A program made the translations under genes and the position numbers. This document shows, piece by piece, positions 1 through 64,000 of a stretch of DNA of 64,000 nt; positions within the stretch are counted from its first letter, which is position 1; each line of letters opens with the position of its first letter. Source of the stretch: Acidobacteriota bacterium (GTDB lineage: Bacteria; Acidobacteriota; Terriglobia; UBA7540). The notes beneath the pieces are model-generated. The model was not told the origin of the DNA. It ran no database searches and saw nothing but the letters and a program-made list of their open reading frames with translations. Location: assembly GCA_003225365.1 (NCBI GenBank), contig QHZN01000085.1:1-64000 (forward strand). Reading direction: 5' to 3'.

Positions 1-1629
1 CAGGGCAGGCGAAATTTGGGATTCATTCCAGCGCCCGCTTTCGACCAAAACGTTGAGCACCCAATTCGGGCTGGGAGTAAATGTATTGCCCCAAACTCCT
101 TGGTACCCAGGGTTCTTGTCGCTCTTGAAGGCCGAGCTTTCGGCCCCATTCCCGTAAAAATCCGGGGTGTTGTTATTCTGACGGAGCCGAGAAGACCAGC
201 GCACGTACATGCTGTGCTTCTCGTTGTGGATCCAGTCCACACGGGCATCAAACCGGTCACTGAGGGTGTTGCCGCTTGCCACCTTGCGGTAGTTGTTTTC
301 TCCAGTTATGGGATCTCCCGAGAGGTTCGGCTGGGGGAACAGATTCAGGACGGCCTGACCGACCTTATTGATCTCGCCCGACGGAACAATGTTGCCGGCA
401 CAAGTGTTTGGAAACTTGACTCCGACACAACTTGCATCGACGGGCTGGCGGATAAATTGCCCTGGATTGTTGGGATCGGGTGCGGTCGTTGTGGGATCGT
501 AAATGACTGCCAGGCCCCCGTCGGGATTGTAGGTTGCAGAAAAGTCGCCGTTGCGCTGAGCCGTCGTAGGGACGGTTTGGACTCCACTGTCAGTCGAAAA
601 TGGCTGGCGGAGGCCTTCGTAGGCCCCGAAAAAGTACAGGTGACGGCTGTTCCACATCGGTCCCCCAACGTTAAACCCGAATTGGTTTCTCTTGAATTCC
701 GGCTTCTTCAATGAATCGCACTGTTGTTTGGTCAATGAGGGATCGCAGGTCGTAAAGGCATTGCCACTCCAGCTGCTGGCATCCAAGTTGTCATTCCGAA
801 GAAAATCGTAAACCTCGCCGTGGAAACTCGAGCTGCCGCTCTTCGTCACCATATTGACCACACCGCCTTCGGTCTTGCCGAACTGAGCGTCGTAGGTGTT
901 GTCAATTACTTGCATCTCGGTCACCGATTCCGTCGAGGGAGCGACGAGCAGGCCGCCCCAGTCCGCAGCGGTGTCGGGAGCGCCGTCGAGAAGGATGGCA
1001 CTGCCCATCGAGCGGCTTCCTTTGAGCGTAAATCCGCTGAAAGTCTGGTCAAAGGGAGCATTCGGGGGCCCAAAAATCCCCACGGTTGCCGCCGCCTGGG
1101 TCAAGACCAAGGCGAGCGGATTGCGCACGTCCATTGGAAGTTCGGTCATCATGGTCGAGGTGAGCGTTGCAGACTGCGTGGCGGACTGTGTGTCCAGGGC
1201 GATGACAGGGGCTGTGACGGAAATGGTTGTTGAACTCTCGCCCACTTGTAAAGTCAGGTTGAGCTCGGCTGCTCGTTCCGCTAGGAGAGTAATGTTTTTC
1301 TCGTCGTAAGTCTTGAACCCCTTCGCCGACGCCTCGATTTCATAGGTGGCGGGCGCAAGCTGCACGAGGCTGTATCGGCCATCCGGGCCCGACGTGGTCG
1401 TGCGCGCCTCTTCAGTGCTCATGTTCCGCAGCATAATGCTGACATTGGGGATTGCCGCTCCTGACGAGTCAGTTACGACTCCCGTCAAGCTGGCGGTATA
1501 AGCCTGGGCGAAGGCAACGTCCCCATCAAGGGTGAGGGTGAAAGCCAGTATCGTGGAAATGATCAACCCAAAGTAGGGAAATCGAACTTTGGCAAGCGGG
1601 GAGCCAGGGGTATTTCCGCACTTCTTCAT
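1..1629 (-). CDS. TonB-dependent receptor, N-terminal part (cut by window edge)
   Basis: The 5' 543 codons of an outer-membrane TonB-dependent receptor of the acidobacterial Oar-like type; the rest lies beyond base 1. The start ATG at 1629 follows a GGAGGAG ribosome site. A signal peptide (hydrophobic stretch, then AFAQA) is followed by a carboxypeptidase-regulatory-like beta domain (LTGVVTDSSGAAIPN, GPDGRYSL) at about residues 45-125. The plug region follows (AILLDGAPDTAADWGG; EMQVIDNTYDAQFGKTEGG), then the first barrel strands with SSSFHGEVYDFLRNDNLDA. Such proteins import large ligands, often glycans, with energy from TonB-ExbBD, none of which is seen here. It is divergent from a LacI-type regulator, which suggests sugar-responsive control. 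The substrate cannot be read from sequence. Confidence 0.93.
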   Translation of the reverse strand, partial: MKKCGNTPGSPLAKVRFPYFGLIISTILAFTLTLDGDVAFAQAYTASLTGVVTDSSGAAIPNVSIMLRNMSTEEARTTTSGPDGRYSLVQLAPATYEIEASAKGFKTYDEKNITLLAERAAELNLTLQVGESSTTISVTAPVIALDTQSATQSATLTSTMMTELPMDVRNPLALVLTQAAATVGIFGPPNAPFDQTFSGFTLKGSRSMGSAILLDGAPDTAADWGGLLVAPSTESVTEMQVIDNTYDAQFGKTEGGVVNMVTKSGSSSFHGEVYDFLRNDNLDASSWSGNAFTTCDPSLTKQQCDSLKKPEFKRNQFGFNVGGPMWNSRHLYFFGAYEGLRQPFSTDSGVQTVPTTAQRNGDFSATYNPDGGLAVIYDPTTTAPDPNNPGQFIRQPVDASCVGVKFPNTCAGNIVPSGEINKVGQAVLNLFPQPNLSGDPITGENNYRKVASGNTLSDRFDARVDWIHNEKHSMYVRWSSRLRQNNNTPDFYGNGAESSAFKSDKNPGYQGVWGNTFTPSPNWVLNVLVESGRWNESQISPAL

Positions 1630-1772
1630 GTCTCTCCTCCTTAGGGGAGCACGCTCAAAATTAGGCATTCAAACCAGACCATACCCCGACGCAGCTCCGG
1701 AATTAAAGCATTAACTCATGACCCTGTCAATACCTCTGCGACATCATCCGCCAGCAGACGGAAACCAATGTC

Positions 1773-1787
1773 CGTAGGCTGCCTACG
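1773..1787. promoter_or_regulatory. Palindrome, candidate LacI-family operator
   Basis: CGTAGGC-T-GCCTACG is a perfect inverted repeat with 7-base arms and a one-base centre. It lies between the divergent TonB receptor (start 1629) and LacI-type regulator (start 1862). The position suits an operator acting on one or both promoters. The link to the regulator is inference; its DNA specificity is unknown. Confidence 0.4.
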
Positions 1788-1861
1788 AACATGTGAGTGG
1801 TCTCTTGGCGGGCTTGTTAATCGATTTCTCCTCTTGTATCACAGACTTGGAAACAGCTATA

Positions 1862-2890
1862 ATGCGTCGGCGCTCGATGGCAACCATTCGAGAAGTCGCA
1901 GCTCGAGCCCGGGTTTCAACCGCAACGGTCTCTCATGTCTTGAACCAAATCATCTTTGTCAGCCCTCGCCTCAAGGCGCGAGTCCTCAAAGCCGTCGACG
2001 AGATGAATTACCATCCCAACGCCATGGCTCGCAGCCTGCGGACCATGAAAAGCAAGACCGTTGGCATGATCATCCCCGACATTACCAACCCCTTCTTCCC
2101 CGCTGTGGTCCGAGGCGCCGAAGACGTTTTGAGCCGGGCGGGTTACACGCTCATTGTTGGGAACTCCGATTACCTGATCGAAAAGGAGGAGACCTATTAT
2201 CGAACTCTTACCGCCAAACGCGTCGATGGCCTGTTGTTGGAAATCACTCCAGTGACGCCCCCTCCCTACCTGCTCCGCCATGATTTTGAAAGGACGCCGG
2301 TGGTTTATATTGACCGCTTTTATAGAAATTTTAGGGGCGACGCGGTCCTGGTGGACAACTATTCTGGAAGCCTGGATGCGGTCACCCACTTGATTGAGGC
2401 AGGGCATCGCCGAATTGGGATTATTACAGGCCCCTTGAATATGACGATGGCCCGACGCAGATTAAAGGGCTATGAGCAGGCCCTTCGCCGGCACGGATTG
2501 AAGAGGGACCCGAATCTTGTCCGGGAAGGGCGCGTCGACCTGGAGTCTGGGTACACGCAAAGCAAAACCCTTTTGACACTGAACGAAAGGCCCACGGCGT
2601 TGTATATTAGCAACGGCCTGATGACGATGGGTTGCACACGTGCTCTCGATGAGCTTGGCTTGCGCTGTCCCGAAAACGTGGCTCTAATTAGCTTTGACGA
2701 CCTCCAAGCTTTTGAAGTCATGCACCCTACCATTAGTGCCGTGATTCAGCCCACCTACGAGATGGGCAGCACCGCAGCAAATCTCCTCCTGAAGCGAATC
2801 ACCGGCGGGGCTGGAATCCCCACGCAACACAAAGTCCTGAAGACCAGGTTGGCGATCCGCGGCTCTTCACTTCAGACGCAGGCCGGTTAA
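1862..2890 (+). CDS. LacI-family transcriptional regulator
   Basis: A 342-residue LacI/GalR-type repressor. The N-terminal helix-turn-helix is clear (TIREVAARARVSTATVSHVL), followed by the hinge helix (NPNAMARSLRT type) and a periplasmic-binding-protein fold core (TVGMIIPDITNPFFPAVVRG; VVYIDRFY; HRRIGIITGP; ALISFDDLQAFEVMHPTISAVIQPTYEMG). The ATG at 1862 is preferred because GGA lies about 10 bases upstream; an in-frame ATG at 1877 also gives a family-typical N-terminus. It is divergent from a TonB receptor and followed, in convergent orientation, by an enolase-superfamily gene, so control of sugar uptake or catabolism is likely. The effector is unknown. Confidence 0.93.
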   Translation: MRRRSMATIREVAARARVSTATVSHVLNQIIFVSPRLKARVLKAVDEMNYHPNAMARSLRTMKSKTVGMIIPDITNPFFPAVVRGAEDVLSRAGYTLIVGNSDYLIEKEETYYRTLTAKRVDGLLLEITPVTPPPYLLRHDFERTPVVYIDRFYRNFRGDAVLVDNYSGSLDAVTHLIEAGHRRIGIITGPLNMTMARRRLKGYEQALRRHGLKRDPNLVREGRVDLESGYTQSKTLLTLNERPTALYISNGLMTMGCTRALDELGLRCPENVALISFDDLQAFEVMHPTISAVIQPTYEMGSTAANLLLKRITGGAGIPTQHKVLKTRLAIRGSSLQTQAG

Positions 2891-3306
2891 TCCAGGGAGA
2901 TTCAAGAAAGTATCAAAACGCGCTCCATTGGCGGGGCGCTCCGAACGTTGGCCGTGTCAATTCGATTTCACCGCCGTCAGCTCACTTCTCTTGACCTGCA
3001 CCCGTTTTCTGTATCAATCATGATGCGAGTTCGGGGGAATGTGGGCGGCCCCCTTTTTCTGGATCACTGGCAAAGTGAGGTTTCGGCTGTCCCTACCAAG
3101 AAGCCCAGTTGCATTGAATCCTCGGAGGTTAGTGGCCACAACTACCGAGGAAATGAAGCATCCGGCGAGCGACCGAATAGTTGCGATGTAACCGTTACAT
3201 CTTCGCGGGCGCAAAGTTCTTGAGGACTACAGGAGTTGCTGTCTCTGGGACCGTGACTCGAGGCTCTGCCGTGAGTTCGACGTCGATACGCCTTCCTCAG
3301 GGAGAA
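2891..3306. other. Gene-free stretch between convergent genes, with a 7-1-7 palindrome at 3186-3200
   Basis: No convincing reading frame is present. At 3186-3200 lies ATGTAAC-C-GTTACAT, a perfect palindrome with 7-base arms and a single central base, the same geometry as the palindrome at 1773-1787. It resembles GalR/LacI-type operators, which usually read TGTAA-NCGN-TTACA, but is one base shorter. It lies downstream of both flanking genes, so its target is unclear. Confidence 0.4.
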
Positions 3307-4440
3307 TTAGATTTCGCTACCGACTCCATACTTCCTGACTGTTTCCGGGTTGATTTCAATTCCCAGACCAGGGTTGGTGGGAATTGCCACGCGGCCTTTG
3401 ACCACGCTGAAAGGTTTTGTAAGTAGCTCTCGGCGGAGCGGCGACTCTGTGACGGAGTATTCAAGAAACAGCGAATTGGGGATGGCCGCGATCAGATGGA
3501 GGCATGCCGCGACCAGAATTCCTGTGCGGAACGCGTGTGGGACACAGGGCCGGTTTGCCTCGTGCGCCATGTAGGCGATACGCTTCGCTTCAGTCAATCC
3601 CCCGGCGCGGGAAATGTCCGGCTGGATCACATCCAGCCTGCAGTACCAGATGAGACGGCGGAAGACCCAGCGCCCAACGTCCTGCTCTCCGGCCGCAATA
3701 CGCAAGGAGGTCGAGTCGCACAGGCGGCGGTAATCTTCGAAATTATCAGGCGGCAGAGGTTCTTCCATCCAGTAGATGCCCAATTGTTCAAACTCACGGG
3801 CAGCCTGCAAGGCCATCTTCAATGTGTATCCGTGACCGATGTCGATCATCACCTCCACGTCCTTGCCTGCTGCTTCTTTGGCGGCCGCGGCCAGGGCCAC
3901 GTCCCTTTTCACGTCTTTGCCGAGAGGGCCATAGCCCAACTTGATAGCCGTGAAGCCTTCTTCGACATATCGCCGAACCGTGTCCTGAACTTCGTGGAAC
4001 GCCGCAGGCATCAGCATACTTGCATAGGCCCGAACATCTTCACAGAAGCTCCCCCCGAGCAGCTTGTGAACAGGTTTTCCTGTCGCTTTTCCCAGAATGT
4101 CCCAGAGCGCCATGTCGACGCCGCTCATGGCGTGGAGCACGGCCCCGTGCCTCCCGTAATAGAGAGTTTTCCGGTACATCGACTCCCAAATCTGCTCGAA
4201 GTCGAATGGGTCTTGACCGAGCAGGAGCTCCCGCAGCCCGTAGCAAGTGCCGTGCGACATCTGTGCATCAATCACTGCTTTCCCTACCTCTGGCGAGGTA
4301 TCGACCTCACCGTAGCCGATGATGCCTTCGTCGGTTTCAACGCGAATCAACAAATCGTCCTGTGTGCCGTCGGCAATCGCGCGCCTCACAGGAAGACGCA
4401 AAATAATGGCTTGGACATCGGTGATTTTCATTGGCCGCAT
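3307..4440 (-). CDS. Enolase-superfamily (mandelate racemase/muconate lactonizing type) protein, likely sugar-acid dehydratase
   Basis: A 377-residue cytosolic enzyme; the ATG at 4440 follows GGGGAGGA. An N-terminal capping domain is followed by a TIM-like barrel. Metal ligands appear as D in MIDIGHGYT, E in YWMEEPLPPDN and E in IAAGEQDVG, with DVIQPDISRAGGLTEA between barrel strands and the general-base His in PHAFRTG. The usual K-x-K at the end of barrel strand 2 reads K-L-G (AIKLGYGPLG), so the second lysine is missing. That fits acid-sugar dehydratases that use the His-Asp dyad better than true racemases. The Mg-dependent reaction abstracts a proton alpha to a carboxylate. The exact substrate is not assignable. 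It is divergent from the CehA-like hydrolase. Confidence 0.88.
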   Translation of the reverse strand: MRPMKITDVQAIILRLPVRRAIADGTQDDLLIRVETDEGIIGYGEVDTSPEVGKAVIDAQMSHGTCYGLRELLLGQDPFDFEQIWESMYRKTLYYGRHGAVLHAMSGVDMALWDILGKATGKPVHKLLGGSFCEDVRAYASMLMPAAFHEVQDTVRRYVEEGFTAIKLGYGPLGKDVKRDVALAAAAKEAAGKDVEVMIDIGHGYTLKMALQAAREFEQLGIYWMEEPLPPDNFEDYRRLCDSTSLRIAAGEQDVGRWVFRRLIWYCRLDVIQPDISRAGGLTEAKRIAYMAHEANRPCVPHAFRTGILVAACLHLIAAIPNSLFLEYSVTESPLRRELLTKPFSVVKGRVAIPTNPGLGIEINPETVRKYGVGSEI

Positions 4441-4509
4441 TTCCTCCCCTCGTACTTGTTGGGCCAGGCGACATGCCGCACGGGGCGCTCCATGTTTGCC
4501 AGAAACCGC

Positions 4510-4521
4510 TTGACATGTCAA
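4510..4521. promoter_or_regulatory. Palindrome TTGACATGTCAA in a divergent promoter region
   Basis: A perfect 12-base palindrome, extended by matching GC/AAGC flanks. It lies between the divergent enolase-type gene (start 4440) and CehA-like gene (start about 4635). Its first six bases equal a consensus sigma-70 -35 box. It could be an operator over a promoter; no regulator is assigned. Confidence 0.35.
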
Positions 4522-4634
4522 AAGCGCTTGATACGCTGCGGGCCAGATTCACAGAAAGATCGAGTTTTCGTGGTCGAGCCGCAATCATCACTATGAAGGC
4601 TCAAATCGAGAGCGCGATCGGGATTAAAGGCGGC

Positions 4635-6002
4635 ATGCAGTTGCTTCTGTCTGCTGTTCTGGGACTCGGCCTGCCAGCCCCCGCTTTTTTCCAAGCGCAA
4701 CCCACTGACAGACTGGAGCCGCCCGACTGGTTTGCGGGCGACGCCCACGTGCATCGCGGCATTGGCTGTGGCCGATCGAATGAAAAGGAAATGCTCACAC
4801 CGAAGCAACTTTTGGAGGGGATGCAAACCAACAATCTCGCTGTGATCTCCGTACTTGCGGATATTGGCAACGGTGAAATCAAGTACGCCGACCGGGACAT
4901 TCCGATGGTTACAGGTGAAGACAACGCCGTCTCCAACGGCCAGCGGCTCGTGCATTGGGATGCCGAATGGCATTTCGATCCCGAAGGCGTCACCTTCTCG
5001 GACAAGATGATCGGAGGGCACCTGATTGTCCTAGGTCTCAAGTCGGGGAAGACATTTTTCTCACAGTTCACCTATCCGGTGTTTGCCTGGGCAAAGGAGC
5101 AAGGCGCAATCGCCGGGTTTGCCCACATGCAATACCTTCCTTACGCCTTCTATCCGCCGCCCGACGGCATTCCCCTGTCGCTGGACTGCTGCGCGCCGTT
5201 GGAATATCCCGTGGAAACAGCCTTGGGATCTACCTCGTTCTTGATGGAGGACGTGCACGGAAGTGATGCCGCTATTCAGGCCTATTATCGAATCCTGAAT
5301 ACCGGATTTCGGCCCGGGCTGGCGGCCTCCACGGACTACTCGTGCAACTATGGGGAGCCTTATGGGACTTTGCTGACCTACGTCAGGATTCCGGACGGCA
5401 ACCTGACTTACCGCAAGTGGATCGAGGGAATCGCTAAGGGGCGGACGGTGGTCTCGCGAAACGCTCACAATGAATTCCTGGACCTGAGGGTGAACGGCGC
5501 CGCAACTGCGGGAGATGAGGTTCGTCTCTCGGCGGCGGGTCCGGTGCGAGTGCGAATCGAGTGGCGGTCGCTCAAAGGGGCGGTCGGCAGGGTTGAGCTT
5601 GTGCATGACGGCGCGGTGGTGGCATCACAAACCGGCACTGTGGCTCCGAGCGCCCCGGTGGTGTTTGAGACCACGCTGGACTTCCGCGAAAGCGGGTGGC
5701 TCGCCGCCCGGCGGATGGACTGGCAGAATGGCCACCAGACTCATACCGGCGCGGTTTTCGTCATCGTGAATTCCAAGCCCATCCGAGCCAGTGCCAGCGA
5801 CGCGCAGTTCTTCGTGCGGTGGATCGAGAACTTGATTAAACAGACCTCGCCGGGAGGAAGTTGGAGCGAGTTTTTGTCCAAGGACCGCGAGCCCGCCCAC
5901 CATCGCTACCGAGCGGCTAAGGCAATCTTTGAGAAGATTGCTGTCGAAGCTCAGCAACAAGCGATGGCGCACGCGGCCAGCGAAAAGGCCTCGGCGCACT
6001 GA
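4635..6002 (+). CDS. Secreted CehA/McbA-family metallohydrolase (PHP-like)
   Basis: About 455 residues. The ATG at 4635 is chosen because AAAGG lies just upstream and the product then opens with a clean signal peptide ending near PAPAFFQA; an in-frame ATG at 4593 lacks a ribosome site. The mature protein starts with WFAGDAHVHRG, the H-x-H metal motif of the PHP superfamily. Further metal-site candidates are HMQYLPYA and the acidic/His segment in GLAASTDYSCNYGEP. The C-terminal third is beta-rich (VRIEWRSLKGAVGRVELVHDG). Members act as periplasmic phosphoesterases or amidases; the substrate here is unknown. It lies in a carbohydrate region, divergent from the dehydratase-like gene. Confidence 0.82.
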   Translation: MQLLLSAVLGLGLPAPAFFQAQPTDRLEPPDWFAGDAHVHRGIGCGRSNEKEMLTPKQLLEGMQTNNLAVISVLADIGNGEIKYADRDIPMVTGEDNAVSNGQRLVHWDAEWHFDPEGVTFSDKMIGGHLIVLGLKSGKTFFSQFTYPVFAWAKEQGAIAGFAHMQYLPYAFYPPPDGIPLSLDCCAPLEYPVETALGSTSFLMEDVHGSDAAIQAYYRILNTGFRPGLAASTDYSCNYGEPYGTLLTYVRIPDGNLTYRKWIEGIAKGRTVVSRNAHNEFLDLRVNGAATAGDEVRLSAAGPVRVRIEWRSLKGAVGRVELVHDGAVVASQTGTVAPSAPVVFETTLDFRESGWLAARRMDWQNGHQTHTGAVFVIVNSKPIRASASDAQFFVRWIENLIKQTSPGGSWSEFLSKDREPAHHRYRAAKAIFEKIAVEAQQQAMAHAASEKASAH

Positions 6003-6166
6003 AAGCTGACACTTGCCGGCTCCGATTGGGCCCATGCTAGTCCTTGATCTATTCCGTGCAACCCAAGCGGCAGAGCCGCGACACGCCTTCGAATTGAACT
6101 CGGCTCCATGAATCGTCGGGCCTAGGGTGGCTCACAGTTCGGCGCTCTGTTCGGGGGATGCTGCAA

Positions 6167-7422
6167 ATGAATTGCAGACACTTAACGTACGCTACCGGCG
6201 TCTGGTTGCTACTCTCCGGGCCTTTGCTTTTTGCTCAAGGCAACACGTCTGTGGCCAAGGTTACGATCGACCCTGCCGAGCGGTTCCAATGGATTGACGG
6301 ATTCGGAGTCAATTTCACCGGACCCTATTTTCGCGACGATCAAAAGGCAATGTTCGGCATGTTGATCGACGACCTCGGGGCGACTATCTTCCGAGTCGTT
6401 CCTTATCTCGTCTACAGCAACTGGGAAGAAGTCAACGACAATGACGACCCCAACGTCATGAACTGGGAGTATTACAACAACCGCTACTCCGGGCCGATTT
6501 TTGAGGCGACCTGGAGAGGGCTGCGATACCTGAACTCGCGCGGCATTCGTCCCGTAATCGCGCTCATGGGACCTGTGCCCGATTGGATGGTTGATGACAA
6601 GGCGCCACCGCCCACGCACGATGTGTGCAACAAAAGCGCCAAAGAGCCGTCCCCGTCGCATCTCAATCCGGCAATGTACCCTGAGTTCGCCGAGGAAGTC
6701 GTGTCGTTGGTCATGTATGCTCGCTACAAAGCCCACGTCGATTTTGAATACTTCAGTCCGTTTAACGAAACGGATTGTTATCCTGCCGAAGGCCCGCGCA
6801 TCGATCCGAAAGAGGCGCCAAAGGTGCTTGGCGCTGTCGCGGCTCGCCTCAAGAAGGAAGGATTGGGCGACGTCAAGCTGATGGTGGCCGACCAGGCGAT
6901 CATCACCAATGATTACGTTGAGCCGATTCTTGAGGACCGAGAACTAATGAAGCAGGTGGGCGTCTTCAGCTTTCACACCTACGGCGAGAATTCCGTAGGA
7001 CCGCAGCTCCGACGGGTGAAGGCCAGCCAGTACCCCCAGACACCAGTATGGCTGACCGAATACGGAGACCTGAACGATCTGGACAAAACTGCCGAGAACG
7101 ACTGGAATATCACTTCGTGCGCCCCGGCTCCGAAAGAGTTGCCGCGCGCACGGATTCCTCAGGACTCACCATCTCAGCGTTCCGCGACCCGACCACGCAA
7201 TCTCTGACTATCGTCGGCGTCAAGGAAGGAGGCGCGAACAGGCTCCAAGTCAGCTTGCCCTCGGGCCCCGATTCACCCATCGCCTGGGATCTGTACGAAA
7301 CGACACGCAACGCGGATTGTCTGAGAATGGACACCCTGACGGTTCAAGATGGCGTGGCGCAGATTGACCTGCCCGACGAGGCTGTGTTCACTCTCGTGGG
7401 TTTCCCGCCGAACGCTCGGTAG
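6167..7422 (+). pseudogene. GH30-like glycoside hydrolase, broken by an internal deletion/frameshift
   Basis: The frame from 6167 (GGGGGA eight bases upstream; ATG at 6158 is an alternative) gives a signal peptide and a (beta/alpha)8 glycosidase N-terminus: RFQWIDGFGVNFTGPYF, FSPFNETDCYPAEG with the N-E acid/base pair, and VWLTEYGDLNDL with the nucleophile Glu. After TAENDW near 7104 the frame runs into about 30 non-homologous residues and stops at 7207. The expected C-terminal beta domain resumes at 7108 in another frame (YHFVRPGSERVA; LTIVGVKEGG; EAVFTLVGF) and stops at 7422. The segment between the last barrel strand and the beta domain appears missing, so a deletion with frame change is the simplest explanation. 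Both catalytic Glu residues are kept, but the fold is probably incomplete. An assembly error is possible. Confidence 0.75.
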
Positions 7423-7684
7423 AGTAAGAACTCAAGAGTCAACTGCCTTGATTACTGAATTCACGTCAGGAGCCGGAGAGGAAGTGCCAAGGAGTGCCGC
7501 AAAGGTGACGCTGCGATATACCAAATTCATTCCTAACCCGTCCAAACCGCGTCCGTGAGGGTCTCAGCCGAGACGGTAACGCGCGCCTGGAGGTTGGCGA
7601 AGGTATGGCTGTTGCTGCGGGTTGCCGGGAAGACACCGGCGTTATTGGCCTACCGGGCGGCAGGACCAACCCAGAGTCCAACGC

Positions 7685-8602
7685 TCATTTCGCCAACAGT
7701 CCTCTGTTGCGCAACCAGTTTGCCAGCAGCGCGGGCCATTCGCCGAGGGTAGGGTCGGCCAAATCCAGGCCAACGCCATGGGGTCCCTTTTCGAAAATGT
7801 GCAGCTCCGCCGGGACACCCGCCTTGTGCAGCGCCAAATAGAATGCCGCGCTGTTTTCGGGCGGCACCCCCGTGTCGGCGCTGGTGCTGAACAGAAACGT
7901 CGGAGGAGTCTGTGGGGTGACGCGAAGCTCATTCGAAAGGTCTCGCCGCAATTCGGCATCGGGATTCTCGCCCAGCAGGGCCATCAAGGATCCGTGGTGC
8001 GTGTACGGAGCAGTGAAGGATATGACCGGGTACGCCAGGATCACGAAATCCGGCCTAGAGCTTACACGGTTGATAGGGTCAGCGGCCCCAGGATCACCGT
8101 CATCAAAATGAGTCGCGGCAGTTGATGCCAGGTGTCCGCCCGCTGAGAACCCCATGATGCCCACTCGATCGGGTCGCACTTCGAATTCTTTGGCCCGCGC
8201 CCTGACCAGCCGGATCGCGCGTTGCGCATCACCCAGCTCAATGGGATGATGATATCGTGGGCCGAGCCGGTATTTCAGCACGAACGCTGTGATCCCGAGC
8301 GCGTTAAACCAGTTTGCAACCTGCCGCCCCTCGTGGTTCGTCGCCAGAAAGGTATAGCCACCGCCGGGCGCGACGATCACGGCCGTGCCTGTCTCGCTGG
8401 CATCCACCGGAGCGTAGATGGTGATTGTTGGCTTGTCGCGATCCTCGTTGCCCAAAGCCCCGGGTGCGCCATTCTCCCAGAGCGGGATCGTTTGCGGCTC
8501 GCCGATAAGACCCGCAGGCACGGCAGGCCCTGCGTTCCGCTGCTCGGAATACCCGATTGCCGCGGACAGCAGAAGTATCAGACTAACGCACGCAGCCCTC
8601 AT
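7685..8602 (-). CDS. Secreted alpha/beta-hydrolase esterase (BD-FAE/acetyl-xylan-esterase-like)
   Basis: 305 residues; the ATG at 8602 follows AGAGGG and opens a signal peptide (MRAACVSLILLLSAAIGYS). The fold markers are in order: oxyanion region APGGGYTFLA, nucleophile elbow GFSAGGHLAST, acid segment FSTSADTGVPPENS, and catalytic His in FEKGPHGVGL. This serine-hydrolase set is typical of periplasmic esterases that deacylate hemicellulose side chains. It lies on the strand opposite the adjacent broken GH30-like gene, within a glycan-degradation region. The acyl substrate is inferred from family and context only. Confidence 0.88.
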   Translation of the reverse strand: MRAACVSLILLLSAAIGYSEQRNAGPAVPAGLIGEPQTIPLWENGAPGALGNEDRDKPTITIYAPVDASETGTAVIVAPGGGYTFLATNHEGRQVANWFNALGITAFVLKYRLGPRYHHPIELGDAQRAIRLVRARAKEFEVRPDRVGIMGFSAGGHLASTAATHFDDGDPGAADPINRVSSRPDFVILAYPVISFTAPYTHHGSLMALLGENPDAELRRDLSNELRVTPQTPPTFLFSTSADTGVPPENSAAFYLALHKAGVPAELHIFEKGPHGVGLDLADPTLGEWPALLANWLRNRGLLAK

Positions 8603-8752
8603 GCATTTGCACCCTCTTCTTGACGATAGCGGTGATATTAGCCGGGATGGGGCAGCAAATCGAGTGTTCGAATCGTGCTGCCTCGGAGCTTGAAGAGAGC
8701 CCCCGGGACGCGTCAGGACGCGCAAATCAGAGCATGAAGGCCCAGGCTGCCG

Positions 8753-10630
8753 TTACTTCTCGGAGTCAGCAGTGGCAGGCACGCTTTCTGCGGGTGGGAT
8801 AATCTCCCCCCTGTGGTGCAGCAACTCGACCAAAGCAGAGTTGAGGCGATAACGCGTTTCGGTTCGATCATCCGCCCGGGTAATGTAACGGACAATCACC
8901 ACCACGCCGTTGTCGGTGGGCTTGACGTTGACGCTGGGTTCCGCCGTAAACGATCTCACGCCATAGTGTCGCGAGACTCGTTGCCATTCCCGCTCCGCCA
9001 GGTGCTTATTGCTTTCCGTTTCCTTGTCCACGATGCTGCGGATTTTTTCCACCAGCGGGTAAGGGTCCTCCCCCACGGGAATTAGCACTTGCAGGTGGTC
9101 CCAGAGCCACTGCCCCGAGGTCGTGAAATTGAAGTAGTAGCCGTCGATCGCATATTGGTTCAGAAAGGCCACCTGACGGCCCGTGGGCTGCCCCGCTTCG
9201 GTCCAATTACCCGTCTCGAGCAAAACGGTTCGCAGCAGTGTGATCTCAATCACTTCGCCATGCACGCCGTTAATTTCCACCCAATCCCCCACGCGAATCC
9301 CCTGCCGGCCCATCAGGACGAACCATCCCAGGAACGAGACGATGAAGTCCTTCAAGACCACGGTGAGGCCTGCGCCTGCCAGTCCCAGCACGGTGGACAA
9401 CTGGTTGGGTGGGCCGAACAACACGATCAGAATCACCATCACCGCCAGCACTTGCACGCTGATTCGGGTCACCGCCTGCAGCGTGGCGCGCTGCTTTGCT
9501 TCCAGGGCGAGCCGAGCGAAAAAGTGCTCGCCCGTTCGGTTGATGACGAACACGAGCATCAACATCATCACAATCCATAGGGCAGACTCGATGATGCCGT
9601 GCAGTGCATGGCGCGCGTCCATTTCCACCAGCCCGCCCCACCGGCTGTATACCGTGCCCAGTTCATTAAGTTCCTGAATGCTCTTGCCCAGGATCGCCAG
9701 CGCCTTCCGGTCGTCGGAAAGGCGCTTGAGCAAGGAGACTGAGGCGGCAGGTGTCCGCTCGGGGCTGGTCTCAATGCCCCCCGCAGCAGCCGGGCCAGGC
9801 CGGCTGGCAGAGCGCGAGCCTTTCGCGGTCAGGACCTTGTTTTGCGCCTGTTCGCCCTGGACTTGACGTTCCAGGGCATCATGGGCCGTCGCGCCCTCTG
9901 CGGCAGCCTGGTAAGCTTCCCTTTGAGCCTGGAGGATCTCCTTTTCCTTTTCCCGGATCGCATTCCATTCGGACCATTGAGCCAAGAGGCTGCCTCGTGA
10001 AGAACCTGGCTCGGTCGAGCTGAGAGGAGGGAATTTGAACGAATCGGCGGCGTGCGAGGCTGCCTCGTGATTCTCCACCAATTGCTGAATTCTGCTGTGC
10101 GGGTCGCCGCCGGCCCGAATCAAATCATCCTTCGCATCCCCCAGCGCTTCCTTGTAAAGATTCAGCTCGGCTTGGCTGACCTCCAATTGCTGTTGCAGCT
10201 CGTCGCGGCGTTCCGCTCTGGCTTTCTTAGCCGCTTCGGTGAGCTGGTCCACCTCCTGCTGCTGCGACTGAATCCCGGCTTCAATCCTTTGGATTCCTTC
10301 CTGAACGGCGCGCACTTCAGGTGTCTCGGGGCCAGACCATTGTGAAGTCGCATGAAGCGCTGAGGCGAACTCCAGGTCCAACTCGCGATCCGCTAAGCGA
10401 AAGGCCTCTTGAGCTAGATGCTGTTCTTCGGGCGTGGTGGCCAGTGCCGACAACCGGCTGGCCGTCTCGAAAGGTCTCTGGTTAACTAACTGGATAACAC
10501 CTCGCTCCCCTTGCGGGCTATTGCGGAGTTGCGGGCTGTTGCGAGAGCCCCGAGTCAGAATCAGCCCCACCACTCCTCCCGCGGCGAGCACCAGCAACAC
10601 AATGAGTTTCAATCCTCGGTATGCCTTCAC
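8753..10630 (-). CDS. MscS-family mechanosensitive ion channel with long coiled-coil N-terminus
   Basis: 625 residues from GTG at 10630, preceded by GGGGAGGAG. An N-terminal signal anchor (LIVLLVLAAGGVVGLIL) is followed by about 280 charged, Gln/Glu-rich periplasmic residues predicted as coiled coil. Transmembrane helices begin around residue 340 (SALWIVMMLMLVFVI). The pore-lining helix is recognisable by small residues (VLGLAGAGLTVVLKDFIVSFLGW), followed by the MscS beta domain (GIRVGDWVEINGVHGEVIEI, LLRTVLLETG) and a C-terminal alpha/beta part. It resembles large MscS relatives (MscK/YbdG-like) rather than the 286-residue E. coli MscS. Its role is osmotic tension relief in the inner membrane. 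It appears to be transcribed alone. Confidence 0.9.
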   Translation of the reverse strand: MKAYRGLKLIVLLVLAAGGVVGLILTRGSRNSPQLRNSPQGERGVIQLVNQRPFETASRLSALATTPEEQHLAQEAFRLADRELDLEFASALHATSQWSGPETPEVRAVQEGIQRIEAGIQSQQQEVDQLTEAAKKARAERRDELQQQLEVSQAELNLYKEALGDAKDDLIRAGGDPHSRIQQLVENHEAASHAADSFKFPPLSSTEPGSSRGSLLAQWSEWNAIREKEKEILQAQREAYQAAAEGATAHDALERQVQGEQAQNKVLTAKGSRSASRPGPAAAGGIETSPERTPAASVSLLKRLSDDRKALAILGKSIQELNELGTVYSRWGGLVEMDARHALHGIIESALWIVMMLMLVFVINRTGEHFFARLALEAKQRATLQAVTRISVQVLAVMVILIVLFGPPNQLSTVLGLAGAGLTVVLKDFIVSFLGWFVLMGRQGIRVGDWVEINGVHGEVIEITLLRTVLLETGNWTEAGQPTGRQVAFLNQYAIDGYYFNFTTSGQWLWDHLQVLIPVGEDPYPLVEKIRSIVDKETESNKHLAEREWQRVSRHYGVRSFTAEPSVNVKPTDNGVVVIVRYITRADDRTETRYRLNSALVELLHHRGEIIPPAESVPATADSEK

Positions 10631-10794
10631 TTCACTCCTCCCCGACCGCTAGTCTCGCACCGCCGTCAAAGCTCAGTTCGGTTGGACGCAAATCCGTGGC
10701 CTCGCGTGGCTTGCCGCCTTGGGCTATTGAGCCGAAATTTCCGTTTGCGCCAATCGGTTCCGCCTGTATCATGTCGCACCCGGAAACGACCGCC

Positions 10795-11007
10795 CAAGAG
10801 GCTGGCGAAAAACGCGCCGAAATGTCATGCTGCGCGAAGCAAAGCATCTCGCACTGCTTTAAAATCAAAAAAATAGATTCTTCGCGGAGTTAACCCTGAG
10901 CGCGGAATGAAAGGGATTCTTCCCCCGATTCACTGCATCGGGGTCAGAATGACAGTCAGCGAAGGGCTCAGAATGACGACGTAAGACAATTTTTCATCAG
11001 CCTCCTA
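10795..11007. repeat. MITE-like repeat, family A copy 1
   Basis: A 213-base non-coding element in the gap between the MscS gene and the DUF4091 gene. Its left end (AGAGGCTGGCGAAAAA) and right end (TTTTTCATCAGCCTCCTA) are imperfect inverted repeats. Inside are stretches shared with the copy at 29104-29424, such as CGCCGAAATGTCATGCTG, GATTCTTCGCGGAGTT and CGTAAGACAATTTTTCATC. There is no transposase gene, as expected for a non-autonomous element. The rest of the 10631-11151 gap shows no gene. Confidence 0.7.
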
Positions 11008-11151
11008 AGGATAAGATCGCGACAATACGGAAGTCGTAGATCAACATCCAACATTAGGGCGTTATCCATCGTGACCATGGTATAGAAGTTTCCTCGCTGA
11101 AGCGAATTGGCAACAGTGACGCGCACAGGCCTTTTTTCGAGGCGAGTGGTT

Positions 11152-12903
11152 CTAGTGGGTCCCGTTGGCGCGGCTTCCCTGTTCACGAAATGCGGCACGG
11201 GGCAAATTACGCGATAAGGCTTCGAAGAGCCTCTGCTCAATCTTGCGGAAAGTCCTGACATCCCGGACGTAATCCGTGAAGGACGAAACCGCGCTGGCGG
11301 CAATCTGCTCGGCGGCGGCAGGATCGCGCCCCTTGAGCTCCCGAAGCATTTCATAATCTTCAATGCCGGCGCGCATCGCCTCGAACCGAATGGAGCTGTG
11401 GACGGTGAGATGGCCGCGGTCGGGGTAGACGATGAAGGCATCGCCTGAGGGCAGAAGCTCCGTGTTTTTGTCGATTACCGGCTGCGTGTCGAGGAGAGGC
11501 TCGGGCGTCCAAGAATTCCCGCCCCAGTGGAGGAAGCCCGTGAATCCGTAGCGGAAATCAAGCCACTGGAGAAGCCTTACTTTGATCAAGGGGAAATCCA
11601 TCAGTCGGTTGAGATACCTTTTTTGAGGATAGAGACAGGTGTAGAACCAGACCGCCCGCCCGCTCTGAATGCGCCGGTCGATGAGCGGCATCTGGTCGTC
11701 GAAGCGGCCGAGCTGAGGAACCCACATGTCACACGTCGTCTGGAGCACCTCGGGCATGTGCGCCGCGTCGACGGCGTCGATGGTCGGAATGCCCGGCATC
11801 TGGCGGTGGACGAGCGCTGCGTATTTTCCGTAATAGGGAATCTCGTTTCCATGCGCCTCGTCAAGCACATGTTGGAAGTAGAAGGTCTCCCACCCTCGTT
11901 CCTTGAGATGGGCGTCGAGCGACGCGAGGAATCCCGAGAGAAACGCCTCGACTCGCGAATCATCCGGCGGCAGAGAGAGGTTTTGCGGCTTGCCGTCGAC
12001 AATTTGGAAGGTCGGGACGAGCAGCGGCGCGTCATAACTACCGGCGCGGGCGAGCAGGTGGTTGCCCTCGATGTACCCGATCGCGCCAGCTTGTTTGAAC
12101 GTTTCCACCCAGCGGTCGAAGTTGGTGAAGTCATAGGCGAGCTTGCCGCCCTCGACCCGCGGCTGAATGAGCGTGAGCAGCGGCGTCAGGATCACGTTCT
12201 GGCGATGCGCCGAGAGCACACTGGCTACGTTCGAGACAAGCATCCACCACTCCGGTGAAAAGGCCGCGATGCCGTAAAACTGGCGCGAGGTCTTGTCATC
12301 CAGACTGAACCAGTTGGTGACCTTGAGCGACCTGTCAGCCGGCACCGACGCGCTGACTACCTCCAGGCGGAAGGGCTTGCGCGCCACCACGCGCCCACCA
12401 GAACGCACCAGAACCAAGCCCTCATAGCTTCCGGCCACCGCGTCTGGGGGAATGTGAATCGTCACCCAGGCGGGGGTTGTGCGGCGGGGCTCTAGTGCAA
12501 CGGGAAAGTCCTCGAGCGGATCGGGATACCACCCGGGCGCAACCCCCACGACCTCCTCGGGTGGACAGTCGGGCGTGTGCGAGCCTACCACCACGTAGGC
12601 GACATGATGGACCTCGACATTTGATATCCGGCGGCCGTTTCGGGTGGCGAGCGCCCTTACTTCCACACTGAGGTCGGGGAGTCGAGTGCTCGAACGAATG
12701 GCGAGCTGCACGGCTATGTGCTGGTTGCGTGCGCCCTTGAACTCCGCAGTTTGAAGACTGTGCGTCCCGCGAACATCACCCGGGAAGACCTTGATGAGCG
12801 AGTCCACAAACCAGACGTTCGGCGGGGAGGTAGTACCTCCACGCGCCGTGCCGCTTGGCGCCAGGCAGCCCGCGATGGCTGCTGCTACCAACCAACGGAA
12901 CAT
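11152..12903 (-). CDS. Secreted DUF4091 (GH123-like) glycoside hydrolase family protein
   Basis: 583 residues; the ATG at 12903 follows GGGGGAAG and starts a signal peptide (MFRWLVAAAIAGCLAP). An N-terminal beta-sandwich region (QHIAVQLAIRSS; VTIHIPPDAVAGSYEGLVLV) precedes a TIM-barrel domain (FYFQHVLDEAHGNEIPYY; IPTIDAVDAAHMPEVL; GFTGFLHWGGNSW) and an alpha-helical tail with the DUF4091 signature SSIRFEAMRAGIEDYEML. The D-E pair in LDEAHG is in the place expected for GH123-type catalysis. Substrates of this family are mostly unknown beta-glycans. The ribosome site and signal peptide support secretion. Confidence 0.85.
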   Translation of the reverse strand: MFRWLVAAAIAGCLAPSGTARGGTTSPPNVWFVDSLIKVFPGDVRGTHSLQTAEFKGARNQHIAVQLAIRSSTRLPDLSVEVRALATRNGRRISNVEVHHVAYVVVGSHTPDCPPEEVVGVAPGWYPDPLEDFPVALEPRRTTPAWVTIHIPPDAVAGSYEGLVLVRSGGRVVARKPFRLEVVSASVPADRSLKVTNWFSLDDKTSRQFYGIAAFSPEWWMLVSNVASVLSAHRQNVILTPLLTLIQPRVEGGKLAYDFTNFDRWVETFKQAGAIGYIEGNHLLARAGSYDAPLLVPTFQIVDGKPQNLSLPPDDSRVEAFLSGFLASLDAHLKERGWETFYFQHVLDEAHGNEIPYYGKYAALVHRQMPGIPTIDAVDAAHMPEVLQTTCDMWVPQLGRFDDQMPLIDRRIQSGRAVWFYTCLYPQKRYLNRLMDFPLIKVRLLQWLDFRYGFTGFLHWGGNSWTPEPLLDTQPVIDKNTELLPSGDAFIVYPDRGHLTVHSSIRFEAMRAGIEDYEMLRELKGRDPAAAEQIAASAVSSFTDYVRDVRTFRKIEQRLFEALSRNLPRAAFREQGSRANGTH

Positions 12904-13333
12904 GACTTCCCCCAAAAAGAATTTGCCCGCCGAGCCCTTATCGAACTCGCGCGCTCTGATTCACTTACAAACTCGGACGCACCAGGGGGCATTGTGCACC
13001 CTCCAGGCGGGGTTTTCCAGTGTGATTTCGGGCTTTGGAGGAGTGCGGGTGGAAGCGTGGAAAACTCAAAACCCGAGCTTCCACCTTTTTCCACGGCGCT
13101 TGGACCCCGACACGTCGGGGCACACATTCCCACCGCGCCTGCGGCGGGTTATATCCTCAAGGAAAACTAGAAGAGGTGAAGCTCAAACTGCATTTCCGCT
13201 GACGCAAGCCGGTCACTGCGACCGCTATGGTCTGGCCGGCGTCGCTTCGCTCCAATCGCGACCGGCGTCACATTGGAATCACTGACCGGAATGAGCAACC
13301 ACCTTCATCGGAATGAGCAGCGGTTATGAAAAC
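12904..13333. other. Gene-free stretch
   Basis: No reading frame here has a ribosome site or recognisable domain. The stretch holds the upstream region of the DUF4091 gene and a GC-rich part with two nearby CGGAATGAGCA copies. No clear promoter or terminator was seen. Confidence 0.5.
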
Positions 13334-13426
13334 TGGCGGAGAGGCAGGGATTCGAACCCTGGGTGCAGCTTTTGACCGCACAACGGTTTAGCAAACCGCC
13401 GCCTTCAGCCACTCGGCCACCTCTCC
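13334..13426 (-). tRNA. tRNA-Ser (GCU anticodon)
   Basis: On the minus strand the gene starts GGAGAGGTGGCCGAGTGG. It has a GTTTGCTAAAC anticodon arm (anticodon GCU, complement at 13390-13392) and the long variable arm typical of tRNA-Ser. GGTTCGAATCC forms the T arm. Acceptor strands GGAGAGG and CCTCTCC pair fully, with discriminator G and an encoded CCA. The length is 93 bases including CCA. Confidence 0.95.
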
Positions 13427-13618
13427 GCTCAACGACGCTGATACCAGCGGGTGCCGCGCCCGGTAAACCCGGCCTGCGTTTAAAGTGTAATCAAAAAAGG
13501 GGGAAATGTCAGCCGGTTGTACTCCGCGGTCAGTTCTCCGTCGTGCCTTCCCGGAGCCCGCCCATTCTCCCCACCGCTCGAAGTCAACGGACAACTGACC
13601 CCAGACTTCGGAGGTCGG

Positions 13619-14152
13619 CTAATAGAACAAGTATTTCCGCCAGCGGCCGTCGGCTTTGCCGAGCATCCGCATGAGCTGGCGGCTGGTATGGAGGGTGAAG
13701 GGGCGCGGCGGCCGGCGAAGGCTCATCCCTGCCTCTTCGGGCGAGCGGTCACCCTTCTGGTTATTGCAGCGATGGCAGCAAGCCACCAGGTTGTCCCAAT
13801 CGGTGTGGCCGCCCCGCGAGCGCGGAATCACGTGGTCGAGTGTCAACTCCGAGGACGACAGCACGTGCCCGCAGAACTGGCAGGTGTAACGGTCGCGCAA
13901 CAGAATGTTCTTCCGCGACAGCGCCTTGGTCTGGTAGGGAATGTGCCGGAACTCGGTGAGCCGGATGACCGAAGGCACGCGGAGGGCCACACGTGAGGAA
14001 TGCACGAATCTGCCGTTTTCCTCTTCCGCGGTCGCCACGCCCTTCATCACCAGCACTATAGCGCGCCGTACCGCAGTGACGTTGATCGGCTCGTAGGTGG
14101 CATTCAACACCAGCACCGGAGAATGAAGGTCGGATTGTCTCGACTCCATCAT
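13619..14152 (-). CDS. HNH endonuclease family protein
   Basis: About 178 residues; an upstream GTG at 14176 is also possible. An N-terminal domain ([20 protein letters not shown]) precedes the HNH nuclease: zinc pair C-x2-C in YTCQFCG, catalytic [11 protein letters not shown], Asn in [10 protein letters not shown], and second zinc pair C-x2-C in [11 protein letters not shown]. This family is common as a single chromosomal gene in many bacteria, with a probable DNA-processing role that is not established. It lies beside ComF. There is no sign of an intron or intein around it, so it need not be a homing enzyme. Confidence 0.88.
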
Positions 14153-14242
14153 AGGTATCGCCAGCTCGGATGCCACCTCGAGAGCCTCACAGCCGTCCGG
14201 CGCCGGGCGTTCCCCAGAAAAGCACCAAGATTGCTATTATCT

Positions 14243-15139
14243 TCATTTGAGGGCCGGTTCGTCAACTAGCAGATCGGGGAATTGCGGCGTTGCGCGGGCA
14301 AGGGTCAAAGAGACAACGCTGCGCGAGCCCGCGCCTTTGAGGGCAGCGGCGCAGGCAGAAAGTGTGGCGCCGGTCGTCATGACGTCGTCTATCAAAACCA
14401 CGGCGAGTCCCGTTACCTGGACGGATGGAGAGACGGCGAAGGCTCCGCGAACGTTGCCCCAACGCTCGGCGCGCGAAAGGCCGGTTTGGGGCCGGGTGTC
14501 ACGGATCTTCTTGAGGCATTGCGCCTCAAGCCGCAGCGCACCTTTTCCCCCACCGAGTGCCACAATCAATCCGCGGGCCAGGGCTTCGGCCTGATTGTAT
14601 CCGCGCTCGCGCTGCCGGCCCCGATGCAGTGGGACCGGCACCACCAGAAACCGGCCCGCTCCAAAAATTTCCTGGTTCGATCGCCACGTCTCGGCGAGCA
14701 GCCCGCCGAGCCGCATTCCCCAGCGCTCGCGCCGCCGGAACTTCATATGCACAATGGCCTGACGCAACCTTTCACGGTATAGCCCGAAGCTGCGCGCCAG
14801 ATCGAATTGGAATTCGCTTAGGCGACAATCGGCGCAGAGCGGCTCCGCGGCATCCAGCGCGCGGCCGCTCGCGAAGGGCACGCCGCAACGGGCGCAGGCG
14901 GGTCCGCTCCAGGGTTGAAGCTCGGACCAGCATGCGGAGCAGACGTCAAGCGCGCCCGCCTCTTCCAGCGGCTGATGGCAAAGCGCGCAGGGGCCGGGAA
15001 ACACCAGTGCAAACAGGCTGTCGCCGATTTGTTGAAAGACAGACCGGGGCCGAGAGATGAGCGTGGAAAGGGAGAAGGCGAACCTCGCTTTCCTTCCAAC
15101 CCTGGCTAGAGGAGACCCTGTTCCTGCTTTTCCTGGCAC
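14243..15139 (-). CDS. comF: ComF-family phosphoribosyltransferase-like protein
   Basis: About 298 residues with GTG start at 15139, overlapping the end of the preceding DksA-like gene by 34 bases; no better start is seen downstream. An N-terminal four-cysteine zinc module (CALCHQPLEE; CSACWSEL; CARCGVPF; CADCRLSEF) precedes the PRTase domain with VVPVPLHRGRQRERGYNQAE and the PRPP loop VVLIDDVMTTGATLSACA. ComF proteins are needed for DNA uptake in naturally competent bacteria and may act with single-strand DNA handling. No other competence gene is nearby. The overlap suggests translational coupling to the upstream gene. Confidence 0.9.
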   Translation of the reverse strand: MPGKAGTGSPLARVGRKARFAFSLSTLISRPRSVFQQIGDSLFALVFPGPCALCHQPLEEAGALDVCSACWSELQPWSGPACARCGVPFASGRALDAAEPLCADCRLSEFQFDLARSFGLYRERLRQAIVHMKFRRRERWGMRLGGLLAETWRSNQEIFGAGRFLVVPVPLHRGRQRERGYNQAEALARGLIVALGGGKGALRLEAQCLKKIRDTRPQTGLSRAERWGNVRGAFAVSPSVQVTGLAVVLIDDVMTTGATLSACAAALKGAGSRSVVSLTLARATPQFPDLLVDEPALK

Positions 15140-15459
15140 TCGATGCAGTGCCGGGCCCAGGGGACGGCTTCAAGGCGTTTAAGCTGAACTTCCTGATGGC
15201 AGGCCACGCACTCGCCGTAGGTGCCGTTTTCGAGCCGCGCCAGAGCCTCTTCGATCAGTTGCAGCAAGCGGCGGTTATCGTCGCTCTGGTGGAAGAGGAA
15301 TTCCTTGATGTAGGAATTGGCCGCTTTGTCGGCGACGTCCTGCGTGCCCTCCTCGTCGGCCTCGCGCCCGTCCTGCTCGGATTTACTGACCTGTTTCAGC
15401 AGTTCGTCCTGCTTGGCCTGAAGCTTTTTTCGGTAAGACTCCACTTTCTTTTTGTCCAT
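15106..15459 (-). CDS. DksA/TraR-type zinc-finger protein
   Basis: 117 residues from ATG at 15459. An N-terminal helical coiled-coil region rich in Lys/Gln/Glu (YRKKLQAKQDELLKQVSK) carries acidic residues at the turn (DGREADEEGTQDVAD). The C-terminal C4 zinc finger is CVACHQ at one end and CIECQEK at the other, spaced about 20 residues. DksA-type proteins bind in the RNA polymerase secondary channel and act with ppGpp. At 117 residues it is shorter than E. coli DksA (151), so it may be a DksA paralogue of the YocK/TraR type. It is probably co-transcribed with comF. Confidence 0.88.
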   Translation of the reverse strand: MDKKKVESYRKKLQAKQDELLKQVSKSEQDGREADEEGTQDVADKAANSYIKEFLFHQSDDNRRLLQLIEEALARLENGTYGECVACHQEVQLKRLEAVPWARHCIECQEKQEQGLL

Positions 15460-15794
15460 GGCCCGCCTTATTGCGCTGCGTGGAAGTCTACAGACTTAAA
15501 ATTTTATGAGCCCTCCCCCGAAACTGTCAAGTGAAACTCGCTCCCGCCCTGACGGGCCGGGTATGGGCCCCCTTGTCAGGCCAGGGAGCGATTCCGCAAT
15601 GCGTGGCAGGCGGGGCAAACAATCTTGCGCCAGCGCCGCCCTACGAGGCTCGACGCGCCGGGCCCCCACAGGACCGGCGCAGGTTCCACTCGACGCCACC
15701 TCCGCAACCGCTTCCAAGGTCATGCAGACAGTCATGCCTCCGAGAGAACTGTTCGACTTACTGCGCTAGGGGTGTGTGAGTTTCAGGGCTCGGC
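15460..15794. other. Gene-free stretch
   Basis: This region lies upstream of the DksA-like gene and downstream of the anti-sigma gene. No frame with a domain or ribosome site was found. The 3' part is GC-rich, with short inverted repeats that could include a terminator for the sigma operon, but no clear U-tract was seen. Confidence 0.4.
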
Positions 15795-16037
15795 CTAAGA
15801 CGCAGTCCCACTGCGGCGTCGCCGCTCGAGGGCGTGGTGAAGGCGATCCCGCACATCGTCGGGGAGGGGATAAAGCTTGCCATCGCAGTATAGCTCGATG
15901 GTGGTGCGCGTGGTGTCGAAGACCACTTGACAATTATGGCAGTTCTTCAGGTGGCCCATGAGTTCCTGCTTCAAGGCGTCGTCAATATCCCCGTCAAAGT
16001 AGCTCGAGATCTCCTGAAAGCATTGTTTGCATTTCAT
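15795..16037 (-). CDS. Small zinc-binding anti-sigma factor (ZAS type)
   Basis: 80 residues. The zinc anti-sigma motif H-x3-C-x2-C is present as HLKNCHNC, with an N-terminal Cys pair (CKQC) and a helical linker around it. There is no transmembrane helix, so it should be cytosolic, unlike many longer anti-sigma factors. Its ATG overlaps the stop of the sigma gene as ATGA, the usual arrangement for tightly coupled sigma/anti-sigma pairs. It should bind and inactivate the adjacent ECF sigma factor, possibly releasing it on thiol oxidation. The signal is not known from sequence. Confidence 0.88.
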   Translation of the reverse strand: MKCKQCFQEISSYFDGDIDDALKQELMGHLKNCHNCQVVFDTTRTTIELYCDGKLYPLPDDVRDRLHHALERRRRSGTAS

Positions 16038-16645
16038 CAGTTCGCACCCCGTTTAAACGTCTTGCTCAAATTTTCGCGCAGTTGCAGCCGGGCCCGGAAC
16101 AGGCGCGCCTTGACCGCGCTGATAGTTAGGTGGAGCAGCTCGGCGGTCTCCTGGGTCGAAAGCCCTTCCACATCGCGCAGGAAGAAGACCGTGCGAAACG
16201 CCGGCGGCAGCGAGCCCGCGGCGTTTTCCAGAATCGTGCGCAATTCGCTTTGCGCCAGAAGCTGCTCGGGATTAGGCCGCCAGTCGGTGAATTCTCGCGG
16301 CGTAACATCGCCGTCCTCGTCCACGTGGTCCTTCATAGGGACCGACTTGTCGCTGCGGCGCTTGCGGAGCTTCATCAAGGCCTCGTTCAAAGCGATGCGG
16401 ACGATCCAGGTGTAGAACCGCGAATCCGCGCGGAAGTCCCCCAGGTGTTCGAAGGCCTTGAGGAAAGTGTCCTGCAAGACGTCTTCGGCGTCCTCGGGGT
16501 TTCCGGTCAAGTTCAAACCCAGGCGATAGATTTTCTTTTCGTAGCGGTTGACGAGCTCCTCAAAGGCGGCATAGCTTCCCGCCTTGGCCTCCAGGACCAG
16601 GGCGGACTCGTCTTTGGCGATCGTAGTTTGTGGGGAATCAGCCAT
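16037..16645 (-). CDS. ECF sigma-70 factor (RpoE/SigW-like)
   Basis: 202 residues. Sigma region 2 is clear (FEELVNRYEKKIYRLGLNL; GNPEDAEDVLQDTFLKAFEHL; FYTWIVRIALNEALMKLRKRR). An acidic linker contains an unusual insert (DKSVPMKDHVDEDGDVTPRE). Region 4 follows (LPPAFRTVFFLRDVEGLSTQETAELL; ISAVKARLFRARLQLRENL). It is followed by its ZAS anti-sigma gene with an ATGA overlap. ECF factors direct RNA polymerase to stress promoters and usually activate their own operon. No -35 AAC-type motif could be assigned with confidence upstream. Confidence 0.94.
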   Translation of the reverse strand: MADSPQTTIAKDESALVLEAKAGSYAAFEELVNRYEKKIYRLGLNLTGNPEDAEDVLQDTFLKAFEHLGDFRADSRFYTWIVRIALNEALMKLRKRRSDKSVPMKDHVDEDGDVTPREFTDWRPNPEQLLAQSELRTILENAAGSLPPAFRTVFFLRDVEGLSTQETAELLHLTISAVKARLFRARLQLRENLSKTFKRGAN

Positions 16646-16923
16646 AAATGAAACTTGCGTCCGTGAGCTCCCTGCCGACCTCGCGCGCCAAGCCCTGGGG
16701 CTGACTTCGATTCACACTCGACAGAACTCGAACCTTCAAGTGTGTTGACAAACCGCTCCCCCTGGCCCCCGCTGGGGACAAGGTTTCGATGCACGCCCGA
16801 GAGCCCTAGTTACACACAAAATCTGCCCTAACGCAAGGCGGGCTCGCCAACTGCGGCATGAGAGTCCTTGGGCGTGCAGCCCTCGGGTTAACGCAGATTG
16901 TAATTTGAGGGTTGGTGGCACCC

Positions 16924-17556
16924 TCACCGAGCCGGTCGGGCATGTCCCTGATCGGCCAGTGCTGGTCCATGGGCTGTCCCAAGCAGCCAGTCGAACAGCG
17001 GAAAGAACACATTGTAGCGGCCGACCGGCATGTCGTGGTGGGCCAAGTGGTATCCCCTTGCCGGCTCTAAGAAACTCGGCAGGCGCCCGCCCAGGTGAAT
17101 TCGCCAGTGGACCTCCTCGACCGCCACAAAATATGCGACAAACGCCAAAAGCATCCCGGGAGCAATTCCCAATCCGGAGAGCCAGTCCAGTGCCGACACT
17201 GGGAGTCCGTTTACGACAAAAAGCAGCACGATCCATAGCGGCGATTCGCCGAAGTTGACGTGTTCGGCTTCCTCCGGCGTGCCCGTGGCGCGGTGATGGA
17301 CCAAGTGGCGGCGCGCAAAATAGCTGCCCGCCAGATGAAGAATGAAGCGGTGGTAGACATATTCAAAACCATTCGCCCACACCAGCCCTGCCAGGAAGCC
17401 AAGAGCCAGCTTTTGTGGCGTGGGAGGAGAAATCATTCCCAGGGCGAGAGCCCAGAGGCATCCGGATAGCAGGGCGGCCCATGCGTTCAGTTGCTTGGAT
17501 TTTCGGCTGCGGGCGACCGATTCGGGAGTGCACAGCGGAACTTCTTTGGGAGTCAT
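16924..17556 (-). CDS. Fatty acid hydroxylase / sterol desaturase-family membrane di-iron protein
   Basis: About 210 residues from ATG at 17556, with GGGAAG about 10 bases upstream. Several hydrophobic segments are interleaved with the histidine clusters of the family: HRFILH, HLVHH, the E-x-HWRIH segment and HLAHHD. These bind a di-iron centre on the cytosolic face and support oxygen-dependent hydroxylation or desaturation of lipids. The real substrate could be a fatty acid, carotenoid or hopanoid; nothing nearby decides this. It appears to be monocistronic. Confidence 0.88.
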   Translation of the reverse strand: MTPKEVPLCTPESVARSRKSKQLNAWAALLSGCLWALALGMISPPTPQKLALGFLAGLVWANGFEYVYHRFILHLAGSYFARRHLVHHRATGTPEEAEHVNFGESPLWIVLLFVVNGLPVSALDWLSGLGIAPGMLLAFVAYFVAVEEVHWRIHLGGRLPSFLEPARGYHLAHHDMPVGRYNVFFPLFDWLLGTAHGPALADQGHARPAR

Positions 17557-17726
17557 GCGTACCACTTCCCTTCTCCCTACCACATTGGATGCTTACCAGC
17601 TGCCCGGCCGACCCAGTACTAAAGTACTGCCTGCCTTTGCCCTTTCGAGAATTAGCTCCAGGTTGGTTGCGCGGGCGCGCCCGGCTGAGGCACAATGGCA
17701 GGTCAATTTCATGCCGTCATCTCAGT

Positions 17727-18707
17727 ATGTTGATCCGACCTCGACAGCCGTTCGATTTCCACCGCACGCTGAAGTTCATTCTCAGCCCGCCGGCCCAAGC
17801 GAGCGGGCGGAAATTCGAGCCTTTGCTTGACCATTTCGAGGAAGACGAATATCGGCGCGTCGTAGAATTCGACGGCGAGCAGGTTCTTTATGGTGTCCGT
17901 GAAGAGGGCCGCGCCCTCAAAGTGCGCATCCTCGCAGGCCCTTCGAACTCGGGAACCCAAACGGCCGTTCGACAGCTTGTCGAGCGCCAGTTTTCGGCGA
18001 GTCTGGACTTGGCAGCCTTCTACCGTCGTGTAGCAAGCGACCCGGTTTTATCTCGCCTCACCCGCCATTTTCGCGGGCTTCGCATCCCTCAGTCGCCGAA
18101 TATTTTTGCCGCCGTGGTATCGGCGATTCTCGATCAGCAGGTCAACCTGGCCTTCGCCTTCAAAGTAAAGAAAGCCCTGGTGGAGTGTTACGGCGGCCAC
18201 GTCGAGCTCCAGGGCCGCCGCTACTTTGCCTTCCCGTCCCCGGGGGCGCTTGCGATCTTGTCGCCACGCGATTTGCGGAAGATTCAGATTTCTGGCCCCA
18301 AGGCGCGCTATATCATCGCCATCGCACGCGACGCTTTGGACGGCCGCTTGGACCTCGAGGGGCTGCGCGGCGAGGAGCCCGCCGCGGCCCACGCCCGCTT
18401 GCTCGAGCAAAAAGGCATCGGCCCCTGGACCGCTTTCTTCGTCGGCCTGCTCGCCATGTCGCACCTCGACGCGCTTCCTTCGGGGGACGTGGGACTGCAG
18501 AGCGCCATCCACGCCTTCTATGGCCTCGGCCGCCGGCCTTCTCCGGCGCGCGTCGAGCGGCTGGCGCAAAATTGGAGCGGCTGGCGGAGTTACGCGACCT
18601 TCTACCTCTGGCTGACTTATTGGGAGACGCCCCAGTGGAGGAAGGAATTCATCCTTCAGTTACGAGGAGGCCAATATGCCAGGAAAAGATCCCTCGCTAA
18701 GAGCTGA
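17727..18707 (+). CDS. DNA-3-methyladenine glycosylase II-like (HhH-GPD) base-excision repair enzyme
   Basis: 326 residues from ATG at 17727; earlier in-frame starts overlap the divergent gene and lack domain homology. An AlkA-like N-terminal beta domain (RPRQPFDFHRTLKFIL; YRRVVEFDGEQVLYGV) precedes the helical HhH-GPD core: SPNIFAAVVSAILDQQVNL, then the hairpin KGIGPWTAFFVGLLAM and the catalytic Asp region LPSGDVGLQ. The final Asp of that motif flips and excises alkylated purines. Its 3' end overlaps the start of the DinB-like gene by 32 bases, so the two are probably co-transcribed in a DNA-damage context. Confidence 0.9.
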   Translation: MLIRPRQPFDFHRTLKFILSPPAQASGRKFEPLLDHFEEDEYRRVVEFDGEQVLYGVREEGRALKVRILAGPSNSGTQTAVRQLVERQFSASLDLAAFYRRVASDPVLSRLTRHFRGLRIPQSPNIFAAVVSAILDQQVNLAFAFKVKKALVECYGGHVELQGRRYFAFPSPGALAILSPRDLRKIQISGPKARYIIAIARDALDGRLDLEGLRGEEPAAAHARLLEQKGIGPWTAFFVGLLAMSHLDALPSGDVGLQSAIHAFYGLGRRPSPARVERLAQNWSGWRSYATFYLWLTYWETPQWRKEFILQLRGGQYARKRSLAKS

Positions 18708-19215
18708 ATTCATTGCCCAGGCCCGCCATTTGCTCCTCCGCCATCACTTGCCCCGAATCGAACGGTGCGTGAACATGCTTTCCGAAACGGAAGTTTGGTG
18801 GCGCCCCAACCCGCAGTCCAACAGTGTGGGCAACCTGTTGCTCCACCTCGAAGGGAACGTACGACAATGGATCATCTCGGGCCTCGGAGGCGCTGCCGAC
18901 AGCCGCCACCGCGACTTGGAATTTTCCGAGCAGGGTCCCCTGCCGCAGGCTGAAATTCTGGCCCGTTTGCGCAAGACGGTTCGGGGGGCGGCGGGCGTGC
19001 TGTCGCGGCTCTCGACCGCCAAGTTGCTTCGGCAATACCAAATCCAGAAATTTCGCGTGACGGGCCTCGAAGCCGTATTCCACGTGACGGAACACTTCGC
19101 CTTCCACGCCGGGCAGATCATCTATGCCACCAAGTCCCTGCGCCGCGAAGACTTGGGATTCACTCGCTTGCCGGGGGAAAAGCGGACGCCGAAAAACCGG
19201 CTGCCGGCGTTCTGA
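18676..19215 (+). CDS. DinB-like (DUF1572-type) four-helix-bundle protein
   Basis: 179 residues; the ATG at 18676 sits six bases behind GAGGAGG inside the end of the glycosylase gene. The helical bundle carries the putative metal ligands in the DinB arrangement: NSVGNLLLHLEGNVRQW with an early His, and HVTEHFAFHAGQIIY with two later His residues. This family includes thiol-dependent transferases such as bacillithiol transferases and many uncharacterised members. Coupling to the AlkA-like gene suggests a detoxification or repair accessory role; this is inference. Confidence 0.82.
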   Translation: MPGKDPSLRAEFIAQARHLLLRHHLPRIERCVNMLSETEVWWRPNPQSNSVGNLLLHLEGNVRQWIISGLGGAADSRHRDLEFSEQGPLPQAEILARLRKTVRGAAGVLSRLSTAKLLRQYQIQKFRVTGLEAVFHVTEHFAFHAGQIIYATKSLRREDLGFTRLPGEKRTPKNRLPAF

Positions 19216-19239
19216 AGGCCGCGCGAGACCGATGCGTTT

Positions 19240-20766
19240 TCAACTGAGCTCGTGGACTTGTTTGGCGAGCAGGACCAGCGTGCCCGGCGGCACGGTCACG
19301 CCGTTAATAGTTGTGCCAGTGGACTCAAAGAAGAGCAGGCCTTTGACCAGGAGCGAAGGCAGGGACGTGAGCCCGTTCAGGCCGGTCACGTTCAAGTAGT
19401 TGGTTGCTCCGCTGGTGATGACCAAGATAGGCGTGTTCTGGAAAATGGAGCCGCAGGGCTTCAGCCAGAAGGCCCCGGTCCTGTCATCCGAGCCGACGGC
19501 CACGAGGGACGTGAAATTCCCTTCGTGGGTTTGCAATTTCAAATAAATCTTCAGCGGAATGCCGTCTTTCGTGTCCGCTTTTACCGAAGTCGGCGTTATA
19601 CCCGACCCCACCGTATAAGCCCCGTGAACAATCACCTCCTGTCCAACGGCGAGTGACGCGGGGCCGAAAGCCAGGGCGGGATTTGCACAATTCGCCGAGC
19701 AGGACGAGGACTGGTAGACCGTCGTGGGGTCCACAGTCACCACCAGGTTCTGGTCGAGGGGGAGAAACAAAGAAGAGACGTCCGGCTCTTCCTCGCGGTT
19801 GAGCAAAGTGAATTGGAGGACGTTGCCGCTGGTGTCTTTGGTGAGCGAGGTGATGATGCCGAGGAAGGCCACGATGTTCTTCGAGAGGTTCTCCTGACCT
19901 TCCACCTTCACGACGTTCGTGATGAGGTTCCCTTTGGTATCCACATAGCCGTCCATTTCGATGACGCTATCGGTGGTCAATTGATTGAGCGCCGGCGACC
20001 CGTTGACACACGGCAACCCACATGTGACCGTGGAGCTGGTGAGGTTGGCCGGAATCAGCGGTCCCGTCCCCGAAAGAAGTTGCAGACCGATGGTGCCAAT
20101 GAAAGGCGACGACGGCGAGCTGTTGGGATTCACGTTGCGCACGAAGCCCACGATGTCATCCATCTCGCCGAAACTCCCGGAGGTGGATGCCGAAATGGGA
20201 ACCAGCGAGACCACAGGCGTGACCTTGCCCGTCAATTGGCCCTTCGAGTCCAATTGAAACGAACGGCGCATATCAAAATCCATTAACAACGCGGTGATCT
20301 GATTCTTCACAATTGACAGGGGCGGATTAAAGGTAATCTGGATCGAACCGTTCGTCAGGGTCGTACCGAGAGTCGAGGTAGGCGGGGTTTTAGTGGGGTC
20401 AAAGACGTCCACTTGAGGAGAATGCAGCGCGATTCTGGCCCGGTCGTACTCGCCGGCTGGGACCGTGCCCAGGTTCAGAATTGTCGGAGTATCTCGGACG
20501 CTGTCAAGGTTGACCTTAATGTCCGCGCTGGCCGGGAAGACCGGAATTGGAAATGATGAATTGGGATGAAACAACGACATTGAGGAAACGACGATGCGGA
20601 AGGAAAGAACGTTGCAAATAGGCGCGTCGCCAATTTCCGTCAGCAACACTCCGGAGCCGGGAGGAGTAGGAATGGAAGTGGTGTACCCGCCGCACCGGGC
20701 CAGCGCGAGCACCAACCCACCCATCAGCCCCACAGCCGCCAATGCCCTCAGTCTTGGCAATCCCAA
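19240..20766 (-). CDS. Secreted DUF4382/DUF5666 protein, probable lipoprotein
   Basis: About 508 residues; the start is uncertain (TTG at 20766, or GTG/ATG codons within the next 45 bases). The N-terminus is a hydrophobic signal ending in ALARCGG, compatible with lipid attachment to Cys. The first part is a beta-rich DUF4382 domain (SFRIVVSSMSLF; TILNLGTVPAGEYDRARIALHS), followed by repeated DUF5666-like modules on metal or exchange-type beta barrels (DSVIEMDGYVDTKGNLITNVVKVEGQ; VGQEVIVHGAYT). No enzyme motif is visible. Such proteins are abundant in acidobacteria with no assigned function. Confidence 0.8.
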   Translation of the reverse strand: MGLPRLRALAAVGLMGGLVLALARCGGYTTSIPTPPGSGVLLTEIGDAPICNVLSFRIVVSSMSLFHPNSSFPIPVFPASADIKVNLDSVRDTPTILNLGTVPAGEYDRARIALHSPQVDVFDPTKTPPTSTLGTTLTNGSIQITFNPPLSIVKNQITALLMDFDMRRSFQLDSKGQLTGKVTPVVSLVPISASTSGSFGEMDDIVGFVRNVNPNSSPSSPFIGTIGLQLLSGTGPLIPANLTSSTVTCGLPCVNGSPALNQLTTDSVIEMDGYVDTKGNLITNVVKVEGQENLSKNIVAFLGIITSLTKDTSGNVLQFTLLNREEEPDVSSLFLPLDQNLVVTVDPTTVYQSSSCSANCANPALAFGPASLAVGQEVIVHGAYTVGSGITPTSVKADTKDGIPLKIYLKLQTHEGNFTSLVAVGSDDRTGAFWLKPCGSIFQNTPILVITSGATNYLNVTGLNGLTSLPSLLVKGLLFFESTGTTINGVTVPPGTLVLLAKQVHELS

Positions 20767-21143
20767 CCCCCGTTCGTTCGGCGCGTCTCGGCGGCCCTGG
20801 CAGAACTTACCTTACGCGGAACTCGATCTCAAGGCCCCGTGCGAATCTGGCGCTCTTCAGACTAATCCTTTCAGATGATAATAACGTGGCTTGGGGTTTT
20901 CCGGCAGGCCGAGTTTTCAGCAAGGGCCGTAGAGGCCGCCTTTAGGCGGGCATTTCGTTGAATCTAACCGAACTAGACCATCGAGTGATCGAGCGATTGG
21001 GTGACTGTGCGAGTGAAAGATCGGGGAATGCGTTCATTGAGAGGCTCTTGGAAATGCTCGGAATTCACTCAGCCGCGCAATCGCTCAATCATCCAATCAC
21101 ACAGTTCTTCAATCGGCCGATGACCCGATGATTCAATTCCCAG
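20767..21143. other. Gene-free stretch with degenerate GATCGA/GATTGG repeats
   Basis: No gene is seen. From about 20975 to 21135 the sequence is made of reiterated short words (TGATCGAGCGATTGGGTGAC; CAATCGCTCAATCATCCAATCAC; GGCCGATGACCCGATGATTC). Some are complementary to one another, so a loose hairpin could form. It looks like a degenerate short repeat rather than a regulatory site. Confidence 0.5.
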
Positions 21144-21233
21144 TGGCGGAGGGAGAGGGATTCGAACCCCCGTCCCACTTTCGCGGGAAACGGTTTTCAA
21201 GACCGCCGGTTTCAACCACTCACCCATCCCTCC
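21144..21233 (-). tRNA. tRNA-Ser (UGA anticodon)
   Basis: The minus strand reads GGAGGGATGGGTGAGTGG at the 5' end. It has a GTCTTGAAAAC anticodon arm (UGA; complement at 21197-21199), a long variable arm (CCCGCGAAAGTGGG) and a GGTTCGAATCC T arm. Acceptor strands GGAGGGA and TCCCTCC pair fully, with discriminator G and encoded CCA. The length is 90 bases including CCA. Confidence 0.95.
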
Positions 21234-21431
21234 GCAGCTTGCCTGCGCAGGCAGAGGTAGTTTATCACGTTTGTGATGCCTGGAATCACATCCACAGCGC
21301 CGTGATTGGCGGGACAGGTTGGCCCTCGGCTTTGGGTGAGCGCGGAATGCTCACTAGCAAGACCGCCGGTCATAGACCGGCGCTACAGCCGACTTGCCGA
21401 GGTTTCACCCACTTACGGGACGCAACACTTG

Positions 21432-22526
21432 TTAGCGGATCTTCCCGCGCGCGGCGACGCGCCAGCAGCCCACTACCTCTCCGCCGCGCACCAGGAACGC
21501 TTCGTCGTGCATGTTGACGCAGGTGCAGACGTGGTTAGGGATGACCGTCAGGACTTCGCCCACATGAAACTTGTGGGTGGACTGGGTGATGTCAAGGTAG
21601 CCGTGCTCTTCGTTGAGCTTGATGAGCGGCGCGTCGGGCGCCTCGACCACCAAGCCGCAGCCCGAAGACGGCCCGGCGCGCAAGGGATCGGAAGAAAGCG
21701 TCTTCGAGCCGGCGTCAATGATGGCGTGACCGGGAACCGCGGTCGAGACCACGGTGGTTACGACGCGCGTGGCGCAATCCTCGAGGCGGCAGGCGCCCTG
21801 GTAATACGTATTGAGGTCGTTGTAAACGTAGGTCCCGGGCCGAATTTCCGTCAAACCCTTCACGCGGCCGGCGAATTCGGCTGAAGGGGTCGAGCCGCCG
21901 GAAACGATTTCGACCGGCAGGCGTGCTTCTTCGAACGCATCGAGCGCTTTCGCCACTTCCTGGGCGGCTTGGTCGGCTTCGAGTCGGCGTTGGTCGCTCG
22001 TGCCCCAGACTTGGCCGAAATAAGTCATGAGTCCGCGGAAAGCGAGGCCGGGAAGCTTTTGGATTTTCTTCGCGAGCCGAACCGCCTCCGGGCCGGGAGC
22101 AATTCCGCAGCGGTGGAATCCGGAGTCGAATTCGACCAGCACTCCGATGGTAGCGCTTTGGCTTGCGGCGGCGCTTGAGAGTTCCACCGCCGTCGCTTCC
22201 GCATCGAGCGAGACCAGAATTTCGAGCCTGCGGGCGAGCGCCGCAAGTCTCTTGAGCTTTTCCGCGCCATAAATCGGATAGGCGACCAGAATCTTGTCGA
22301 GTCCGGCGAGCGTCATCACTTCCGCCTCGCCAACCTTCGCCACCGTTAGCCCGACGGCGCCGCGCTCCATCTGCAAGCGCGCCAGCTCTGGTGTTTTGTG
22401 GGTCTTCGTGTGCGGACGCAATCCTACACCCTGCGTGCGGCAGAGCGCCGCCATGGCCTCGAGATTCCTTTCCAGCGTGTCGAGGTCAACCGTCAGCGCG
22501 GGGGTCGAGAGTTCTTGAATTTGCAC
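21432..22526 (-). CDS. D-threonine aldolase / D-serine dehydratase-like PLP enzyme
   Basis: About 364 residues; GTG at 22526 is chosen because AAGGAG lies seven bases upstream. The N-terminal alanine-racemase-type barrel opens STPALTVDLDTLERNL, with the PLP lysine in RPHTKTHK. Later motifs include VLVEFDSGFHRCGI, VSGGSTPSAEF and the C-terminal metal-site signature NHVCTCVNMHDE (His and Cys ligands). The enzyme class cleaves D-threonine or related beta-hydroxy-D-amino acids to glycine plus an aldehyde, or dehydrates D-serine. It is 18 bases downstream of a RidA gene. RidA-type proteins remove reactive enamines released by PLP dehydratases, which favours the dehydratase reading. Confidence 0.88.
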   Translation of the reverse strand: MQIQELSTPALTVDLDTLERNLEAMAALCRTQGVGLRPHTKTHKTPELARLQMERGAVGLTVAKVGEAEVMTLAGLDKILVAYPIYGAEKLKRLAALARRLEILVSLDAEATAVELSSAAASQSATIGVLVEFDSGFHRCGIAPGPEAVRLAKKIQKLPGLAFRGLMTYFGQVWGTSDQRRLEADQAAQEVAKALDAFEEARLPVEIVSGGSTPSAEFAGRVKGLTEIRPGTYVYNDLNTYYQGACRLEDCATRVVTTVVSTAVPGHAIIDAGSKTLSSDPLRAGPSSGCGLVVEAPDAPLIKLNEEHGYLDITQSTHKFHVGEVLTVIPNHVCTCVNMHDEAFLVRGGEVVGCWRVAARGKIR

Positions 22527-22544
22527 GTGAACCACTCCTTGGAT

Positions 22545-22934
22545 TTAAGAACTGCGGCCTTTGCTGAGGCTCGCGATGCAATCAATTTCAATCTTAATCT
22601 TCGGCAGGTTGGCGCCGATGGTAGTGCGGGCGGGCGGATCTTCCGGGAAATATTTCCGAAAAACCTCGTTCATGGCATCGAAGTCGGCAAGGTCGGCCAG
22701 ATACACTCCAATGCGCACCACCTCGCGGAGCGAGCTGCCCGCGGCGAGTAAGATCGCTTGGAGGTTATCGAGCGTTCGCCGGGTCTCGGCCTTAATGTCG
22801 CCGAGTTCGAGAGTATTGGTCAGCGGATCCACGGCGACTTGCCCGGCCACGAATACGAAGCCGTCGCACACAATGGCTTGAGAGTAGACCCCGCGCGGCC
22901 GGGGTCCGTGGGGTGTATAAATCACTTTGCGCAT
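22545..22934 (-). CDS. RidA-family enamine/imine deaminase
   Basis: 129 residues from ATG at 22934, preceded by GGAG. Family signatures are all present: PRGVYSQAIVCDGFVFVAGQV, the catalytic Arg region VVRIGVYLADLADFDAMNEV, and the C-terminal PARTTIGANLPKIKIEIDCIA with the conserved Arg and Glu. RidA hydrolyses 2-aminoacrylate and similar imines and so protects PLP enzymes. It is the first gene of a two-gene operon with the D-amino-acid PLP enzyme. The perfect hairpin GCTCAGGG-TG-CCCTGAGC lies upstream at 22979-22996. Confidence 0.93.
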   Translation of the reverse strand: MRKVIYTPHGPRPRGVYSQAIVCDGFVFVAGQVAVDPLTNTLELGDIKAETRRTLDNLQAILLAAGSSLREVVRIGVYLADLADFDAMNEVFRKYFPEDPPARTTIGANLPKIKIEIDCIASLSKGRSS

Positions 22935-23361
22935 GGTCGCTCCAGATCCTAAGTGTCGGGTTCCACCCTTCGGCAGAGCTCAGGGTGCCCTGAGCGGAGT
23001 CGAACGGGCAGGTGTTTGGTTTCAGGTTCAAGATATCTCTTTATGAGCCGATAGTGCGCGAACCAAGGGAAAGGATAAAGGTCAAAAGTTTAAGGTTGAA
23101 GGTTAAACGCCTCCTGTCACCCGATCTCGATTGTAGTGTGCTGTCCGGCGTAATTCTTCTCAGCAACCACCCCCTGGCCCCCACCTTGCATAAGGAGGGG
23201 AACCAGCTTAACTCCCCTCCTCTCTGAGGAGAGGGAATGGGGTGGTGACAATCCGATGTCAACAAATAAACGCGACAGCATAGTAGATAAAAAGGCCTGC
23301 CCGTCCAAAAACCCCATCGAGGGGATGCTGCCTTCTGCCTTCTGCCCTCTGCCTTCTGCGA
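22935..23361. repeat. Gene-free stretch filled with several palindromic and simple repeats
   Basis: No gene was found. The stretch holds GCTCAGGG-TG-CCCTGAGC (22979-22996), A/G-rich short repeats around 23080-23107 (AAAGGTCAAAAGTTTAAGG, TTGAAGGTTAAA), and a mirror-type repeat bounded by ACCACCCC and GGGGTGGT (about 23166-23250) containing CTCCTCTCTGAGGAG. Near the end is a CTGCCTTCTGCC tandem (23328-23358). These resemble dispersed intergenic repeats and may include a bidirectional terminator; no U-tract is clear. Confidence 0.55.
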
Positions 23362-24132
23362 TTAGGCCAACTGCCCGCCGTCCACGAAGAGCAGGACACC
23401 ATTCACGTAGTCGGCATCGCTCGACGCGAGGAACGCCGCCGGTCCGGCAATGTCCTCCGGCTCGCCGATGCGGCCGGCGGGAATCAAGTGCTCATATTTG
23501 CGCATGAATTCAGGGTCGTTGAGCATGGGGCGCGACAAACGCGTCCGAATCAACCCGGGGCCGATGGCGTTTGACCGGATACCCCGCGGCCCGAGTTCGC
23601 GCGCAAGCGTCTTGGCCAGCAGGAACACGCCGGCTTTCGAAACGTTGTAGGGCGCCAGTTTCGCCTCCGCGTCCCAACTGTTCGTCGAGGCCATGAAGAT
23701 CAGCTTGCCATGGCGCCGCTTGATCATGTGGGGCACAACGGCGCGAGCCACGCGATACGCGCCTTTCAGGTTGGTATCCATAGTCCAGTCCCACAAGCGC
23801 TCATCCGTTTCGGTAAACGGAGCCTCGCGCCCCACGCCTGCCACGTACATCAATACATCAATCTTTTTCTCAAGGCGGATAATTCCGGCGACCATCCGTT
23901 CCACCTGGCGGGGCTTGCGGACGTCGCAGACGACGGTGCGCACCTCGAGGCCTTGCCCCGCCATCTCCCGCCCAGTCTGCGCGAGCATCCTCCGGTCCAT
24001 GTCCCCGATGACGACCCGCGCGCCTTCGTCCGCCAAGCGCACGGCGATGGCCTTTCCGATGCCTTGCGCGCCGCCCACCACCAACGCCACTTGGCCGCGA
24101 AAACGCCGAAGTTTTGTTCGTTTTCCAGCCAC
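23362..24132 (-). CDS. Short-chain dehydrogenase/reductase (SDR)
   Basis: 256 residues from GTG at 24132, with AGGGGA about nine bases upstream. The classical SDR layout is present: cofactor loop VVGGAQGIGKAIAVRLAD, Asp after beta-2 (IGDMDRR, suggesting NAD preference), NxxG-like segment MYVAGVGREAPF, catalytic Ser in MASTNSWDA, YNVSK and C-terminal YVNGVLLFVDGGQL. The first Gly-motif and the catalytic tetrad are intact. The substrate is unknown. It is divergent from an amino acid permease, with about 130 bases between starts. Confidence 0.9.
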   Translation of the reverse strand: MAGKRTKLRRFRGQVALVVGGAQGIGKAIAVRLADEGARVVIGDMDRRMLAQTGREMAGQGLEVRTVVCDVRKPRQVERMVAGIIRLEKKIDVLMYVAGVGREAPFTETDERLWDWTMDTNLKGAYRVARAVVPHMIKRRHGKLIFMASTNSWDAEAKLAPYNVSKAGVFLLAKTLARELGPRGIRSNAIGPGLIRTRLSRPMLNDPEFMRKYEHLIPAGRIGEPEDIAGPAAFLASSDADYVNGVLLFVDGGQLA

Positions 24133-24264
24133 GTAGGCGGTCCCCTTGCCGGGCGAAAATCTAGCCCTTTCAAGACGCGCTTCAGTATAATGACCCGCCC
24201 GGTTCCAGTAAAGGATTTCCACCTATGCCCGGAGATGCGAGAGGCCGCGCCAGGCAGAATCGGA

Positions 24265-25638
24265 ATGCAGAACTCTAAGGACTTCGATATCGCCAAGCCA
24301 CATTCACCATTTCCGGCGCCTCTTCCCCGCGCGGTCGGCCGGTTGGGCTCGACGGCCATCGTCATCGGGACAATCATCGGCTCGGGCATTTTCCTGGTGC
24401 CGCACGACGTCGCCGAGCGCGTCGGCAGCGTGGGCGCGCTCGTTGCCATTTGGGTGGCCGGGGGCGCGCTTTCCCTGGCTGGCGCCCTTTCGATTGCCGA
24501 ACTCGGCGCCGCTACGCCCGAAGCCGGGGGCGTATACGTTTATTTACGCCAGGCCTATGGGAAGCTCTTCGCTTTTCTCTATGGCTGGGCGGCGCTCACC
24601 GTGACCGAATCGGGCGCCATCGCGACCCTCGCCGTCGCTTTCGGAATCTACAGCGGGACATTCTATCCGCTCACCCACCTTCAACGCAGATTGATTTCGT
24701 CCCTGGTCATCGCGCTCCTCACGGCGGTGAACATCGTCGGCGTCAGAAAAGGCGCGGCGGTGCAGGCCGTTTTCATGGCCGCGAAGCTCCTCGGCATCAG
24801 TGTTATCCTCGGGTTCGCCTTTTTCTCGAGGGGAATCGTTCAGCCCCTGGCGACTCAGCCTCTGCCCACACCTCATACAACCTTCGCCTCCTTCGGCGTG
24901 GGCCTCATCGCAGCTTTGTGGGCCTATCAGGGCTGGCACATCCTTTCCTACGCTTCGGGCGAAGTAAAGGATCCGGGGCGCGTCTTGCCCTGGAGCTACT
25001 TGCTTGGGACGTCGGTGGTCGTCTTCATTTACCTCAGCGCCAACCTGGCCTATTTGCGTGTGCTGCCGATCCGCGTGCTAGCCGATGCCCGCTACCAGAG
25101 CGTGGCGGCCAAGACCATGGAAATTCTTGCCGGGCCCAAAGGGGCGGCGTTCGTTTCCGGGCTGATTCTATGTTCGATTTTCGGCGCACTCAACGGCAAC
25201 ATCTTGGGCGGAGCGCGCGTCTGCTTCGCCATGGCCCGCGACGACGTCTTTTTCGCTGCGGTTGGGCGCGTTCATCCGCGATTTGAAACCCCCGCTTTGG
25301 CGCTTGTGATCCAAGGGATATGGTCCATTGTGCTCGCGAACATCGGCTCGTTTCGTCAGCTCTACACTTACGTAATAACCAGCGGCTGGTTCTTTTATGG
25401 GATGGCGGCGCTGGGAGTCTTGATTCTCCGGCGGAGCATGCCCGCGCTCGAGCGCCCGTATCGAGTATGGGGTTACCCCGTGGTGCCTGTAGTCTTCGCG
25501 CTCGTTTGTTTCGTCGTCATCGGAAACTCGCTCATCCAAACGCCCTTGGCGTCCGTGGCCGGGCTCGGGTTCATTCTGGCCGGAATTCCACTTTATTACG
25601 GCTGGATGGCCTGGGGCCGGAGAAAAAGCGCGCCATGA
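24265..25638 (+). CDS. APC-family amino acid permease
   Basis: About 457 residues; ATG at 24265 is used, with 24235 as an alternative. Twelve hydrophobic helices are apparent. The first holds the substrate-binding signature TAIVIGTIIGSGIFLVP (GSGIF), followed by the SIAELGAATPEAGGVYVYLRQAYG segment in helix 2 and YQGWHILSYASGEVKDPGR in helix 6, all typical of the LAT/AAT branch of the APC superfamily. It transports amino acids at the inner membrane, likely by exchange or proton symport. Its stop overlaps the start of a truncated SnoaL-like gene. Confidence 0.9.
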   Translation: MQNSKDFDIAKPHSPFPAPLPRAVGRLGSTAIVIGTIIGSGIFLVPHDVAERVGSVGALVAIWVAGGALSLAGALSIAELGAATPEAGGVYVYLRQAYGKLFAFLYGWAALTVTESGAIATLAVAFGIYSGTFYPLTHLQRRLISSLVIALLTAVNIVGVRKGAAVQAVFMAAKLLGISVILGFAFFSRGIVQPLATQPLPTPHTTFASFGVGLIAALWAYQGWHILSYASGEVKDPGRVLPWSYLLGTSVVVFIYLSANLAYLRVLPIRVLADARYQSVAAKTMEILAGPKGAAFVSGLILCSIFGALNGNILGGARVCFAMARDDVFFAAVGRVHPRFETPALALVIQGIWSIVLANIGSFRQLYTYVITSGWFFYGMAALGVLILRRSMPALERPYRVWGYPVVPVVFALVCFVVIGNSLIQTPLASVAGLGFILAGIPLYYGWMAWGRRKSAP

Positions 25639-25856
25639 CGCTCGAGACATTTCGGAGCTGGCTTGAAGCTTACGGGCGGGCATGGGAGGCTCGCGACTCC
25701 GAAGCGGCAGCGAGCCTCTACACGGACGAGGCCACTTACCAAATCACGCCATTTCTGGAGCCCATGCGGGGCCGGGCCAGCTTACGCGACTACTGGGCCC
25801 ACGTCGCGGCCACCGAAATGCAGATCCAATTCGAATTTGAAATCCTTGCTGTCTGA
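25635..25856 (+). CDS. Truncated SnoaL/NTF2-like protein
   Basis: 73 residues. The ATG overlaps the permease stop (ATGA) and GGAGA lies upstream. It matches the N-terminal half of the NTF2-like fold (AYGRAWEARDSEAAASLYTD; RGRASLRDYWAHVAATEMQI), but the fold needs about 120-130 residues and the frame stops after FEFEILAV. No continuation is visible in the other frames, so this looks like a 3' truncation rather than a simple frameshift. It may still be translated. Function is not assignable. Confidence 0.6.
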   Translation: MTLETFRSWLEAYGRAWEARDSEAAASLYTDEATYQITPFLEPMRGRASLRDYWAHVAATEMQIQFEFEILAV

Positions 25857-25989
25857 ACTGGCCGGCCCCGACATGTGAATCTCGGACCCAGCCCCTCGAA
25901 ATCCACCGCTGACCTCTTTTCGTTGTCCCCTTCCGCTGATATTATTTTTCTGTGCGGACCGTGGGGGACCGCTGCGGCACCTGAACAGG

Positions 25990-26041
25990 TGTGACTGCCG
26001 TCACATTCAGGAGTGACGGGGTATACCGTAAAATGCCAATG
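25990..26041 (+). promoter_or_regulatory. CRP-type activator site with correctly spaced -10 box
   Basis: TGTGACTGCCGTCACA (25990-26005) is a perfect palindrome matching the CRP half-sites TGTGA-N6-TCACA. A TAAAAT hexamer at 26029-26034 predicts a start near 26041, putting the site centre at about -43, close to the -41.5 of class II CRP/FNR activation. No good -35 box is needed in that design. The next gene (start 26089) opens the cytochrome-porin/complex III locus. The sequence match is direct; the regulator is inferred. Confidence 0.55.
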
Positions 26042-26088
26042 GCGGGGGATAGTCTCACGGTGGAATTTGGAATAATCGGAGGCGGCAA

Positions 26089-27504
26089 ATGCAAAAGGCT
26101 TTTTCGGCTCCTCTCGAGGTTCAACGACATTGGAATTGGGCTTGGCAGGTTGCTCGAGCCTTCCGCAGGAAGAATTTGGTTCCCGCCGCGCTGGCGGGGT
26201 ACCTCGTCCTGGCGAGCGTCCCGGAGGCGCGAGGTGTTGCCAGTTTTGCCCGCCAGACGGGGTTGCCGTGCAGTTCCTGCCACACAACCATCCCCGAGCT
26301 CACCCCGCTGGGCCGGCTCTTCAAGCTGAACGGTTACACGGCCACGGGGATCACGCAAATTACTTCGCAGGGCGGACCCTCGACCGCCGGCCTCAACATT
26401 AATACTTGGCTCCCGCTCTCCGCCTTCATCCAGCTCTCCAATACGGTCACCAACAAGCCTCAGCCCGGGACGCAAAACGGGAACTTTGAGTTTCCACAAG
26501 CGGTCAGCCTTTTCCTGGCCGGGGAGTATGCAACCCATGTCGGAGCATTTGTCCAGGTTACCTACGATGTACAAGCTGACCACTTCACGTGGGACAACAC
26601 CGACATCCGGTACGCCAACCGGACGAAGCTCGCGGGCAAAGAGCTCATCTACGGTATAACGCTCAACAACAACCCAACCGTTGAAGACCTCTGGAGCAGC
26701 ACTCCCGCCTGGGGATTCCCCTGGGTGGGGACGGACGTGGCGCCATCTCCGACTGCCGCGACGATCATTGACGGGACGCTCGGCCAAGATGTGGCCGGAC
26801 TCGGCGGATATGCCATGTGGAATAACCACCTCTACGGCGCAGCCACGATTTACCGCTCGGAACACATCGGCGGAACTCAGCCCAACAACGGGGCGGACTT
26901 CGGGTTCAACATCCGAGGCGTGGCGCCTTACTGGCGCCTGGCTTGGCAGCAGTCTTCGGGGAATAACTACCTCATGGTCGGTACCTACGGGATGCACTTG
27001 GCGACTACGCCCATCAACATCATGGGTCCCCAAGACTATTACACCGACTTTGCCGCAGACTTTCAATACGAGCGAATCTTTCCACAGCTCAAAAACGATC
27101 TCCTGACGGTGCATGGGACTTACATCCACGAAGGCTCCGACCTCTTCGCAACCTTCACGGGGAGCGGAGCGAACTTCGTCCATCACAATTTGAACACGTT
27201 GCGCGCTGACGCCGTCTACCACTTCGGAAACAAATACGCGGCGACTATCGGAGCGTTCGGCACCACGGGCTCCACCGACAACACGCTTTTTCCCCAAGCT
27301 GATGTTACCGGCAGCGCCACGGGAGACCCGAGAACGCGCGGCTACATCGCCAACGCGTCTTACTGGCCCGTTCAGAACATCCAGTTGGGTCTGCAATATA
27401 CCGGATACACGAAATTCAACGGGGGCGGCTCGAATTACGACGGAGCAGGCCGCCATGCGGGCGACAACAATTCGCTCTACATGGTGCTCTGGTTCATTTT
27501 CTGA
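26089..27504 (+). CDS. Outer-membrane monoheme cytochrome-porin fusion (Cyc2-like)
   Basis: 471 residues, with GGAGG seven bases before the ATG. An N-terminal leader (LVPAALAGYLVLASVPEARG) is followed by one heme motif, CSSCH (residues 61-65), in the context ARQTGLP before it and PELTPLGRLFKLNGY after it. The remaining 390 residues are amphipathic beta-strands rich in aromatic residues and N/G/T turns, ending in a terminal Phe (SLYMVLWFIF), the usual outer-membrane insertion signal. A single heme plug joined to a barrel of this size is the architecture of Cyc2, the outer-membrane Fe(II) oxidase of iron oxidisers. Homology to Cyc2 proper is inference from architecture and motif. The next gene codes for a copper protein and the complex III-like genes follow. 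Confidence 0.72.
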   Translation: MQKAFSAPLEVQRHWNWAWQVARAFRRKNLVPAALAGYLVLASVPEARGVASFARQTGLPCSSCHTTIPELTPLGRLFKLNGYTATGITQITSQGGPSTAGLNINTWLPLSAFIQLSNTVTNKPQPGTQNGNFEFPQAVSLFLAGEYATHVGAFVQVTYDVQADHFTWDNTDIRYANRTKLAGKELIYGITLNNNPTVEDLWSSTPAWGFPWVGTDVAPSPTAATIIDGTLGQDVAGLGGYAMWNNHLYGAATIYRSEHIGGTQPNNGADFGFNIRGVAPYWRLAWQQSSGNNYLMVGTYGMHLATTPINIMGPQDYYTDFAADFQYERIFPQLKNDLLTVHGTYIHEGSDLFATFTGSGANFVHHNLNTLRADAVYHFGNKYAATIGAFGTTGSTDNTLFPQADVTGSATGDPRTRGYIANASYWPVQNIQLGLQYTGYTKFNGGGSNYDGAGRHAGDNNSLYMVLWFIF

Positions 27505-27567
27505 GTGAGAGGCAGGCCGTCGGATGGAAATTTTTCATGCCCATGGCAGGCCGGAAAGGTTCCGAAA

Positions 27568-28326
27568 ATGACTTCAAGAAAAATCCTTGCTCTGCCGGCT
27601 TTCTTTGTCTCCGCGTGCCTGGCTCTTTTCGGCTGGCAGAAAGCGGCCTCGAGGAGGCCGTCGCTTCCGTCAGCAGAGCCTGCTGCCGTAGGCGAGATAT
27701 CCGGCCGAATCGTCTTCGAGGGCGCGCGTCCCTCGCTTGAAAGAACCGACATGTCAAGAGATCCGGTCTGCGCCGCGCAGCACAAAGACCCGGTTTATAT
27801 GGAAGATGGGAAGGTAAACACCGGCGGCGCTCTTCCCAATGTTTTTGTCTATGTCAAATTAGGAGCTGAACACCTGAAGTTTTCAGTCCCTTCCAATCCC
27901 GTCAAGCTCGACCAAACTGGCTGCGTCTATAAACCCCACGTCCTCGGACTCATGGTCGGCCAGACGCTCGAAATCTCCTCCAGTGATCCGACGACGCACA
28001 ACGTCCATCCTCTGCCGAAACTCAACCCTGAATGGAACCAGTCGCAGCCGCCGGGAGCCGCTCCGCTGAGGAGGCGGTTCAACCATCTCGAGATTATGAT
28101 TTCGGTCGAGTGCAACCGGCACCCGTGGATGTGGGCCTACCTCGGTGTCACCAGCAATCCTCTCTTCGCAGTCACAGGCGGGGACGGCAAGTTTGAGATT
28201 CCGAAAGTTCCGCCCGGCGAATACACCTTGGCCGCGTGGACAGCCACTTTCGGGACTCAGGAGCGGAAGATGACCGTCCAGGCGAACCAAACCGCCACCG
28301 CGGATTTCGTTTTCAGAGCCCCTTGA
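27568..28326 (+). CDS. Periplasmic cupredoxin with C-terminal carboxypeptidase-regulatory-like domain
   Basis: 252 residues; the ATG at 27568 follows GGAAAGG. A signal anchor/peptide (ILALPAFFVSACLALFGW) precedes a beta-rich protein. A type-1 copper set is readable: His144 in PTTHNVHPL, then Cys182-x2-His185-x2-Met188 in ECNRHPWMW, the compact C-x2-H-x2-M loop also seen in amicyanin. The end (GKFEIPKVPPGEYTLAAW) is a carboxypeptidase-regulatory-like module. Databases often name such proteins methylamine utilisation protein. It follows the cytochrome-porin by 63 bases and precedes the pentaheme cytochrome. A periplasmic electron carrier, like rusticyanin next to Cyc2, is the natural inference. 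Confidence 0.75.
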   Translation: MTSRKILALPAFFVSACLALFGWQKAASRRPSLPSAEPAAVGEISGRIVFEGARPSLERTDMSRDPVCAAQHKDPVYMEDGKVNTGGALPNVFVYVKLGAEHLKFSVPSNPVKLDQTGCVYKPHVLGLMVGQTLEISSSDPTTHNVHPLPKLNPEWNQSQPPGAAPLRRRFNHLEIMISVECNRHPWMWAYLGVTSNPLFAVTGGDGKFEIPKVPPGEYTLAAWTATFGTQERKMTVQANQTATADFVFRAP

Positions 28327-28479
28327 TTCCCGAAACGAAATGGAGTTGACTAGCTGTTTGGGCGGTTTTCTTTCTGTGCTTTTTGGGCACAGCCACCAGG
28401 TCAGACGTGAACTGCGCCCGCAAATCCTCAAGCCCTTTGGATCGCCCGAGCGGAGGTCCCAAGGTTCTGGAGTCGAGTT

Positions 28480-29106
28480 ATGTTACGGCAGCAACACAAT
28501 CTGGGATATGGGTTGGCCCTGGCCGCGACCAGCGTCTTGCTTTGGGGGCTTCTCAAAGGCCGAGGTCCCAACTACGACCCCGCTGCCCAAAGCGGTCCCC
28601 AGGAGCCGGGCGCGACTTCCGGCGTGTTCACTCCGGCTCATCCGAGCCTGGCCGATGCCTGGCGCGATTTTTTCAACCGGCGCCCCGCGCCCGAGCAGCC
28701 GATTGCGTACACGCACAAAGTCCACCTTGTAAAAGTCGGGATGCATTGTACCGATTGTCATGTGGGAGCGGATACGGGGCCTGACGCCCGCATTCCAGGC
28801 GTCAAGGTCTGTATGACCTGTCACCAGGTCATCGCCACGGACAAACCCGAAATTAAAAAATTGGCCGCGTACCTCCAACGAGGCGAAGAAATCCCCTGGC
28901 AGCGCGTATATGGTTTCACTGCACTGGCGCACCTCAAGTTCAATCACGCGCCGCACATCCGCGCGAGCGTGGACTGCAAGGTTTGCCACGGAGACATGAC
29001 GCAGGTAACCGTCGCCGCGCGCTCTGTGGACATAACGATGGGCTTTTGCATTGATTGTCACAAGGCGAAAAACGCTTCGATCGATTGCACGGTTTGCCAT
29101 TTTTAG
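28480..29106 (+). CDS. actA: Pentaheme cytochrome c, ActA-like subunit of alternative complex III
   Basis: 208 residues with an N-terminal membrane anchor (GYGLALAATSVLLWGLL). Five CxxCH motifs are present: CTDCH (90), CMTCH (111), CKVCH (166), CIDCH (190) and CTVCH (203), with spare His residues in HKVH and FNHAPHI that can act as sixth ligands. Five hemes and this spacing match ActA of alternative complex III, related to the cytochrome subunits of Qrc and other NrfD-type complexes. It should face the periplasm and connect the complex to electron carriers. Its stop codon TAG is the first three bases of a MITE-like repeat that separates it from the next subunit gene. Confidence 0.85.
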   Translation: MLRQQHNLGYGLALAATSVLLWGLLKGRGPNYDPAAQSGPQEPGATSGVFTPAHPSLADAWRDFFNRRPAPEQPIAYTHKVHLVKVGMHCTDCHVGADTGPDARIPGVKVCMTCHQVIATDKPEIKKLAAYLQRGEEIPWQRVYGFTALAHLKFNHAPHIRASVDCKVCHGDMTQVTVAARSVDITMGFCIDCHKAKNASIDCTVCHF

Positions 29107-29424
29107 CAGGCTGATGAAAAACACGCCGAAATGTCATGCTGAGCCCCATTCGCTTTGCTCACAGTTCGACTTCGCTCACTGTCCCTGAGCAGAGTCGAAG
29201 GGAGGGCAAGCTCTTCGCTTGTCATTCTGAGCGTAGCGAAGAATCCCTTTCATTCCGCGCTCAGGGTAGACTTCGCGAAGCATCTCGCAGTGGTTTGAAA
29301 TCAATATGATAGATTCTTCGCGGAGTTTACCCTGAGCGGAACTGCTGAGATGCTTCGCTCCGCTCAGCATGACAAGAGAAGGGCTCAGAATGACAACGTA
29401 AGACAATTTTTCATCAGCCTGCTA
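29104..29424. mobile_element. MITE-like element with 18-base perfect terminal inverted repeats (family A copy 2)
   Basis: The left end TAGCAGGCTGATGAAAAA (29104-29121) is the exact reverse complement of the right end TTTTTCATCAGCCTGCTA (29407-29424). The 321-base interior is non-coding, built of inverted segments such as GATTCTTCGCGGAGTTTACC and CATTCTGAGCGTAGCGAAG. The first TAG is also the stop codon of the pentaheme cytochrome gene. Related copies lie at 10795-11007 and 35059-35247. No transposase gene is in the window. Confidence 0.8.
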
Positions 29425-29513
29425 GTTTGGAGTTCCGAGTTCGGTGTTCGGAGTTCAGATTTAAGGGTCCGGCGTCCTATCTTCTGATTTCTGATTTGCA
29501 GTTCCGGATTCCC
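29425..29513. repeat. GTTCGGAGTTC-type short tandem repeat before actB
   Basis: Degenerate tandem copies of a G-T-T-C-G-G/A-G word (GTTCCGAGTTCGGTGTTCGG, AGTTCAGATTTAAGGGTCCGG) are followed by CTTCTGATTTCTGATTTGC. Almost the same array and tail recur at 31849-31934, before the next gene of the operon. No protein is encoded. Confidence 0.65.
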
Positions 29514-31844
29514 ATGGATCGTCGCGACTTTATCAAAATTTCGGCGATAGCTGGAACAACGGCGGCGCTCGACGGCTGCGGGCAGCCGGAGCATCAACTC
29601 ATCCGGTTCGTCCCGGAAGAAGACCTCGTCCCCGGCGTCGCCGCCTGGAAACCAGGGGTGTGCGCGCACTGTTCGGCGGGGTGTGGCCTGCTGGTGCGCG
29701 TGATGCCGGGTGAAGCGGAAGTTGTCCGCGGAAACAAGGTCGGGCTGATTCAGATGGGGCTGGCGAAGAAGCTCGAGGGAAATCCCGGACATCCGGTCAA
29801 CCGCGGGAAGCTTTGCCCGCGTGGCCAGGCCGGGGTTCAGTCGCTTTACCATCCCGACCGCATCCGGGGCCCGCTCAAGCGCAGCGGCGCGCGTGGCTCG
29901 GGAAGTTTCGAGGAGATTGGCTGGGACGAGGCGCTAGGCACGTTGGTGTCGCACCTGACGACACTGCGCAAAGGAGACGGGGCGTCTTCGCTGGCCTTTC
30001 TGATCGGGCCGATGCGCAGCCAGCGCCGCGCGCTCATCGAGCGCTTTCTCCGCGCTTTCGGCGCCCCTCCGCCGGTGACTTCTGAATTGTTTGACGACGC
30101 GGTCTTGCGCCGCGCCAACGCCTTGAGCTTCGGCCACACGCAGTTGCCTACGTTCGACCTCGGCCGGGTAAACTACCTGGTTTCCTTCGGGTCGGACTTC
30201 CTCGGCACCTGGAATTCGCCGGCCTCGCAGGCCATCGGTTACGGCGAGATGCGCCAAGGGCACTCGGGGCGGCGCGCCAAGCTGGTTCAAATCGAACCTC
30301 GCATGTCGCTGACCGGCGCCAGCGCCGATGAGTGGATTCCCTGCCGCTTGGGATACGAAGGTGTACTGGCCCTAGGCATCGCGCGCGAGCTGCTGGCGAA
30401 ATTCCCGGAGGCGAAGACGCTTGCGGCCGGGCGGCTCCTCGCCGGCTGGAGCGACGGCCTGCCCGACTACGCGCCCGCCAGCATCGAGAGACTGACCGGC
30501 GTGCCGGCCATGACCGTCGCGCGGCTCGCAAGCGAAATCGCCGAGAACGTACCCGCGCTTTCCCTGATCAGCGGCGCACCGCTCGCCGGGACCAATGGGC
30601 TGTTCAACGCGCTTTCAGTGAACGCCCTGAACGCGCTGGTGGGCGCGCTCACGCCGACGGGGGAGCCCGACGTACTTCAATTCACTCCCAACGCCCCCTT
30701 GGCACCCGACTTTGCGGCCGCCACGGCCGAGTCCCCGGGTTGCTTCTCCGCGGTCGAAGCCCTCGTCCGAGAGATTCTCCTCGACCAGCCGCACGCGCCC
30801 CAAGTCCTGCTTCTCTACGGAACCAATCCTGTCTTTGCTATGCCCCCTCAATCGCAGGTCCGGGCGGCGCTCGAAAAGGTGCCCTTTATCGCCAGCTTCG
30901 ACGGCATTCTGGACGATTCGAGCGCGCTGGCTGACTTGATTCTCCCCGACCACTCGCCGCTTGAGTCCTGGGTTGACCAAATTCCGGAGTCGGGCACGAC
31001 GGTCGAGACCGTGAGTCTGGCCCCGCCGGCGGTTTATCCGCTCCACGATACACGCGCCATGCCCGGCGTCCTTCTCGAAGTCGCTCATCGGCTGGGGGGG
31101 GAGGTCGCTGACGCTCTGCCGTGGAAGACTTTCGACGAAATGCTCAAGGCCGCTTACGCGCCATTGATGAAAGCCGGCGGTTCCATCGCCGCAACTTCCG
31201 AAGACGATTTTTGGGAAAAGATGCAGTCGCAGGGAGGTTGGTGGGGTCAAGCCGACCCTGAAGCCGCGCAGCCTGCTGTCGGACCGCGCCGGCGCGCCAA
31301 ACGCGGCAAGGCCGTTTCCACGCCCGCGCCGCACGCACCCTTAGCCTTCCAGCCGCCGGAATTCGACGGCTCGGAAACCGACTTCCCCTTCCACTTGCTG
31401 CCATTCGCCACGCAGGCTTTCGGCGACGGAACGCTCGCTCACTTGCCCTGGATGCAGGAGCTGCCCGATCCACTGACGACCGCCATGTGGGGTTCGTGGG
31501 TGGAAATCAATCCACGCACGGCGGAAGCGCGCGGGATTCGGCAGGGTGACTTGATCGAACTCACCTCGCCCCAGGGATCCTTGCGAGCGCCCGCGCTCCT
31601 CACACCCGGGATAGCACCGGACGTGATCGCCATGCCCGTCGGGCAGGGGCATGAGAATTACGGCCGCTACGCAAGCCATCGCGGGGCAAATCCGATTTCG
31701 ATATTGTCGCCGAAGAAAGAGGCGGAGACCGGCGCCCTAGCCTGGGCGGCCACGCGGGTCCGTATCGCGCGCGTGGGCGAAGGAAAGCTAGTGCTGTTTG
31801 CCGGAGGGATGAGCCGCTTCCCGGAAGAGAAGGGGCTGAGGTGA
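29514..31844 (+). CDS. Molybdopterin-oxidoreductase-like large subunit of alternative complex III (ActB1)
   Basis: 776 residues from ATG at 29514. A twin-arginine signal (MDRRDFIKISAIAG) ends near DGCG, which could also be lipidated. An Fe4S4 motif is intact: Cys50-x2-Cys53-x3-Cys57 (CAHCSAGC) and Cys101 in GKLCPRGQ. The molybdopterin family fold follows (YLVSFGSDFLGTW; VQIEPRMSLTGASADEWIP; LYGTNPVF; LILPDHSPLESW). No clear Cys, Ser or Sec metal ligand is seen in the expected place, consistent with non-catalytic ActB/QrcB relatives. The C-terminal domain IDLTSPQGS-like part is present (DLIELTSPQGSLRAP). In ActB of Rhodothermus this part is fused to the Fe-S part; here they are separate genes. 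Start and ribosome site are weak. Confidence 0.85.
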   Translation: MDRRDFIKISAIAGTTAALDGCGQPEHQLIRFVPEEDLVPGVAAWKPGVCAHCSAGCGLLVRVMPGEAEVVRGNKVGLIQMGLAKKLEGNPGHPVNRGKLCPRGQAGVQSLYHPDRIRGPLKRSGARGSGSFEEIGWDEALGTLVSHLTTLRKGDGASSLAFLIGPMRSQRRALIERFLRAFGAPPPVTSELFDDAVLRRANALSFGHTQLPTFDLGRVNYLVSFGSDFLGTWNSPASQAIGYGEMRQGHSGRRAKLVQIEPRMSLTGASADEWIPCRLGYEGVLALGIARELLAKFPEAKTLAAGRLLAGWSDGLPDYAPASIERLTGVPAMTVARLASEIAENVPALSLISGAPLAGTNGLFNALSVNALNALVGALTPTGEPDVLQFTPNAPLAPDFAAATAESPGCFSAVEALVREILLDQPHAPQVLLLYGTNPVFAMPPQSQVRAALEKVPFIASFDGILDDSSALADLILPDHSPLESWVDQIPESGTTVETVSLAPPAVYPLHDTRAMPGVLLEVAHRLGGEVADALPWKTFDEMLKAAYAPLMKAGGSIAATSEDDFWEKMQSQGGWWGQADPEAAQPAVGPRRRAKRGKAVSTPAPHAPLAFQPPEFDGSETDFPFHLLPFATQAFGDGTLAHLPWMQELPDPLTTAMWGSWVEINPRTAEARGIRQGDLIELTSPQGSLRAPALLTPGIAPDVIAMPVGQGHENYGRYASHRGANPISILSPKKEAETGALAWAATRVRIARVGEGKLVLFAGGMSRFPEEKGLR

Positions 31845-31848
31845 GGCT

Positions 31849-31934
31849 AGGGGTTCGGAGTTCGGGATTCGGGGGTTCGGAGTTCGGGGTCCGGAGTTGG
31901 GAGTTCTGATTTCTAGTTTCTGATTTGCTTTTTA
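31849..31934. repeat. GTTCGGAGTTC-type short tandem repeat before the Fe-S subunit gene
   Basis: GGGGTTCGGAGTTCGG and further near-copies run to GTTCTGATTTCTAGTTTCTG and end at the ATG of the next gene. The array and its tail match the one at 29425-29513. No ribosome site is visible before the ATG, so the repeat occupies the normal Shine-Dalgarno position. Confidence 0.65.
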
Positions 31935-32638
31935 TGGACCACAAATGGAGCATGGTCGTTGATCTCGACCGCTGCACGGGCTGCGAAGCGTGCGTGGTCG
32001 CCTGCCGCGCGGAGAACAACGTTCCCACGGCCGGCGAAGATGAGGCTGCGCGTGGCCGTGTGATCCATTGGATCCGCGTGGAGCGCTACTGGGAAGGCGA
32101 ATTCCCGAACCCTCGAGTTCGGTTCCGGCCCGTACTTTGCCAGCAATGCGACGCCGCGCCTTGCGAGCCGGTCTGCCCTACCTACGCGAGTTACCACACG
32201 CCGGAAGGCTTGAACGCCCAAATTTACAACCGCTGCATCGGCACACGCTATTGCGGCAACGCCTGTCCCTACACGGTTCGTTACTTCAATTTCTTCAACC
32301 CTGTGTGGGACAAACCGCTTCACCTGCAACTGAATCCTGACGTCTCGATTCGACAGGTCGGAATCATGGAGAAGTGCACGTTCTGTGTGCAGCGCATCAA
32401 GGCGGCGGAAATCCAAGCGAAGGCCGAGAAGCGGGACCTGATAGAGGGTGAATTCACCACGGCGTGCGCGCAGGCCTGTCCGCCGAAAGCCCTGGTGTTC
32501 GGCGACCTCAACGATCCGCAAAGCGAAGTCTCGCGTCTGAACCGTTCGAACCGAGCCACCAAGCTCCTCGAGGAAGTGGGCACGCGCCCGAGTGTGACCT
32601 ATCTGGAGCGCGGAACCTGGCGCGGGGAAAAGACCTGA
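31934..32638 (+). CDS. Four-cluster Fe-S subunit of alternative complex III (ActB2-like)
   Basis: About 234 residues; ATG at 31934 is used, though the true start may be the Met seven codons on. Four cysteine sets bind Fe-S clusters in the NrfC/PsrB pattern: DRCTGCEACVVACRAENN; CQQCDAAPCEPVCP; RCIGTRYCGNACPYTVRY; and KCTFC with ACAQACPPKA. One incomplete set may hold a 3Fe-4S cluster, as in ActB. It should carry electrons between the cytochrome side and the membrane quinone site. It follows the large subunit by about 90 bases and precedes the NrfD subunit. Confidence 0.9.
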   Translation: MDHKWSMVVDLDRCTGCEACVVACRAENNVPTAGEDEAARGRVIHWIRVERYWEGEFPNPRVRFRPVLCQQCDAAPCEPVCPTYASYHTPEGLNAQIYNRCIGTRYCGNACPYTVRYFNFFNPVWDKPLHLQLNPDVSIRQVGIMEKCTFCVQRIKAAEIQAKAEKRDLIEGEFTTACAQACPPKALVFGDLNDPQSEVSRLNRSNRATKLLEEVGTRPSVTYLERGTWRGEKT

Positions 32639-32678
32639 AAGGCGCCGTGCTCATTCCAAAAGGGAGGCCCGCTCGCTC

Positions 32679-34094
32679 ATGGTGATGAACCGCGACGATA
32701 TTGCGCGCCTCAACGAAGACCTTCTGCGGCCACTTTTCCGCACCTCCGGAAGATTCTACTGGGCCGCGCTAATCCTCGCTCTAATTGTCATCGTGGCCTT
32801 GGCTGCCTGGGGCTATCAGTTGTGGGCCGGTTTCGGAGTCGCAGGTCTCAACCGGCCTGTCTACTGGGCATTTTACATCACGAACTTCGTCTTCTGGATC
32901 GGTATCAGCCACGCCGGGACACTGATTTCCGCCATCCTACGCCTGGCCAACGCACGCTGGCGACGCCCGGTTACCCGCTGCGCTGAAGTCATCACGGTCT
33001 TTGCGCTGATGATCGGCGCGTCCTTCCCCGTCATTCATCTCGGCCGGCCCTGGCTTGCCTTTTGGCTGTTTCCTTACCCGAGCGAGCGCAGGATTTGGCC
33101 GAATTTTCGCTCGCCCCTGGTCTGGGATTTCTTCGCCATTACTACATATCTGACCGGCAGCACGACCTTCTTGCTGCTGCCCATCATTCCGGATTGGGCG
33201 TTGGTCCGGGACAAGGCGAAGGGTTGGCGGAGGAAGCTCTACTCGGTTCTGGCGCTCGGTTGGCGGGGCACGCCTCGGCAATGGTCACGCCTCGAAACAG
33301 CTATGCACATCATGGCGGTGGCCATCATCCCCGTCGCCGTCTCCGTTCACACCATCGTCTCGTGGGACTTCGCCATGGCGCCGGTGCCCATGTGGCATTC
33401 GACGGTGTTCGGCCCGTACTTTGTGGCCGGGGCCATCTTCAGCGGCATTGCGGCCCTGATCCTCGCCATGGCCATACTGAGAAAGGTATTGCATCTCGAG
33501 GATTATTTGACGCCGCTCCATTTCGACAACCTCGGCAAACTCTTGCTGATGATGAGCTTATTTTGGCTCTACTTCATCGTCGCGGAGCGTCTCACCGTCT
33601 GGTATGGCAATGAGACTTCCGAAATGGCCGTCTATTGGCCCACTCAGCGCGGCCCGTTCGCTCCCCTCTATTGGACGATGATTGGCTGCAATTTTCTGGT
33701 CCCTTTCATCATTCTGTCCATCAAGCAGCTTCGAACCGTCGCTGGAACGGTGGTCGCTTCTTCAACCATTGTCGTGGGCATGTGGATCGAGCGATTCCTG
33801 ATTATAGTGCCGCCGCTCGAGCGCAAGTATCTTCCTTTCGCCTGGGGGACCTATCACCCGAGGCCGGTCGAGATCATCATTACGGCCGGAACGTTCGCCG
33901 CGATGGCGCTCCTCTATCTCTTATTTGTCAAATTTGTTCCCATTATTTCGATTTGGGAGTTGAAGGCGGGAGTGCGGCAGGAGTCCGTTGTCCCGATTCC
34001 GGCGTCTTTGCTTCGCGCTCCCGACTTGATCGAGTCACCTTCGCCAAGCGGCTTAACACGCGGGCCGGCGGGATTTTCCAGGGAGGTCTCCTAG
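32679..34094 (+). CDS. actC: NrfD-family quinone-interacting membrane subunit of alternative complex III (ActC)
   Basis: 471 residues, with GGGAGG about 12 bases upstream. Around ten hydrophobic helices are apparent (FYWAALILALIVIVALAAWGY; FWIGISHAGTLISAILR; FALMIGASFPVIHLGRPWLAF; IIPVAVSVHTIVSWDFAM; YFVAGAIFSGIAALILAMAI). The ISHAGT and HLGRP motifs and the charged/His residues in the helix bundle are typical of long NrfD proteins such as ActC, where they line a quinone site and a proposed proton path. It overlaps no neighbour; the DUF3341 gene starts on the next base. Confidence 0.92.
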   Translation: MVMNRDDIARLNEDLLRPLFRTSGRFYWAALILALIVIVALAAWGYQLWAGFGVAGLNRPVYWAFYITNFVFWIGISHAGTLISAILRLANARWRRPVTRCAEVITVFALMIGASFPVIHLGRPWLAFWLFPYPSERRIWPNFRSPLVWDFFAITTYLTGSTTFLLLPIIPDWALVRDKAKGWRRKLYSVLALGWRGTPRQWSRLETAMHIMAVAIIPVAVSVHTIVSWDFAMAPVPMWHSTVFGPYFVAGAIFSGIAALILAMAILRKVLHLEDYLTPLHFDNLGKLLLMMSLFWLYFIVAERLTVWYGNETSEMAVYWPTQRGPFAPLYWTMIGCNFLVPFIILSIKQLRTVAGTVVASSTIVVGMWIERFLIIVPPLERKYLPFAWGTYHPRPVEIIITAGTFAAMALLYLLFVKFVPIISIWELKAGVRQESVVPIPASLLRAPDLIESPSPSGLTRGPAGFSREVS

Positions 34095-34613
34095 ATGCCA
34101 AAGAAACCGGTCATCTACGCCCTTTGTCCTGACCCGGAGGCTGCTCAACGGGCAGTGGAGGGATTGCGCCGCGCGGGCATTGAGGCGCGCAATATTGCGG
34201 TGGTATCGTCCGAGCCTTTCGAAGGCTACGAGTTTTCCCGCCGCGACCACCAGACTCCCATGCCGTGGCTGGCCGCGCTGGGGGGCGTGGTAGGGGGAAC
34301 ATCGGGGTATTTCCTCGCCGCAATGACACAGCGCTCCTACCCTCTGCCCACCGGCAACATGCCCATCGTGGCGCTTTGGCCGACGGGAGTCATCGTCTAC
34401 GAAATGACCATGCTCGGCGCCATCCTCGTGACGCTCTTCACCATGTTTATCTCCGCGCGCCTTCCCAATTGGCGTGCCCAGCTTTACGACCCTGCGGTTT
34501 CGGATGGTATGATCCTGGTGGGTGCGACAAACCTTAGCCAAGCGTCCCGCATCGAAGCTAATAGGGTCCTCGGTGAGGCTGCCGGAGGGCAGGTCAAAGA
34601 AGTCGGCCTTTGA
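34095..34613 (+). CDS. actD: DUF3341 membrane subunit of alternative complex III (ActD)
   Basis: 172 residues, starting directly after the actC stop, with GGGAGGT inside the end of actC. An N-terminal soluble ferredoxin-like fold (VIYALCPDPEAAQRAVEGLRRAG) precedes two membrane helices (MPWLAALGGVVGGTSGYFLA; VIVYEMTMLGAILVTLFTMF) and a short C-terminal alpha/beta piece (VSDGMILVGATNL). DUF3341 is characteristic of alternative complex III and separates this locus from Qrc or polysulfide reductase operons, which lack it. Confidence 0.92.
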   Translation: MPKKPVIYALCPDPEAAQRAVEGLRRAGIEARNIAVVSSEPFEGYEFSRRDHQTPMPWLAALGGVVGGTSGYFLAAMTQRSYPLPTGNMPIVALWPTGVIVYEMTMLGAILVTLFTMFISARLPNWRAQLYDPAVSDGMILVGATNLSQASRIEANRVLGEAAGGQVKEVGL

Positions 34614-34650
34614 CGGGGCTGGCTAAGCGATTTATTCCAAGGGAGGACTG

Positions 34651-35037
34651 ATGACAACGTTTACGCGAAAGCTGGCCTTGCCTGGAGCTTTTTCAGTCGC
34701 CCTGCTGGTTTCGTGCGCGCTCGCAGGAGTCTCGACGGGCAAAGAGGGGAAGAGCAAGCCCGCGCCCGAGGTCGCCAAGGGCGAGGCCGTCTTCAAGCAG
34801 AATTGCGAATTATGCCATTATGCGGACCGCATTGATAAGAAACTTGGCCCTGGCCTCAAAGGGCTCTTCAGCCTCAAGGAACTTCCTTCCAGCCATAAGC
34901 CGATCACGGAAGAAAACGTCCGCGCCCAAATCGAGACTGGCAGTCCAAACGCCAAACCCATGCCTATGCCGCCGTTCAAAGACAAGCTCAAGCCGGCGGA
35001 AATGGATGCCCTCATCGCTTACTTGAAGACTCTTTAG
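34651..35037 (+). CDS. actE: Monoheme cytochrome c (ActE-like)
   Basis: 128 residues with GGGAGGAC before the ATG. The signal reads LPGAFSVALLVSCALAG, where LVSC could be a lipobox anchoring the protein. One heme motif (CELCH, residues 52-56) and a Met-rich ligand region (PNAKPMPMPPFKDKL), then the closing helix PAEMDALIAYLKTL, make a class I cytochrome c. As the last gene of the operon it matches ActE. No second NrfD subunit (ActF) and no oxidase genes follow. Confidence 0.87.
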   Translation: MTTFTRKLALPGAFSVALLVSCALAGVSTGKEGKSKPAPEVAKGEAVFKQNCELCHYADRIDKKLGPGLKGLFSLKELPSSHKPITEENVRAQIETGSPNAKPMPMPPFKDKLKPAEMDALIAYLKTL

Positions 35038-35058
35038 CTTGGGGGAGAGCCAGCCCTC

Positions 35059-35247
35059 CAGCAGCTTGATGAAAAAACTCTTGACGAGGTCATTCTGAGG
35101 AGTCCCGATTCACTCCATCGGGACGACGAAGAATCTGCTTTGTTATTGATTTGTCGCAAAGCAGATCCTTCGCTTCGCCCCGCACCTTACAGTGCAGGGC
35201 TTCGCTCAGGATGACAGCGTCAAAAGCGTTTATCATCTGCTTGCTAG
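35059..35247. repeat. MITE-like repeat, family A copy 3
   Basis: A 189-base non-coding element directly after actE. The left end AGCAGCTTGATGAAAAA and right end TTTATCATCTGCTTGCTA are imperfect inverted repeats of the same sequence as the ends at 29104 and 29407. Inside is the inverted pair AGAATCTGCTTTG/CAAAGCAGATCCTTC. The remaining bases to 35319 show no gene. Confidence 0.7.
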
Positions 35248-35319
35248 CAAACAACCGTCGCGAAAATCTGTGGCAGCTTTCGCCACTTATCTGGCGGGGC
35301 AAGTGCTCCGAGAACCCGG

Positions 35320-35898
35320 CTACCGAGGCTTCGTCTCCGCCCGAACCCGGTCAAGATACTTGCTCGTCGCGACTTCCACTCGAACAACCTCACCCGTCTT
35401 GATGAAATGTGGGACCAGGATTTCGAGGCCGTTCTCGAGCGTAGCAGATTTATACGTATTGTCCTGCTGCTGATGGACGGGCTCTGCCGTCATCCGAACC
35501 TGCAGCTCGACAAAACTCGGGAAAACAATGCTCACCGGCAGGCCCTCGTAAAACTCCACCGGGATCGTCATTTCGGCTTTCAGGTATTTCTCGGCTGCGC
35601 CGATGGCCTCCAGCGGCACCGAGACCTGTTCGAAGGTCTGGGGATTCATGAAGACCGCGGAATCGGCATCGCTATAAAGGAACTGCGTCTCCTGGCGTTC
35701 GAGCTCCACGTCCTCCAGGCGCTCGTCGGGACGGAAGCGAACTTCTTTGAACGAGCCCTTCAAGACATTTTGCAGCTTGGCATGGACGCTTCCGGGCATC
35801 TTCCCCTGCCCGACGTGAAACCTGGACTCCACGACTTTCATCAACTCCTCGCCCAGTCGGAGGACGGTCCCGGGGCGCAATTGAGAAGCTATCACCAT
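35320..35898 (-). CDS. efp: Translation elongation factor P
   Basis: 192 residues; the ATG at 35898 has GAAGG upstream. The three beta domains of EF-P are present: KOW-like N-domain (ASQLRPGTVLRLGEELMKVV), OB domain (QTFEQVSVPLEAIG; VSIVFPSFVELQV) and C-domain (YKSATLENGLEILVPHFIKTGEVVRVE). The loop that reaches the ribosomal P site reads HVGQGKMPGSVHAK, with Lys at the expected tip. EF-P relieves ribosome stalling at polyproline. No modification enzyme gene is nearby, so whether the Lys is modified is unknown. Confidence 0.95.
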   Translation of the reverse strand: MVIASQLRPGTVLRLGEELMKVVESRFHVGQGKMPGSVHAKLQNVLKGSFKEVRFRPDERLEDVELERQETQFLYSDADSAVFMNPQTFEQVSVPLEAIGAAEKYLKAEMTIPVEFYEGLPVSIVFPSFVELQVRMTAEPVHQQQDNTYKSATLENGLEILVPHFIKTGEVVRVEVATSKYLDRVRAETKPR

Positions 35899-36115
35899 GC
35901 TGCCTTCGCGCGATCGAAGCTTCGGCCTCGGTGAATAGGTCACCTGACCACTACGCCCGCGAGCAGGGATTATACTAAGCCAATGATTTAGGGGGAAGTC
36001 AAGACGAACGGTCGGGCGCGCTTCCTAATGAATGAGGCGCCGCCGTGGGAAGAACCGTGGGCCCGCCGGCGTGGGGACGTCTCGTCTGTAAGAGAGGAGT
36101 CCAATCTGCCCGACC

Positions 36116-36571
36116 TCAGTCGGACCAAGCCAAGTAGCCCGGAACGACAAGATTCGCGACGGGGACAATCATCAGGATACCCCACCAGTTCGGCTTCCCA
36201 CGAGCTTCGGCGACACCCATCCAGACGATAATCCCGATTACGATATTCACCAAGGGGATCAGGAGAAGGATGATCCACCAAAGTGGCTTCTTCGCGATGT
36301 TCAGCATAAGGAGAGCGTTGAGGATCGGAAGCCAGGCCCACCAGGCGTTCTCGGTGCTGGTTTTCTTGGCAATAGTTTGAAGCGCCAGCGCAAGATAGAC
36401 ATAAAAAACGGCGCCGAATATAAGGAAAACAAAGAGCAATCCGCCCAGAATGGCGAGCCCCGCCGCGGTCCTTCTTTCATCCTCCTGACCGAAGCACAAC
36501 CGTGGAGTCTCCAGCAGGCAAGCAATCGCCAAGAGCCCGCTCCCCATCATCAACTTCACGGTGCGCATCAT
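36116..36571 (-). CDS. DUF5684 membrane protein
   Basis: 151 residues; the ATG at 36571 directly follows AGGAGGAGCT. A cleaved or uncleaved signal (MGSGLLAIACLLETPRLCFG) is followed by a long helix (LAILGGLLFVFLIFGAVFYVYLAL) and the family core of Trp-rich loops between helices (NAWWAWLPILNALLMLNIAKKPLWW; GKPNWWGILMIVPVANLVVPGYLAW). The DUF5684 family is uncharacterised and inner-membrane. It lies alone between efp and the TPR-matrixin gene. Confidence 0.82.
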   Translation of the reverse strand: MMRTVKLMMGSGLLAIACLLETPRLCFGQEDERRTAAGLAILGGLLFVFLIFGAVFYVYLALALQTIAKKTSTENAWWAWLPILNALLMLNIAKKPLWWIILLLIPLVNIVIGIIVWMGVAEARGKPNWWGILMIVPVANLVVPGYLAWSD

Positions 36572-36810
36572 AGCTCCTCCTGAAAACGCCAAAGTAACTT
36601 GAATCTTCTCAGGCAGTGCCGCCCCGCCGCTTCCGAGAAGTGCTTTCCCGTCCCGTTTTACCCTGGAGCTTGACTTGCGAATTCTGCCGACTCGGACTAC
36701 CTGTCATCGCGCACTCTATTGCTACGGCCCTTCGATTGTCAAGCTCCTGACCCCGCTGGCGTTTAAGGTCATGCAGGTTTCGTGGCAATGGGCGCGCGTC
36801 TATCCGCGTC

Positions 36811-37782
36811 CTATTGAAACCGGCTGATAGCCCCGGCAGAGTTATAGAGTCGGATCAGCGTATTGATATCGCGCAGGCTTGGCTGCTTGGGGAGCGAGCG
36901 CCAGCCAAGCTGGTAAGGGACGGGGGTAGGAATTAGGCGATATTTTTCCCGGAGCTCGAAGTACATGATGTCCTTCTTGCCGTCGCTATGGCCCTTAATG
37001 CCGAGGGCATGGCCGAGCTCGTGCAAGCCAATGGCGCGCATTTCGTCCTTCGACCAGGGCTGGGAGAGGTCCACGGTGATGACGACGTATCTCTCCCCAC
37101 TCATGGCGCCGCCGCGGCGCCGCACCTGGACCCAGTCGGCTTCCTCGCCGGCGTGTCCGGCTTCCTCGACCGATTCTTCCCAGCCGAAGCGGATGTCGGC
37201 CGCCTCGGGATGCGCCACCAACTGCATGGGAAAGACCGTGCTCCAAAAGTCGTAGGCTTCACGAGCGCCCTGCTGCCATTTAATCTGCGGGGCACTGCCT
37301 AGAAAAACCTTGAGAGCGAAGTGGTCCCACTGTTCTCCCTCCGAGGCGTTGGCGATTTTGGAATAGTAATCGCCGTCCGCGGCGACGTAGCGAGCCGCCT
37401 CCAAGGAAGCGGGGAGTGAGGGCCGCGCCGCCCAAGCCTGAAGGCGCGCTTTGATACGGATCACGTCCCATTTCAGGTCCGGAGCGTCGCCAGCCACCTC
37501 CAGGAATTTCTTCCAATACTCGAGCGCCTTCGAGCGGTCCACCATTTCGAAAGCAAGCGCCCGGTTGTAGTAGGCCTCGACGTATTTCGGGTCCTGCTCG
37601 ATGGCGTGTTCGTAGCCCTGCGCGGCTTGGGCGAAGCGCCCCTGGTCGTAGTCGCCGTTTGCCTCGCGATAAAAGCGCACAGCGGCGTCGTGGTCCGCAG
37701 CCGTGGCCGGCACGACCAAAAGGAGCGCGCTTGCGGTTGCGCTGGCTAAACGAAGCGCCTTAGAAGATGAGGCGTTCCTCAA
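36811..37782 (-). CDS. TPR protein with C-terminal matrixin-type zinc metalloprotease domain
   Basis: 323 residues from TTG at 37782, chosen because GGAGGAG lies six bases upstream and a signal peptide then starts (LASATASALLLVVPATAA). Two TPR units follow (ANGDYDQGRFAQAAQGYEHAIEQ; KYVEAYYNRALAFEMVDRSK). The C-terminal part carries HELGHALGIKGHSDG (H-E-x2-H-x2-G-x2-H zinc site) and the downstream Met turn DIMYF, the signature of M10 matrixin-like metzincins. It is a secreted or periplasmic protease with unknown target. A palindromic repeat abuts its ribosome site on the upstream side. Confidence 0.85.
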   Translation of the reverse strand: MRNASSSKALRLASATASALLLVVPATAADHDAAVRFYREANGDYDQGRFAQAAQGYEHAIEQDPKYVEAYYNRALAFEMVDRSKALEYWKKFLEVAGDAPDLKWDVIRIKARLQAWAARPSLPASLEAARYVAADGDYYSKIANASEGEQWDHFALKVFLGSAPQIKWQQGAREAYDFWSTVFPMQLVAHPEAADIRFGWEESVEEAGHAGEEADWVQVRRRGGAMSGERYVVITVDLSQPWSKDEMRAIGLHELGHALGIKGHSDGKKDIMYFELREKYRLIPTPVPYQLGWRSLPKQPSLRDINTLIRLYNSAGAISRFQ

Positions 37783-37795
37783 GAACTGGCTCCTC

Positions 37796-37880
37796 CGTAG
37801 CGCAGGCGTCTGCGATTTCTGGAGCCCCGAAGATCGGGCTCGCCTGCACTTCGCTAGAGCGGCCGAGACGGCCGCGCTAC
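37796..37880. repeat. CGTAGCGC...GCGCTAC palindromic repeat, copy 1
   Basis: 85 bases bounded by CGTAGCGC and GCGCTAC, holding GCAGGCGTCTGCG and GCGGCCGAGACGGCCGC. It is nearly identical at both ends to the 57-base copy at 38614-38670 but has about 28 extra bases inside. It lies between the pncA stop and the Shine-Dalgarno of the TPR-matrixin gene. Confidence 0.75.
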
Positions 37881-37888
37881 ATGGTTCA

Positions 37889-38503
37889 TCAACCAGCCGG
37901 AATACGCGCCGGCGCGGCGACTTCTTCGGTGGTAACCAATCGCGCCCCTGCCGAAACCATTTCTTCGACCGCCTTCTTTCCACCCTCGTCGCTGATGGCC
38001 CGAATCGCGTCCACCACCACGTCCACCGGTTTGCCGCGCCTCCGAAGACTCAGAACTGAGACTCGAACACAGTAATCCGTCGCCACGCCGAACGCCACAA
38101 ACCGGCGCGTGCCCACGGCTTCGAGGATTGCCTCGAAATTGAGGTTGGTCGTCATGTCGTAGGCTTGCTTTTCGACAATGGTCTGCCCCGCGAGACCAGA
38201 AGTCGGAACGAAAGCTCCGGCTCGGTTCGGAATAACGCGCGCGTTGGGCCATTGTGTTTCCACAATGCGCCGCTGACCAGGCGTTCCAACCACGCAGTGC
38301 GGCGGCCACTCGGCGAACGAAGGGTCATCCGGCGCATGGGCGTCCGCCGAGGAAAGCACCGGAATACCCTGCTCGCGCGCATAGTCCATCAACTTCTTGA
38401 GATTTGGAATAATCGTCTCCGCGCCAGGCACGTAAAGACTCCCGGTGGGCAGCATGAAATCCAATTGGGTGTCCACGTCGAGGAAGACCTGAGGCTCGTT
38501 CAT
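37889..38503 (-). CDS. pncA: Nicotinamidase (isochorismatase family)
   Basis: 204 residues; AGGAAAG lies before the ATG. The cysteine-hydrolase triad is readable: Asp in LDVDTQLDFM, Lys in IVEKQAYDM and Cys in GVATDYCVRVS, with metal-site residues in SSADAHAPDDP. PncA hydrolyses nicotinamide to nicotinate in the NAD salvage pathway. The gene for nicotinate phosphoribosyltransferase lies upstream on the same strand, 215 bases away and separated by a palindromic repeat, giving both steps from nicotinamide to NaMN. Confidence 0.92.
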   Translation of the reverse strand: MNEPQVFLDVDTQLDFMLPTGSLYVPGAETIIPNLKKLMDYAREQGIPVLSSADAHAPDDPSFAEWPPHCVVGTPGQRRIVETQWPNARVIPNRAGAFVPTSGLAGQTIVEKQAYDMTTNLNFEAILEAVGTRRFVAFGVATDYCVRVSVLSLRRRGKPVDVVVDAIRAISDEGGKKAVEEMVSAGARLVTTEEVAAPARIPAG

Positions 38504-38613
38504 TTCTTTCCTATTGGCTCTTGGTGCGGCCGCTGTTATCCCGGCAGGTTGTTCGATCTCGGGATGCCGGGCTGAAGCCCGCCACTACGTCTCATGGCAC
38601 GGCGACCTTCGCG

Positions 38614-38670
38614 CGTAGCGCAGGCGTCTCGCCTGCACTTCGCTGGAGCGGCCGGGACGGCCGCGCTACG
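38614..38670. repeat. CGTAGCGC...GCGCTACG palindromic repeat, copy 2
   Basis: 57 bases bounded by the perfect inverted pair CGTAGCGC/GCGCTACG, with two internal hairpins: GCAGGCG-TCT-CGCCTGC and CGGCCG-GGA-CGGCCG. A close copy is at 37796-37880 and a looser one (CGCCGGTCATAGACCGGCGCTAC) at about 21364-21386. It sits in the pncB-pncA gap, which holds no gene. Confidence 0.75.
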
Positions 38671-38718
38671 TTCCGCGGCACGGCCATCTACGCCATGCTC
38701 ACAAGCAGGCCGCCCGCG

Positions 38719-40119
38719 TTATTGCCGGGCCGATTCGCTTGCCGCGGATGCACCCACATACCGCTCGCGCGCCTCCTCAAGCATCCGATCGAGGACCGCG
38801 CTCTTGAGCACGGGGTAATGCGGCGCGCCTTCGAGCGCAAAGTAATCCTCTGGAAGGCAGCCAAGGTTGGCGAGCGCACGGGCGCGGAGCTTTTCGACCG
38901 GCCGGGGCTTTTCCAGGCGCCGCCCGTCCCGCATGACCGCCCGGAGCAGCGCCTCGGCCTCCGAATACGATTCGTCAAACCGAGCGACAAGGTCGTGGTG
39001 GTACTTCTGCCGTCGCCCTGCAGCGGCGTTCTCGGAAAAGCGGAAGACCTGCTTGCGGCCGGGCCAATAAGCCTTTTGCTCGCTAAATTTGGTCTTGGCT
39101 TCGGCTTGGCCACCGCGTTCGATTTCAACCAGCTTGTAAACGACGCCGAGCGCGGGAACGTCGCGCGAAGTGGCAAGGTCCGTGCCGACGCCCCAAACGT
39201 CAATGGGCGCGCCCTTGCGGACGAGCTCGGCGATGCGGAATTCGTTCAGGTCGCCACTGGCGACGATTTGGGTCTCGGTGAGGCCGTGGCGATCGAGGAT
39301 TTGCCGCACTTGGCGGCTCTTCTCGAGAAGGTCGCCGCTGTCGAGCCGCACCCCGGCGATCTTGCGCCCAAGCGATGCCGCCGTCTCTGCTCCCGCGAGC
39401 GGGTCGTAGGTGTCAATCAGGAGGATCGCGGAATCGGGAAACGTCTCGAGAAGCGCTTCAAAGCTCTCACGTTCCGTCGGAAACGCCTGAGTCCATGAGT
39501 GGGCGGCGGTTCCCGCGATGGGAATCCCGTACAGTTGCCCGGCTAAAACGTTTGAGGTAGCGACGCACCCGCCCAGGTAGGCCGCGCGAGCCGCGCGCAA
39601 GCCAGCTTCCGGCCCCTGAGCGCGCCGCGTCCCGAATTCGAGCACACTCCTTCCACCCGCCGCCCGCACGACGCGCGCCGCTTTCGTGGCCACAAGCGTT
39701 TCGAAGTTGACGAGGGAGAGTAGATAAGTTTCGACAACCTGGGCTTCGCCAATCGGCGCCGAGACTTGAAGGATAGGCTCTTCTTCGAAAATCACCGCCC
39801 CTTCGTCCACCGCCGCCACCTCGCCCGTGAAACGAAAACCCCGGAGGTAGTCAAAAAAGGCGTCGGAAACCGCACGGAAAGCCGAATGTCCTCGCAGAAA
39901 GCGAATGTCTTCTTCCGTGAAGTGAAGGTTCTCAAGATAGTCGAGAGCCGATTCGATTCCTGCCGCGACCAGGAAAGCGCGCTGGCGTGGGAGATGGCGG
40001 ACAAAAAGCTCGAACGTCGCGCGGCAGTCCATATGCCGTTCGAAATAACCCGCGGCCATGGTCAATTCGTAGAGGTCAACGAGCAAGGCGGAATTTCGAA
40101 CTCGGAGATCGACGCTCAT
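38719..40119 (-). CDS. pncB: Nicotinate phosphoribosyltransferase
   Basis: 466 residues. The N-terminal signature (LLVDLYELTMAAGYF) and FVRHLPRQRAFLVAAGI are typical. Then comes the core with EFGTRRAQGPEAGLRAARAAYLGG and GIPIAGTAAHSW, and the barrel residues AGVRLDSGDLLEKSRQVR and VWGVGTDLATSRDVPALGVVYKLVE, which match the bacterial NAPRT family. A phosphorylatable His is present in GTAAHSW. The enzyme makes nicotinate mononucleotide from nicotinate and PRPP with ATP. It precedes pncA on the same strand. Confidence 0.94.
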   Translation of the reverse strand: MSVDLRVRNSALLVDLYELTMAAGYFERHMDCRATFELFVRHLPRQRAFLVAAGIESALDYLENLHFTEEDIRFLRGHSAFRAVSDAFFDYLRGFRFTGEVAAVDEGAVIFEEEPILQVSAPIGEAQVVETYLLSLVNFETLVATKAARVVRAAGGRSVLEFGTRRAQGPEAGLRAARAAYLGGCVATSNVLAGQLYGIPIAGTAAHSWTQAFPTERESFEALLETFPDSAILLIDTYDPLAGAETAASLGRKIAGVRLDSGDLLEKSRQVRQILDRHGLTETQIVASGDLNEFRIAELVRKGAPIDVWGVGTDLATSRDVPALGVVYKLVEIERGGQAEAKTKFSEQKAYWPGRKQVFRFSENAAAGRRQKYHHDLVARFDESYSEAEALLRAVMRDGRRLEKPRPVEKLRARALANLGCLPEDYFALEGAPHYPVLKSAVLDRMLEEARERYVGASAASESARQ

Positions 40120-40202
40120 ATAGAAACCTTACGAGGGGTCCGAAATCAGTATGGGAGCGAGGGCAACCGGAGTCAAGCAGGCACAGGCCGCAGAAAAGAT
40201 TT

Positions 40203-40292
40203 GGTAGCCACGGTCAATTGGTCGGTTGACGAATTGACCGTGGGTTTGTGGTAGCGACGGTCGATCTGCAATTTGATTGACGGTGGGTTTGT
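40203..40292. repeat. CCACGGTCAATT palindromic repeat, copy 1
   Basis: A perfect 12-base stem (CCACGGTCAATT at 40208-40219; AATTGACCGTGG at 40232-40243) with a 12-base loop, then the words GGGTTTGTGGTAGCGACGG and TTGATTGACGGTGGGTTTGT. The words GGTAGCCACG, AATTGACCGTGGGTTTGT and CCACG recur at 45490-45580. Confidence 0.7.
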
Positions 40293-40360
40293 GCCGAAGA
40301 AAGGGCCCTACCCCTGGGGTCACATCGTCGCCGGTCCCGGTGTCCTGATCGAACGCCTCG

Positions 40361-41407
40361 TTACCTTCCCGCCGTCAGGCTCCGTTCCGTGAGCATACTG
40401 TCCACAGCCAGGCTAACCTCCGGGGGTTTTTTGGTGGCGAAATACCAGTCGATCGTCCGGCGCAGGCCTTCGCGAAACATGATCGTCGGCTCCCAGCCGA
40501 GCAGGCGCTTGGCCAAACTGTTGTCGGCAACGCGGTTCATGGGGCCGGTTGGCATTTCCGGATGAAGCTCGATCTTTGCATGGTGGCCCGTGTAGCGAAG
40601 GACTTCGTCCACAGCGTCTATCACGCGAGTCCGTTCCGTCGTTCCAAGATTGATCGCTGTGGCATCGTCAATTTTTTCGGCAGCGAGCAGCATGCCAGAG
40701 ACGATATCGGAAACGTGGGTCCAATTGCGAATCTGGTGGCCATCGCCCCAAACCACGAAGGGGTCCTGCTTCAAGTAAGCGCGCGCGATCATCGCGATGA
40801 CAGCATGGTTTTCGTGCCCGCGCTCGCCGTAGACGGTGAAAAGGCGACAGGAAACCGACTTCATGCCCCAGTCATGATAGTAAGCACGGAGCGTCATTTC
40901 CGCCATCAGCTTTGCCCAGCCGTACATCTTGTCAGCATCGTACGGCGGACCCACTTGATCTTCCGTCAGGTAAACGGTTTTCGAGGGGTCGGTTTGCAAA
41001 TGGTTTGGGTAAACACAGCCAGAGGAGGCGTAAACCACCTTACCAACCTTTGCTTCCCGGCAGGCGAGGAAGACCACGCCGTCGAGCGTCAGATTCGTGG
41101 CGCAGGCGGCCTGGTGCAAATCTATGTACCCCCTCCCGCCATGGTCGGCCGCCAAGTGAAAGACCACCTCGCAATCACGCACCGCCTGTTTCGCAAAGTC
41201 CTGGCGAAGTAAATCGCCTTCCAGGAATTTCACCGATCCTTCGCGCACGTGGCGTTCGATGTTTTCGAGTTCCCCGCTGCTCAGATTGTCCGCCACGCGC
41301 ACTTTGGCCCCGCGCTCAACGAGCGCATCGACCAAGGCCGACCCGATGAAGGACGCCCCGCCGGTCACCAGAACTCGCCGGTCTTTCCAGACCATGACAT
41401 CACTCAT
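40361..41407 (-). CDS. NAD-dependent sugar-nucleotide epimerase/dehydratase
   Basis: 348 residues of the extended SDR type. The Rossmann motif is RRVLVTGGASFIGSALVDAL, followed by DLLRQDFAKQAVRDCEVVFH and catalytic Ser/Tyr/Lys positions in VYASSGCVYPN and YGWAKLMAEM. Substrate-binding motifs include ESSGC-type and RLFTVYGERGHENHAVI. It probably acts on a UDP- or GDP-sugar (C4 or C5 epimerase, or 4-reductase). It is the last gene of the polysaccharide locus on this strand. The exact activity is not decidable. Confidence 0.87.
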   Translation of the reverse strand: MSDVMVWKDRRVLVTGGASFIGSALVDALVERGAKVRVADNLSSGELENIERHVREGSVKFLEGDLLRQDFAKQAVRDCEVVFHLAADHGGRGYIDLHQAACATNLTLDGVVFLACREAKVGKVVYASSGCVYPNHLQTDPSKTVYLTEDQVGPPYDADKMYGWAKLMAEMTLRAYYHDWGMKSVSCRLFTVYGERGHENHAVIAMIARAYLKQDPFVVWGDGHQIRNWTHVSDIVSGMLLAAEKIDDATAINLGTTERTRVIDAVDEVLRYTGHHAKIELHPEMPTGPMNRVADNSLAKRLLGWEPTIMFREGLRRTIDWYFATKKPPEVSLAVDSMLTERSLTAGR

Positions 41408-41529
41408 TGTTCGTCTTCACGACAAAACGGTCTTGCTTCCGAGCGATTGGGATCACGCCTCTGTTCAGTATATCATCGGCAGGGCAAATCCGTGGACTGT
41501 CGTGGGTGTGGAAAGCGGCCGCTCCTCTC

Positions 41530-42237
41530 TCATTTCGTCCTCTTCAAAAACCCGCGGGGATTATTGCTCAGGATGTACCGTTCCCGGTCAACGTCCACCT
41601 CAAACTGACGATTTTCCTTCAAGAATTCTTCAATCGCGGCGAGGGGACCATCATGGAACTGTCCGACATCCTCAAAGGGGGTCAAGAGGTCCTCAACGCT
41701 GTCCTCAACGATAAAATAGCTCCCCACCCCAACCAAGGGCGCGTAGTTCGCCAGATCTTTAAGGACCTGCTCCTTCAAGTGATCGGCATCGTGAATGACA
41801 AGCCCTCGTCGGCCACGGCAAAGGTCGGCGACCCGGGAAATGACGCCCGATGAAGAGCTCTCTCCCGTGACCTCGATGATCCGCGGATGGCGCACTTTGT
41901 ATTCGCTTCGATCGATGTCCACTGAGATTACAAACCCGTCACCGATCAACTCCAGAAGATGGGCGAGAAAAAGCGTGCTCCCACCTTGGTAGCTTCCAAT
42001 TTCAATGACCACCTCTGGCCTCACTTCGAAAAGGATTTCCTGATAGATCCACGCGTCCAGTGGGTTCTTGTCGGCACGGACTCCCATCCACCGACATTGG
42101 CCCTTTTTCATAAGCTTTTCGTGAAATCCGATCCAATCGAAGAGAGTCATGCGAAGCCGCGTTCGATACTCTTTGTGAAGGGGAACTAATCCTCGAAAGG
42201 TAAGCGAGAGAAACTCCAACGGGTGTGACGCCAGCAT
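41530..42237 (-). CDS. CmcI-like (cephalosporin hydroxylase family) SAM-dependent methyltransferase
   Basis: 235 residues; the ATG at 42237 follows AAGGGAG at a good distance, so the TTG upstream is less likely. A class I Rossmann fold is shown by VVIEIGSYQGGSTLFLAHLL, GFVISVDIDRSEY, and GLVIHDADHLKEQVLKDL with the divalent-metal Asp pair, then VGSYFIVEDSVEDL. Despite the family name, most members are O-methyltransferases for polysaccharides. It follows a truncated polymerase gene and precedes the epimerase gene, all on one strand. Confidence 0.85.
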   Translation of the reverse strand: MLASHPLEFLSLTFRGLVPLHKEYRTRLRMTLFDWIGFHEKLMKKGQCRWMGVRADKNPLDAWIYQEILFEVRPEVVIEIGSYQGGSTLFLAHLLELIGDGFVISVDIDRSEYKVRHPRIIEVTGESSSSGVISRVADLCRGRRGLVIHDADHLKEQVLKDLANYAPLVGVGSYFIVEDSVEDLLTPFEDVGQFHDGPLAAIEEFLKENRQFEVDVDRERYILSNNPRGFLKRTK

Positions 42238-42266
42238 TGAGGCTCCCTTGGCCAACCTGTTTTTAG

Positions 42267-42695
42267 TCAAAAACTGCAAAGGACCAGTCTCCAGCAATAA
42301 GCATTCGCAGCCAGCACAGAGGCACTCGCGTAAGTGAGAAACTTGATCCAGCCTATCGCGGTATCGTGCGCGCCGATACTCAAAGTATTGGGCGTTCGAG
42401 AACCGATGACCAAGCTCCCCAAATATAAATCAGTAAACCGCGCTGGTGAAATACCTTTGATGAGCTGGGAGGGTAGGGGGATCGCTAGCACCAAAACCCA
42501 AAAGGCGAAGACAACTGGCCACAGGGGCAAAGGGAGCCGGACATTACCTTCGCGGGTTTGCTTCAACAAAAGCAGCAGCACGCAAAGGAAAAGTATGACC
42601 TCAGCGATGGAATGAGTCAGGGGCTCAACGCCACCGATGGCCAGCGTTGATCTGATGACTGCAAGGACCAGAATCAACTCCAGGATTCTGTCCAT
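42267..42695 (-). pseudogene. N-terminal remnant of an O-antigen ligase/polymerase-type membrane protein
   Basis: 142 residues; its ATG immediately follows the stop of the preceding epimerase gene (TAA then ATG). Membrane helices are clear (ILELILVLAVIRSTLAIGGV; SIAEVILFLCVLLLLL; WPVVFAFWVLVLAIPLP). The short hydrophilic loop ends in AIGWIKFLTYASASVLAANAY, as at the N-terminus of Wzy/WaaL-type proteins of about 400-700 residues. Here the frame ends after seven further residues, so about three quarters are missing. The methyltransferase gene follows directly, so the 3' part seems to have been lost by deletion. Confidence 0.65.
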
Positions 42696-44588
42696 TTAAT
42701 TGGATGGGAGAGCTTTCGTGTTGTCGTCGTACGCCTGGGAAAAACCTATCCCCATTCCCTTCAGAACCTGGTATACCTGCTTCCGGTCATTCTCTTGAGC
42801 AGCATTCATCAGACGGGTTACATTCTCGAAAACATTTTCGGCGTCCAAAGCGCAAGGAGCGAGCACCGATAGTTGCTCGAACCGCGTTGGGCGCGCATTT
42901 TCATCGGGTCCAACCAACTCCTCGGCAAGTTTTTCCCCAGGACGCAATCCGGTTATTCGAATCTCGATGTCTTTCCCAAGCTCATTCCCAGATAGCTGGA
43001 CCATTTCGTGGGCCAACTCCAAGATCTTACGGGGGTTGCCCATATCCAGTACGAAGATCTCGCCATGACGTCCCAAGGCTCCCGCACATGAGACTAGCCG
43101 GACGGCCTCGGGGATAGTCATAAAAAAGCGAACGACCTCGGGGTGGGTTACGGTGATCGGTCCGCCTTCGGCGATCTGCTTCCGAAACAAGGGGATGACA
43201 CTCCCACGACTGTCCATCACATTGCCGAAGCGCACGCAAGCCGCCGGCAACGAACCCCCGTTGGCGATCGCTTGAACCAGCATCTCACCCACCCGCTTGG
43301 TAGCGCCCATAACGCTGAGCGGGTTAACCGCTTTGTCCGTTGAGATGAACACGAAGCGCTCCACGTTATGCTCAAGGCAGGCATCCAACAACGTCTTGGT
43401 CCCGAACACGTTGTTCGCGACAGCTTCGCAAGGGTGCTTCTCCATAAGGGGGACATGCTTGTGTGCGGCGGCATGGAATACCACTTGCGGCTTGAATCCC
43501 CTGAAGACTTCCATAAGCCTGTTCCGGTGCCTTACATCCGCGATCTGGGAGTCGATGCGGGCATCCGGAAATCGGAAGCTCAACTCCTGGTCCAGTTCGT
43601 AGATTGAGTTCTCATCTTTATCCAGAATCGCAATCGAAGCGGGATTGAAAAGCAGGAGTTGGCGAGCCAGTTCGCTGCCGATCGAGCCCCCGGCGCCTGT
43701 CACCAGAATTCGCTTGCCCGCGTAGACCTCCCGAACTTGTTCGTCAAACGCCGTCACTTCGAAGCTGTCCCGGCCGAGAAGGTCCTCGATGCGAATCTCC
43801 CGGAAGTGACTGATGCTTACGCGCCCCTCAACAATTTCACGCAAGCTCGGGAGGATCTTGGCAGCCACGGGAATTTCTTCGCACTGTGCAGCGATTTGAG
43901 AGAGGAGCTTGCGGCCCGCTGTCGCGATGCTAATCACCACCTCGTCGATCTGAGAGCGCCGTACAATTTGCGCTAGGGCATTACCTCCGCCCAGCACTTT
44001 GGCGCCCGAGATGACCGTCCCGACTTTCTTGGAATCGTCGTCCACGAAGCCAACCACTTCGACGTCTGAATGGCTATTGAGCTCCTTCAAGAGCAGGATG
44101 CCAGCCCTTCCCGCGCCGTAAAGGATAACCCGCTTGCGTCCTTTGTCCGGCGACAGAGGGGACTTCCGTCCTCGCTCGTAAAGGATTCTGCGGAGCGCAC
44201 GGGCACCCAGCGTCCCCATCAGCGACAGCATAAACTCCAAAGCGATGACGCTCAGTGGGAGGCGCACCCACCGCGCGTGAACGACCGAACCCGGGTAGAA
44301 AAGCCGCAAGGCGACGAGGACAGCAGTAACAACGGAGAGGGCGCGCCCTACGGAGATGGCATCCGAGAGCGAAACATATTTCCAGATGTGACGATAGATT
44401 CCGAACTCGGAATTCACCCAAAGTCGCCCCAGGAGCAAATATGGCAGCCATAACAAAAACTGTTTGGCTGCCGTCCAACCTGGGGGACCCTCAAATCGGA
44501 TCATGTAGGCTGCGGCAAACGAGACAACAAATATGCCTGCGTCTACAATGAGCTGATTCGTTCGAGTGTAAGGATCAAACCTGCGCAT
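42696..44588 (-). CDS. Membrane-bound UDP-sugar 4,6-dehydratase (CapD/WbpM/FlaA1-like)
   Basis: About 630 residues. Four N-terminal helices (LIVDAGIFVVSFAAAYMIRF; FLLWLPYLLLG; AISVGRALSVVTAVLVALRLF) precede a first nucleotide-binding domain (RVILYGAGRAGILLLKELN) and the catalytic SDR domain with ILVTGAGGSIGSELARQLL and YELDQELSFRFPD. In this subgroup the catalytic Tyr is replaced; the SAC/STDKAVNP segment FISTDKAVNPLSVMGATKR is seen. Such enzymes make 4-keto-6-deoxy sugars for capsule or O-antigen. The start is uncertain (ATG 44588 or TTG 44591). The lead gene (sugar transferase) is upstream. Confidence 0.88.
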   Translation of the reverse strand: MRRFDPYTRTNQLIVDAGIFVVSFAAAYMIRFEGPPGWTAAKQFLLWLPYLLLGRLWVNSEFGIYRHIWKYVSLSDAISVGRALSVVTAVLVALRLFYPGSVVHARWVRLPLSVIALEFMLSLMGTLGARALRRILYERGRKSPLSPDKGRKRVILYGAGRAGILLLKELNSHSDVEVVGFVDDDSKKVGTVISGAKVLGGGNALAQIVRRSQIDEVVISIATAGRKLLSQIAAQCEEIPVAAKILPSLREIVEGRVSISHFREIRIEDLLGRDSFEVTAFDEQVREVYAGKRILVTGAGGSIGSELARQLLLFNPASIAILDKDENSIYELDQELSFRFPDARIDSQIADVRHRNRLMEVFRGFKPQVVFHAAAHKHVPLMEKHPCEAVANNVFGTKTLLDACLEHNVERFVFISTDKAVNPLSVMGATKRVGEMLVQAIANGGSLPAACVRFGNVMDSRGSVIPLFRKQIAEGGPITVTHPEVVRFFMTIPEAVRLVSCAGALGRHGEIFVLDMGNPRKILELAHEMVQLSGNELGKDIEIRITGLRPGEKLAEELVGPDENARPTRFEQLSVLAPCALDAENVFENVTRLMNAAQENDRKQVYQVLKGMGIGFSQAYDDNTKALPSN

Positions 44589-44729
44589 CAAGCGTGAGAA
44601 TCCAACCTCCTGCCTTCACATCATATTGAAAAGCCTTCTGACCGTCAGGAGGACAAGTTCGACGTCGCCTGCAAAACTTACAGCGTCCCGGTAGGTAAGG
44701 TCAAGGTCTAGCTTGCTTTGCATAAGGGT

Positions 44730-45365
44730 CTAGATATAAAAGTCTTCCAGGTTGGCCTGCGCGGCAAGTAGCTTCTGTTCGTTTATGAATGCCAGGGATA
44801 CTGGCCCGGTTATCCCCGGCTTCAGGTCAAGAATCCTCTTCTGCTCGCTGGCGCACAGCGCAACATACTCCCGGGCTTCTGGCCGCGTCTCGACAAAGCT
44901 CATCTCACCCCCCAGGACGTTGATTAATTGAGGGATTTCATCGAGCTTCGTCTTCCTCAGCCACCTGCCAACGCGGGTAATCCGAGAATCCCGTGACTCG
45001 GTAAGTTTTGGTCCCTTCCCATCTGCCCTGTCCACCATCGTCCTCAACTTGATGATCTCAAAAGGCCTTCCATGTTGCCCCACGCGCTTCTGACAGTAGA
45101 AAATAGGCCCAGAGGTGTCAAGTCGGATTGCCACCGCGCAAATCACCAAAACCGGGAAAGTCAGTACGAGGCCCACTAAGGCAAACATGCACTGCAAAAT
45201 CCTCTTGATGTGGCGCCCGTGGGCTTCATCAGCCCGCGCTCGAGGCTCGATACGCCCGGAAAAGTCACCAGCCGCTTGGAAACCCTCTTCACGTTGGCCA
45301 TTGAGACCTATATCGCCGAGCATTCGATATAACAGGTTGCAGAAAGATTCGCCCTCGCACGTCAT
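44730..45365 (-). CDS. Initiating sugar transferase (bacterial PGT family), C-terminus cut by an in-frame amber codon
   Basis: 211 residues to a TAG at 44730-44732. The helix LQCMFALVGLVLTFPVLVICA precedes the PGT core: SGPIFYCQKRVGQHGRPFEIIKLRTM, RVGRWLRKTKLDEIPQLINVL and the C-terminal LKPGITGPV. The same reading frame continues after TAG with 37 codons that fit the missing C-terminus of the family (TLMQSKLDLDLTYRDAV, VLLTVRRL), ending at TGA 44616-44618. So TAG replaces a sense codon. The first residues derive from a dispersed repeat and the true start may be nearer 45323. The enzyme starts lipid-linked polysaccharide assembly at the inner membrane; activity without the tail is doubtful. 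Confidence 0.8.
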   Translation of the reverse strand: MTCEGESFCNLLYRMLGDIGLNGQREEGFQAAGDFSGRIEPRARADEAHGRHIKRILQCMFALVGLVLTFPVLVICAVAIRLDTSGPIFYCQKRVGQHGRPFEIIKLRTMVDRADGKGPKLTESRDSRITRVGRWLRKTKLDEIPQLINVLGGEMSFVETRPEAREYVALCASEQKRILDLKPGITGPVSLAFINEQKLLAAQANLEDFYI

Positions 45366-45750
45366 TCCGAGGGGCGACGGTTTTTGTCGGCCCGAGGAAT
45401 CTGCTTTGGGAACGGTACAAGAGCAGATTCCTCGCGGAGTTTACACTGAGCGAAGCCGAAGGGCTCGGAACGACTCCGAGCAGGTAGCGGGTAGCCACGC
45501 TCAATCTGGTTTTAATTGACCGTGGGTTTGTATCGCACCAAAAGCCCACGGACAGAAACGCACTGTCCGTGGCTACCCGCTCTACCTCGGGTGGCATTCT
45601 TCAAGCGATCTACGACCACCGGAATAAAATCCGCGTATTGCTCATTCCACGCCACTGACGTGCCTGAGAAAGTGTAAGCCCACGGGGGGAATCCGTTCCA
45701 GACCGGGGCGGGCGGTGGGTGGTTTCCCCAGGTGGCGGGACATGCGAAGC
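45366..45750. repeat. Gene-free stretch with hairpin repeats
   Basis: No supportable gene is present. A GAGGAATCTGCT/AGCAGATTCCTC hairpin (45394-45433) belongs to the same broad repeat type as the family A interiors. At 45490-45580 is the second copy of the CCACG-TCAATT repeat, followed by a perfect hairpin CCACGGACAG-AAACGCA-CTGTCCGTGG (45546-45572). The remaining piece up to 45750 reads in one frame, but without start or ribosome site. Confidence 0.6.
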
Positions 45751-46422
45751 TCAAGATGATGGAATCAAGCCTTTCTTGACCGCGTAGAGGACCAATTCGG
45801 CGGTGCGGTGGATTCCGAGGGTCTCCATGACGCGGGCGCGATGGACGGCCACGGTGTTGAAGCTGATATCGAGCATCACCGCGATTTCTTTGTTGGACTT
45901 GCCCTGCGCGATCAGTTGCAGAACTTCCTTTTCCCTGAGCGTCAGCCTGTCGTAGGCGTCGCCGGCCACCTCGCCGGGCCCGTGGCCTTTCAGGTTTTCG
46001 ATGAGGACGTTCGAGATGCCCGGGCTCATGTAGGTGTCGCCGTCGGCCAGCGCCCGCACCGCGCGCGTCAAGTCCACTTCAATCGCGTTCTTCAGCACGT
46101 AGCCGCGCGCCCCGAGCTTGAAAGCTTTCCGCATGTAGGCGTCGTTCGAATACATGCTGAGAATCAGGATCTTGGTCTCGGGAAGCACTTTCAAAATCTC
46201 CTCCGTGGCTTCCAGGCCGCCCAGCTCCGGCATGGCCAGATCCATCACCACCACATCGGGCTTGAGTTTCTTCGAGAGCTCGATGGCCGCGAGCCCCGTC
46301 GAGGCTTCGCCGACCACCTCGATGCCGCTCGAATCCTCGAGGATGCGGCGGAACCCCTGCCGGACCAGGGTGTGGTCTTCGGCGAGGACGACGCGGATTT
46401 TTCGATCGGGAGATGTCGGCAT
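45751..46422 (-). CDS. NarL/FixJ-type two-component response regulator
   Basis: 223 residues. The receiver domain is intact (VVLAEDHTLVRQGFRRIL; phosphoacceptor Asp in DVVVMDLAMPELGG; switch residues ILSMYS and lysine in YVLKNA), followed by a LuxR-type HTH (LTLREKEVLQLIAQGKSNKEIAVML; NTVAVHRARVMETLG). It starts on the base after the stop of the upstream histidine kinase. A kinase/regulator pair on one transcript is the obvious reading; target genes are unknown. Confidence 0.94.
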   Translation of the reverse strand: MPTSPDRKIRVVLAEDHTLVRQGFRRILEDSSGIEVVGEASTGLAAIELSKKLKPDVVVMDLAMPELGGLEATEEILKVLPETKILILSMYSNDAYMRKAFKLGARGYVLKNAIEVDLTRAVRALADGDTYMSPGISNVLIENLKGHGPGEVAGDAYDRLTLREKEVLQLIAQGKSNKEIAVMLDISFNTVAVHRARVMETLGIHRTAELVLYAVKKGLIPSS

Positions 46423-47868
46423 TTATATCGCCTTCTCGGCCGTGGGCCGCGCGGCCGGAGGTGGCATCGGCACTCGCAACGAAACGACCGTCCCCGCGCC
46501 CGGGGCGGAACGAATGTCTAAAGAACCCTTCAAGTGGTCGGCGCGCTCCTGCATTCCCATCAGGCCCATGCCCTCGCCAACCGCACGATTCATTTTTCCA
46601 TCGACATCGAAGCCCGCCCCGCGGTCGCGAACTTCGAGCGTCAGCAGGCCGTCCGCCCCGCGCAGACTCACCCAGGCCTCGCGGGCCTGGGCGTGGCGGG
46701 CCACATTGGAAAGCGCCTCCTGAACGATCCGGTAAAGATGAATGGCGTCTTCGGGAGGAAAGAAGCCGTCTTCCGGGTCGCGCTCGAAGTGGACTTCGAT
46801 GCCGGTCTGGCGCGAGAACTGTCCCACAAACCACTCGAGCGTTTGCTCCAGTCCGAAATCGTCCATGATGGCGGGGCGAAAAATCTGCGAGCTGTCGCGG
46901 ACCGTTTCGAGCGTCTCAGCGACGATTCGCTTGACTCTCTCCACCTCTTCAACGAACGGAGAATTTCTCTCCAGACCCTTTTCCCGCGCGTGCGTCAGCA
47001 TGACTCCGATGGCCGTCAGAATCTGGCCAAACTCGTCGTGCAGGTCGCGCGCCACCTGCCGCAGCGTCTTCTCCTGGACCTCGATGAGCTTCCAAGAAAG
47101 CTTCCTCAACTGTCCGGACTGAACCTGGAGTCTTTCCGCCAAATGATGCAGCCGCTCGAAAGTCTTGCGGTTCGCCTGGAACGTGTACAGGCCGGTGGCA
47201 AACGCCAGCCCAAGCAGGACGGCGACCACCAGCCACAGCTGCTTTTTCACGGTGCCGTACACTTCCGCAATCGTCTCCGTCGCCTCGGCCTGCGACTGGT
47301 CGTTCAACACCAGCAGTCGCGCCACGGTTTCGGTGATGACGGAGCGCTCGGGCTCGAGTTCGGATTGGATCAGCGCGCGCGCCCTAGCGTCTTCCCCGCG
47401 CTCGGCCAGACTGAACACGCGGTCGGCGGACCGTCTGAAATCTTCCAGGGCTGAGTGCAGCTCCACGCGCTTGCCCTTCGAGGCCGGCGTGCTGACGGCG
47501 AATTCGCCCTCGAGCGCCGCAGCACGGTCCATGTCCTCGCCGAGCCGCAGAAATTCGGAGCGCCAGCCCGCGAGGCCGTAGCGGGACTTGCCGATTTGCA
47601 TGTCGCGAATGGAGATCGCCAGCAAGTAGGCGTCGTTCTGAAGCTGCAACAGTTCCAGCGAGGCTTTGCGGTTCCTCTGCACCACGTTCGCCTGAAAATC
47701 TTCCAGCCAACGGACCTCGCGAATCGTATAGGCGGCGAACAAAACGAAAAAAGCGAAAAGGATCGAGAGGCCCACCCAAAGGCGCGTCGAGGGCGACGGG
47801 ATGGCGCTCAGCCCCTCGACTGCGCTCGGGATCTTCGACGGATCGTGTTCGGCAACGGGCCTCTCCAT
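46423..47868 (-). CDS. Membrane sensor histidine kinase (HisKA_3 type, NarX/UhpB-like)
   Basis: 481 residues from ATG at 47868. Two transmembrane helices (residues about 31-48 WVGLSILFAFFVLFAAYT, and 210-228 LWLVVAVLLGLAFATGLYTF) frame a helical periplasmic domain of the CHASE3/4-helix type with sequence LASLELLQLQNDAYLLAISI. The phosphoacceptor His277 is in VARDLHDEFGQILTAIG, followed by HATPase motifs (LYRIVQEALSNVARHAQA; DRGAGFD; GMGLMGMQERA). Eight bases separate it from the upstream CRTAC1 gene, so all three genes are likely one operon. The signal is unknown. Confidence 0.92.
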   Translation of the reverse strand: MERPVAEHDPSKIPSAVEGLSAIPSPSTRLWVGLSILFAFFVLFAAYTIREVRWLEDFQANVVQRNRKASLELLQLQNDAYLLAISIRDMQIGKSRYGLAGWRSEFLRLGEDMDRAAALEGEFAVSTPASKGKRVELHSALEDFRRSADRVFSLAERGEDARARALIQSELEPERSVITETVARLLVLNDQSQAEATETIAEVYGTVKKQLWLVVAVLLGLAFATGLYTFQANRKTFERLHHLAERLQVQSGQLRKLSWKLIEVQEKTLRQVARDLHDEFGQILTAIGVMLTHAREKGLERNSPFVEEVERVKRIVAETLETVRDSSQIFRPAIMDDFGLEQTLEWFVGQFSRQTGIEVHFERDPEDGFFPPEDAIHLYRIVQEALSNVARHAQAREAWVSLRGADGLLTLEVRDRGAGFDVDGKMNRAVGEGMGLMGMQERADHLKGSLDIRSAPGAGTVVSLRVPMPPPAARPTAEKAI

Positions 47869-47875
47869 AAGCCGT

Positions 47876-49621
47876 TCAGGGCCTCTGGTACGGAATCGTT
47901 TCGACGACGCCCTTTTCTTCATCCACGACGTAAGTGCGGCCTGCGGCCAGCTCGCCGAGCTCTTGGATGGTTCCGCTCGGCCATTCGAACCGTGCCCGCT
48001 CGATCTCCGTGCCCGCTCCCAGGCCAAAGGTGACCGTTCGCTCGGACTGCGAAAGGTAGCTCGACCCGCTTTTCACCATCTGCCAGCGCATGCCCGCCGG
48101 TGTCCATACGCGGACGACCGTCCCGATGCCGCCGGCGTTCGATTTCCTCCCGACGGTGCGGAAGCGAAGGCTGTGATTCACGCCTCCGTCGTTCCGGTAC
48201 ATAGAGACAGGGCCGTTATTGGCCGTCATGAGCACGTCGAGGTCGCCGTCGTTGTCGAAATCGGCGTAGGCGCAGCCACGCGCGACCTTGGGCGTCGCGA
48301 AGGCGGGGCCGACCAGCTTCGACACATCGCGGAACTGCCCGCCGCCTTCGTTGTAGAACAGGTGCGGCGACTCGGCATAGCTCACGCGCGATTCGACGCT
48401 CGTTATGGTCGAGTCAATGTGGCCGTTGGCGACGAGCAGGTCGAGCCGGCCGTCCAGGTCCACGTCGAAAAAGAAGCATCCAAATCCCAGCGTCAATCGC
48501 GAGGACTTCCCTACCGCCGAACGCGGAGCCTCGTCAATAAAGAACCCGTGCCCTTCATTCCGGTATAGGCCCACCATCTCATTCGAAAAGTTCGTCACCA
48601 CCAGGCTGGGCAGGCCGGAATTGTTGTAATCGGCGGCGTCGGCGCCCATGCCGGCGCGGGCGGCGCCGTCTTCGCTGAACGCCACGCCCGCGCTAACCGC
48701 CGTCTCCGAAAACGTGCCGTTGCGGTTGTTGTGATAGAGCTTGTTGGGCTGCGTGTCGTTGGCGATGAAGACGTCCGGCCAACCGTCCATGTCGTAGTCA
48801 ATCACCGTCACGCCAAGCGATTTCGACGTCGGATCGTGCAGCCCTGCCTTTCCCGTCACGTCTTCGAAGGTGCCGTCGCCGCGGTTGCGGAAGAGCCAGC
48901 ACGTCGTTCCGGGATAGGCTTGCGGCGTGCAATAGGACTTCGTGCGCCCGTCGAGGCTGCAAAAGATGTCCTGCTGGGGCGACCAGCGGACGTAATTCGC
49001 CACCAACAAGTCGAGATGTCCGTCACGGTCGTAGTCGAACCAGGCGGCGGAAGTGCTCAAGCTCTCGTAGCCCCCCAGGCCCGCTCGCCCGGTCGCATCG
49101 TTAAATGTCCCGTCACCGTTGTTGTGAAAGAGACGGTTCTGGCCGAAGCCGGTAATGTAGAGGTCCTCGAAGCCGTCGTTGTCATAATCCGCGGCGGCGA
49201 CGCCGATGCCGTACATCTCGACGTCGAGCCGCGCCTGGCGGGTTACGTCGGTAAAGGTCCCGTTGCGGTTGTTGCGATAAAGCTGCATGGTCGTCCGGCG
49301 CCGCTCATGGCCGGGCCAGTCCATGCCGTTGACTAGGAGAATGTCCGGCCAGCCGTCGCTGTCGTAATCGAAGAAGGTGCAACCGGAGCCGAGAGTCTCC
49401 GGCAAGTACTTCTGGCCGAACGCGCCGTTATTGTGCTCGAAAAGGATTCCGCTTTCACGCGTCACGTCGGTGAACTGGATCGGGAACCCGGCCGGGCCGG
49501 CGGCCGTCGCGCCAGGGATGCCCTCCGGCGCCCGATGTTTGCGGGATTCATAATAAATTCCGCCCAGGGTCCCCAAAACCCCTGAGCCCATCAACAGCGC
49601 GACAACGTCCCTGCGCTTCAT
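47876..49621 (-). CDS. Exported CRTAC1/UnbV-type FG-GAP (VCBS) repeat protein
   Basis: 581 residues with a twin-arginine-like start (MKRRDVVALLMGSGVLGTLGG). Seven or so FG-GAP beta-propeller blades are visible, each with a D-x-D-x-D-G calcium loop such as FFDYDSDGWPDILL, AADYDNDGFEDLYITG, VIDYDMDGWPDVFIAND and YADFDNDGDLDVLM. A C-terminal ASPIC/UnbV domain ends it (SNAGGIGTVVRVW; SSYLSQSERTVTFGLG). The protein is likely extracytoplasmic and calcium-bound. It is eight bases upstream of a sensor kinase, suggesting it takes part in sensing or is a co-regulated surface protein. Confidence 0.9.
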   Translation of the reverse strand: MKRRDVVALLMGSGVLGTLGGIYYESRKHRAPEGIPGATAAGPAGFPIQFTDVTRESGILFEHNNGAFGQKYLPETLGSGCTFFDYDSDGWPDILLVNGMDWPGHERRRTTMQLYRNNRNGTFTDVTRQARLDVEMYGIGVAAADYDNDGFEDLYITGFGQNRLFHNNGDGTFNDATGRAGLGGYESLSTSAAWFDYDRDGHLDLLVANYVRWSPQQDIFCSLDGRTKSYCTPQAYPGTTCWLFRNRGDGTFEDVTGKAGLHDPTSKSLGVTVIDYDMDGWPDVFIANDTQPNKLYHNNRNGTFSETAVSAGVAFSEDGAARAGMGADAADYNNSGLPSLVVTNFSNEMVGLYRNEGHGFFIDEAPRSAVGKSSRLTLGFGCFFFDVDLDGRLDLLVANGHIDSTITSVESRVSYAESPHLFYNEGGGQFRDVSKLVGPAFATPKVARGCAYADFDNDGDLDVLMTANNGPVSMYRNDGGVNHSLRFRTVGRKSNAGGIGTVVRVWTPAGMRWQMVKSGSSYLSQSERTVTFGLGAGTEIERARFEWPSGTIQELGELAAGRTYVVDEEKGVVETIPYQRP

Positions 49622-49817
49622 TCCCGGTTTAGGTTCCTAACCCTCGCGACGCCCTGTATAACCATACCGTACCGGCGCGGCCCAATCAATCTTACCGGCG
49701 AAAACCCAGTCTACACATTGACGACACGCCTTCCGTATTCAGCCCTGCGAAGGCGGGAATGGATGCGATGGATTCCCGCATTCGCGGGAATGACGAATGG
49801 AGGTGAGAGCCGCCCCG

Positions 49818-51212
49818 TTAGGCGGCGGAGCGGCAACGAGCGAAGAGCTGGTCGAGCAATTCGAGGGCAAGGTCTGTTTCTTCGCGGGTGATGGTGAAGG
49901 AGGGCGCCAGGGTGAAGACGTTCTTATAATATCCGCCCACGTCGAGCACCAAGCCGTACTTGCGCCCGCGGGCATGGAGGTTTCCCGCCAGGCCCTCGGC
50001 AAAAATGCGGTCAGTCAACTCGCGGTCGGGAGTAATGCCGTCCTCCTGGGTGACCTCCACGCGTAGCGCGAGTCCCAGGCCGTCCACGTGGCCGATCGAG
50101 CCGCGATGCCGGTCTTGGAGGCGGCGAAGCCCGGCCAGGAAATAGCCGCCCTTTTCCTTGACCAGGCTTTCGTAATCTTCTTCTTCCAACATTTTGAGCG
50201 TCTCGAGCGCGACCGCCGTGCCGAGGGTGTTGGAAGAAAACGTGGAGTGGGTCGAGCCCGGCGGGAAAAGCTCCGGCCGAATCAGCTCTTCGCGCGCCCA
50301 GATGCCGGAGAGCGGGTTCAGCCCATTCGTTAGCGCCTTGCCGAAGACGATGATGTCGGGAGTGATGCCGAAGTGCTCGATGGCCCAGAATTTTCCAGTG
50401 CGATAGAACCCCATCTGAATTTCGTCGTCCACGATAAGGATCTTGTGTTCGTCGCAAGTGGCTTTAAGCCGGGCGAAGTACTCCTTCGGTGGGATGACGT
50501 ATCCGCCCGTTCCCTGCACCGGCTCGATGTAGAACGCGCCGAACTCCGAAGATTTCGCCTTGGGGTCCCAAACCGAGTGGTACTCGTTATCGAAGAGCTT
50601 CTCGAACTGGTCCTCGCAGTAAAGGTTGCAGGTCTCCGGCTTCAGGTTGTAGATGCAGCGGAAACAGTAGGGATAAAAAACGAACTGGGCGCGGTCGCCG
50701 AAATGTCCATAGCGGCGGCGGTAGCGGTAGCTGGAAGTGATGGCGGAGGCGCCGAGCGTGCGGCCGTGATAGCCGCCCATGAAAGCGAACACCAGATTCT
50801 TTCCCGAGTAATTCCGCACGATCTTGAGCGAATCCTCGATGGCCTGCGAACCACCGACATTGAAATGGACGCGCCCTTTGACGCCGAAGCGCTCCTCACA
50901 GGCGCGGGCGATGCGCGCCGCCACTTCCACCTTCTCGGCGTGCAGATACTGGCAGGCGAGCTGCGGGAGGCGGTCGAGCTGGCGCTTCAAGGCTTCGATC
51001 AGCCGCGGGTTTTTGTAACCGAAGCTCGCGGCGGAGTACCACATCTGGAGGTCGAAGTAGGGTGTTCCCTGCTCGTCGTAGAGATAGCTGCCGTCGCAAC
51101 TGGAAAAGACTTTGGGCGGATCGAGGTAGTGAACGGTGTCGCCAAAGGAGCAGTACTGGCGCTCGAGCGCGAGGAGATCGGAGATTTGGGTGGGCGTATC
51201 CGAAACGGGCAC
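49818..51212 (-). CDS. Class III PLP aminotransferase with Cys-rich insert
   Basis: 464 residues. Class III features: N-terminal LDPPKVFSSCDGSYLYDEQG, PLP-phosphate segment VGGSQAIEDSLKIVRN, FMGGYHGRTLGASAIT, the Asp in ILIVDDEIQMGFYRTG and PLP lysine in IIVFGKALTNGLNPLSG. Between residues about 175 and 195 lies CFRCIYNLKPETCNLYC, a four-Cys motif seen in some class III enzymes and reminiscent of the cluster-binding Cys pair of GABA aminotransferase. It probably uses an omega-amino or long-chain amine substrate. It is the last gene of the seven-gene lipid-type operon (17 bases after the HAD gene). Confidence 0.87.
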   Translation of the reverse strand: MPVSDTPTQISDLLALERQYCSFGDTVHYLDPPKVFSSCDGSYLYDEQGTPYFDLQMWYSAASFGYKNPRLIEALKRQLDRLPQLACQYLHAEKVEVAARIARACEERFGVKGRVHFNVGGSQAIEDSLKIVRNYSGKNLVFAFMGGYHGRTLGASAITSSYRYRRRYGHFGDRAQFVFYPYCFRCIYNLKPETCNLYCEDQFEKLFDNEYHSVWDPKAKSSEFGAFYIEPVQGTGGYVIPPKEYFARLKATCDEHKILIVDDEIQMGFYRTGKFWAIEHFGITPDIIVFGKALTNGLNPLSGIWAREELIRPELFPPGSTHSTFSSNTLGTAVALETLKMLEEEDYESLVKEKGGYFLAGLRRLQDRHRGSIGHVDGLGLALRVEVTQEDGITPDRELTDRIFAEGLAGNLHARGRKYGLVLDVGGYYKNVFTLAPSFTITREETDLALELLDQLFARCRSAA

Positions 51213-51229
51213 GGGAATTCGACGCCTCC

Positions 51230-51949
51230 TTAGGACGCGGCCAGAACGCGGCGACTCGTGAGCCTCCGCCTTGCGGGGCGCGGGGCGAACCGTTTTTCGA
51301 GGTCCTCTTGAACCTCGGTGAAATTCTCAAAGGGCCGGGCCTTGAGCCCGCGGTCGCGGCAGTACGCCAGCAAATGGCCTTTGGCGTACACCAGGTCCGC
51401 GCGTTCCGCGGCGAACCGGTCGGACAAGCCGTCGCCGATAAAAATCTTCCACCTGCGGCTCTCGAGCTTTTTCATCAGTGCCAGCTTGCAGGTCGCGCAG
51501 CCGTGGCGGCAGCCTGGGTTAGCAAACGGGAATTGGATCCGCAAAAACCCGGCGTCCCACTCGAGAGTGCTCGCAAACACGCGCCGGCCGGAGGCCAGCG
51601 GTCCGCCGAGGCCCGCCTTCCGCAGCACGCGCCGGATGACGCTGTGGAAGCCATCGCTCAGAATAAAAAACGGGATCCCTCGCTTCTCGACAAAATCGTA
51701 GAAGCCGGCGAAGCTCGAATCCACGGGGATGGCGTCCACCAGCGCGTTCAATTCCCTCTCCGAGGCTTTAACCAGCGCCATCTGGCGCTCCAGGCACTCT
51801 CGCGAACCAATGGTGCCGCGGACCCACTCCTGCTCGACCTCGCGCCAGGACGGATGCGCGAGCTCGGAAAGAATCTGGTCGGTAACGTCAATTTCCGTGA
51901 TGGTGCCGTCGAAGTCGCAAAAGATGACGGGTTTGGGATTTTGCGCCAC
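51230..51949 (-). CDS. MtnX-like HAD-superfamily phosphatase
   Basis: 239 residues. HAD motif I (VIFCDFDGTITEIDVTD), motif II Ser in FFILSDGFH, the conserved Lys in CKLALMKKLE and motif IV KIFIGDGLSDRFAAERAD are all present. A four-Cys-like tail in NPGCRHGCATCKL is characteristic of the MtnX/PSP-like subset. MtnX acts in methionine salvage, but no other salvage gene is nearby. In this operon a phosphatase for a pathway intermediate is more likely. It lies 21 bases after the ligase gene and 17 before the aminotransferase gene. Confidence 0.87.
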   Translation of the reverse strand: MAQNPKPVIFCDFDGTITEIDVTDQILSELAHPSWREVEQEWVRGTIGSRECLERQMALVKASERELNALVDAIPVDSSFAGFYDFVEKRGIPFFILSDGFHSVIRRVLRKAGLGGPLASGRRVFASTLEWDAGFLRIQFPFANPGCRHGCATCKLALMKKLESRRWKIFIGDGLSDRFAAERADLVYAKGHLLAYCRDRGLKARPFENFTEVQEDLEKRFAPRPARRRLTSRRVLAAS

Positions 51950-51970
51950 CGCTTCGACCCCCCTTCACGC

Positions 51971-53290
51971 TCAAGAATCAGACCGCTCGTCCACCAACCG
52001 CCGCTGCTTCCGGCCCGTTTCGAGCTTTCCCGCGGGAAGGCAGCGGAGGGCCAGCCGGAACATCCCGCAAACGTGATTCGCCCAGACGTCCGGGAAGCGC
52101 GCCTGGAGATTTTCCCGTACGGCCTGCTCGACGGTAGCGGGACTGATGCCATTCGACAGCTCGACGCGAAATTCCAGGATGTCGTGCCTTCCTTCCTGGC
52201 GCACGGCCACTTGCCAGCGGTCGGAGATGCCCTCGACGCCTTCGAGAACTTTCTCAAAGATTTCCGGATACATGTTCCCCGCGCCCATGACCACCATCTC
52301 GTCACGGCGGCCGCGGATTTTCGCGATGCGCTGGATGGTGGCGCCGCACGGGCAGCTCCCCTCGAGGAAGCGCGTCAGGTCGCGCGCGCGGTAGCGAATC
52401 AGCGGCATTGTGCGTCTCGCCAGCGTCGTCACCACGAGCTCGCCATAACCCTCCGCGTCGGGATTGAGGATTTCGACCCAGAAGTTGAACTCGTCGATAT
52501 GATAGCCGTCGCGGCGCAGACACTCCATGCCCAGCCCGCCGCCCATTTCCGTCGAGCCGTAACCCAGGACCACCGGAGCGTTCCACACCTCTTGAACGTA
52601 TCGTCGATACGCGTCCGTCATGCGGTCGCCCGCGGCGATCATTAATTTCACCGAGGGGGCCCCTTCGACTTGCGCGATTTCGCTCAGGGTCACCAGCCAC
52701 GTGGGGTCGGCAATGATGATGTTGTAGCCGTACTCGCGCAGCCGCGAATAAACTTCCTTGGGATGGGGCTTGCCGACCGCCGAGCAAAAAACTCCCAACT
52801 GTTTGCAGGCGAGAAAGGTCAGCCAACTGCTGATCCAGTAGGCCGCATCGAACGTGCACACCACGCGGTCGCCCGGACGAACTCCGATTTCGTAGAGGGC
52901 GGCGGCTTCGTAGCGGGCGGCGAAGTCCAGTTCGTCGTAACTGAAGTAGGTCCGCTTCGGCCGTCCAGTCGTGCCCGTGGTCTCGAAAACGGCTTGCGGC
53001 TCCCGGCAGAGAAATTCCTCGGAGGGCAAGGTCAGCAGGTCCTCCGCAGTGGTGAAGATCTCGCCCAAGTCTTCCGGCCTGCGGACTCGAGAGGGGTCGA
53101 TTCCGTTTCCGCTGAGCTTGCGGGCGAAAAACTTCTGATGACGAGCGGCGTATTGCACAACTTCGCGAAACCCGTCGGCTTGAATGCTTGTGACGAGGCG
53201 CCTGGGGAGGGATATCCCCCAGTGAGCGAGCGCCGGCGCCGACCGCCCTATCAAGGCTCGTTCGACAAGTTTGCGCGCTTTCCCTAGCAT
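51971..53290 (-). CDS. PaaK-like adenylate-forming ligase (phenylacetate-CoA ligase family)
   Basis: 439 residues of the ANL superfamily. The P-loop-like motif is FETTGTTGRPKRTYFSY, followed by VLGYGSTEMGGGL (adenine site), PLIRYRARDLTRFL (ribose-binding Asp) and the hinge KIRGRRDEMVVMGAGNMYPEIFE. It activates a carboxylic acid as acyl-AMP and may transfer it to CoA or to the operon's carrier protein. Substrate specificity is not readable. It is placed between the glycosyltransferase gene (64 bases upstream) and the HAD phosphatase gene. Confidence 0.89.
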   Translation of the reverse strand: MLGKARKLVERALIGRSAPALAHWGISLPRRLVTSIQADGFREVVQYAARHQKFFARKLSGNGIDPSRVRRPEDLGEIFTTAEDLLTLPSEEFLCREPQAVFETTGTTGRPKRTYFSYDELDFAARYEAAALYEIGVRPGDRVVCTFDAAYWISSWLTFLACKQLGVFCSAVGKPHPKEVYSRLREYGYNIIIADPTWLVTLSEIAQVEGAPSVKLMIAAGDRMTDAYRRYVQEVWNAPVVLGYGSTEMGGGLGMECLRRDGYHIDEFNFWVEILNPDAEGYGELVVTTLARRTMPLIRYRARDLTRFLEGSCPCGATIQRIAKIRGRRDEMVVMGAGNMYPEIFEKVLEGVEGISDRWQVAVRQEGRHDILEFRVELSNGISPATVEQAVRENLQARFPDVWANHVCGMFRLALRCLPAGKLETGRKQRRLVDERSDS

Positions 53291-53354
53291 TTCAAAGCCA
53301 CCCGGCGCCCCGCTGATGGAACCCTTGCCTTGCGGGGGCCGGTTTCCGATCGCC

Positions 53355-54542
53355 TCACATCAGATAGGCGGAATCGCCGGAGCGGGTATGGGGCGCGGGC
53401 AGAAGCTCGATCGAAGCGCCCAGCTCGAGCATGGCCCGCCCGATCTGCGCGATGGCGTGGGTCGCATCGGGCCGGGAAAGTTCGCGCGCCCGCCGCTTCA
53501 TCTCGGCAAGCTTTTCTCGATTCGAAAGAAGCTCGCTTGTAAGTTGCGCGATTCTCTCTAGCGGATCGGCAAGGACGGCCACGCCATGCCGTTCCAGGTA
53601 ATGGGCGTGCCGTTCTTCCGGTCCCGGGATCGGGTGAGTCAGGATCATCGGGAGACTCGCGGCCATGCTCTCCGCAACGGTCACTCCGCCGGGCTTGGTG
53701 ATCAGCAGGTCCGACGCCGCCATCAATTCCGGGACGTTGTCGGTCCATCCGAAGGCGTGGATATCCAGCGCCACCTTGCCGTGCATACGGTCGAGCTTGG
53801 ACTTGACCGGATGGTCGTGCCCTGCGACGGCCAGGATCTGAAGCGGCAGGCCGCAACCTTCCAGGCTCAACACAATTCGGTCGAGCGGGACCGGCCCCAT
53901 CCCTCCGCCCATCACCAACACAACGGGCCGGTTGCGGTCCAGTCCAAGGGCTTGGCGCAAATCGTCCCGGTCGAAGGGCAGCCCGAACGCAGGATCCACG
54001 GGAATGCCGCAAATCCGGATGCGGTTCGGATCCACTCCCCATTCGATCAACTGGCTTTGGGCTTCCTCGCTTCCTACGCAGAAAATATCCATCTCCTCCT
54101 GCACCCAAGGCGGCTCGGTGTGGAAGTCGGTCTGCACGGCTTGAATCGGCGCGTTCACCCAGCCACCCCGTTTGGCGACCGCCGCAATCTCCGCCGCGCC
54201 GATCTCGGTGGCCATGATGAGGTGCGGGGAAAAACTCCGAAGCTCTCGGAACAGCGGCTCGCAGCCGCGGCGGAAGAGCCACTCGGGCGCCGTGGCACGA
54301 TGGTGTTTCTGCTGCCGCCGCTCGAAAAGTTTCCTCCACATGCTCGGCGCGTGGCGCAGCATCAGCCAATACGACTGGATGTAAAGCCAGTGAAACCACG
54401 CGCGGCCGAATTCCGCAACGTCCAAGGTTCGCACTTCCAGATTGTCGCCGCCCTCTTCAAGCGCCCGCTGGATGGATTCCGCGGCCTTGATGTGGCCGGT
54501 GCCGACGCGCAGGGTCAAAATGGCAATTCTTTTCCTGATCAT
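53355..54542 (-). CDS. MGDG-synthase-like (GT28 family) glycolipid glycosyltransferase
   Basis: About 395 residues; ATG at 54542 (GTG at 54545 alternative). The N-terminal domain has the MGDG-synthase loop AILTLRVGTGHIKAAESIQRA and RTLDVAEFGRAWFHWLYIQSYW. The C-terminal GT28 domain has VVLVMGGGMGPVPLDRIV, PELMAASDLLITKPGGVTVAES and PIPGPEERHAHYLE, which bind the UDP-sugar. Relatives add hexoses to diacylglycerol at the membrane surface. This points to a glycosylated lipid as the operon's product. It lies 26 bases after the FabF gene. Confidence 0.9.
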   Translation of the reverse strand: MIRKRIAILTLRVGTGHIKAAESIQRALEEGGDNLEVRTLDVAEFGRAWFHWLYIQSYWLMLRHAPSMWRKLFERRQQKHHRATAPEWLFRRGCEPLFRELRSFSPHLIMATEIGAAEIAAVAKRGGWVNAPIQAVQTDFHTEPPWVQEEMDIFCVGSEEAQSQLIEWGVDPNRIRICGIPVDPAFGLPFDRDDLRQALGLDRNRPVVLVMGGGMGPVPLDRIVLSLEGCGLPLQILAVAGHDHPVKSKLDRMHGKVALDIHAFGWTDNVPELMAASDLLITKPGGVTVAESMAASLPMILTHPIPGPEERHAHYLERHGVAVLADPLERIAQLTSELLSNREKLAEMKRRARELSRPDATHAIAQIGRAMLELGASIELLPAPHTRSGDSAYLM

Positions 54543-54568
54543 CACTTTGAACTTGCCCCAACCCCGAA

Positions 54569-55822
54569 TCACATGGGGTCGGATTTCAGCCGGCGGACCA
54601 GGAGGACGGCGTTCAGGCCGCCGAAGGCGAAGGAATTGGAAATCGCTGCGCGCAGTGGCCTCTCCTGGGCCTGGTTCGGAACATAGTCCAAGTCGCACTG
54701 CGGGTCCGGCCGGGTATAATTGGCCGTAGGTGGAACGACGCCCCGCTCCAAAGCCATCACTGTGGCCACGAGCTCGATCGCGCCGGTGGCGCCCATGGCG
54801 TGCCCGTGCATGGACTTTGTCGAGCTGATCGCCACGCGCCGGGCATGCTCGCCGAAAACCCGCTTGATTACTTCCGTCTCGGTGACGTCGTTCAATGGTG
54901 TCCCGGTGCCGTGAGCGTTGATGTAATCCACTTCGTCGGGGCGCACCTCGCCTTCCTCAAGCGTCAGGCGGATGGCGCGCGCGGGACCATCTACGCTCGG
55001 CTGGGTGATGTGCGTCGCGTCCGAAGTCATTCCGAGGCCGCAAATTTCGGCGAAGATGTTCGCACCCCGACGTCGGGCGCGCTCGTACTCCTCCAGCAGC
55101 AAAATTCCCGCGCCTTCGCCCATCACGAAGCCCTCGCGGTCGGCGGAGAAGGGCCGGCAAGCTGAGGCGGGGTTTCCGTTGCCATTGGCGAGGACACGGA
55201 CGGACTCCCAGCTCCGCATCATGCTCATGGTGATGGGCGTGTCGCTTCCGCCCGCCAGAACCATGTCCGCCTGGCCGTACTTGATCAGATGAAAAGCCGC
55301 GCCGATGGCATGAGCGGAGGACGAGCAAGCCGTGGAGGTGGAAAACGAAGGGCCCTGCGCGCCGTATTCCATGCTAATCTGCGACGTTGGAGCGTTGTGC
55401 ATCACCTTAGGGATGGTGAATGGGTGGAGGCGAGTCGCTCCGCGCGCGTACACGTTGAAGCAGCCGCTTTCGAAGGTCTGCACCCCGCCCATTCCCGATC
55501 CGATCACCACGCCGAAGCGCGGCCGCTCTTCCTCCCGGACCTCCAGGCCGCTTGATTCCATGGCCTCGCGCGCCGCAAGCAAAGCAAACTGCGTGAAGCG
55601 GTCGAGCAGATCTAGCCGCTTAGGTTGAAAATGATCGGTGGGGTTGTAATCGGGGACTTCTGCGGCGATCTGAACCGAAAGGGGTGAAGGATCGAATTGC
55701 GAAATGCGCCGCACCCCCGAGCGCGCGTTGATCAGGTTGGTGAAAAAACTCTCGCGCTCCTTGCCCGTCGAGGCAAAGACACCCAACCCGGTGATTACTA
55801 CTTTCCGCCCATTCTGGCCCAT
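54569..55822 (-). CDS. Beta-ketoacyl-ACP synthase II-like condensing enzyme
   Basis: 417 residues with a complete catalytic triad: Cys166 in STSTACSSSAHAIG, His304 in YINAHGTGTPLND and His341 in STKSMHGHAMGATG. Length and motifs are those of FabF. It follows its ACP by 12 bases but no other fatty acid genes (fabD, fabG, fabH) are near, so it is a pathway-dedicated copy rather than the housekeeping one. It should extend an acyl chain on the adjacent ACP by malonyl-ACP condensation. The chain type is unknown. Confidence 0.93.
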   Translation of the reverse strand: MGQNGRKVVITGLGVFASTGKERESFFTNLINARSGVRRISQFDPSPLSVQIAAEVPDYNPTDHFQPKRLDLLDRFTQFALLAAREAMESSGLEVREEERPRFGVVIGSGMGGVQTFESGCFNVYARGATRLHPFTIPKVMHNAPTSQISMEYGAQGPSFSTSTACSSSAHAIGAAFHLIKYGQADMVLAGGSDTPITMSMMRSWESVRVLANGNGNPASACRPFSADREGFVMGEGAGILLLEEYERARRRGANIFAEICGLGMTSDATHITQPSVDGPARAIRLTLEEGEVRPDEVDYINAHGTGTPLNDVTETEVIKRVFGEHARRVAISSTKSMHGHAMGATGAIELVATVMALERGVVPPTANYTRPDPQCDLDYVPNQAQERPLRAAISNSFAFGGLNAVLLVRRLKSDPM

Positions 55823-55834
55823 AAGGTTAAGAGA

Positions 55835-56125
55835 TCAATGGCTTGCCGCGGGCGTGCTACCCTTGGCGATTGCAACGAGATCGGAGATGTCCTTCCCTTC
55901 CAGGACTCGCGTCAACCCGTCCACGACTTGCGTCACGCTCTTCATGTTTTGCGCGACCGCGTCTGGAATGTCAATCTTGAACTCTTCTTCCAGTGCGAAA
56001 AGGATGTTTACTCCCTCGAGAGAATCGATCCCCAACTCGCTGAAAGTTGAGTTCAAAGTGACCGTCCCCGGGGGAAGGTGCTGTTCCCGAGTGATGACTT
56101 CGACGACTTTCGCTGCAACATCCAT
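55835..56125 (-). CDS. Acyl carrier protein
   Basis: 96 residues; GGAG lies before the ATG. The phosphopantetheine attachment Ser is in ELGIDSLEGVN, with the acidic helices DVAAKVVEVITREQ and EEEFKIDIPD around it. The C-terminal tail (SDLVAIAKGSTPAASH) is longer than in AcpP (78 residues). The DSLEGV form, rather than DSLDTV, suggests a specialised carrier. It sits between the receiver and FabF genes with short spacers, so it is the carrier for this operon. Confidence 0.93.
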   Translation of the reverse strand: MDVAAKVVEVITREQHLPPGTVTLNSTFSELGIDSLEGVNILFALEEEFKIDIPDAVAQNMKSVTQVVDGLTRVLEGKDISDLVAIAKGSTPAASH

Positions 56126-56170
56126 CTTGGCTCCTCGCGGTACGATTTAAGCCCACCCCTTCCATTAGGG

Positions 56171-56560
56171 TCAGGGTGTGATCTCGATCGGCTTCTTTCC
56201 CACCAGCTCGCTGACCGACTGCAGCAATTCCGAAAGACGAAAGGGCTTATCCAGGAGGGTGCGGACTCCGAGCCTCTCCGCCGATTTCCTCTCCGCCGCG
56301 CTCATGAACGACGACATCAAGATAAATTCGTGGCGGTTGTTTTTCTCCCGCAGGTTTCGGATCAGGTCGAGCCCGTTTTCTATAGGCATCCTCAGATCGG
56401 CAATGACGACGCGAAAGTCCCCGTCCTTTTCAAGAATCTCCCGAGCGGCTGCCCCGTCCGCAACGGAGGCGACTGAATAGCCGTTCGACTCGAGGACTTC
56501 CGAGATTAGCCCGCGGCTTTCACTGTCATCGTCTACGACAAGTACTTTTGGCGACGTCAT
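56171..56560 (-). CDS. Stand-alone receiver-domain response regulator
   Basis: 129 residues from ATG at 56560. It has only a receiver domain: VLVVDDDSESRGLISEVLE, phosphoacceptor Asp in VVIADLRMPIENGLDLI, Ser switch in ILMSSFMS and Lys in TLLDKPFRL. It has no output domain, so it probably signals by protein contact. It is the first gene of the ACP-FabF-GT-ligase-HAD-aminotransferase operon, an unusual leader for a lipid pathway. A sigma-54-like promoter lies about 30 bases upstream. Confidence 0.9.
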   Translation of the reverse strand: MTSPKVLVVDDDSESRGLISEVLESNGYSVASVADGAAAREILEKDGDFRVVIADLRMPIENGLDLIRNLREKNNRHEFILMSSFMSAAERKSAERLGVRTLLDKPFRLSELLQSVSELVGKKPIEITP

Positions 56561-56587
56561 GACTCGACTAGACTCCGCCAAACTGTG

Positions 56588-56604
56588 TGGCACATGAGAT
56601 GCCA
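56588..56604 (-). promoter_or_regulatory. Candidate sigma-54 promoter for the ACP-FabF operon
   Basis: On the minus strand TGGCATCTCATGTGCC has GG and GC spaced ten bases apart, as in the -24/-12 consensus TGGCAC-N5-TTGCW, with three non-critical mismatches. Transcription would start near 56578, 18 bases before the ATG. The same bases form a TGGCA-N7-TGCCA palindrome, so an operator role is an alternative. Confidence 0.4.
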
Positions 56605-56700
56605 GCTAAACCGTGGCTAATATAACCAATTCCTTATCAGCGTGTTACAAATAATTTAAAAGCTCTGAAAACTCGCCGTGTCCGACTTCCTGTCCTTTAG

Positions 56701-56717
56701 TGTGGCTTTTTGCCACA
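56701..56717. promoter_or_regulatory. Candidate enhancer (UAS) palindrome TGTGGC-N5-GCCACA
   Basis: TGTGGCTTTTTGCCACA is a perfect palindrome with 6-base arms, about 110 bases upstream of the sigma-54-like promoter. That is the usual distance for NtrC-type activators. A near-identical element (TGTGGCATAATGCAACA) overlaps the promoter of the NtrC-type system at 61972-61988. The rest of the 56561-56879 gap shows no gene. Confidence 0.45.
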
Positions 56718-56879
56718 TAAACGATTACTCAGCCCAAGCCTAGCTGGCATGCTGGGCCCGTAAGTGCACATTTTGCCTTTGGTGAAAATTAAGCCAAACA
56801 GACAGAACAAGATGCACAGACGCCTGGTTATAAGGCCAAATCTATGCGGGGCAGATTAGGACACTGGTCGCGAAGGGGG

Positions 56880-57905
56880 TCAAATGATGCGCAGGAAATT
56901 TAGACCCGACTCGATCGCCAGCGCGGGGCTGTTCGTAAAAGCGCTGACTTCGTACGGGCAGCCGATCTTGCAGCCCTTGCAAAAGTCCCACAGCGTTTCC
57001 TCCTGCGCGATGATTTTCTTCGCGGGCTCCGATTCGAAGATCTCTTCGAGCGGCGCCTGGGACTGAAAGAGCGTCATAAACGCGCAGGGCAAATGGATGG
57101 AGCCGTCGGGTTTCATCGAGACGAGTTTCGAGGGGTGCCGGCAAGGGAACTTGGGCCCGAAACCGCCGTTGCGGTAAAACTCGTAATAGTGTGTGTAGAA
57201 GCGGACGTTTTTCGGATATGCAGTTCGGAGATTCCGGAGGCCCAACTCGACTCGATCAATCTGGGCGCCGTGGAGCTCAAAATCCGGCAGCAATTCCCCG
57301 GCGCGCATCACGTTGTGGACCGCTTCCGGGTGAAGGACCAGGTTGCGCTGGCGGCAAAACTCCGCGAGCTCGGGGAGGTCGTCCAGGTTTTCTAGATTGA
57401 CGGCGGCGTTGATTTGAGTGGTAAAAGGCCGGCGCCTCTTCAAAACGAATTCCAGGTTTTCGAGAATTGTGGGCAGGCCGTCGAGCCCGCGGCGCTTGGC
57501 GAAGCGCTGGCGGTTGAGCGAGTCAATGGAAACTTCCAGCATGTCCAGCCGCGCGACCCCGTCAGCGTATTTCTTGATGAGCAGGCCGTTGGTGGGCATG
57601 GAGGTCCAAAGGCCAAGGTCGGCTGCGCGTGCGATGTAGTCGCTGGTGTTGGGGTTGAGCAGCGGCTCGCCGCCCGAAAAGCTGAGCGCAAAAATCCCCA
57701 TCTCCGCCATCTCACGAATGCGCTTAAAGATCCTCTCGCGCTCCGCGCGCGTCTTGAGGTCGTTGAATTTCCCTTCCTCGCCGAAAATACAGTACTCGCA
57801 GTATTCATTGCACATCAGCGTGGTCTCAAACATGACCATGTAAGGCAGTTTGAAGCCCGAGGCTACATGTTTCGCGAGCGATTTGGCGATGTAGGAATAT
57901 TTCAT
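56880..57905 (-). CDS. Radical SAM protein with SPASM-like C-terminus
   Basis: 341 residues. The SAM-binding cluster motif is C-x3-C-x2-C in TTLMCNEYCEYCIFGEEG, with the GGEP motif in LSFSGGEPLLNP and a beta-barrel continuing through MPTNGLL and VSIDSL. C-terminal cysteines (KFPCRHPSK; LPCAFMTL; CKGCKIGCPYE) could hold an auxiliary cluster as in SPASM or twitch enzymes. It is upstream of the receiver gene by 320 bases, perhaps a separate transcript. Its position suggests modification of the operon's lipid or a peptide, but the substrate is not readable. Confidence 0.88.
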   Translation of the reverse strand: MKYSYIAKSLAKHVASGFKLPYMVMFETTLMCNEYCEYCIFGEEGKFNDLKTRAERERIFKRIREMAEMGIFALSFSGGEPLLNPNTSDYIARAADLGLWTSMPTNGLLIKKYADGVARLDMLEVSIDSLNRQRFAKRRGLDGLPTILENLEFVLKRRRPFTTQINAAVNLENLDDLPELAEFCRQRNLVLHPEAVHNVMRAGELLPDFELHGAQIDRVELGLRNLRTAYPKNVRFYTHYYEFYRNGGFGPKFPCRHPSKLVSMKPDGSIHLPCAFMTLFQSQAPLEEIFESEPAKKIIAQEETLWDFCKGCKIGCPYEVSAFTNSPALAIESGLNFLRII

Positions 57906-58052
57906 CTCAATAAGCTGGTAGTGGACGGTCCCCGCTGGAAGCCCTCCTGATAAGCGCCCTCCTCAAGAATACCTCAAAAACCAAATCCTTGCTCGCCTCA
58001 GCCGCCCTGCGCGACAGTAGGTGCTTGAAGGGATGAACTGCAACTTCTCGTG

Positions 58053-58091
58053 GGTGGCGCATACATCGTGCTGTTCACGATGTGTGCCACC
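58053..58091. repeat. Hairpin GGTGGCGCATACATCGTG / CACGATGTGTGCCACC
   Basis: An almost perfect stem of about 16 base pairs with a CTGTT loop. The left arm repeats the sequence GGTGGCGCATACAT that also forms the outer end of the nearby MITE-like element, on the opposite strand at 58362-58375. It could form a terminator-like structure but lacks a U-tract. Confidence 0.55.
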
Positions 58092-58141
58092 ACCCGATAT
58101 TCAAGATCGAAGCGGCGCCGCGCTCAGGCCCGGGATCTGAG

Positions 58142-58375
58142 CTGCGCACACATGGCCCAATGAAGCTGTGAAAAAATCAACAGCCTCTCGCAAAGGCGCT
58201 AAGGCACAAAGAAAAGCAAGCTCGAACTCCTTCAATTTCTTTGCGGGCCTTTGCGGCTTTGCCCTTCGACTTCGCTCAGGGCCGTGAGCCTGTCGAACGG
58301 CGCCTTTGCGAGAGATCTTCTGGTTGGGCGCCCATTTTTTCACAGCTTCAATATGCCATGTATGCGCCACCCGCG
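58142..58375. mobile_element. MITE-like element with nested inverted repeats
   Basis: The ends CACATGGCCCAATGAAGCTG and CAGCTTCAATATGCCATG are imperfect inverted repeats around a perfect 16-base pair GAAGCTGTGAAAAAAT/ATTTTTTCACAGCTTC. Inside lies a second perfect 15-base pair CTCTCGCAAAGGCGC (58195-58209) and GCGCCTTTGCGAGAG. There is no coding frame of note in the 234 bases. It differs from the family A elements in its ends. It is non-autonomous if mobile. Confidence 0.6.
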
Positions 58376-58455
58376 AAGCAAAAGCTGGGGGTAAATATTA
58401 ATCTTCTGGATTCCCCCCTTCGCGGGAATGACAGTACTAACTCGCCGGGGAAACG

Positions 58456-59862
58456 CTACCAGAGCTTGAACCGCGCGGCCATGCGATAAAGGGTTTTGCG
58501 GTTGATGCCAAGAATTTCGGCCGAGCGCGCCTTGTTATCGCCCGTCATTTTCAGTACATGCGCGAGGTAGCGTTTTTCGAGCTCGTCGAGCGAAGGCAAA
58601 TCGGCATAGAGGTTTTCGAAGCGCTCACCTGCGCAAGCCTGGGCTCGGATTATATCCGGCAAGTCCTCGAGCGTAATCACGCCGGTTCGGTTGAGCGCCA
58701 CGGCCGCTTCGAGCATGTTCTCGAGCTCGCGCACATTCCCCGGCCAGGGATAGCCGATCAATGCAGAGAGGGCCCGCGGCTTGAGGGAGTAGCTCCCGCC
58801 GCGCTCTTTCCCGAATTTGCGGAGCGCGTGCTCGACTAGCAGCGGAATATCTTCCGTCCGCTCGCGCAGCGGGGGCAGTACGATCTCGATGACGCGCAGG
58901 CGGTAGTAAAGGTCCTCGCGGAAGGCGCCCTTCCCGACCAGTTCCCCCAGGTTCCGGTTGCCCGCGGCGACGATGCGGACGTCGATCTTGATGTTTTCGT
59001 TCGAGCCGACCCGGCGCACTTCCTGCTCTTCGATGGTGCGGAGAAGTTTCACTTGCAGCGCCGGGCTCATCTCCGACACCTCGTCCAGGAAGACCGTGCC
59101 CCCGTCGGCTTCCTCGAAAAGGCCGCGTTTGTCGGCGACCGCGCCCGTGAACGAGCCGCGCGCGTGGCCAAAGAGTTCCGATTCAAGCAGTGATTCCGTG
59201 AACGCCCCACAGTTCACCGCCAAGAAGCGCCGGGCGGCGCGCGGGCCGTTCTGATGGATGGCGCGCGCCACCAGCTCCTTGCCCGTCCCGCTCTCGCCAT
59301 AGATCAGCACGTTCGAGCGCGAGTCGGAGACCATGGCGATTTTCTTATAGACTTCCAGCATCGCGGGGCTGCGGCCAACCAGGCTGGAAAGCTGCTCCTC
59401 GGTATCGAGCCGGCGGCGCAGGCTGCGGTTCTCCCGCACCAGGTCCCTCGAGGCGAGCGCTCGCTCGACCTGCAAGAGGACTTCGTCAATCTTGAAGGGT
59501 TTCGAAAGGTAGTCGAACGCGCCGGCCTTGACGGCTTCGATCGCCGTCTCCATGGAGCCGAAGGCCGTAATGAGAATGATTTCCGATTCCGGCTGAATGG
59601 CCTTGTAAGCGCGCAGGACGTCCATCCCGCTCAGGTTCGGCCCGAGCTTGATATCACTGATGATCAGGTCGAAGCTTTCCCGCTTGCCAATCTCGAGCGC
59701 TTCCTCGCCGCTGCCCGACGTCACTACGCGGTAGCCTTGCTCGCCCAGGACCTCTCGCAGCAAGTCCTGCGTCACCGGGTCGTCGTCCACCACCAGGATC
59801 CCCGCCGCGGCGCGCTCCGCGCGAAGTTCGCCTGCTGTCTGTACTGGAAGAACAACTTTCAT
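58456..59862 (-). CDS. NtrC-family sigma-54-dependent response regulator
   Basis: 468 residues. The receiver domain has Asp70 in LIISDIKLGPN and the Lys in YLSKPFKID. The AAA+ domain has Walker A GESGTGKE (189-196), the sigma-54 contact loop as GSFTGA (236-241, Ser for the usual Ala), Walker B GGTVFLDEVSEM, and the Arg fingers in REDLYYRLRV. A Fis-type HTH ends it (NKARSAEILGINRKTLYRMAARF). It activates sigma-54 promoters from upstream enhancers. The ATGA overlap with a small membrane protein gene and a histidine kinase gene further upstream form one operon. Confidence 0.94.
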   Translation of the reverse strand: MKVVLPVQTAGELRAERAAAGILVVDDDPVTQDLLREVLGEQGYRVVTSGSGEEALEIGKRESFDLIISDIKLGPNLSGMDVLRAYKAIQPESEIILITAFGSMETAIEAVKAGAFDYLSKPFKIDEVLLQVERALASRDLVRENRSLRRRLDTEEQLSSLVGRSPAMLEVYKKIAMVSDSRSNVLIYGESGTGKELVARAIHQNGPRAARRFLAVNCGAFTESLLESELFGHARGSFTGAVADKRGLFEEADGGTVFLDEVSEMSPALQVKLLRTIEEQEVRRVGSNENIKIDVRIVAAGNRNLGELVGKGAFREDLYYRLRVIEIVLPPLRERTEDIPLLVEHALRKFGKERGGSYSLKPRALSALIGYPWPGNVRELENMLEAAVALNRTGVITLEDLPDIIRAQACAGERFENLYADLPSLDELEKRYLAHVLKMTGDNKARSAEILGINRKTLYRMAARFKLW

Positions 59863-60218
59863 GAAGACTCCACTCCTCCCCGCCTTTCAATCTCTTCCTT
59901 CAGCGAATTAAAGAACAGGCCGAAGTAAACCGAGATCCCCCGCTCGACATTCAGAATTGCCCACCTCAGCAGGTTGAGTAAGCATGACACGAACGCCAGT
60001 CCCGCAAGCGCAAGCATCAGCTCCGCCTCGCCGCTGTACGTCCGGCTACCTCCGCCGCCTCCTGCAAGCTTCTCAAGGAACTCACCAGCAAACAGAATGC
60101 AAATGATCCCGCCAACAAAGGCTACCAACAGAAAATCAATCCCCTTCCAGCGAGGTTGAGTGATTCCCAACTCCTCATCTAGGTCTGCCAGAGTCCGCGG
60201 CGCATATTGACTTTTCAT
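59859..60218 (-). CDS. Small membrane protein in an NtrC-type two-component operon
   Basis: 119 residues from ATG at 60218; the stop overlaps the start of the NtrC-type gene (ATGA). Helices are FLLVAFVGGIICILFAGEFL and LMLALAGLAFVSCLLNLLRWAIL, separated by a Gly-rich loop (KLAGGGGGSRTY). The N-terminus LADLDEELGITQPRW is cytoplasmic-type. It is not a recognised family. Its place between kinase and regulator suggests a signal-transducing or modulating role; this is inference only. Confidence 0.78.
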   Translation of the reverse strand: MKSQYAPRTLADLDEELGITQPRWKGIDFLLVAFVGGIICILFAGEFLEKLAGGGGGSRTYSGEAELMLALAGLAFVSCLLNLLRWAILNVERGISVYFGLFFNSLKEEIERRGGVESS

Positions 60219-60334
60219 ACCCGTTTGTCCCTTCCACGTTAGCCTTAACCCGTCCGGTCTGTCCGGGTAGCTTACAAATGAACCGCATATTCCCCCGTCG
60301 GATGCGATACCTGCGGTGGGTCTAAGCGGTGGGG

Positions 60335-61936
60335 CTACGATACGACACTCCCTGCCGGAACTGAGGCGACGGGGGGCGGTGTCTCGGGTTTTTCGCGACA
60401 GTCCAAAGGCAAGATGATGGTGAAGACCGTCCCGTGCTTGACACGGCTCTGGGCGCGAATCACGCCGCCATGCTGGCGCACAATCTGATCGCAAATGGCC
60501 AAGCCCAGTCCGGCGCCCGTCCCTATGCGTTTGGTGGTGAACATGGGCTCGAAGATGTGGGCCAAGGTTTCGGGCGGAATGCCTTCGCCCGTGTCCTCGA
60601 TCTCGATTGCCACCTCGCGCGCCGCTCCGTTCGCCGGATGCCGCAAGCGGAGGCGCAGCTCGCCCCCGTGCGGCATTGCGTCCATGCTGTTATTGATGAG
60701 GTTCAGGACGACTTGCTGGAGGTAGCCGCCGTCCGCGATGATTTCAGGAATTTCGCGGGGAATTTCGGTCTTCACCTTGATGCCGCGATGCTCGAGCGAC
60801 GGCGAAGACAGCAGGATCGATTCTTCGACGACGTGCGGCAGATTGACCGGGGCCATGCGCAATTCAAACTTGCGGGTCCAGGAGAGCAATTGCTTGACGG
60901 AGCGGACAATGTTGTCAATCTGGCTCTCAATGATCTTCAGCCGGCGATTTGCGACTTCGTCGCCGGTCCGGCGCCGCGACAGCAATTGTACGTGGCCGGA
61001 GATGGAATTCAACGGCGTGCCGATTTCGTGCGCCAGGCTCGCTGCCAACTGCCCGGCCACGGCCAGGCGCTCCGAGCGTGCCAGGTTCTTCTGGGTGTCA
61101 AAAAGCTCCTCGTTAATGCGCCGCAGCTCCTCATTCCGGCGCTCGAGCTCCGCCGTCGCTCCCTCGACCTGGCGCGCCAATTCCGCGTTGAAGTTTTCGA
61201 TGCGCACGAGCATGCGGTTCAAGTGCGCGGCCAACTGCCCGGTCTCGTCGCGGTTTGCCACCCGGGCGCGGACGCTCAGCTCTCCGCCTTCCGCGGCCTC
61301 CATCACACGCACCATTTCCTTCATCGGCGCGCGGACGCTTCTGAGGAAGAAAATGTGAACGACCAGCGCCACCACCGCTAGGCTGGCGAGCATCACCATC
61401 AAATTCTGAAGGACCAAGTAACGCGTCACCAGGCTCGAATGGGATTTCGAGACCTTGAGGGTCAAGCAGCCTATGGGGCTTCCCTGCTTCAGAATTGTCA
61501 TGCCCATGATCCAAAACTCGCCGTCCGGCGTTTCGATGGTGATGGCATCTTCACCAGGAAGATGTTCGAATTCAAAATAGCTTTCGATGTTGGGGGTGTG
61601 GTCGAGTTCGAGATGGGGCGCCGCGGGATCGGTGGTGGCGAGCATGCGGTGCTCGGAAGAATGAAGAAACACGTCCGCTTGCTTGACGCTCGGCAGGTCG
61701 TTTTCGATTTGCCGCAGCCCGCGCATCAGTGCCTGCGGGTCTTCAATCGCCCGCTCGTTGACCAGCGCGTGGGCGGTCAGCCTCGCTTGCGCCAGCGCTC
61801 TGCGGTAAACTTCTTCTTCCACCAGTTGCCGCGTCAGGAGCATGGCAATGAAGGTCGAAACGGTGACCACGGAAACGACTGTGATGGCGATAATGAATAT
61901 GATCTTGGTTTGGAGCCCGTAGCGTTTGAGGAACAT
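60335..61936 (-). CDS. Membrane sensor histidine kinase (HAMP, ZraS/NtrB-like)
   Basis: 533 residues. Transmembrane helices near residues 12-34 (IIFIIAITVVSVVTVSTFIAML) and 180-200 flank a periplasmic domain (residues 35-175) of double-Cache/PAS-like character (LMRGLRQIENDLPSVKQADVF). A HAMP domain (APMKEMVRVMEAAEGGELSVR), a long coiled coil, His303 in ASLAHEIGTPLNSISGHVQLL, and the ATPase motifs (VVLNLINNSMDAM; DTGEGIPPE; GTGAGLGLAI) complete it. It should phosphorylate the NtrC-type regulator encoded two genes downstream. Confidence 0.93.
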   Translation of the reverse strand: MFLKRYGLQTKIIFIIAITVVSVVTVSTFIAMLLTRQLVEEEVYRRALAQARLTAHALVNERAIEDPQALMRGLRQIENDLPSVKQADVFLHSSEHRMLATTDPAAPHLELDHTPNIESYFEFEHLPGEDAITIETPDGEFWIMGMTILKQGSPIGCLTLKVSKSHSSLVTRYLVLQNLMVMLASLAVVALVVHIFFLRSVRAPMKEMVRVMEAAEGGELSVRARVANRDETGQLAAHLNRMLVRIENFNAELARQVEGATAELERRNEELRRINEELFDTQKNLARSERLAVAGQLAASLAHEIGTPLNSISGHVQLLSRRRTGDEVANRRLKIIESQIDNIVRSVKQLLSWTRKFELRMAPVNLPHVVEESILLSSPSLEHRGIKVKTEIPREIPEIIADGGYLQQVVLNLINNSMDAMPHGGELRLRLRHPANGAAREVAIEIEDTGEGIPPETLAHIFEPMFTTKRIGTGAGLGLAICDQIVRQHGGVIRAQSRVKHGTVFTIILPLDCREKPETPPPVASVPAGSVVS

Positions 61937-61950
61937 AAGCCCTCAGCGGA

Positions 61951-61988
61951 GGCCCCGATTATAGAGGCTACTGTGGCATAATGCAACA
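61951..61988 (-). promoter_or_regulatory. Sigma-70 promoter overlapped by a TGTTGCAT/ATGCCACA palindrome
   Basis: On the minus strand TTGCAT (61986-61981) and TATAAT (61963-61958) are spaced 17 bases, an almost ideal sigma-70 promoter. Transcription would start near 61951, 15 bases from the kinase ATG. The -35 box lies inside TGTTGCATTATGCCACA (61972-61988), a palindrome matching the TGTGGC-N5-GC(C/A)ACA element at 56701-56717. This suggests autoregulation of the two-component operon, but no binding data exist. Confidence 0.5.
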
Positions 61989-62057
61989 CTCGCATTCAGC
62001 TCGTATCTGATTGAAGTTAAAGCAGTTAAATCTTACGAATGGAAGCGCAAGGAGCTC

Positions 62058-63794
62058 ATGATGGAAAATCGCGAGATCGCAGCGGTTTTTGAGGAAATCT
62101 CAAACTTGATGAAAATCATTCAGGACGACCCCAAGTGGGCGTTCAAAGCCGCTGCTTACGACCGCGCCCGGCGCTCGATCGAGGGCCTTTCGGAGCGCCT
62201 GGAAGACCTCGCCCGCAACCCTAACCGCAAATTGACGGACATTCCCGGGATCGGCGAAGACTTGGCAGGAAAGATCAAAGAACTGGTCGAGACGGGCAAG
62301 TCCCAGTATCACCAGGAGCAACTCAAGAAGGTGCCGGGGAGCTTGCTCGACCTCCTCCAGCTTCAAACCGTCGGCCCTCAAAAAGTTCGACTCTTCTACA
62401 AAGAACTCGGGATTCAAACCGTGGACGAGCTGGAAGCTGCCGCCAAAGCTCGAAAGCTCCAGACTCTTCCGAAGATGGACGTCAAGTCCGAGGAGAATAT
62501 CCTGAAAGCGATTGAGACGTTCCGGCGGGCGTCAGGGCGGTTCCGGTTGGACACGGCCAATGCCGTCGCGGAAGAGCTTTCCGAGTACCTTCGCGGACAC
62601 AAGGCCGTGGAAGAAGTCACGCCCGCAGGTTCGTTGCGCCGAGGCCGCGAAACCGTAGGCGACTTGGACCTTCTCGTCATCGGGCGGGAGCCGGCCGCCA
62701 CCGCTGATTATTTTGCGCGGTATTCCGGCATCGCCCAAGTGCTCGCCAAGGGCGAAGACAAGGTCAGCGTCAAACTCAAGAACGAGATGCAGGTGGACGT
62801 GCGGATGCTCGAGCGCAAGTCCTACGGTGCCGCGCTGATGTATTTCACCGGCTCGAAAGAGCACAACGTGGCTCTGCGCGACCGGGCCAAGCGCCGCGGT
62901 TGGAAACTGAGCGAGTACGGACTGTTTCACGGGGAACGAGTCATCGCGGCGAAAACCGAAGAAGAGGTTTATAAGAAACTCGGCCTGGATTGCGTTCCGC
63001 CCGAGCTGCGCGAAAACCTGGGGGAGATTGAAGCCGCCGAAGAGCACTGCCTGCCGAAGCTGGTGGAGCTCGGGGACATTCGAGGCGATCTGCAAATGCA
63101 CACCAACGCCTCCGACGGACACACCGGCGTGGAAGAGATGGCGGCGGCGGCGAAGGCGCTCGGCTATGAGTACATCCTCATCACCGACCATTCCAAGGCG
63201 GTCACGATCGCCAACGGCCTCGACGAAAAGCGCGCGCTCGACAATATCCGCCGCATCCACGCCGCGCGCAAGAAAGTGGAGGGCATTGAGATTTGGGCGG
63301 GAACGGAAGTGGATATCCTCGGTGACGGCCGGCTCGATTACCCCGACGCTTTGCTCAAGAAATTCGATATCGTCCTCGCCAGCATCCACTCGCGGATGAC
63401 CCAACCCTTCGAGGAGATGACGGCGCGAATCCTGAAGGCGCTCGCCAACCCCTATGTCCGCATCCTCGGCCATCCGACGGGCCGGCAGATTCTGAAGCGC
63501 GACCCCTTCAGCTTTGACCTTGAGAATGTCTTCGCCGCGGCCGAGCGCCACGGCGTCATACTCGAACTCAACGGCAACCCGGAACGGCTGGACCTTTGCG
63601 ACCGCCACGTCCGCCTGGCTCGCGACAAAGGCATGCGGCTCGTCATCTCAACCGACGCGCATCGCCCCGACCATTTCGGCCTCATGCGTTACGGCGTGCT
63701 CACGGCGCGCCGCGGCTGGATGGAGAAGTCCGGCATCATCAATACCTACCCGCGCGCCAAGCTTTTGGAATCGCTTCGCCCGCTGCCAAATTAA
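62058..63794 (+). CDS. polX: PolX-family DNA polymerase with PHP domain
   Basis: 578 residues; AAGGAG lies before the ATG. An N-terminal 8-kDa-like domain (EEISNLMKIIQDDPKWAFKAAAY), HhH elements (LTDIPGIGEDLAGKIKELVE; LQTVGPQKVRLFYKELG) and the polX palm with the catalytic Asp pair in AGSLRRGRETVGDLDLLVI and VDVRMLERKSYG. The C-terminal PHP domain has the His cluster GDLQMHTNASDGHTG, ITDHSK, AGTEVDILGDG and LDLCDRH/STDAH, giving 3'-5' exonuclease or AP-site activity. Its role is gap filling in base-excision repair. It is transcribed alone, divergent from the kinase operon. Confidence 0.95.
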   Translation: MMENREIAAVFEEISNLMKIIQDDPKWAFKAAAYDRARRSIEGLSERLEDLARNPNRKLTDIPGIGEDLAGKIKELVETGKSQYHQEQLKKVPGSLLDLLQLQTVGPQKVRLFYKELGIQTVDELEAAAKARKLQTLPKMDVKSEENILKAIETFRRASGRFRLDTANAVAEELSEYLRGHKAVEEVTPAGSLRRGRETVGDLDLLVIGREPAATADYFARYSGIAQVLAKGEDKVSVKLKNEMQVDVRMLERKSYGAALMYFTGSKEHNVALRDRAKRRGWKLSEYGLFHGERVIAAKTEEEVYKKLGLDCVPPELRENLGEIEAAEEHCLPKLVELGDIRGDLQMHTNASDGHTGVEEMAAAAKALGYEYILITDHSKAVTIANGLDEKRALDNIRRIHAARKKVEGIEIWAGTEVDILGDGRLDYPDALLKKFDIVLASIHSRMTQPFEEMTARILKALANPYVRILGHPTGRQILKRDPFSFDLENVFAAAERHGVILELNGNPERLDLCDRHVRLARDKGMRLVISTDAHRPDHFGLMRYGVLTARRGWMEKSGIINTYPRAKLLESLRPLPN

Positions 63795-63967
63795 ATGGGA
63801 AAGGCGAGCGGGGGGCCACGAAATTTGGATGAACCATCAACACGGTGTCGCTGCCGGCCCGAGGCTGCGCAAGGCCGCCCATGCCAGCGCGCCACATCCG
63901 CGTCTTGCAACTTTCAACCATCCAACTCATCATTCATAATTCCGATTGGTTTGCTCTCAGGAGGAAA

Positions 63968-64000
63968 ATGTCCAACCACACGGAACCACCCGAGGGAATT
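63968..64000 (+). CDS. Start of a gene cut by the window edge
   Basis: The ATG at 63968 follows AGGAGGAAA and the frame (MSNHTEPPEG) is open to the window end, 11 codons. The start is convincing, but no function can be inferred. The 63795-63967 gap before it shows no other gene. Confidence 0.6.
   Translation, partial: MSNHTEPPEGI

Follow-up and report, generated by a model that had tools for sequence, protein, structure and literature searches.

A row of eight same-strand genes in an acidobacterial genome probably encodes a wired electron route between the respiratory chain and metals outside the cell, because its relatives keep the outer-membrane pore and swap the adjacent quinone complex for an unrelated one that does the same job. 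The eight open reading frames occupy positions 26089–35037 (+) of the window, the 64,000-nucleotide stretch of DNA analyzed here, where an initial annotation made from the sequence alone had placed them, with intergenic gaps of 0–320 bp. Upstream lie a SnoaL-like ORF and what we take from its translation to be an amino-acid permease; downstream, on the opposite strand, is a gene that we read in the same way as EF-P-like. A MITE-like insert (29104..29424, +) with 18-bp perfect terminal inverted repeats sits between the ActA- and ActB1-like genes described below. This insert, whose terminal repeat has 49 matches in the genome versus 0 in the control, is missing from a same-genus locus (L045) and is not part of the pathway. 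A viral origin was rejected, as no relatives were found.

The first gene (26089..27504, +) encodes a Cyc2-like fused cytochrome-porin of 471 residues. Cyc2 proteins are defined by a length of at least 365 aa, one CXXCH, an upstream AXPXFAR[Q/K][T/Y] and a downstream PXL (PMC8406198). The window protein has the length and a single heme motif, CSSCH at residue 61, which is preceded by GVASFARQTGLP and followed by TTIPEL, and it ends in Phe. Read as GVASFARQT-GLP-CSSCH-TTI-PEL, it retains PXL and five of the seven fixed upstream positions, with A and P replaced; the strict upstream motif occurs in 15 of 52 porin homologues and a relaxed form in 43 of 52. An AlphaFold2 model built from 52 sequences (pTM 0.73) predicts 16 long strands, and its Foldseek matches are the general porins OmpU, Omp-Pst1, OmpF and Omp32 (E 1e-9 to 1e-6), consistent with the C-terminal beta-barrel of Cyc2. 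The N-terminal plug (residues 43–71) has pLDDT <50 in this model, which was built without heme, and the protein has no Pfam match and no sequence relatives in the PDB. Leptospirillum Cyc572 shares a similarity cluster with acidobacterial homologues (PMC10654088). Given the two altered motif positions, the low-confidence plug and this reported clustering, we label the porin Cyc2-like, by its published signature and predicted fold.

Immediately downstream, the second gene (27505..28326, +; likely start ATG 27568) encodes a periplasmic cupredoxin with a C-terminal CarboxypepD_reg domain, to which, with similar domains, its Pfam matches are limited. The ligands of a type 1 copper site are present as a His (TTHNVH) and a C-x2-H-x2-M motif. 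In 12 close homologues neither the His of T-T-H-N nor the C-x2-H-x2-M set varies, and 58 of 58 homologues keep CxxHxxM. The modeled fold (pTM 0.77) matches amicyanin, plastocyanin and CuA. Rusticyanin, to which the initial annotation had drawn a parallel, is not supported as an identity: there is no sequence match and the listed fold matches are of the other types, leaving the parallel as an analogy. The host's own bc1-cox operon contains a 49% identical relative, encoded between a multiheme cytochrome and CoxB; given this position, proteins of the family probably serve to take electrons from complex III.

The next five genes encode the subunits of a quinone complex; the Pfam matches given for them and for the monoheme cytochrome all exceed their cut-offs. 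An ActA-like pentaheme cytochrome c (28480..29106, +) has five CxxCH motifs, matches PF14522 (Cytochrome_C7) above cut-off and finds ACIII (alternative complex III) ActA as its best PDB matches (E 1e-26). ActB is divided over two genes. The ActB1-like molybdopterin-family subunit (29427..31844, +; likely start ATG 29514) matches PF00384, PF01568 and PF04879, begins with the twin-arginine (Tat) sequence MDRRDF, carries the 4Fe-4S motif CX2CX3CX43C and is 26% identical to canonical ActB; the ActB2-like ferredoxin subunit (31925..32638, +) matches Fer4 above the Pfam cut-off and shares 56% identity with the C-terminal part of the host's fused canonical ActB, its ferredoxin-type counterpart domain. 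The ActC-like NrfD membrane subunit (32679..34094, +; PF03916; 6f0k_C, E 1.5e-97) keeps 21 of the 22 quinol and proton residues listed for R. marinus (Rhodothermus) ActC (PMC5928083), and with them the quinol site and proton half-channels. ActD (DUF3341; 34095..34613, +) scores 81.7 bits against PF11821 (cut-off 25.7) and weakly matches ACIII ActD chains. The row closes with a small monoheme cytochrome c (34651..35037, +; PF00034, Cytochrom_C) that does not align to the canonical ActE of the host genome and is 50% identical to its counterpart in a bc1-type porin locus, L088. Since it is common to L088 and the ACIII-type locus L089, this cytochrome may be a component of the porin module and not of ACIII.

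All eight genes named in the initial annotation are present, from the single-heme barrel and the H/C-x2-H-x2-M cupredoxin through the pentaheme cytochrome and the Tat-exported molybdopterin-type subunit to the Fe-S, NrfD, DUF3341 and monoheme proteins; of the features on which it had let its reading depend, a predicted barrel and conserved copper ligands are there, and the Cyc2 signature is mostly present. Its assignment to alternative complex III holds for the ActA, B, C and D homologues and needs qualification elsewhere, as ActB is split, ActE unmatched and ActF, the second NrfD-like subunit, absent from the row. Split clusters of the relatives examined in the class likewise contain no second NrfD-like match. 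Because ActF is missing, we regard the complex as an ACIII-type variant and not as canonical ACIII. Membership in Qrc was rejected: the NCBIfam QrcA, QrcB and QrcC models score 70.8, 278.8 and 251.9 bits, below their cut-offs of 180, 440 and 400, and ActD is present.

A porin homologue occurs in 61 of 399 genomes of the class, and the best 80 named relatives are all acidobacterial. Taking a distance of 10 kb as the limit, a complex III accompanies the porin in 49 of these 80 loci, always on the same strand: bc1 in 43, split ACIII in 6 and both in 0. A copper gene is present in 46. CoxAB lies beside the porin in 6 loci, none of which has a complex III. Over the sequence retrieved around each of 40 class-level loci, a copper gene occurs in 21 and a complex III in 13, and at many porin loci the copper gene is the only partner. 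As controls we took 21 loci selected by their ACIII, 20 of the split type and one the host's canonical cluster; 0 of the 21 contain bc1 or an oxidase. The two sets of loci partly overlap. Pairing of the porin with the copper gene exceeds chance, and so does its pairing with complex III.

Porin and ACIII are linked in 6 of the 20 genomes that have both, with a rough probability by chance of 3e-8, a figure that treats related genomes as independent. The linked genes are arranged in two orders, and at least two families have them. The order porin-copper-A-B1-B2-C-D-E is found in the window and in L089, and L045 follows it up to the contig end with the copper gene undetected; A-B1-B2-C-D-porin is found in L090, L164 and L176. 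In the tree of the loci, the nine ACIII loci (the label of L154 is spurious, with only a 29% Fe-S match) fall on several separate branches, and L088, with bc1, and L089, with ACIII, are sisters at 100/100. In these sister loci, bc1 replaces ACIII at the same position. As such close sisters carry different complexes, a dedicated but interchangeable complex III appears to belong to the porin module. In L090 the same gene set is accompanied by 8- and 10-heme cytochromes and by a beta-rich protein of 909 aa; a 909-aa neighbor in L050, checked for MtrB/PioB identity, has no Pfam match.

The host draft genome (5.16 Mb, 421 contigs, 91.7% complete; window on contig C263) looks like that of a heterotrophic soil or mine-type acidobacterium. 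It carries a bc1-cox operon on C338, haem-copper oxidases and a second, canonical ActA–F cluster with fused ActB on C89, so that with the row's split ACIII it has three complex III systems. RuBisCO has no match in this 92% complete genome. Record titles of the porin relatives include Terriglobia, Acidobacteriaceae, Sulfotelmatobacter, Granulicella and Acidipila, which points to Terriglobia as the host's class, and several contain words (palsa, bog, peat soil) that indicate peat and permafrost; mine-type habitats are our interpretation of isolate codes.

More distant porin homologues (34–35% identity) reside on plasmids of Acidiphilium cryptum JF-5, A. multivorum and At. ferrooxidans YQ-N3. They adjoin genes for UbiT, UbiU, UbiV, class III NrdD and PdxST, with the JF-5 proteins above NCBIfam cut-offs; UbiT/UbiU/UbiV and NrdD serve oxygen-independent ubiquinone and nucleotide synthesis. 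We found no paper on this Acidiphilium plasmid context in the open-access literature. A. cryptum JF-5 reduces Fe(III) anoxically at pH 3, and a ferric reductase role has been proposed for At. ferrooxidans Cyc2 (PMC8790237).

An outer-membrane-to-quinone conduit, as the initial annotation had suggested, is well supported by predicted structure, by the ligands and by the repeated gene linkage; what the analysis shows directly are the genes, the folds, the ligands, the kept quinone and proton residues and the repeated pairing with an exchangeable complex III. The metal oxidation that it also offered is not the better-supported direction, since there is no RuBisCO match, no oxidase in the row, a linked complex III and an anaerobic island around the plasmid homologues. 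We infer the electron route, the partner contacts, the outward direction, the quinone type and the iron substrate as follows. The row would form one respiratory branch joining the quinone pool and the cell exterior. The ActC-like subunit would oxidize menaquinol at its periplasmic site, and electrons would travel by way of the Fe-S subunits and the five-heme cytochrome to the cupredoxin, the small cytochrome c or both. From there they would reach the porin's one heme, in the plug, and go on to a soluble acceptor outside, most likely Fe(III). The split ACIII would conserve energy during this export. A cupredoxin accepting electrons downstream of complex III fits its relative's place in the bc1-cox operon. 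As a whole, this export chain from quinol through ACIII, carrier and porin to Fe(III) is our tentative preference, held at slightly less than an even chance; we favor it because linkage is to complex III rather than to an oxidase, the host appears to be a heterotroph and the plasmid homologues have anaerobic neighbors. Fe(III) reduction under low oxygen by acidobacteria such as Acidobacterium and Acidicapsa strains (PMC8790237) also favors it.

Electrons could instead flow inward, with the porin heme oxidizing Fe(II), the cupredoxin or cytochrome c serving a distant oxidase and a reversed split ACIII reducing quinone. We consider this less likely than export. In its favor, the three biochemically tested Cyc2 proteins all oxidize Fe(II) (PMC8406198), Gallionellaceae and Mariprofundus have split act clusters together with cyc2 and this very role has been proposed for Cyc2 plus ACIII in neutrophilic iron oxidizers (PMC4643136, PMC5566968), CoxAB takes the place of complex III in some acidobacterial loci and the host has haem-copper oxidases. 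The plasmid evidence for export, moreover, is one mobile island at 34–35% identity outside the Acidobacteriota. Against inward flow, an oxidase is rarely and complex III usually linked to the porin, and the plasmid relatives sit among anaerobic genes. The lack of a RuBisCO match leaves little apparent need for uphill electrons, although a host without the enzyme could still fix CO2 by another route or oxidize Fe(II) mixotrophically.

The outside partner might also be humics, manganese, an electrode or another cell, in a direction set by redox conditions. A single heme in a pore leaves the substrate unfixed, published work considers Cyc2 in connection with Mn(II) oxidation (PMC9040806) and in a biocathode organism (PMC5371394), and the additional multiheme cytochromes and beta-rich protein of L090 would suit such partners; the pore, however, has been argued to favor dissolved metal ions (PMC8406198), and we judge this reading improbable. 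Least probable, with a slim chance, is that the porin-cupredoxin genes and the ACIII genes are neighbors that work as separate units. Most strong split-ACIII matches in the class do lie away from a porin, and the porins with a copper partner alone point the same way; the linkage in two orders and at least two families far beyond rough chance, and the bc1 substitution at one position, argue against it.

Returning to export, we consider it possible, though somewhat less likely than not, that porins of this QT type are outer-membrane terminal reductases fed through a cupredoxin by interchangeable bc1 or ActF-less ACIII, which would amount to a monoheme, non-Mtr form of Fe(III) respiration in heterotrophic Acidobacteriota and plasmid-bearing acidophiles. 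Cyc2 homologues serve as markers of iron oxidation. If this widespread acidobacterial branch reduces iron, reading its porins as such markers would be a mistake in metagenomes from soil, peat and mines. The bc1 version is present in a named strain, Acidipila rosea, in which the direction is open to testing.

Cyc2 homologues, split act clusters, acidobacterial Cyc572 homologues and the idea of pairing Cyc2 with ACIII are already known. Earlier papers set out that pathway idea for Zetaproteobacteria and Gallionellaceae (PMC4643136, PMC5566968), and one of them gives a Cyc2-Cyc1-ACIII model in which bc1 is offered as an alternative (PMC5566968). The row places a Cyc2-type porin and complex III, earlier inferred to act together only from co-occurrence in iron oxidizers, in one genetic unit, in which two unrelated complex III types replace each other. 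In the open-access literature we found no report of either the physical linkage or the bc1/ACIII exchange in Acidobacteriota, which is not proof of novelty.

Among known systems, the porin resembles Cyc2/Cyt572 of Acidithiobacillus, Leptospirillum and Mariprofundus in its N-terminal one-CxxCH signature followed by PxL, its barrel, its length and its adjoining periplasmic electron carriers, but differs in the replaced A and P, in being linked to complex III and not an oxidase, and in a host that is no known iron oxidizer. Like the split actAB1B2CDEF clusters of Gallionellaceae and Zetaproteobacteria (Kato 2015, PMC4643136), the row has a divided ActB whose B1 keeps the 4Fe-4S motif, an A-B1-B2-C-D-E order and a Cyc2-type porin in the genome; unlike them it lacks ActF, has porin and cupredoxin directly upstream and belongs to another phylum. 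Homologous ActA, ActC and ActD and the conserved ActC residues relate it to canonical ACIII of Rhodothermus, Flavobacterium and the host's own C89, from which the split and divergent ActB, missing ActF and unrecognizable ActE separate it. With the Desulfovibrio Qrc complex it shares separate B and C subunits, and its best NCBIfam matches for A, B and C are Qrc models, but these fall below cut-off, ActD is present and the NrfD subunit is closest to ActC. The rus operon of At. ferrooxidans (cyc2-cyc1-cox-rus) also combines a cytochrome-porin with a cupredoxin, whereas the window has complex III in place of the oxidase and a cupredoxin of amicyanin/plastocyanin-type fold with an extra C-terminal domain.

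Within the row of eight same-strand genes lies a 321-bp MITE-like element (29104-29424) with 18-bp perfect terminal inverted repeats. Its terminal repeat yielded 49 matches in the genome, while the control gave 0. The element is missing from L045, a locus of the same genus.

In several relatives, MarR-type or Crp/Fnr-type regulators are encoded close to the gene for the Cyc2-like fused cytochrome-porin, either 5′ of it (L054, L047 and L053) or nearby (L073, L065 and L068). Directly 5′ of the porin gene in the window, neither regulator type was found.

Multiheme cytochromes also neighbor the porin in relatives. An eight-heme cytochrome c-type protein recurs close to bc1 and porin genes, at L080 (6184-8250) and at about 25 loci of named acidobacterial relatives. 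At locus L090 (the same locus as L050), the region 3′ of the split alternative complex III and porin (12964-19790) encodes cytochromes with 8 and 10 hemes, together with a 909-aa beta-rich protein that has no Pfam match; this set is possibly a second porin-cytochrome conduit.

The window's own genome encodes another protein bearing a Cyc2-type signature, AIPAFARKY...CSACH...PKL (L085, contig C212, 8351-9814), with a diheme cytochrome c next to it as well as a cupredoxin relative (42%). On a plasmid island of Acidiphilium cryptum, A. multivorum and At. ferrooxidans (L201, L202 and L013), a c-type cytochrome and a Cyc2-like gene, annotated as two pieces in A. multivorum, have UbiT/U/V, class III ribonucleotide reductase and PdxST as neighbors.

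Follow-up and report, generated by a model that had tools for sequence, protein, structure and literature searches.

The gene at 27568–28326 of the window (the whole 64,000-nucleotide stretch of DNA from an uncultured, soil-type Acidobacteriota bacterium analysed here) probably codes for a small cupredoxin, nested within another domain, that is exported and would serve as a type-1 (blue) copper carrier of electrons, linking a Cyc2-type porin to inner-membrane complexes; we put the probability of this reading at roughly 0.75. Cupredoxins, Cyc2 proteins and alternative complex III (ACIII) are each already known, and the nested-domain cupredoxin carrier is a real and probably undescribed variant. 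The features of the gene and its neighbours are collected in Table 1.

Table 1. Positions in the window of the nested cupredoxin gene, its parts and the flanking genes
Feature	Position	Strand	Basis
Cyc2-type fused cytochrome-porin, 471 aa	26089..27504	+	one CSSCH haem motif after FARQTG, then PEL, then beta barrel
Nested cupredoxin gene (main finding)	27568..28326	+	252 aa plus stop, open frame
Hydrophobic export segment, residues 1–28	27568..27651	+	sequence, N-terminus comparison; without typical lipobox
First carboxypeptidase-regulatory strands, residues about 43–100, including conserved C68	27694..27867	+	splice test; DSSP strands 42–51, 93–98
Cupredoxin domain, residues 104–200; ligands H144, C182, H185, M188; conserved C119, N145, H147, W187	27877..28167	+	profile versus PDB amicyanin E=0.0019; invariant columns
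Rest of carboxypeptidase-regulatory domain, residues 201–252	28168..28323	+	PF13620 37.8 bits, E=2.6e-09
Pentahaem cytochrome, QrcA/ActA-like	28480..29106	+	five CxxCH; PF14522 8e-12; QrcA model 1.1e-19, below its cut-off
Molybdopterin-oxidoreductase-like subunit, QrcB/ActB1-like	29427..31844	+	Tat-type N-terminus, CxxCxxxC iron-sulfur motif
4Fe-4S ferredoxin subunit, QrcC/ActB2-like	31925..32638	+	
NrfD-type quinone-site membrane subunit, ActC-like	32679..34094	+	PF03916 3.1e-27
ActD subunit of alternative complex III	34095..34613	+	PF11821 6.5e-23
Small monohaem cytochrome c, ActE-like	34651..35037	+	PF00034 1e-13; one CxxCH

A conserved type-1 copper ligand set

The frame begins with ATG, with GGAAAGG about 10 bases upstream, and the encoded N-terminus is strongly hydrophobic, FVSAC being followed by hydrophobic residues. 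A preliminary description had pointed to the motifs PTTHNVHPL and ECNRHPWMW, to an amicyanin-like C-x2-H-x2-M loop and to the His, Cys, His and Met of type-1 copper proteins. Both motifs were located in the 252-aa protein, the former holding H144, N145 and H147 and the latter C182, H185 and M188, so that the type-1 ligand set reads His144 (in HN), Cys182, His185 and Met188. Among the 265 window frames of at least 100 aa, the pattern H-x(25-60)-C-x2-H-x2-M occurs in this one only; shuffles give an expectation of 0.14 frames per window, falling to 0.00 over 200 shuffles once an Asn is required directly after the His.

The four ligands were identical in all 62 rows of a wider alignment reaching down to E of about 1e-12, in which C68 and C119 were not kept in every row, and an alignment of 69 sequences held all four together with N145, H147, W187, C68 and C119. 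Since the ligands are invariant among homologues, the variability that had been named beforehand as a reason to abandon a copper site did not appear. The third conserved His of the HNVH stretch, H147 (28006–28008), is shared with amicyanin, where it is not a copper ligand.

A predicted cupredoxin fold nested in a carboxypeptidase-regulatory domain

The carboxypeptidase-regulatory family PF13620 matches the whole protein above its Pfam cut-off of 32.3 bits, with coverage confined to profile positions 32–80. When the copper domain was spliced out, the score rose to 45.8 bits and the match extended over positions 2–80 of 82. Both score and coverage gain from the splice, and the copper domain is thus an insertion within the carboxypeptidase-regulatory domain rather than a module ahead of it. 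Thus, the C-terminal carboxypeptidase-like module of the preliminary description is present, but its C-terminal placement tells only part of the story, as the module also precedes the copper domain (residues ∼43–60 and 88–100, with the rest at 200–250).

The AlphaFold2 model of the cupredoxin (mean pLDDT 91.9) predicts the Greek-key beta-sandwich of the cupredoxins, and the ligands follow in the expected order of His, Cys, His and Met with an Asn after the first His. Searching the PDB with this model in Foldseek gave cupredoxin domains as the best matches, with TM values by target reaching 0.76; a NirK cupredoxin domain, a purple cupredoxin, amicyanin, CuA domains, pseudoazurin and plastocyanin are among them, whereas the 50 best matches listed do not include rusticyanin. 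At the sequence level profiles were required, a single-sequence search of the PDB having returned only a weak carboxypeptidase-type match. The best PDB match to a profile of residues 104–200 was amicyanin, with HN-x-H aligned to HNVH and C182-N-R-H185-P-W-M188 (C-x2-H-P-x-M) to the amicyanin loop C-x2-H-P-F-M, and this match is modest (E=0.0019–0.004, about 20% identity). The copper domain alone matched no family in Pfam, and this presumably explains why the automatic annotation of one relative names it after the carboxypeptidase-regulatory domain.

The amicyanin of Paracoccus, with ligands His53, Cys92, His95 and Met98 (PMC12723479), is among the nearest known counterparts: it shares the cupredoxin fold, the short C-x2-H-x2-M loop and the HN-V-H stretch, and its His53-Asn54, Cys92, His95 and Met98 align with H144-N145, C182, H185 and M188. 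Unlike amicyanin, the window protein has an extra conserved Cys pair (C68/C119) and sits within a carboxypeptidase-regulatory fold. Direct membership of the amicyanins was rejected, as no methylamine dehydrogenase (mau) genes were found among the neighbours examined, which were respiratory genes instead.

Neighbouring genes in the window

The porin gene ends 63 bases upstream of the cupredoxin gene. Cyc2 proteins are defined by AXPXFAR[Q/K][T/Y] shortly ahead of CXXCH, with PXL shortly behind (PMC8406198). The window porin reads GVASFARQT-GLP-CSSCH-TTI-PEL and has a single haem motif; it thus carries the signature, a single CXXCH, the PXL and the required length of at least 365 aa, with one variant position where Ala takes the place of the motif Pro. 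Most of its relatives read AVPSFARQT or a near variant. A model of low confidence (pLDDT 57) has about 16 strands and matches 16-stranded porins of the OmpT/OmpF type, whilst phmmer against the PDB gave no match for the porin and a literature search on the FARQTG motif found nothing. For distant homologues of Cyc2, those who set out this signature regard the function as uncertain (PMC8406198).

From their sequences, the genes at 28480–35037 encode a Qrc/ACIII-like quinone complex whose make-up is intermediate between the two. Models of the Qrc subunits match below their cut-offs. Canonical ACIII has ActA–F, two NrfD-type subunits and a fused ActB, and the downstream complex is not canonical because its ActB is split and its NrfD subunit single. 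ActD and ActE are present in this intermediate, and the CxxCxxxC iron-sulfur motif is kept in the B1 subunit.

Relatives and their genomic contexts

A match to the cupredoxin was found in 55 of 61 genomes related to that of the window, and its profile matched in 77 of 149 genomes sampled across the phylum. The named relatives are Acidobacteriota metagenome-assembled genomes, including subdivision 13 (gp13), Bryobacteraceae, Solibacteraceae and Acidobacteriaceae; one relative on a contig titled Acidimicrobiia and one on a contig titled Aminicenantes are probably matters of binning or labelling.

The commonest context is the order Rieske, cytochrome b, multihaem cytochrome, cupredoxin, CoxB, CoxA, or a position beside heme A synthase, and the haem motif was absent from the adjacent CoxB in every case scored. 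The window's own genome, whose paralogues were gathered by genome searches, has a copy of this bc/cox type on contig C338. Of 126 distinct relatives, 33 have a frame with the Cyc2 signature no more than 1.2 kb away on their own strand, and more distant copies also stand beside other Cyc2-type porins, among them one on contig C212 of the window's genome. The two contexts differ in the lipobox: such a motif is found in 58/69 bc/cox-linked relatives versus 1/20 porin-linked ones (Fisher P=8e-11, with related sequences treated as independent). Within the main family, a maximum-likelihood tree groups the porin-linked copies into one clade of 23 (21 of them porin-linked; support 99/91) that is nested among the lipoprotein copies and has the window copy and its sister as its deepest branch. 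The porin-linked form appears to have arisen from a lipoprotein relative, tethered to the membrane, whose gene sits between those for a bc complex and a cytochrome oxidase in the same phylum.

The inner-membrane module beside the porin–cupredoxin pair varies, being ACIII-like in the window and at L014 and L101, Rieske/cytochrome b at L056, CoxB/CoxA at L022 and L017, and cytochrome bd at L062. In the reverse test, starting from the porin, an adjacent cupredoxin was found at 15 of the 30 best loci; elsewhere the porin is accompanied by a small cytochrome c (L192, L193) or by a bc complex (L194, L195, L199). On proteobacterial plasmids, related porins are flanked by HiPIP and a cytochrome c in Caballeronia, by one cytochrome c in Acidithiobacillus ferrooxidans and by three in Methylocystis. 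In these gene orders, interchangeable small electron carriers thus occupy the place beside the porin, and this is the best comparative argument for the cupredoxin as an electron carrier.

The link to the operon is not obligatory, because in a sister genome of the same genus (L184, 9259–13809) a porin 83% identical to that of the window is followed by the pentahaem cytochrome and ActB1 with no cupredoxin between them, and the closest cupredoxin homologue (62%) stands alone on another contig. A model of a strictly operon-locked partner was rejected on this ground. The presence of a cupredoxin between porin and pentahaem cytochrome has thus been gained or lost within the genus.

Proposed role and alternatives

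We infer copper loading, electron transfer, the partners and the direction of flow from the site and its neighbours. In the proposed scheme, the periplasmic cupredoxin would take single electrons from the haem of the upstream cytochrome-porin and hand them to inner-membrane respiratory complexes. The simplest local acceptor would be the pentahaem or the monohaem cytochrome subunit of the Qrc/ACIII-like complex, and a terminal oxidase encoded elsewhere could serve instead. Fe(II) as the external donor is a guess by analogy with the Cyc2 precedent. The preliminary description had likewise envisaged a mobile or tethered carrier between outer- and inner-membrane parts, comparable to rusticyanin in role and unrelated in detail. 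The ligands and predicted fold, the Cyc2-type porin upstream and the quinone complex downstream all agree with this, as does the position of relatives between bc complexes and oxidases, and the loop bears out the difference in detail.

The ligand loop of rusticyanin is longer than the C-x2-H-x2-M found here, and that of auracyanin also differs from it. Rusticyanin, moreover, has no nested domain, whilst the chain of Chloroflexus, to which auracyanin belongs, is photosynthetic and has no known Cyc2-type porin. The likeness to each is one of role: rusticyanin acts as a periplasmic copper carrier after a Cyc2-type outer-membrane cytochrome in the Acidithiobacillus Cyc2 chain (PMC10654088), and auracyanin is a blue copper partner of an ACIII-type complex (cited in PMC3150298). 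The position of the bc/cox-linked relatives, between bc-complex and cytochrome oxidase genes, corresponds to the carrier slot of the acidobacterial bc1-caa3 superoperon (PMC8407424).

Several other roles have to be weighed against that of a carrier working inwards from the porin. A structural carboxypeptidase-regulatory protein whose His and Cys bind no copper is hardly probable at all: Pfam does recognise only the regulatory domain, and one relative is annotated accordingly, but the ligands are invariant and the fold is predicted to be that of a cupredoxin. Copper chaperones use ligand sets other than the type-1 His-Cys-His-Met. A delivery or assembly protein of the SCO or PCuAC kind, loading the CuA of oxidases, would suit the many relatives that adjoin CoxB/CoxA and heme A synthase genes, and the alphaproteobacterial relative found between SCO and cbb3-type oxidase genes. 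We consider it quite improbable, however, as a full, invariant set of the type-1 kind, in a closed cupredoxin loop, serves electron transfer. The window copy and its clade, moreover, adjoin genes for porins and quinone complexes, and the window operon encodes no CuA oxidase.

Greater weight is due to a tethered accessory subunit of the quinone complex that does not shuttle to the porin. The hydrophobic N-terminus of the window copy and the lipoprotein nature of the bc/cox-linked relatives would fit such a subunit, and the operon encodes its own small, soluble-type cytochrome c, a possible carrier that counts against a shuttle role for the cupredoxin. It is the porin, however, that is the constant partner whilst the inner-membrane partner varies by locus, and the lipobox has been lost in the window's clade, so that we regard such a complex-bound subunit as unlikely, if well worth keeping in mind. 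Flow in the outward direction, with the complex oxidising quinol and the cupredoxin delivering electrons to the porin cytochrome for an external acceptor, is also rather unlikely. ACIII is generally a quinol:acceptor oxidoreductase, and that of Chloroflexus reduces auracyanin as a menaquinol:auracyanin oxidoreductase (work cited in PMC3150298). Inward flow is favoured over this because Fe(II) is what the Cyc2 proteins characterised so far oxidise (PMC8406198) and the ACIII genes of Sideroxydans ES-1 are upregulated during Fe(II) oxidation (PMC8788666).

Implications for acidobacterial respiration

The relatives in the Acidobacteriota have the look of a respiratory electron carrier that has so far gone unnoticed. 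In published schemes of respiration in the phylum, cytochrome c stands between complexes III and IV, yet many genomes encode a conserved copper protein at exactly that place. The bc1-caa3 superoperon was itself published with a cytochrome c in this place (PMC8407424), and the main text of that paper contains neither the word cupredoxin nor cyanin. In the main texts of the open-access literature, no account was found of these nested proteins or of where they stand in the superoperon, and a search of open-access work for a carboxypeptidase-regulatory domain combined with a cupredoxin returned nothing.

A wider proposal, to which we give even odds, is that nested cupredoxins are the main periplasmic carrier throughout the Acidobacteriota. 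Tethered lipoprotein forms would work between bc complex and oxidase, and the derived, lipobox-free clade would act with Cyc2-type porins as a modular route by which extracellular electrons reach bc complexes, ACIII-like complexes or oxidases. If the protein is such a carrier, respiration would have to be redrawn for a phylum that is among the most abundant in soil. The cupredoxin of the derived clade would be a natural missing link from Cyc2-type outer-membrane cytochromes to the inner membrane, and the uptake of electrons from Fe(II) or other extracellular sources by uncultured Acidobacteriota would then become directly testable.

Outlying copies and plasmid-borne relatives

At five loci the Cyc2-type porin is flanked on both sides, the far side holding a further cupredoxin that is divergent (L088, 6576–7439; L090, 5809–6753; L095, 3152–3994; L103, 6489–7316; L109, 5710–6522); this cupredoxin–porin–cupredoxin order is possibly a two-carrier relay. 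In the window's own genome, a divergent paralogue (L198, 5296–6081) is found outside the respiratory clusters, near apparent two-component and RND-type genes.

Relatives of both genes also occur on plasmids. The alphaproteobacterial relative of the cupredoxin (32%; L153, 5899–6615) is on a Phyllobacterium plasmid, and on a Sinorhizobium meliloti plasmid (L203) the annotation divides the match into two short genes that lie side by side. A porin relative (34%) is accompanied by a cytochrome c on the Acidithiobacillus ferrooxidans plasmid (L201, 6890–9186), and further relatives are found on Acidiphilium plasmids; it is possible that the Cyc2-type porin module on such plasmids is mobile.
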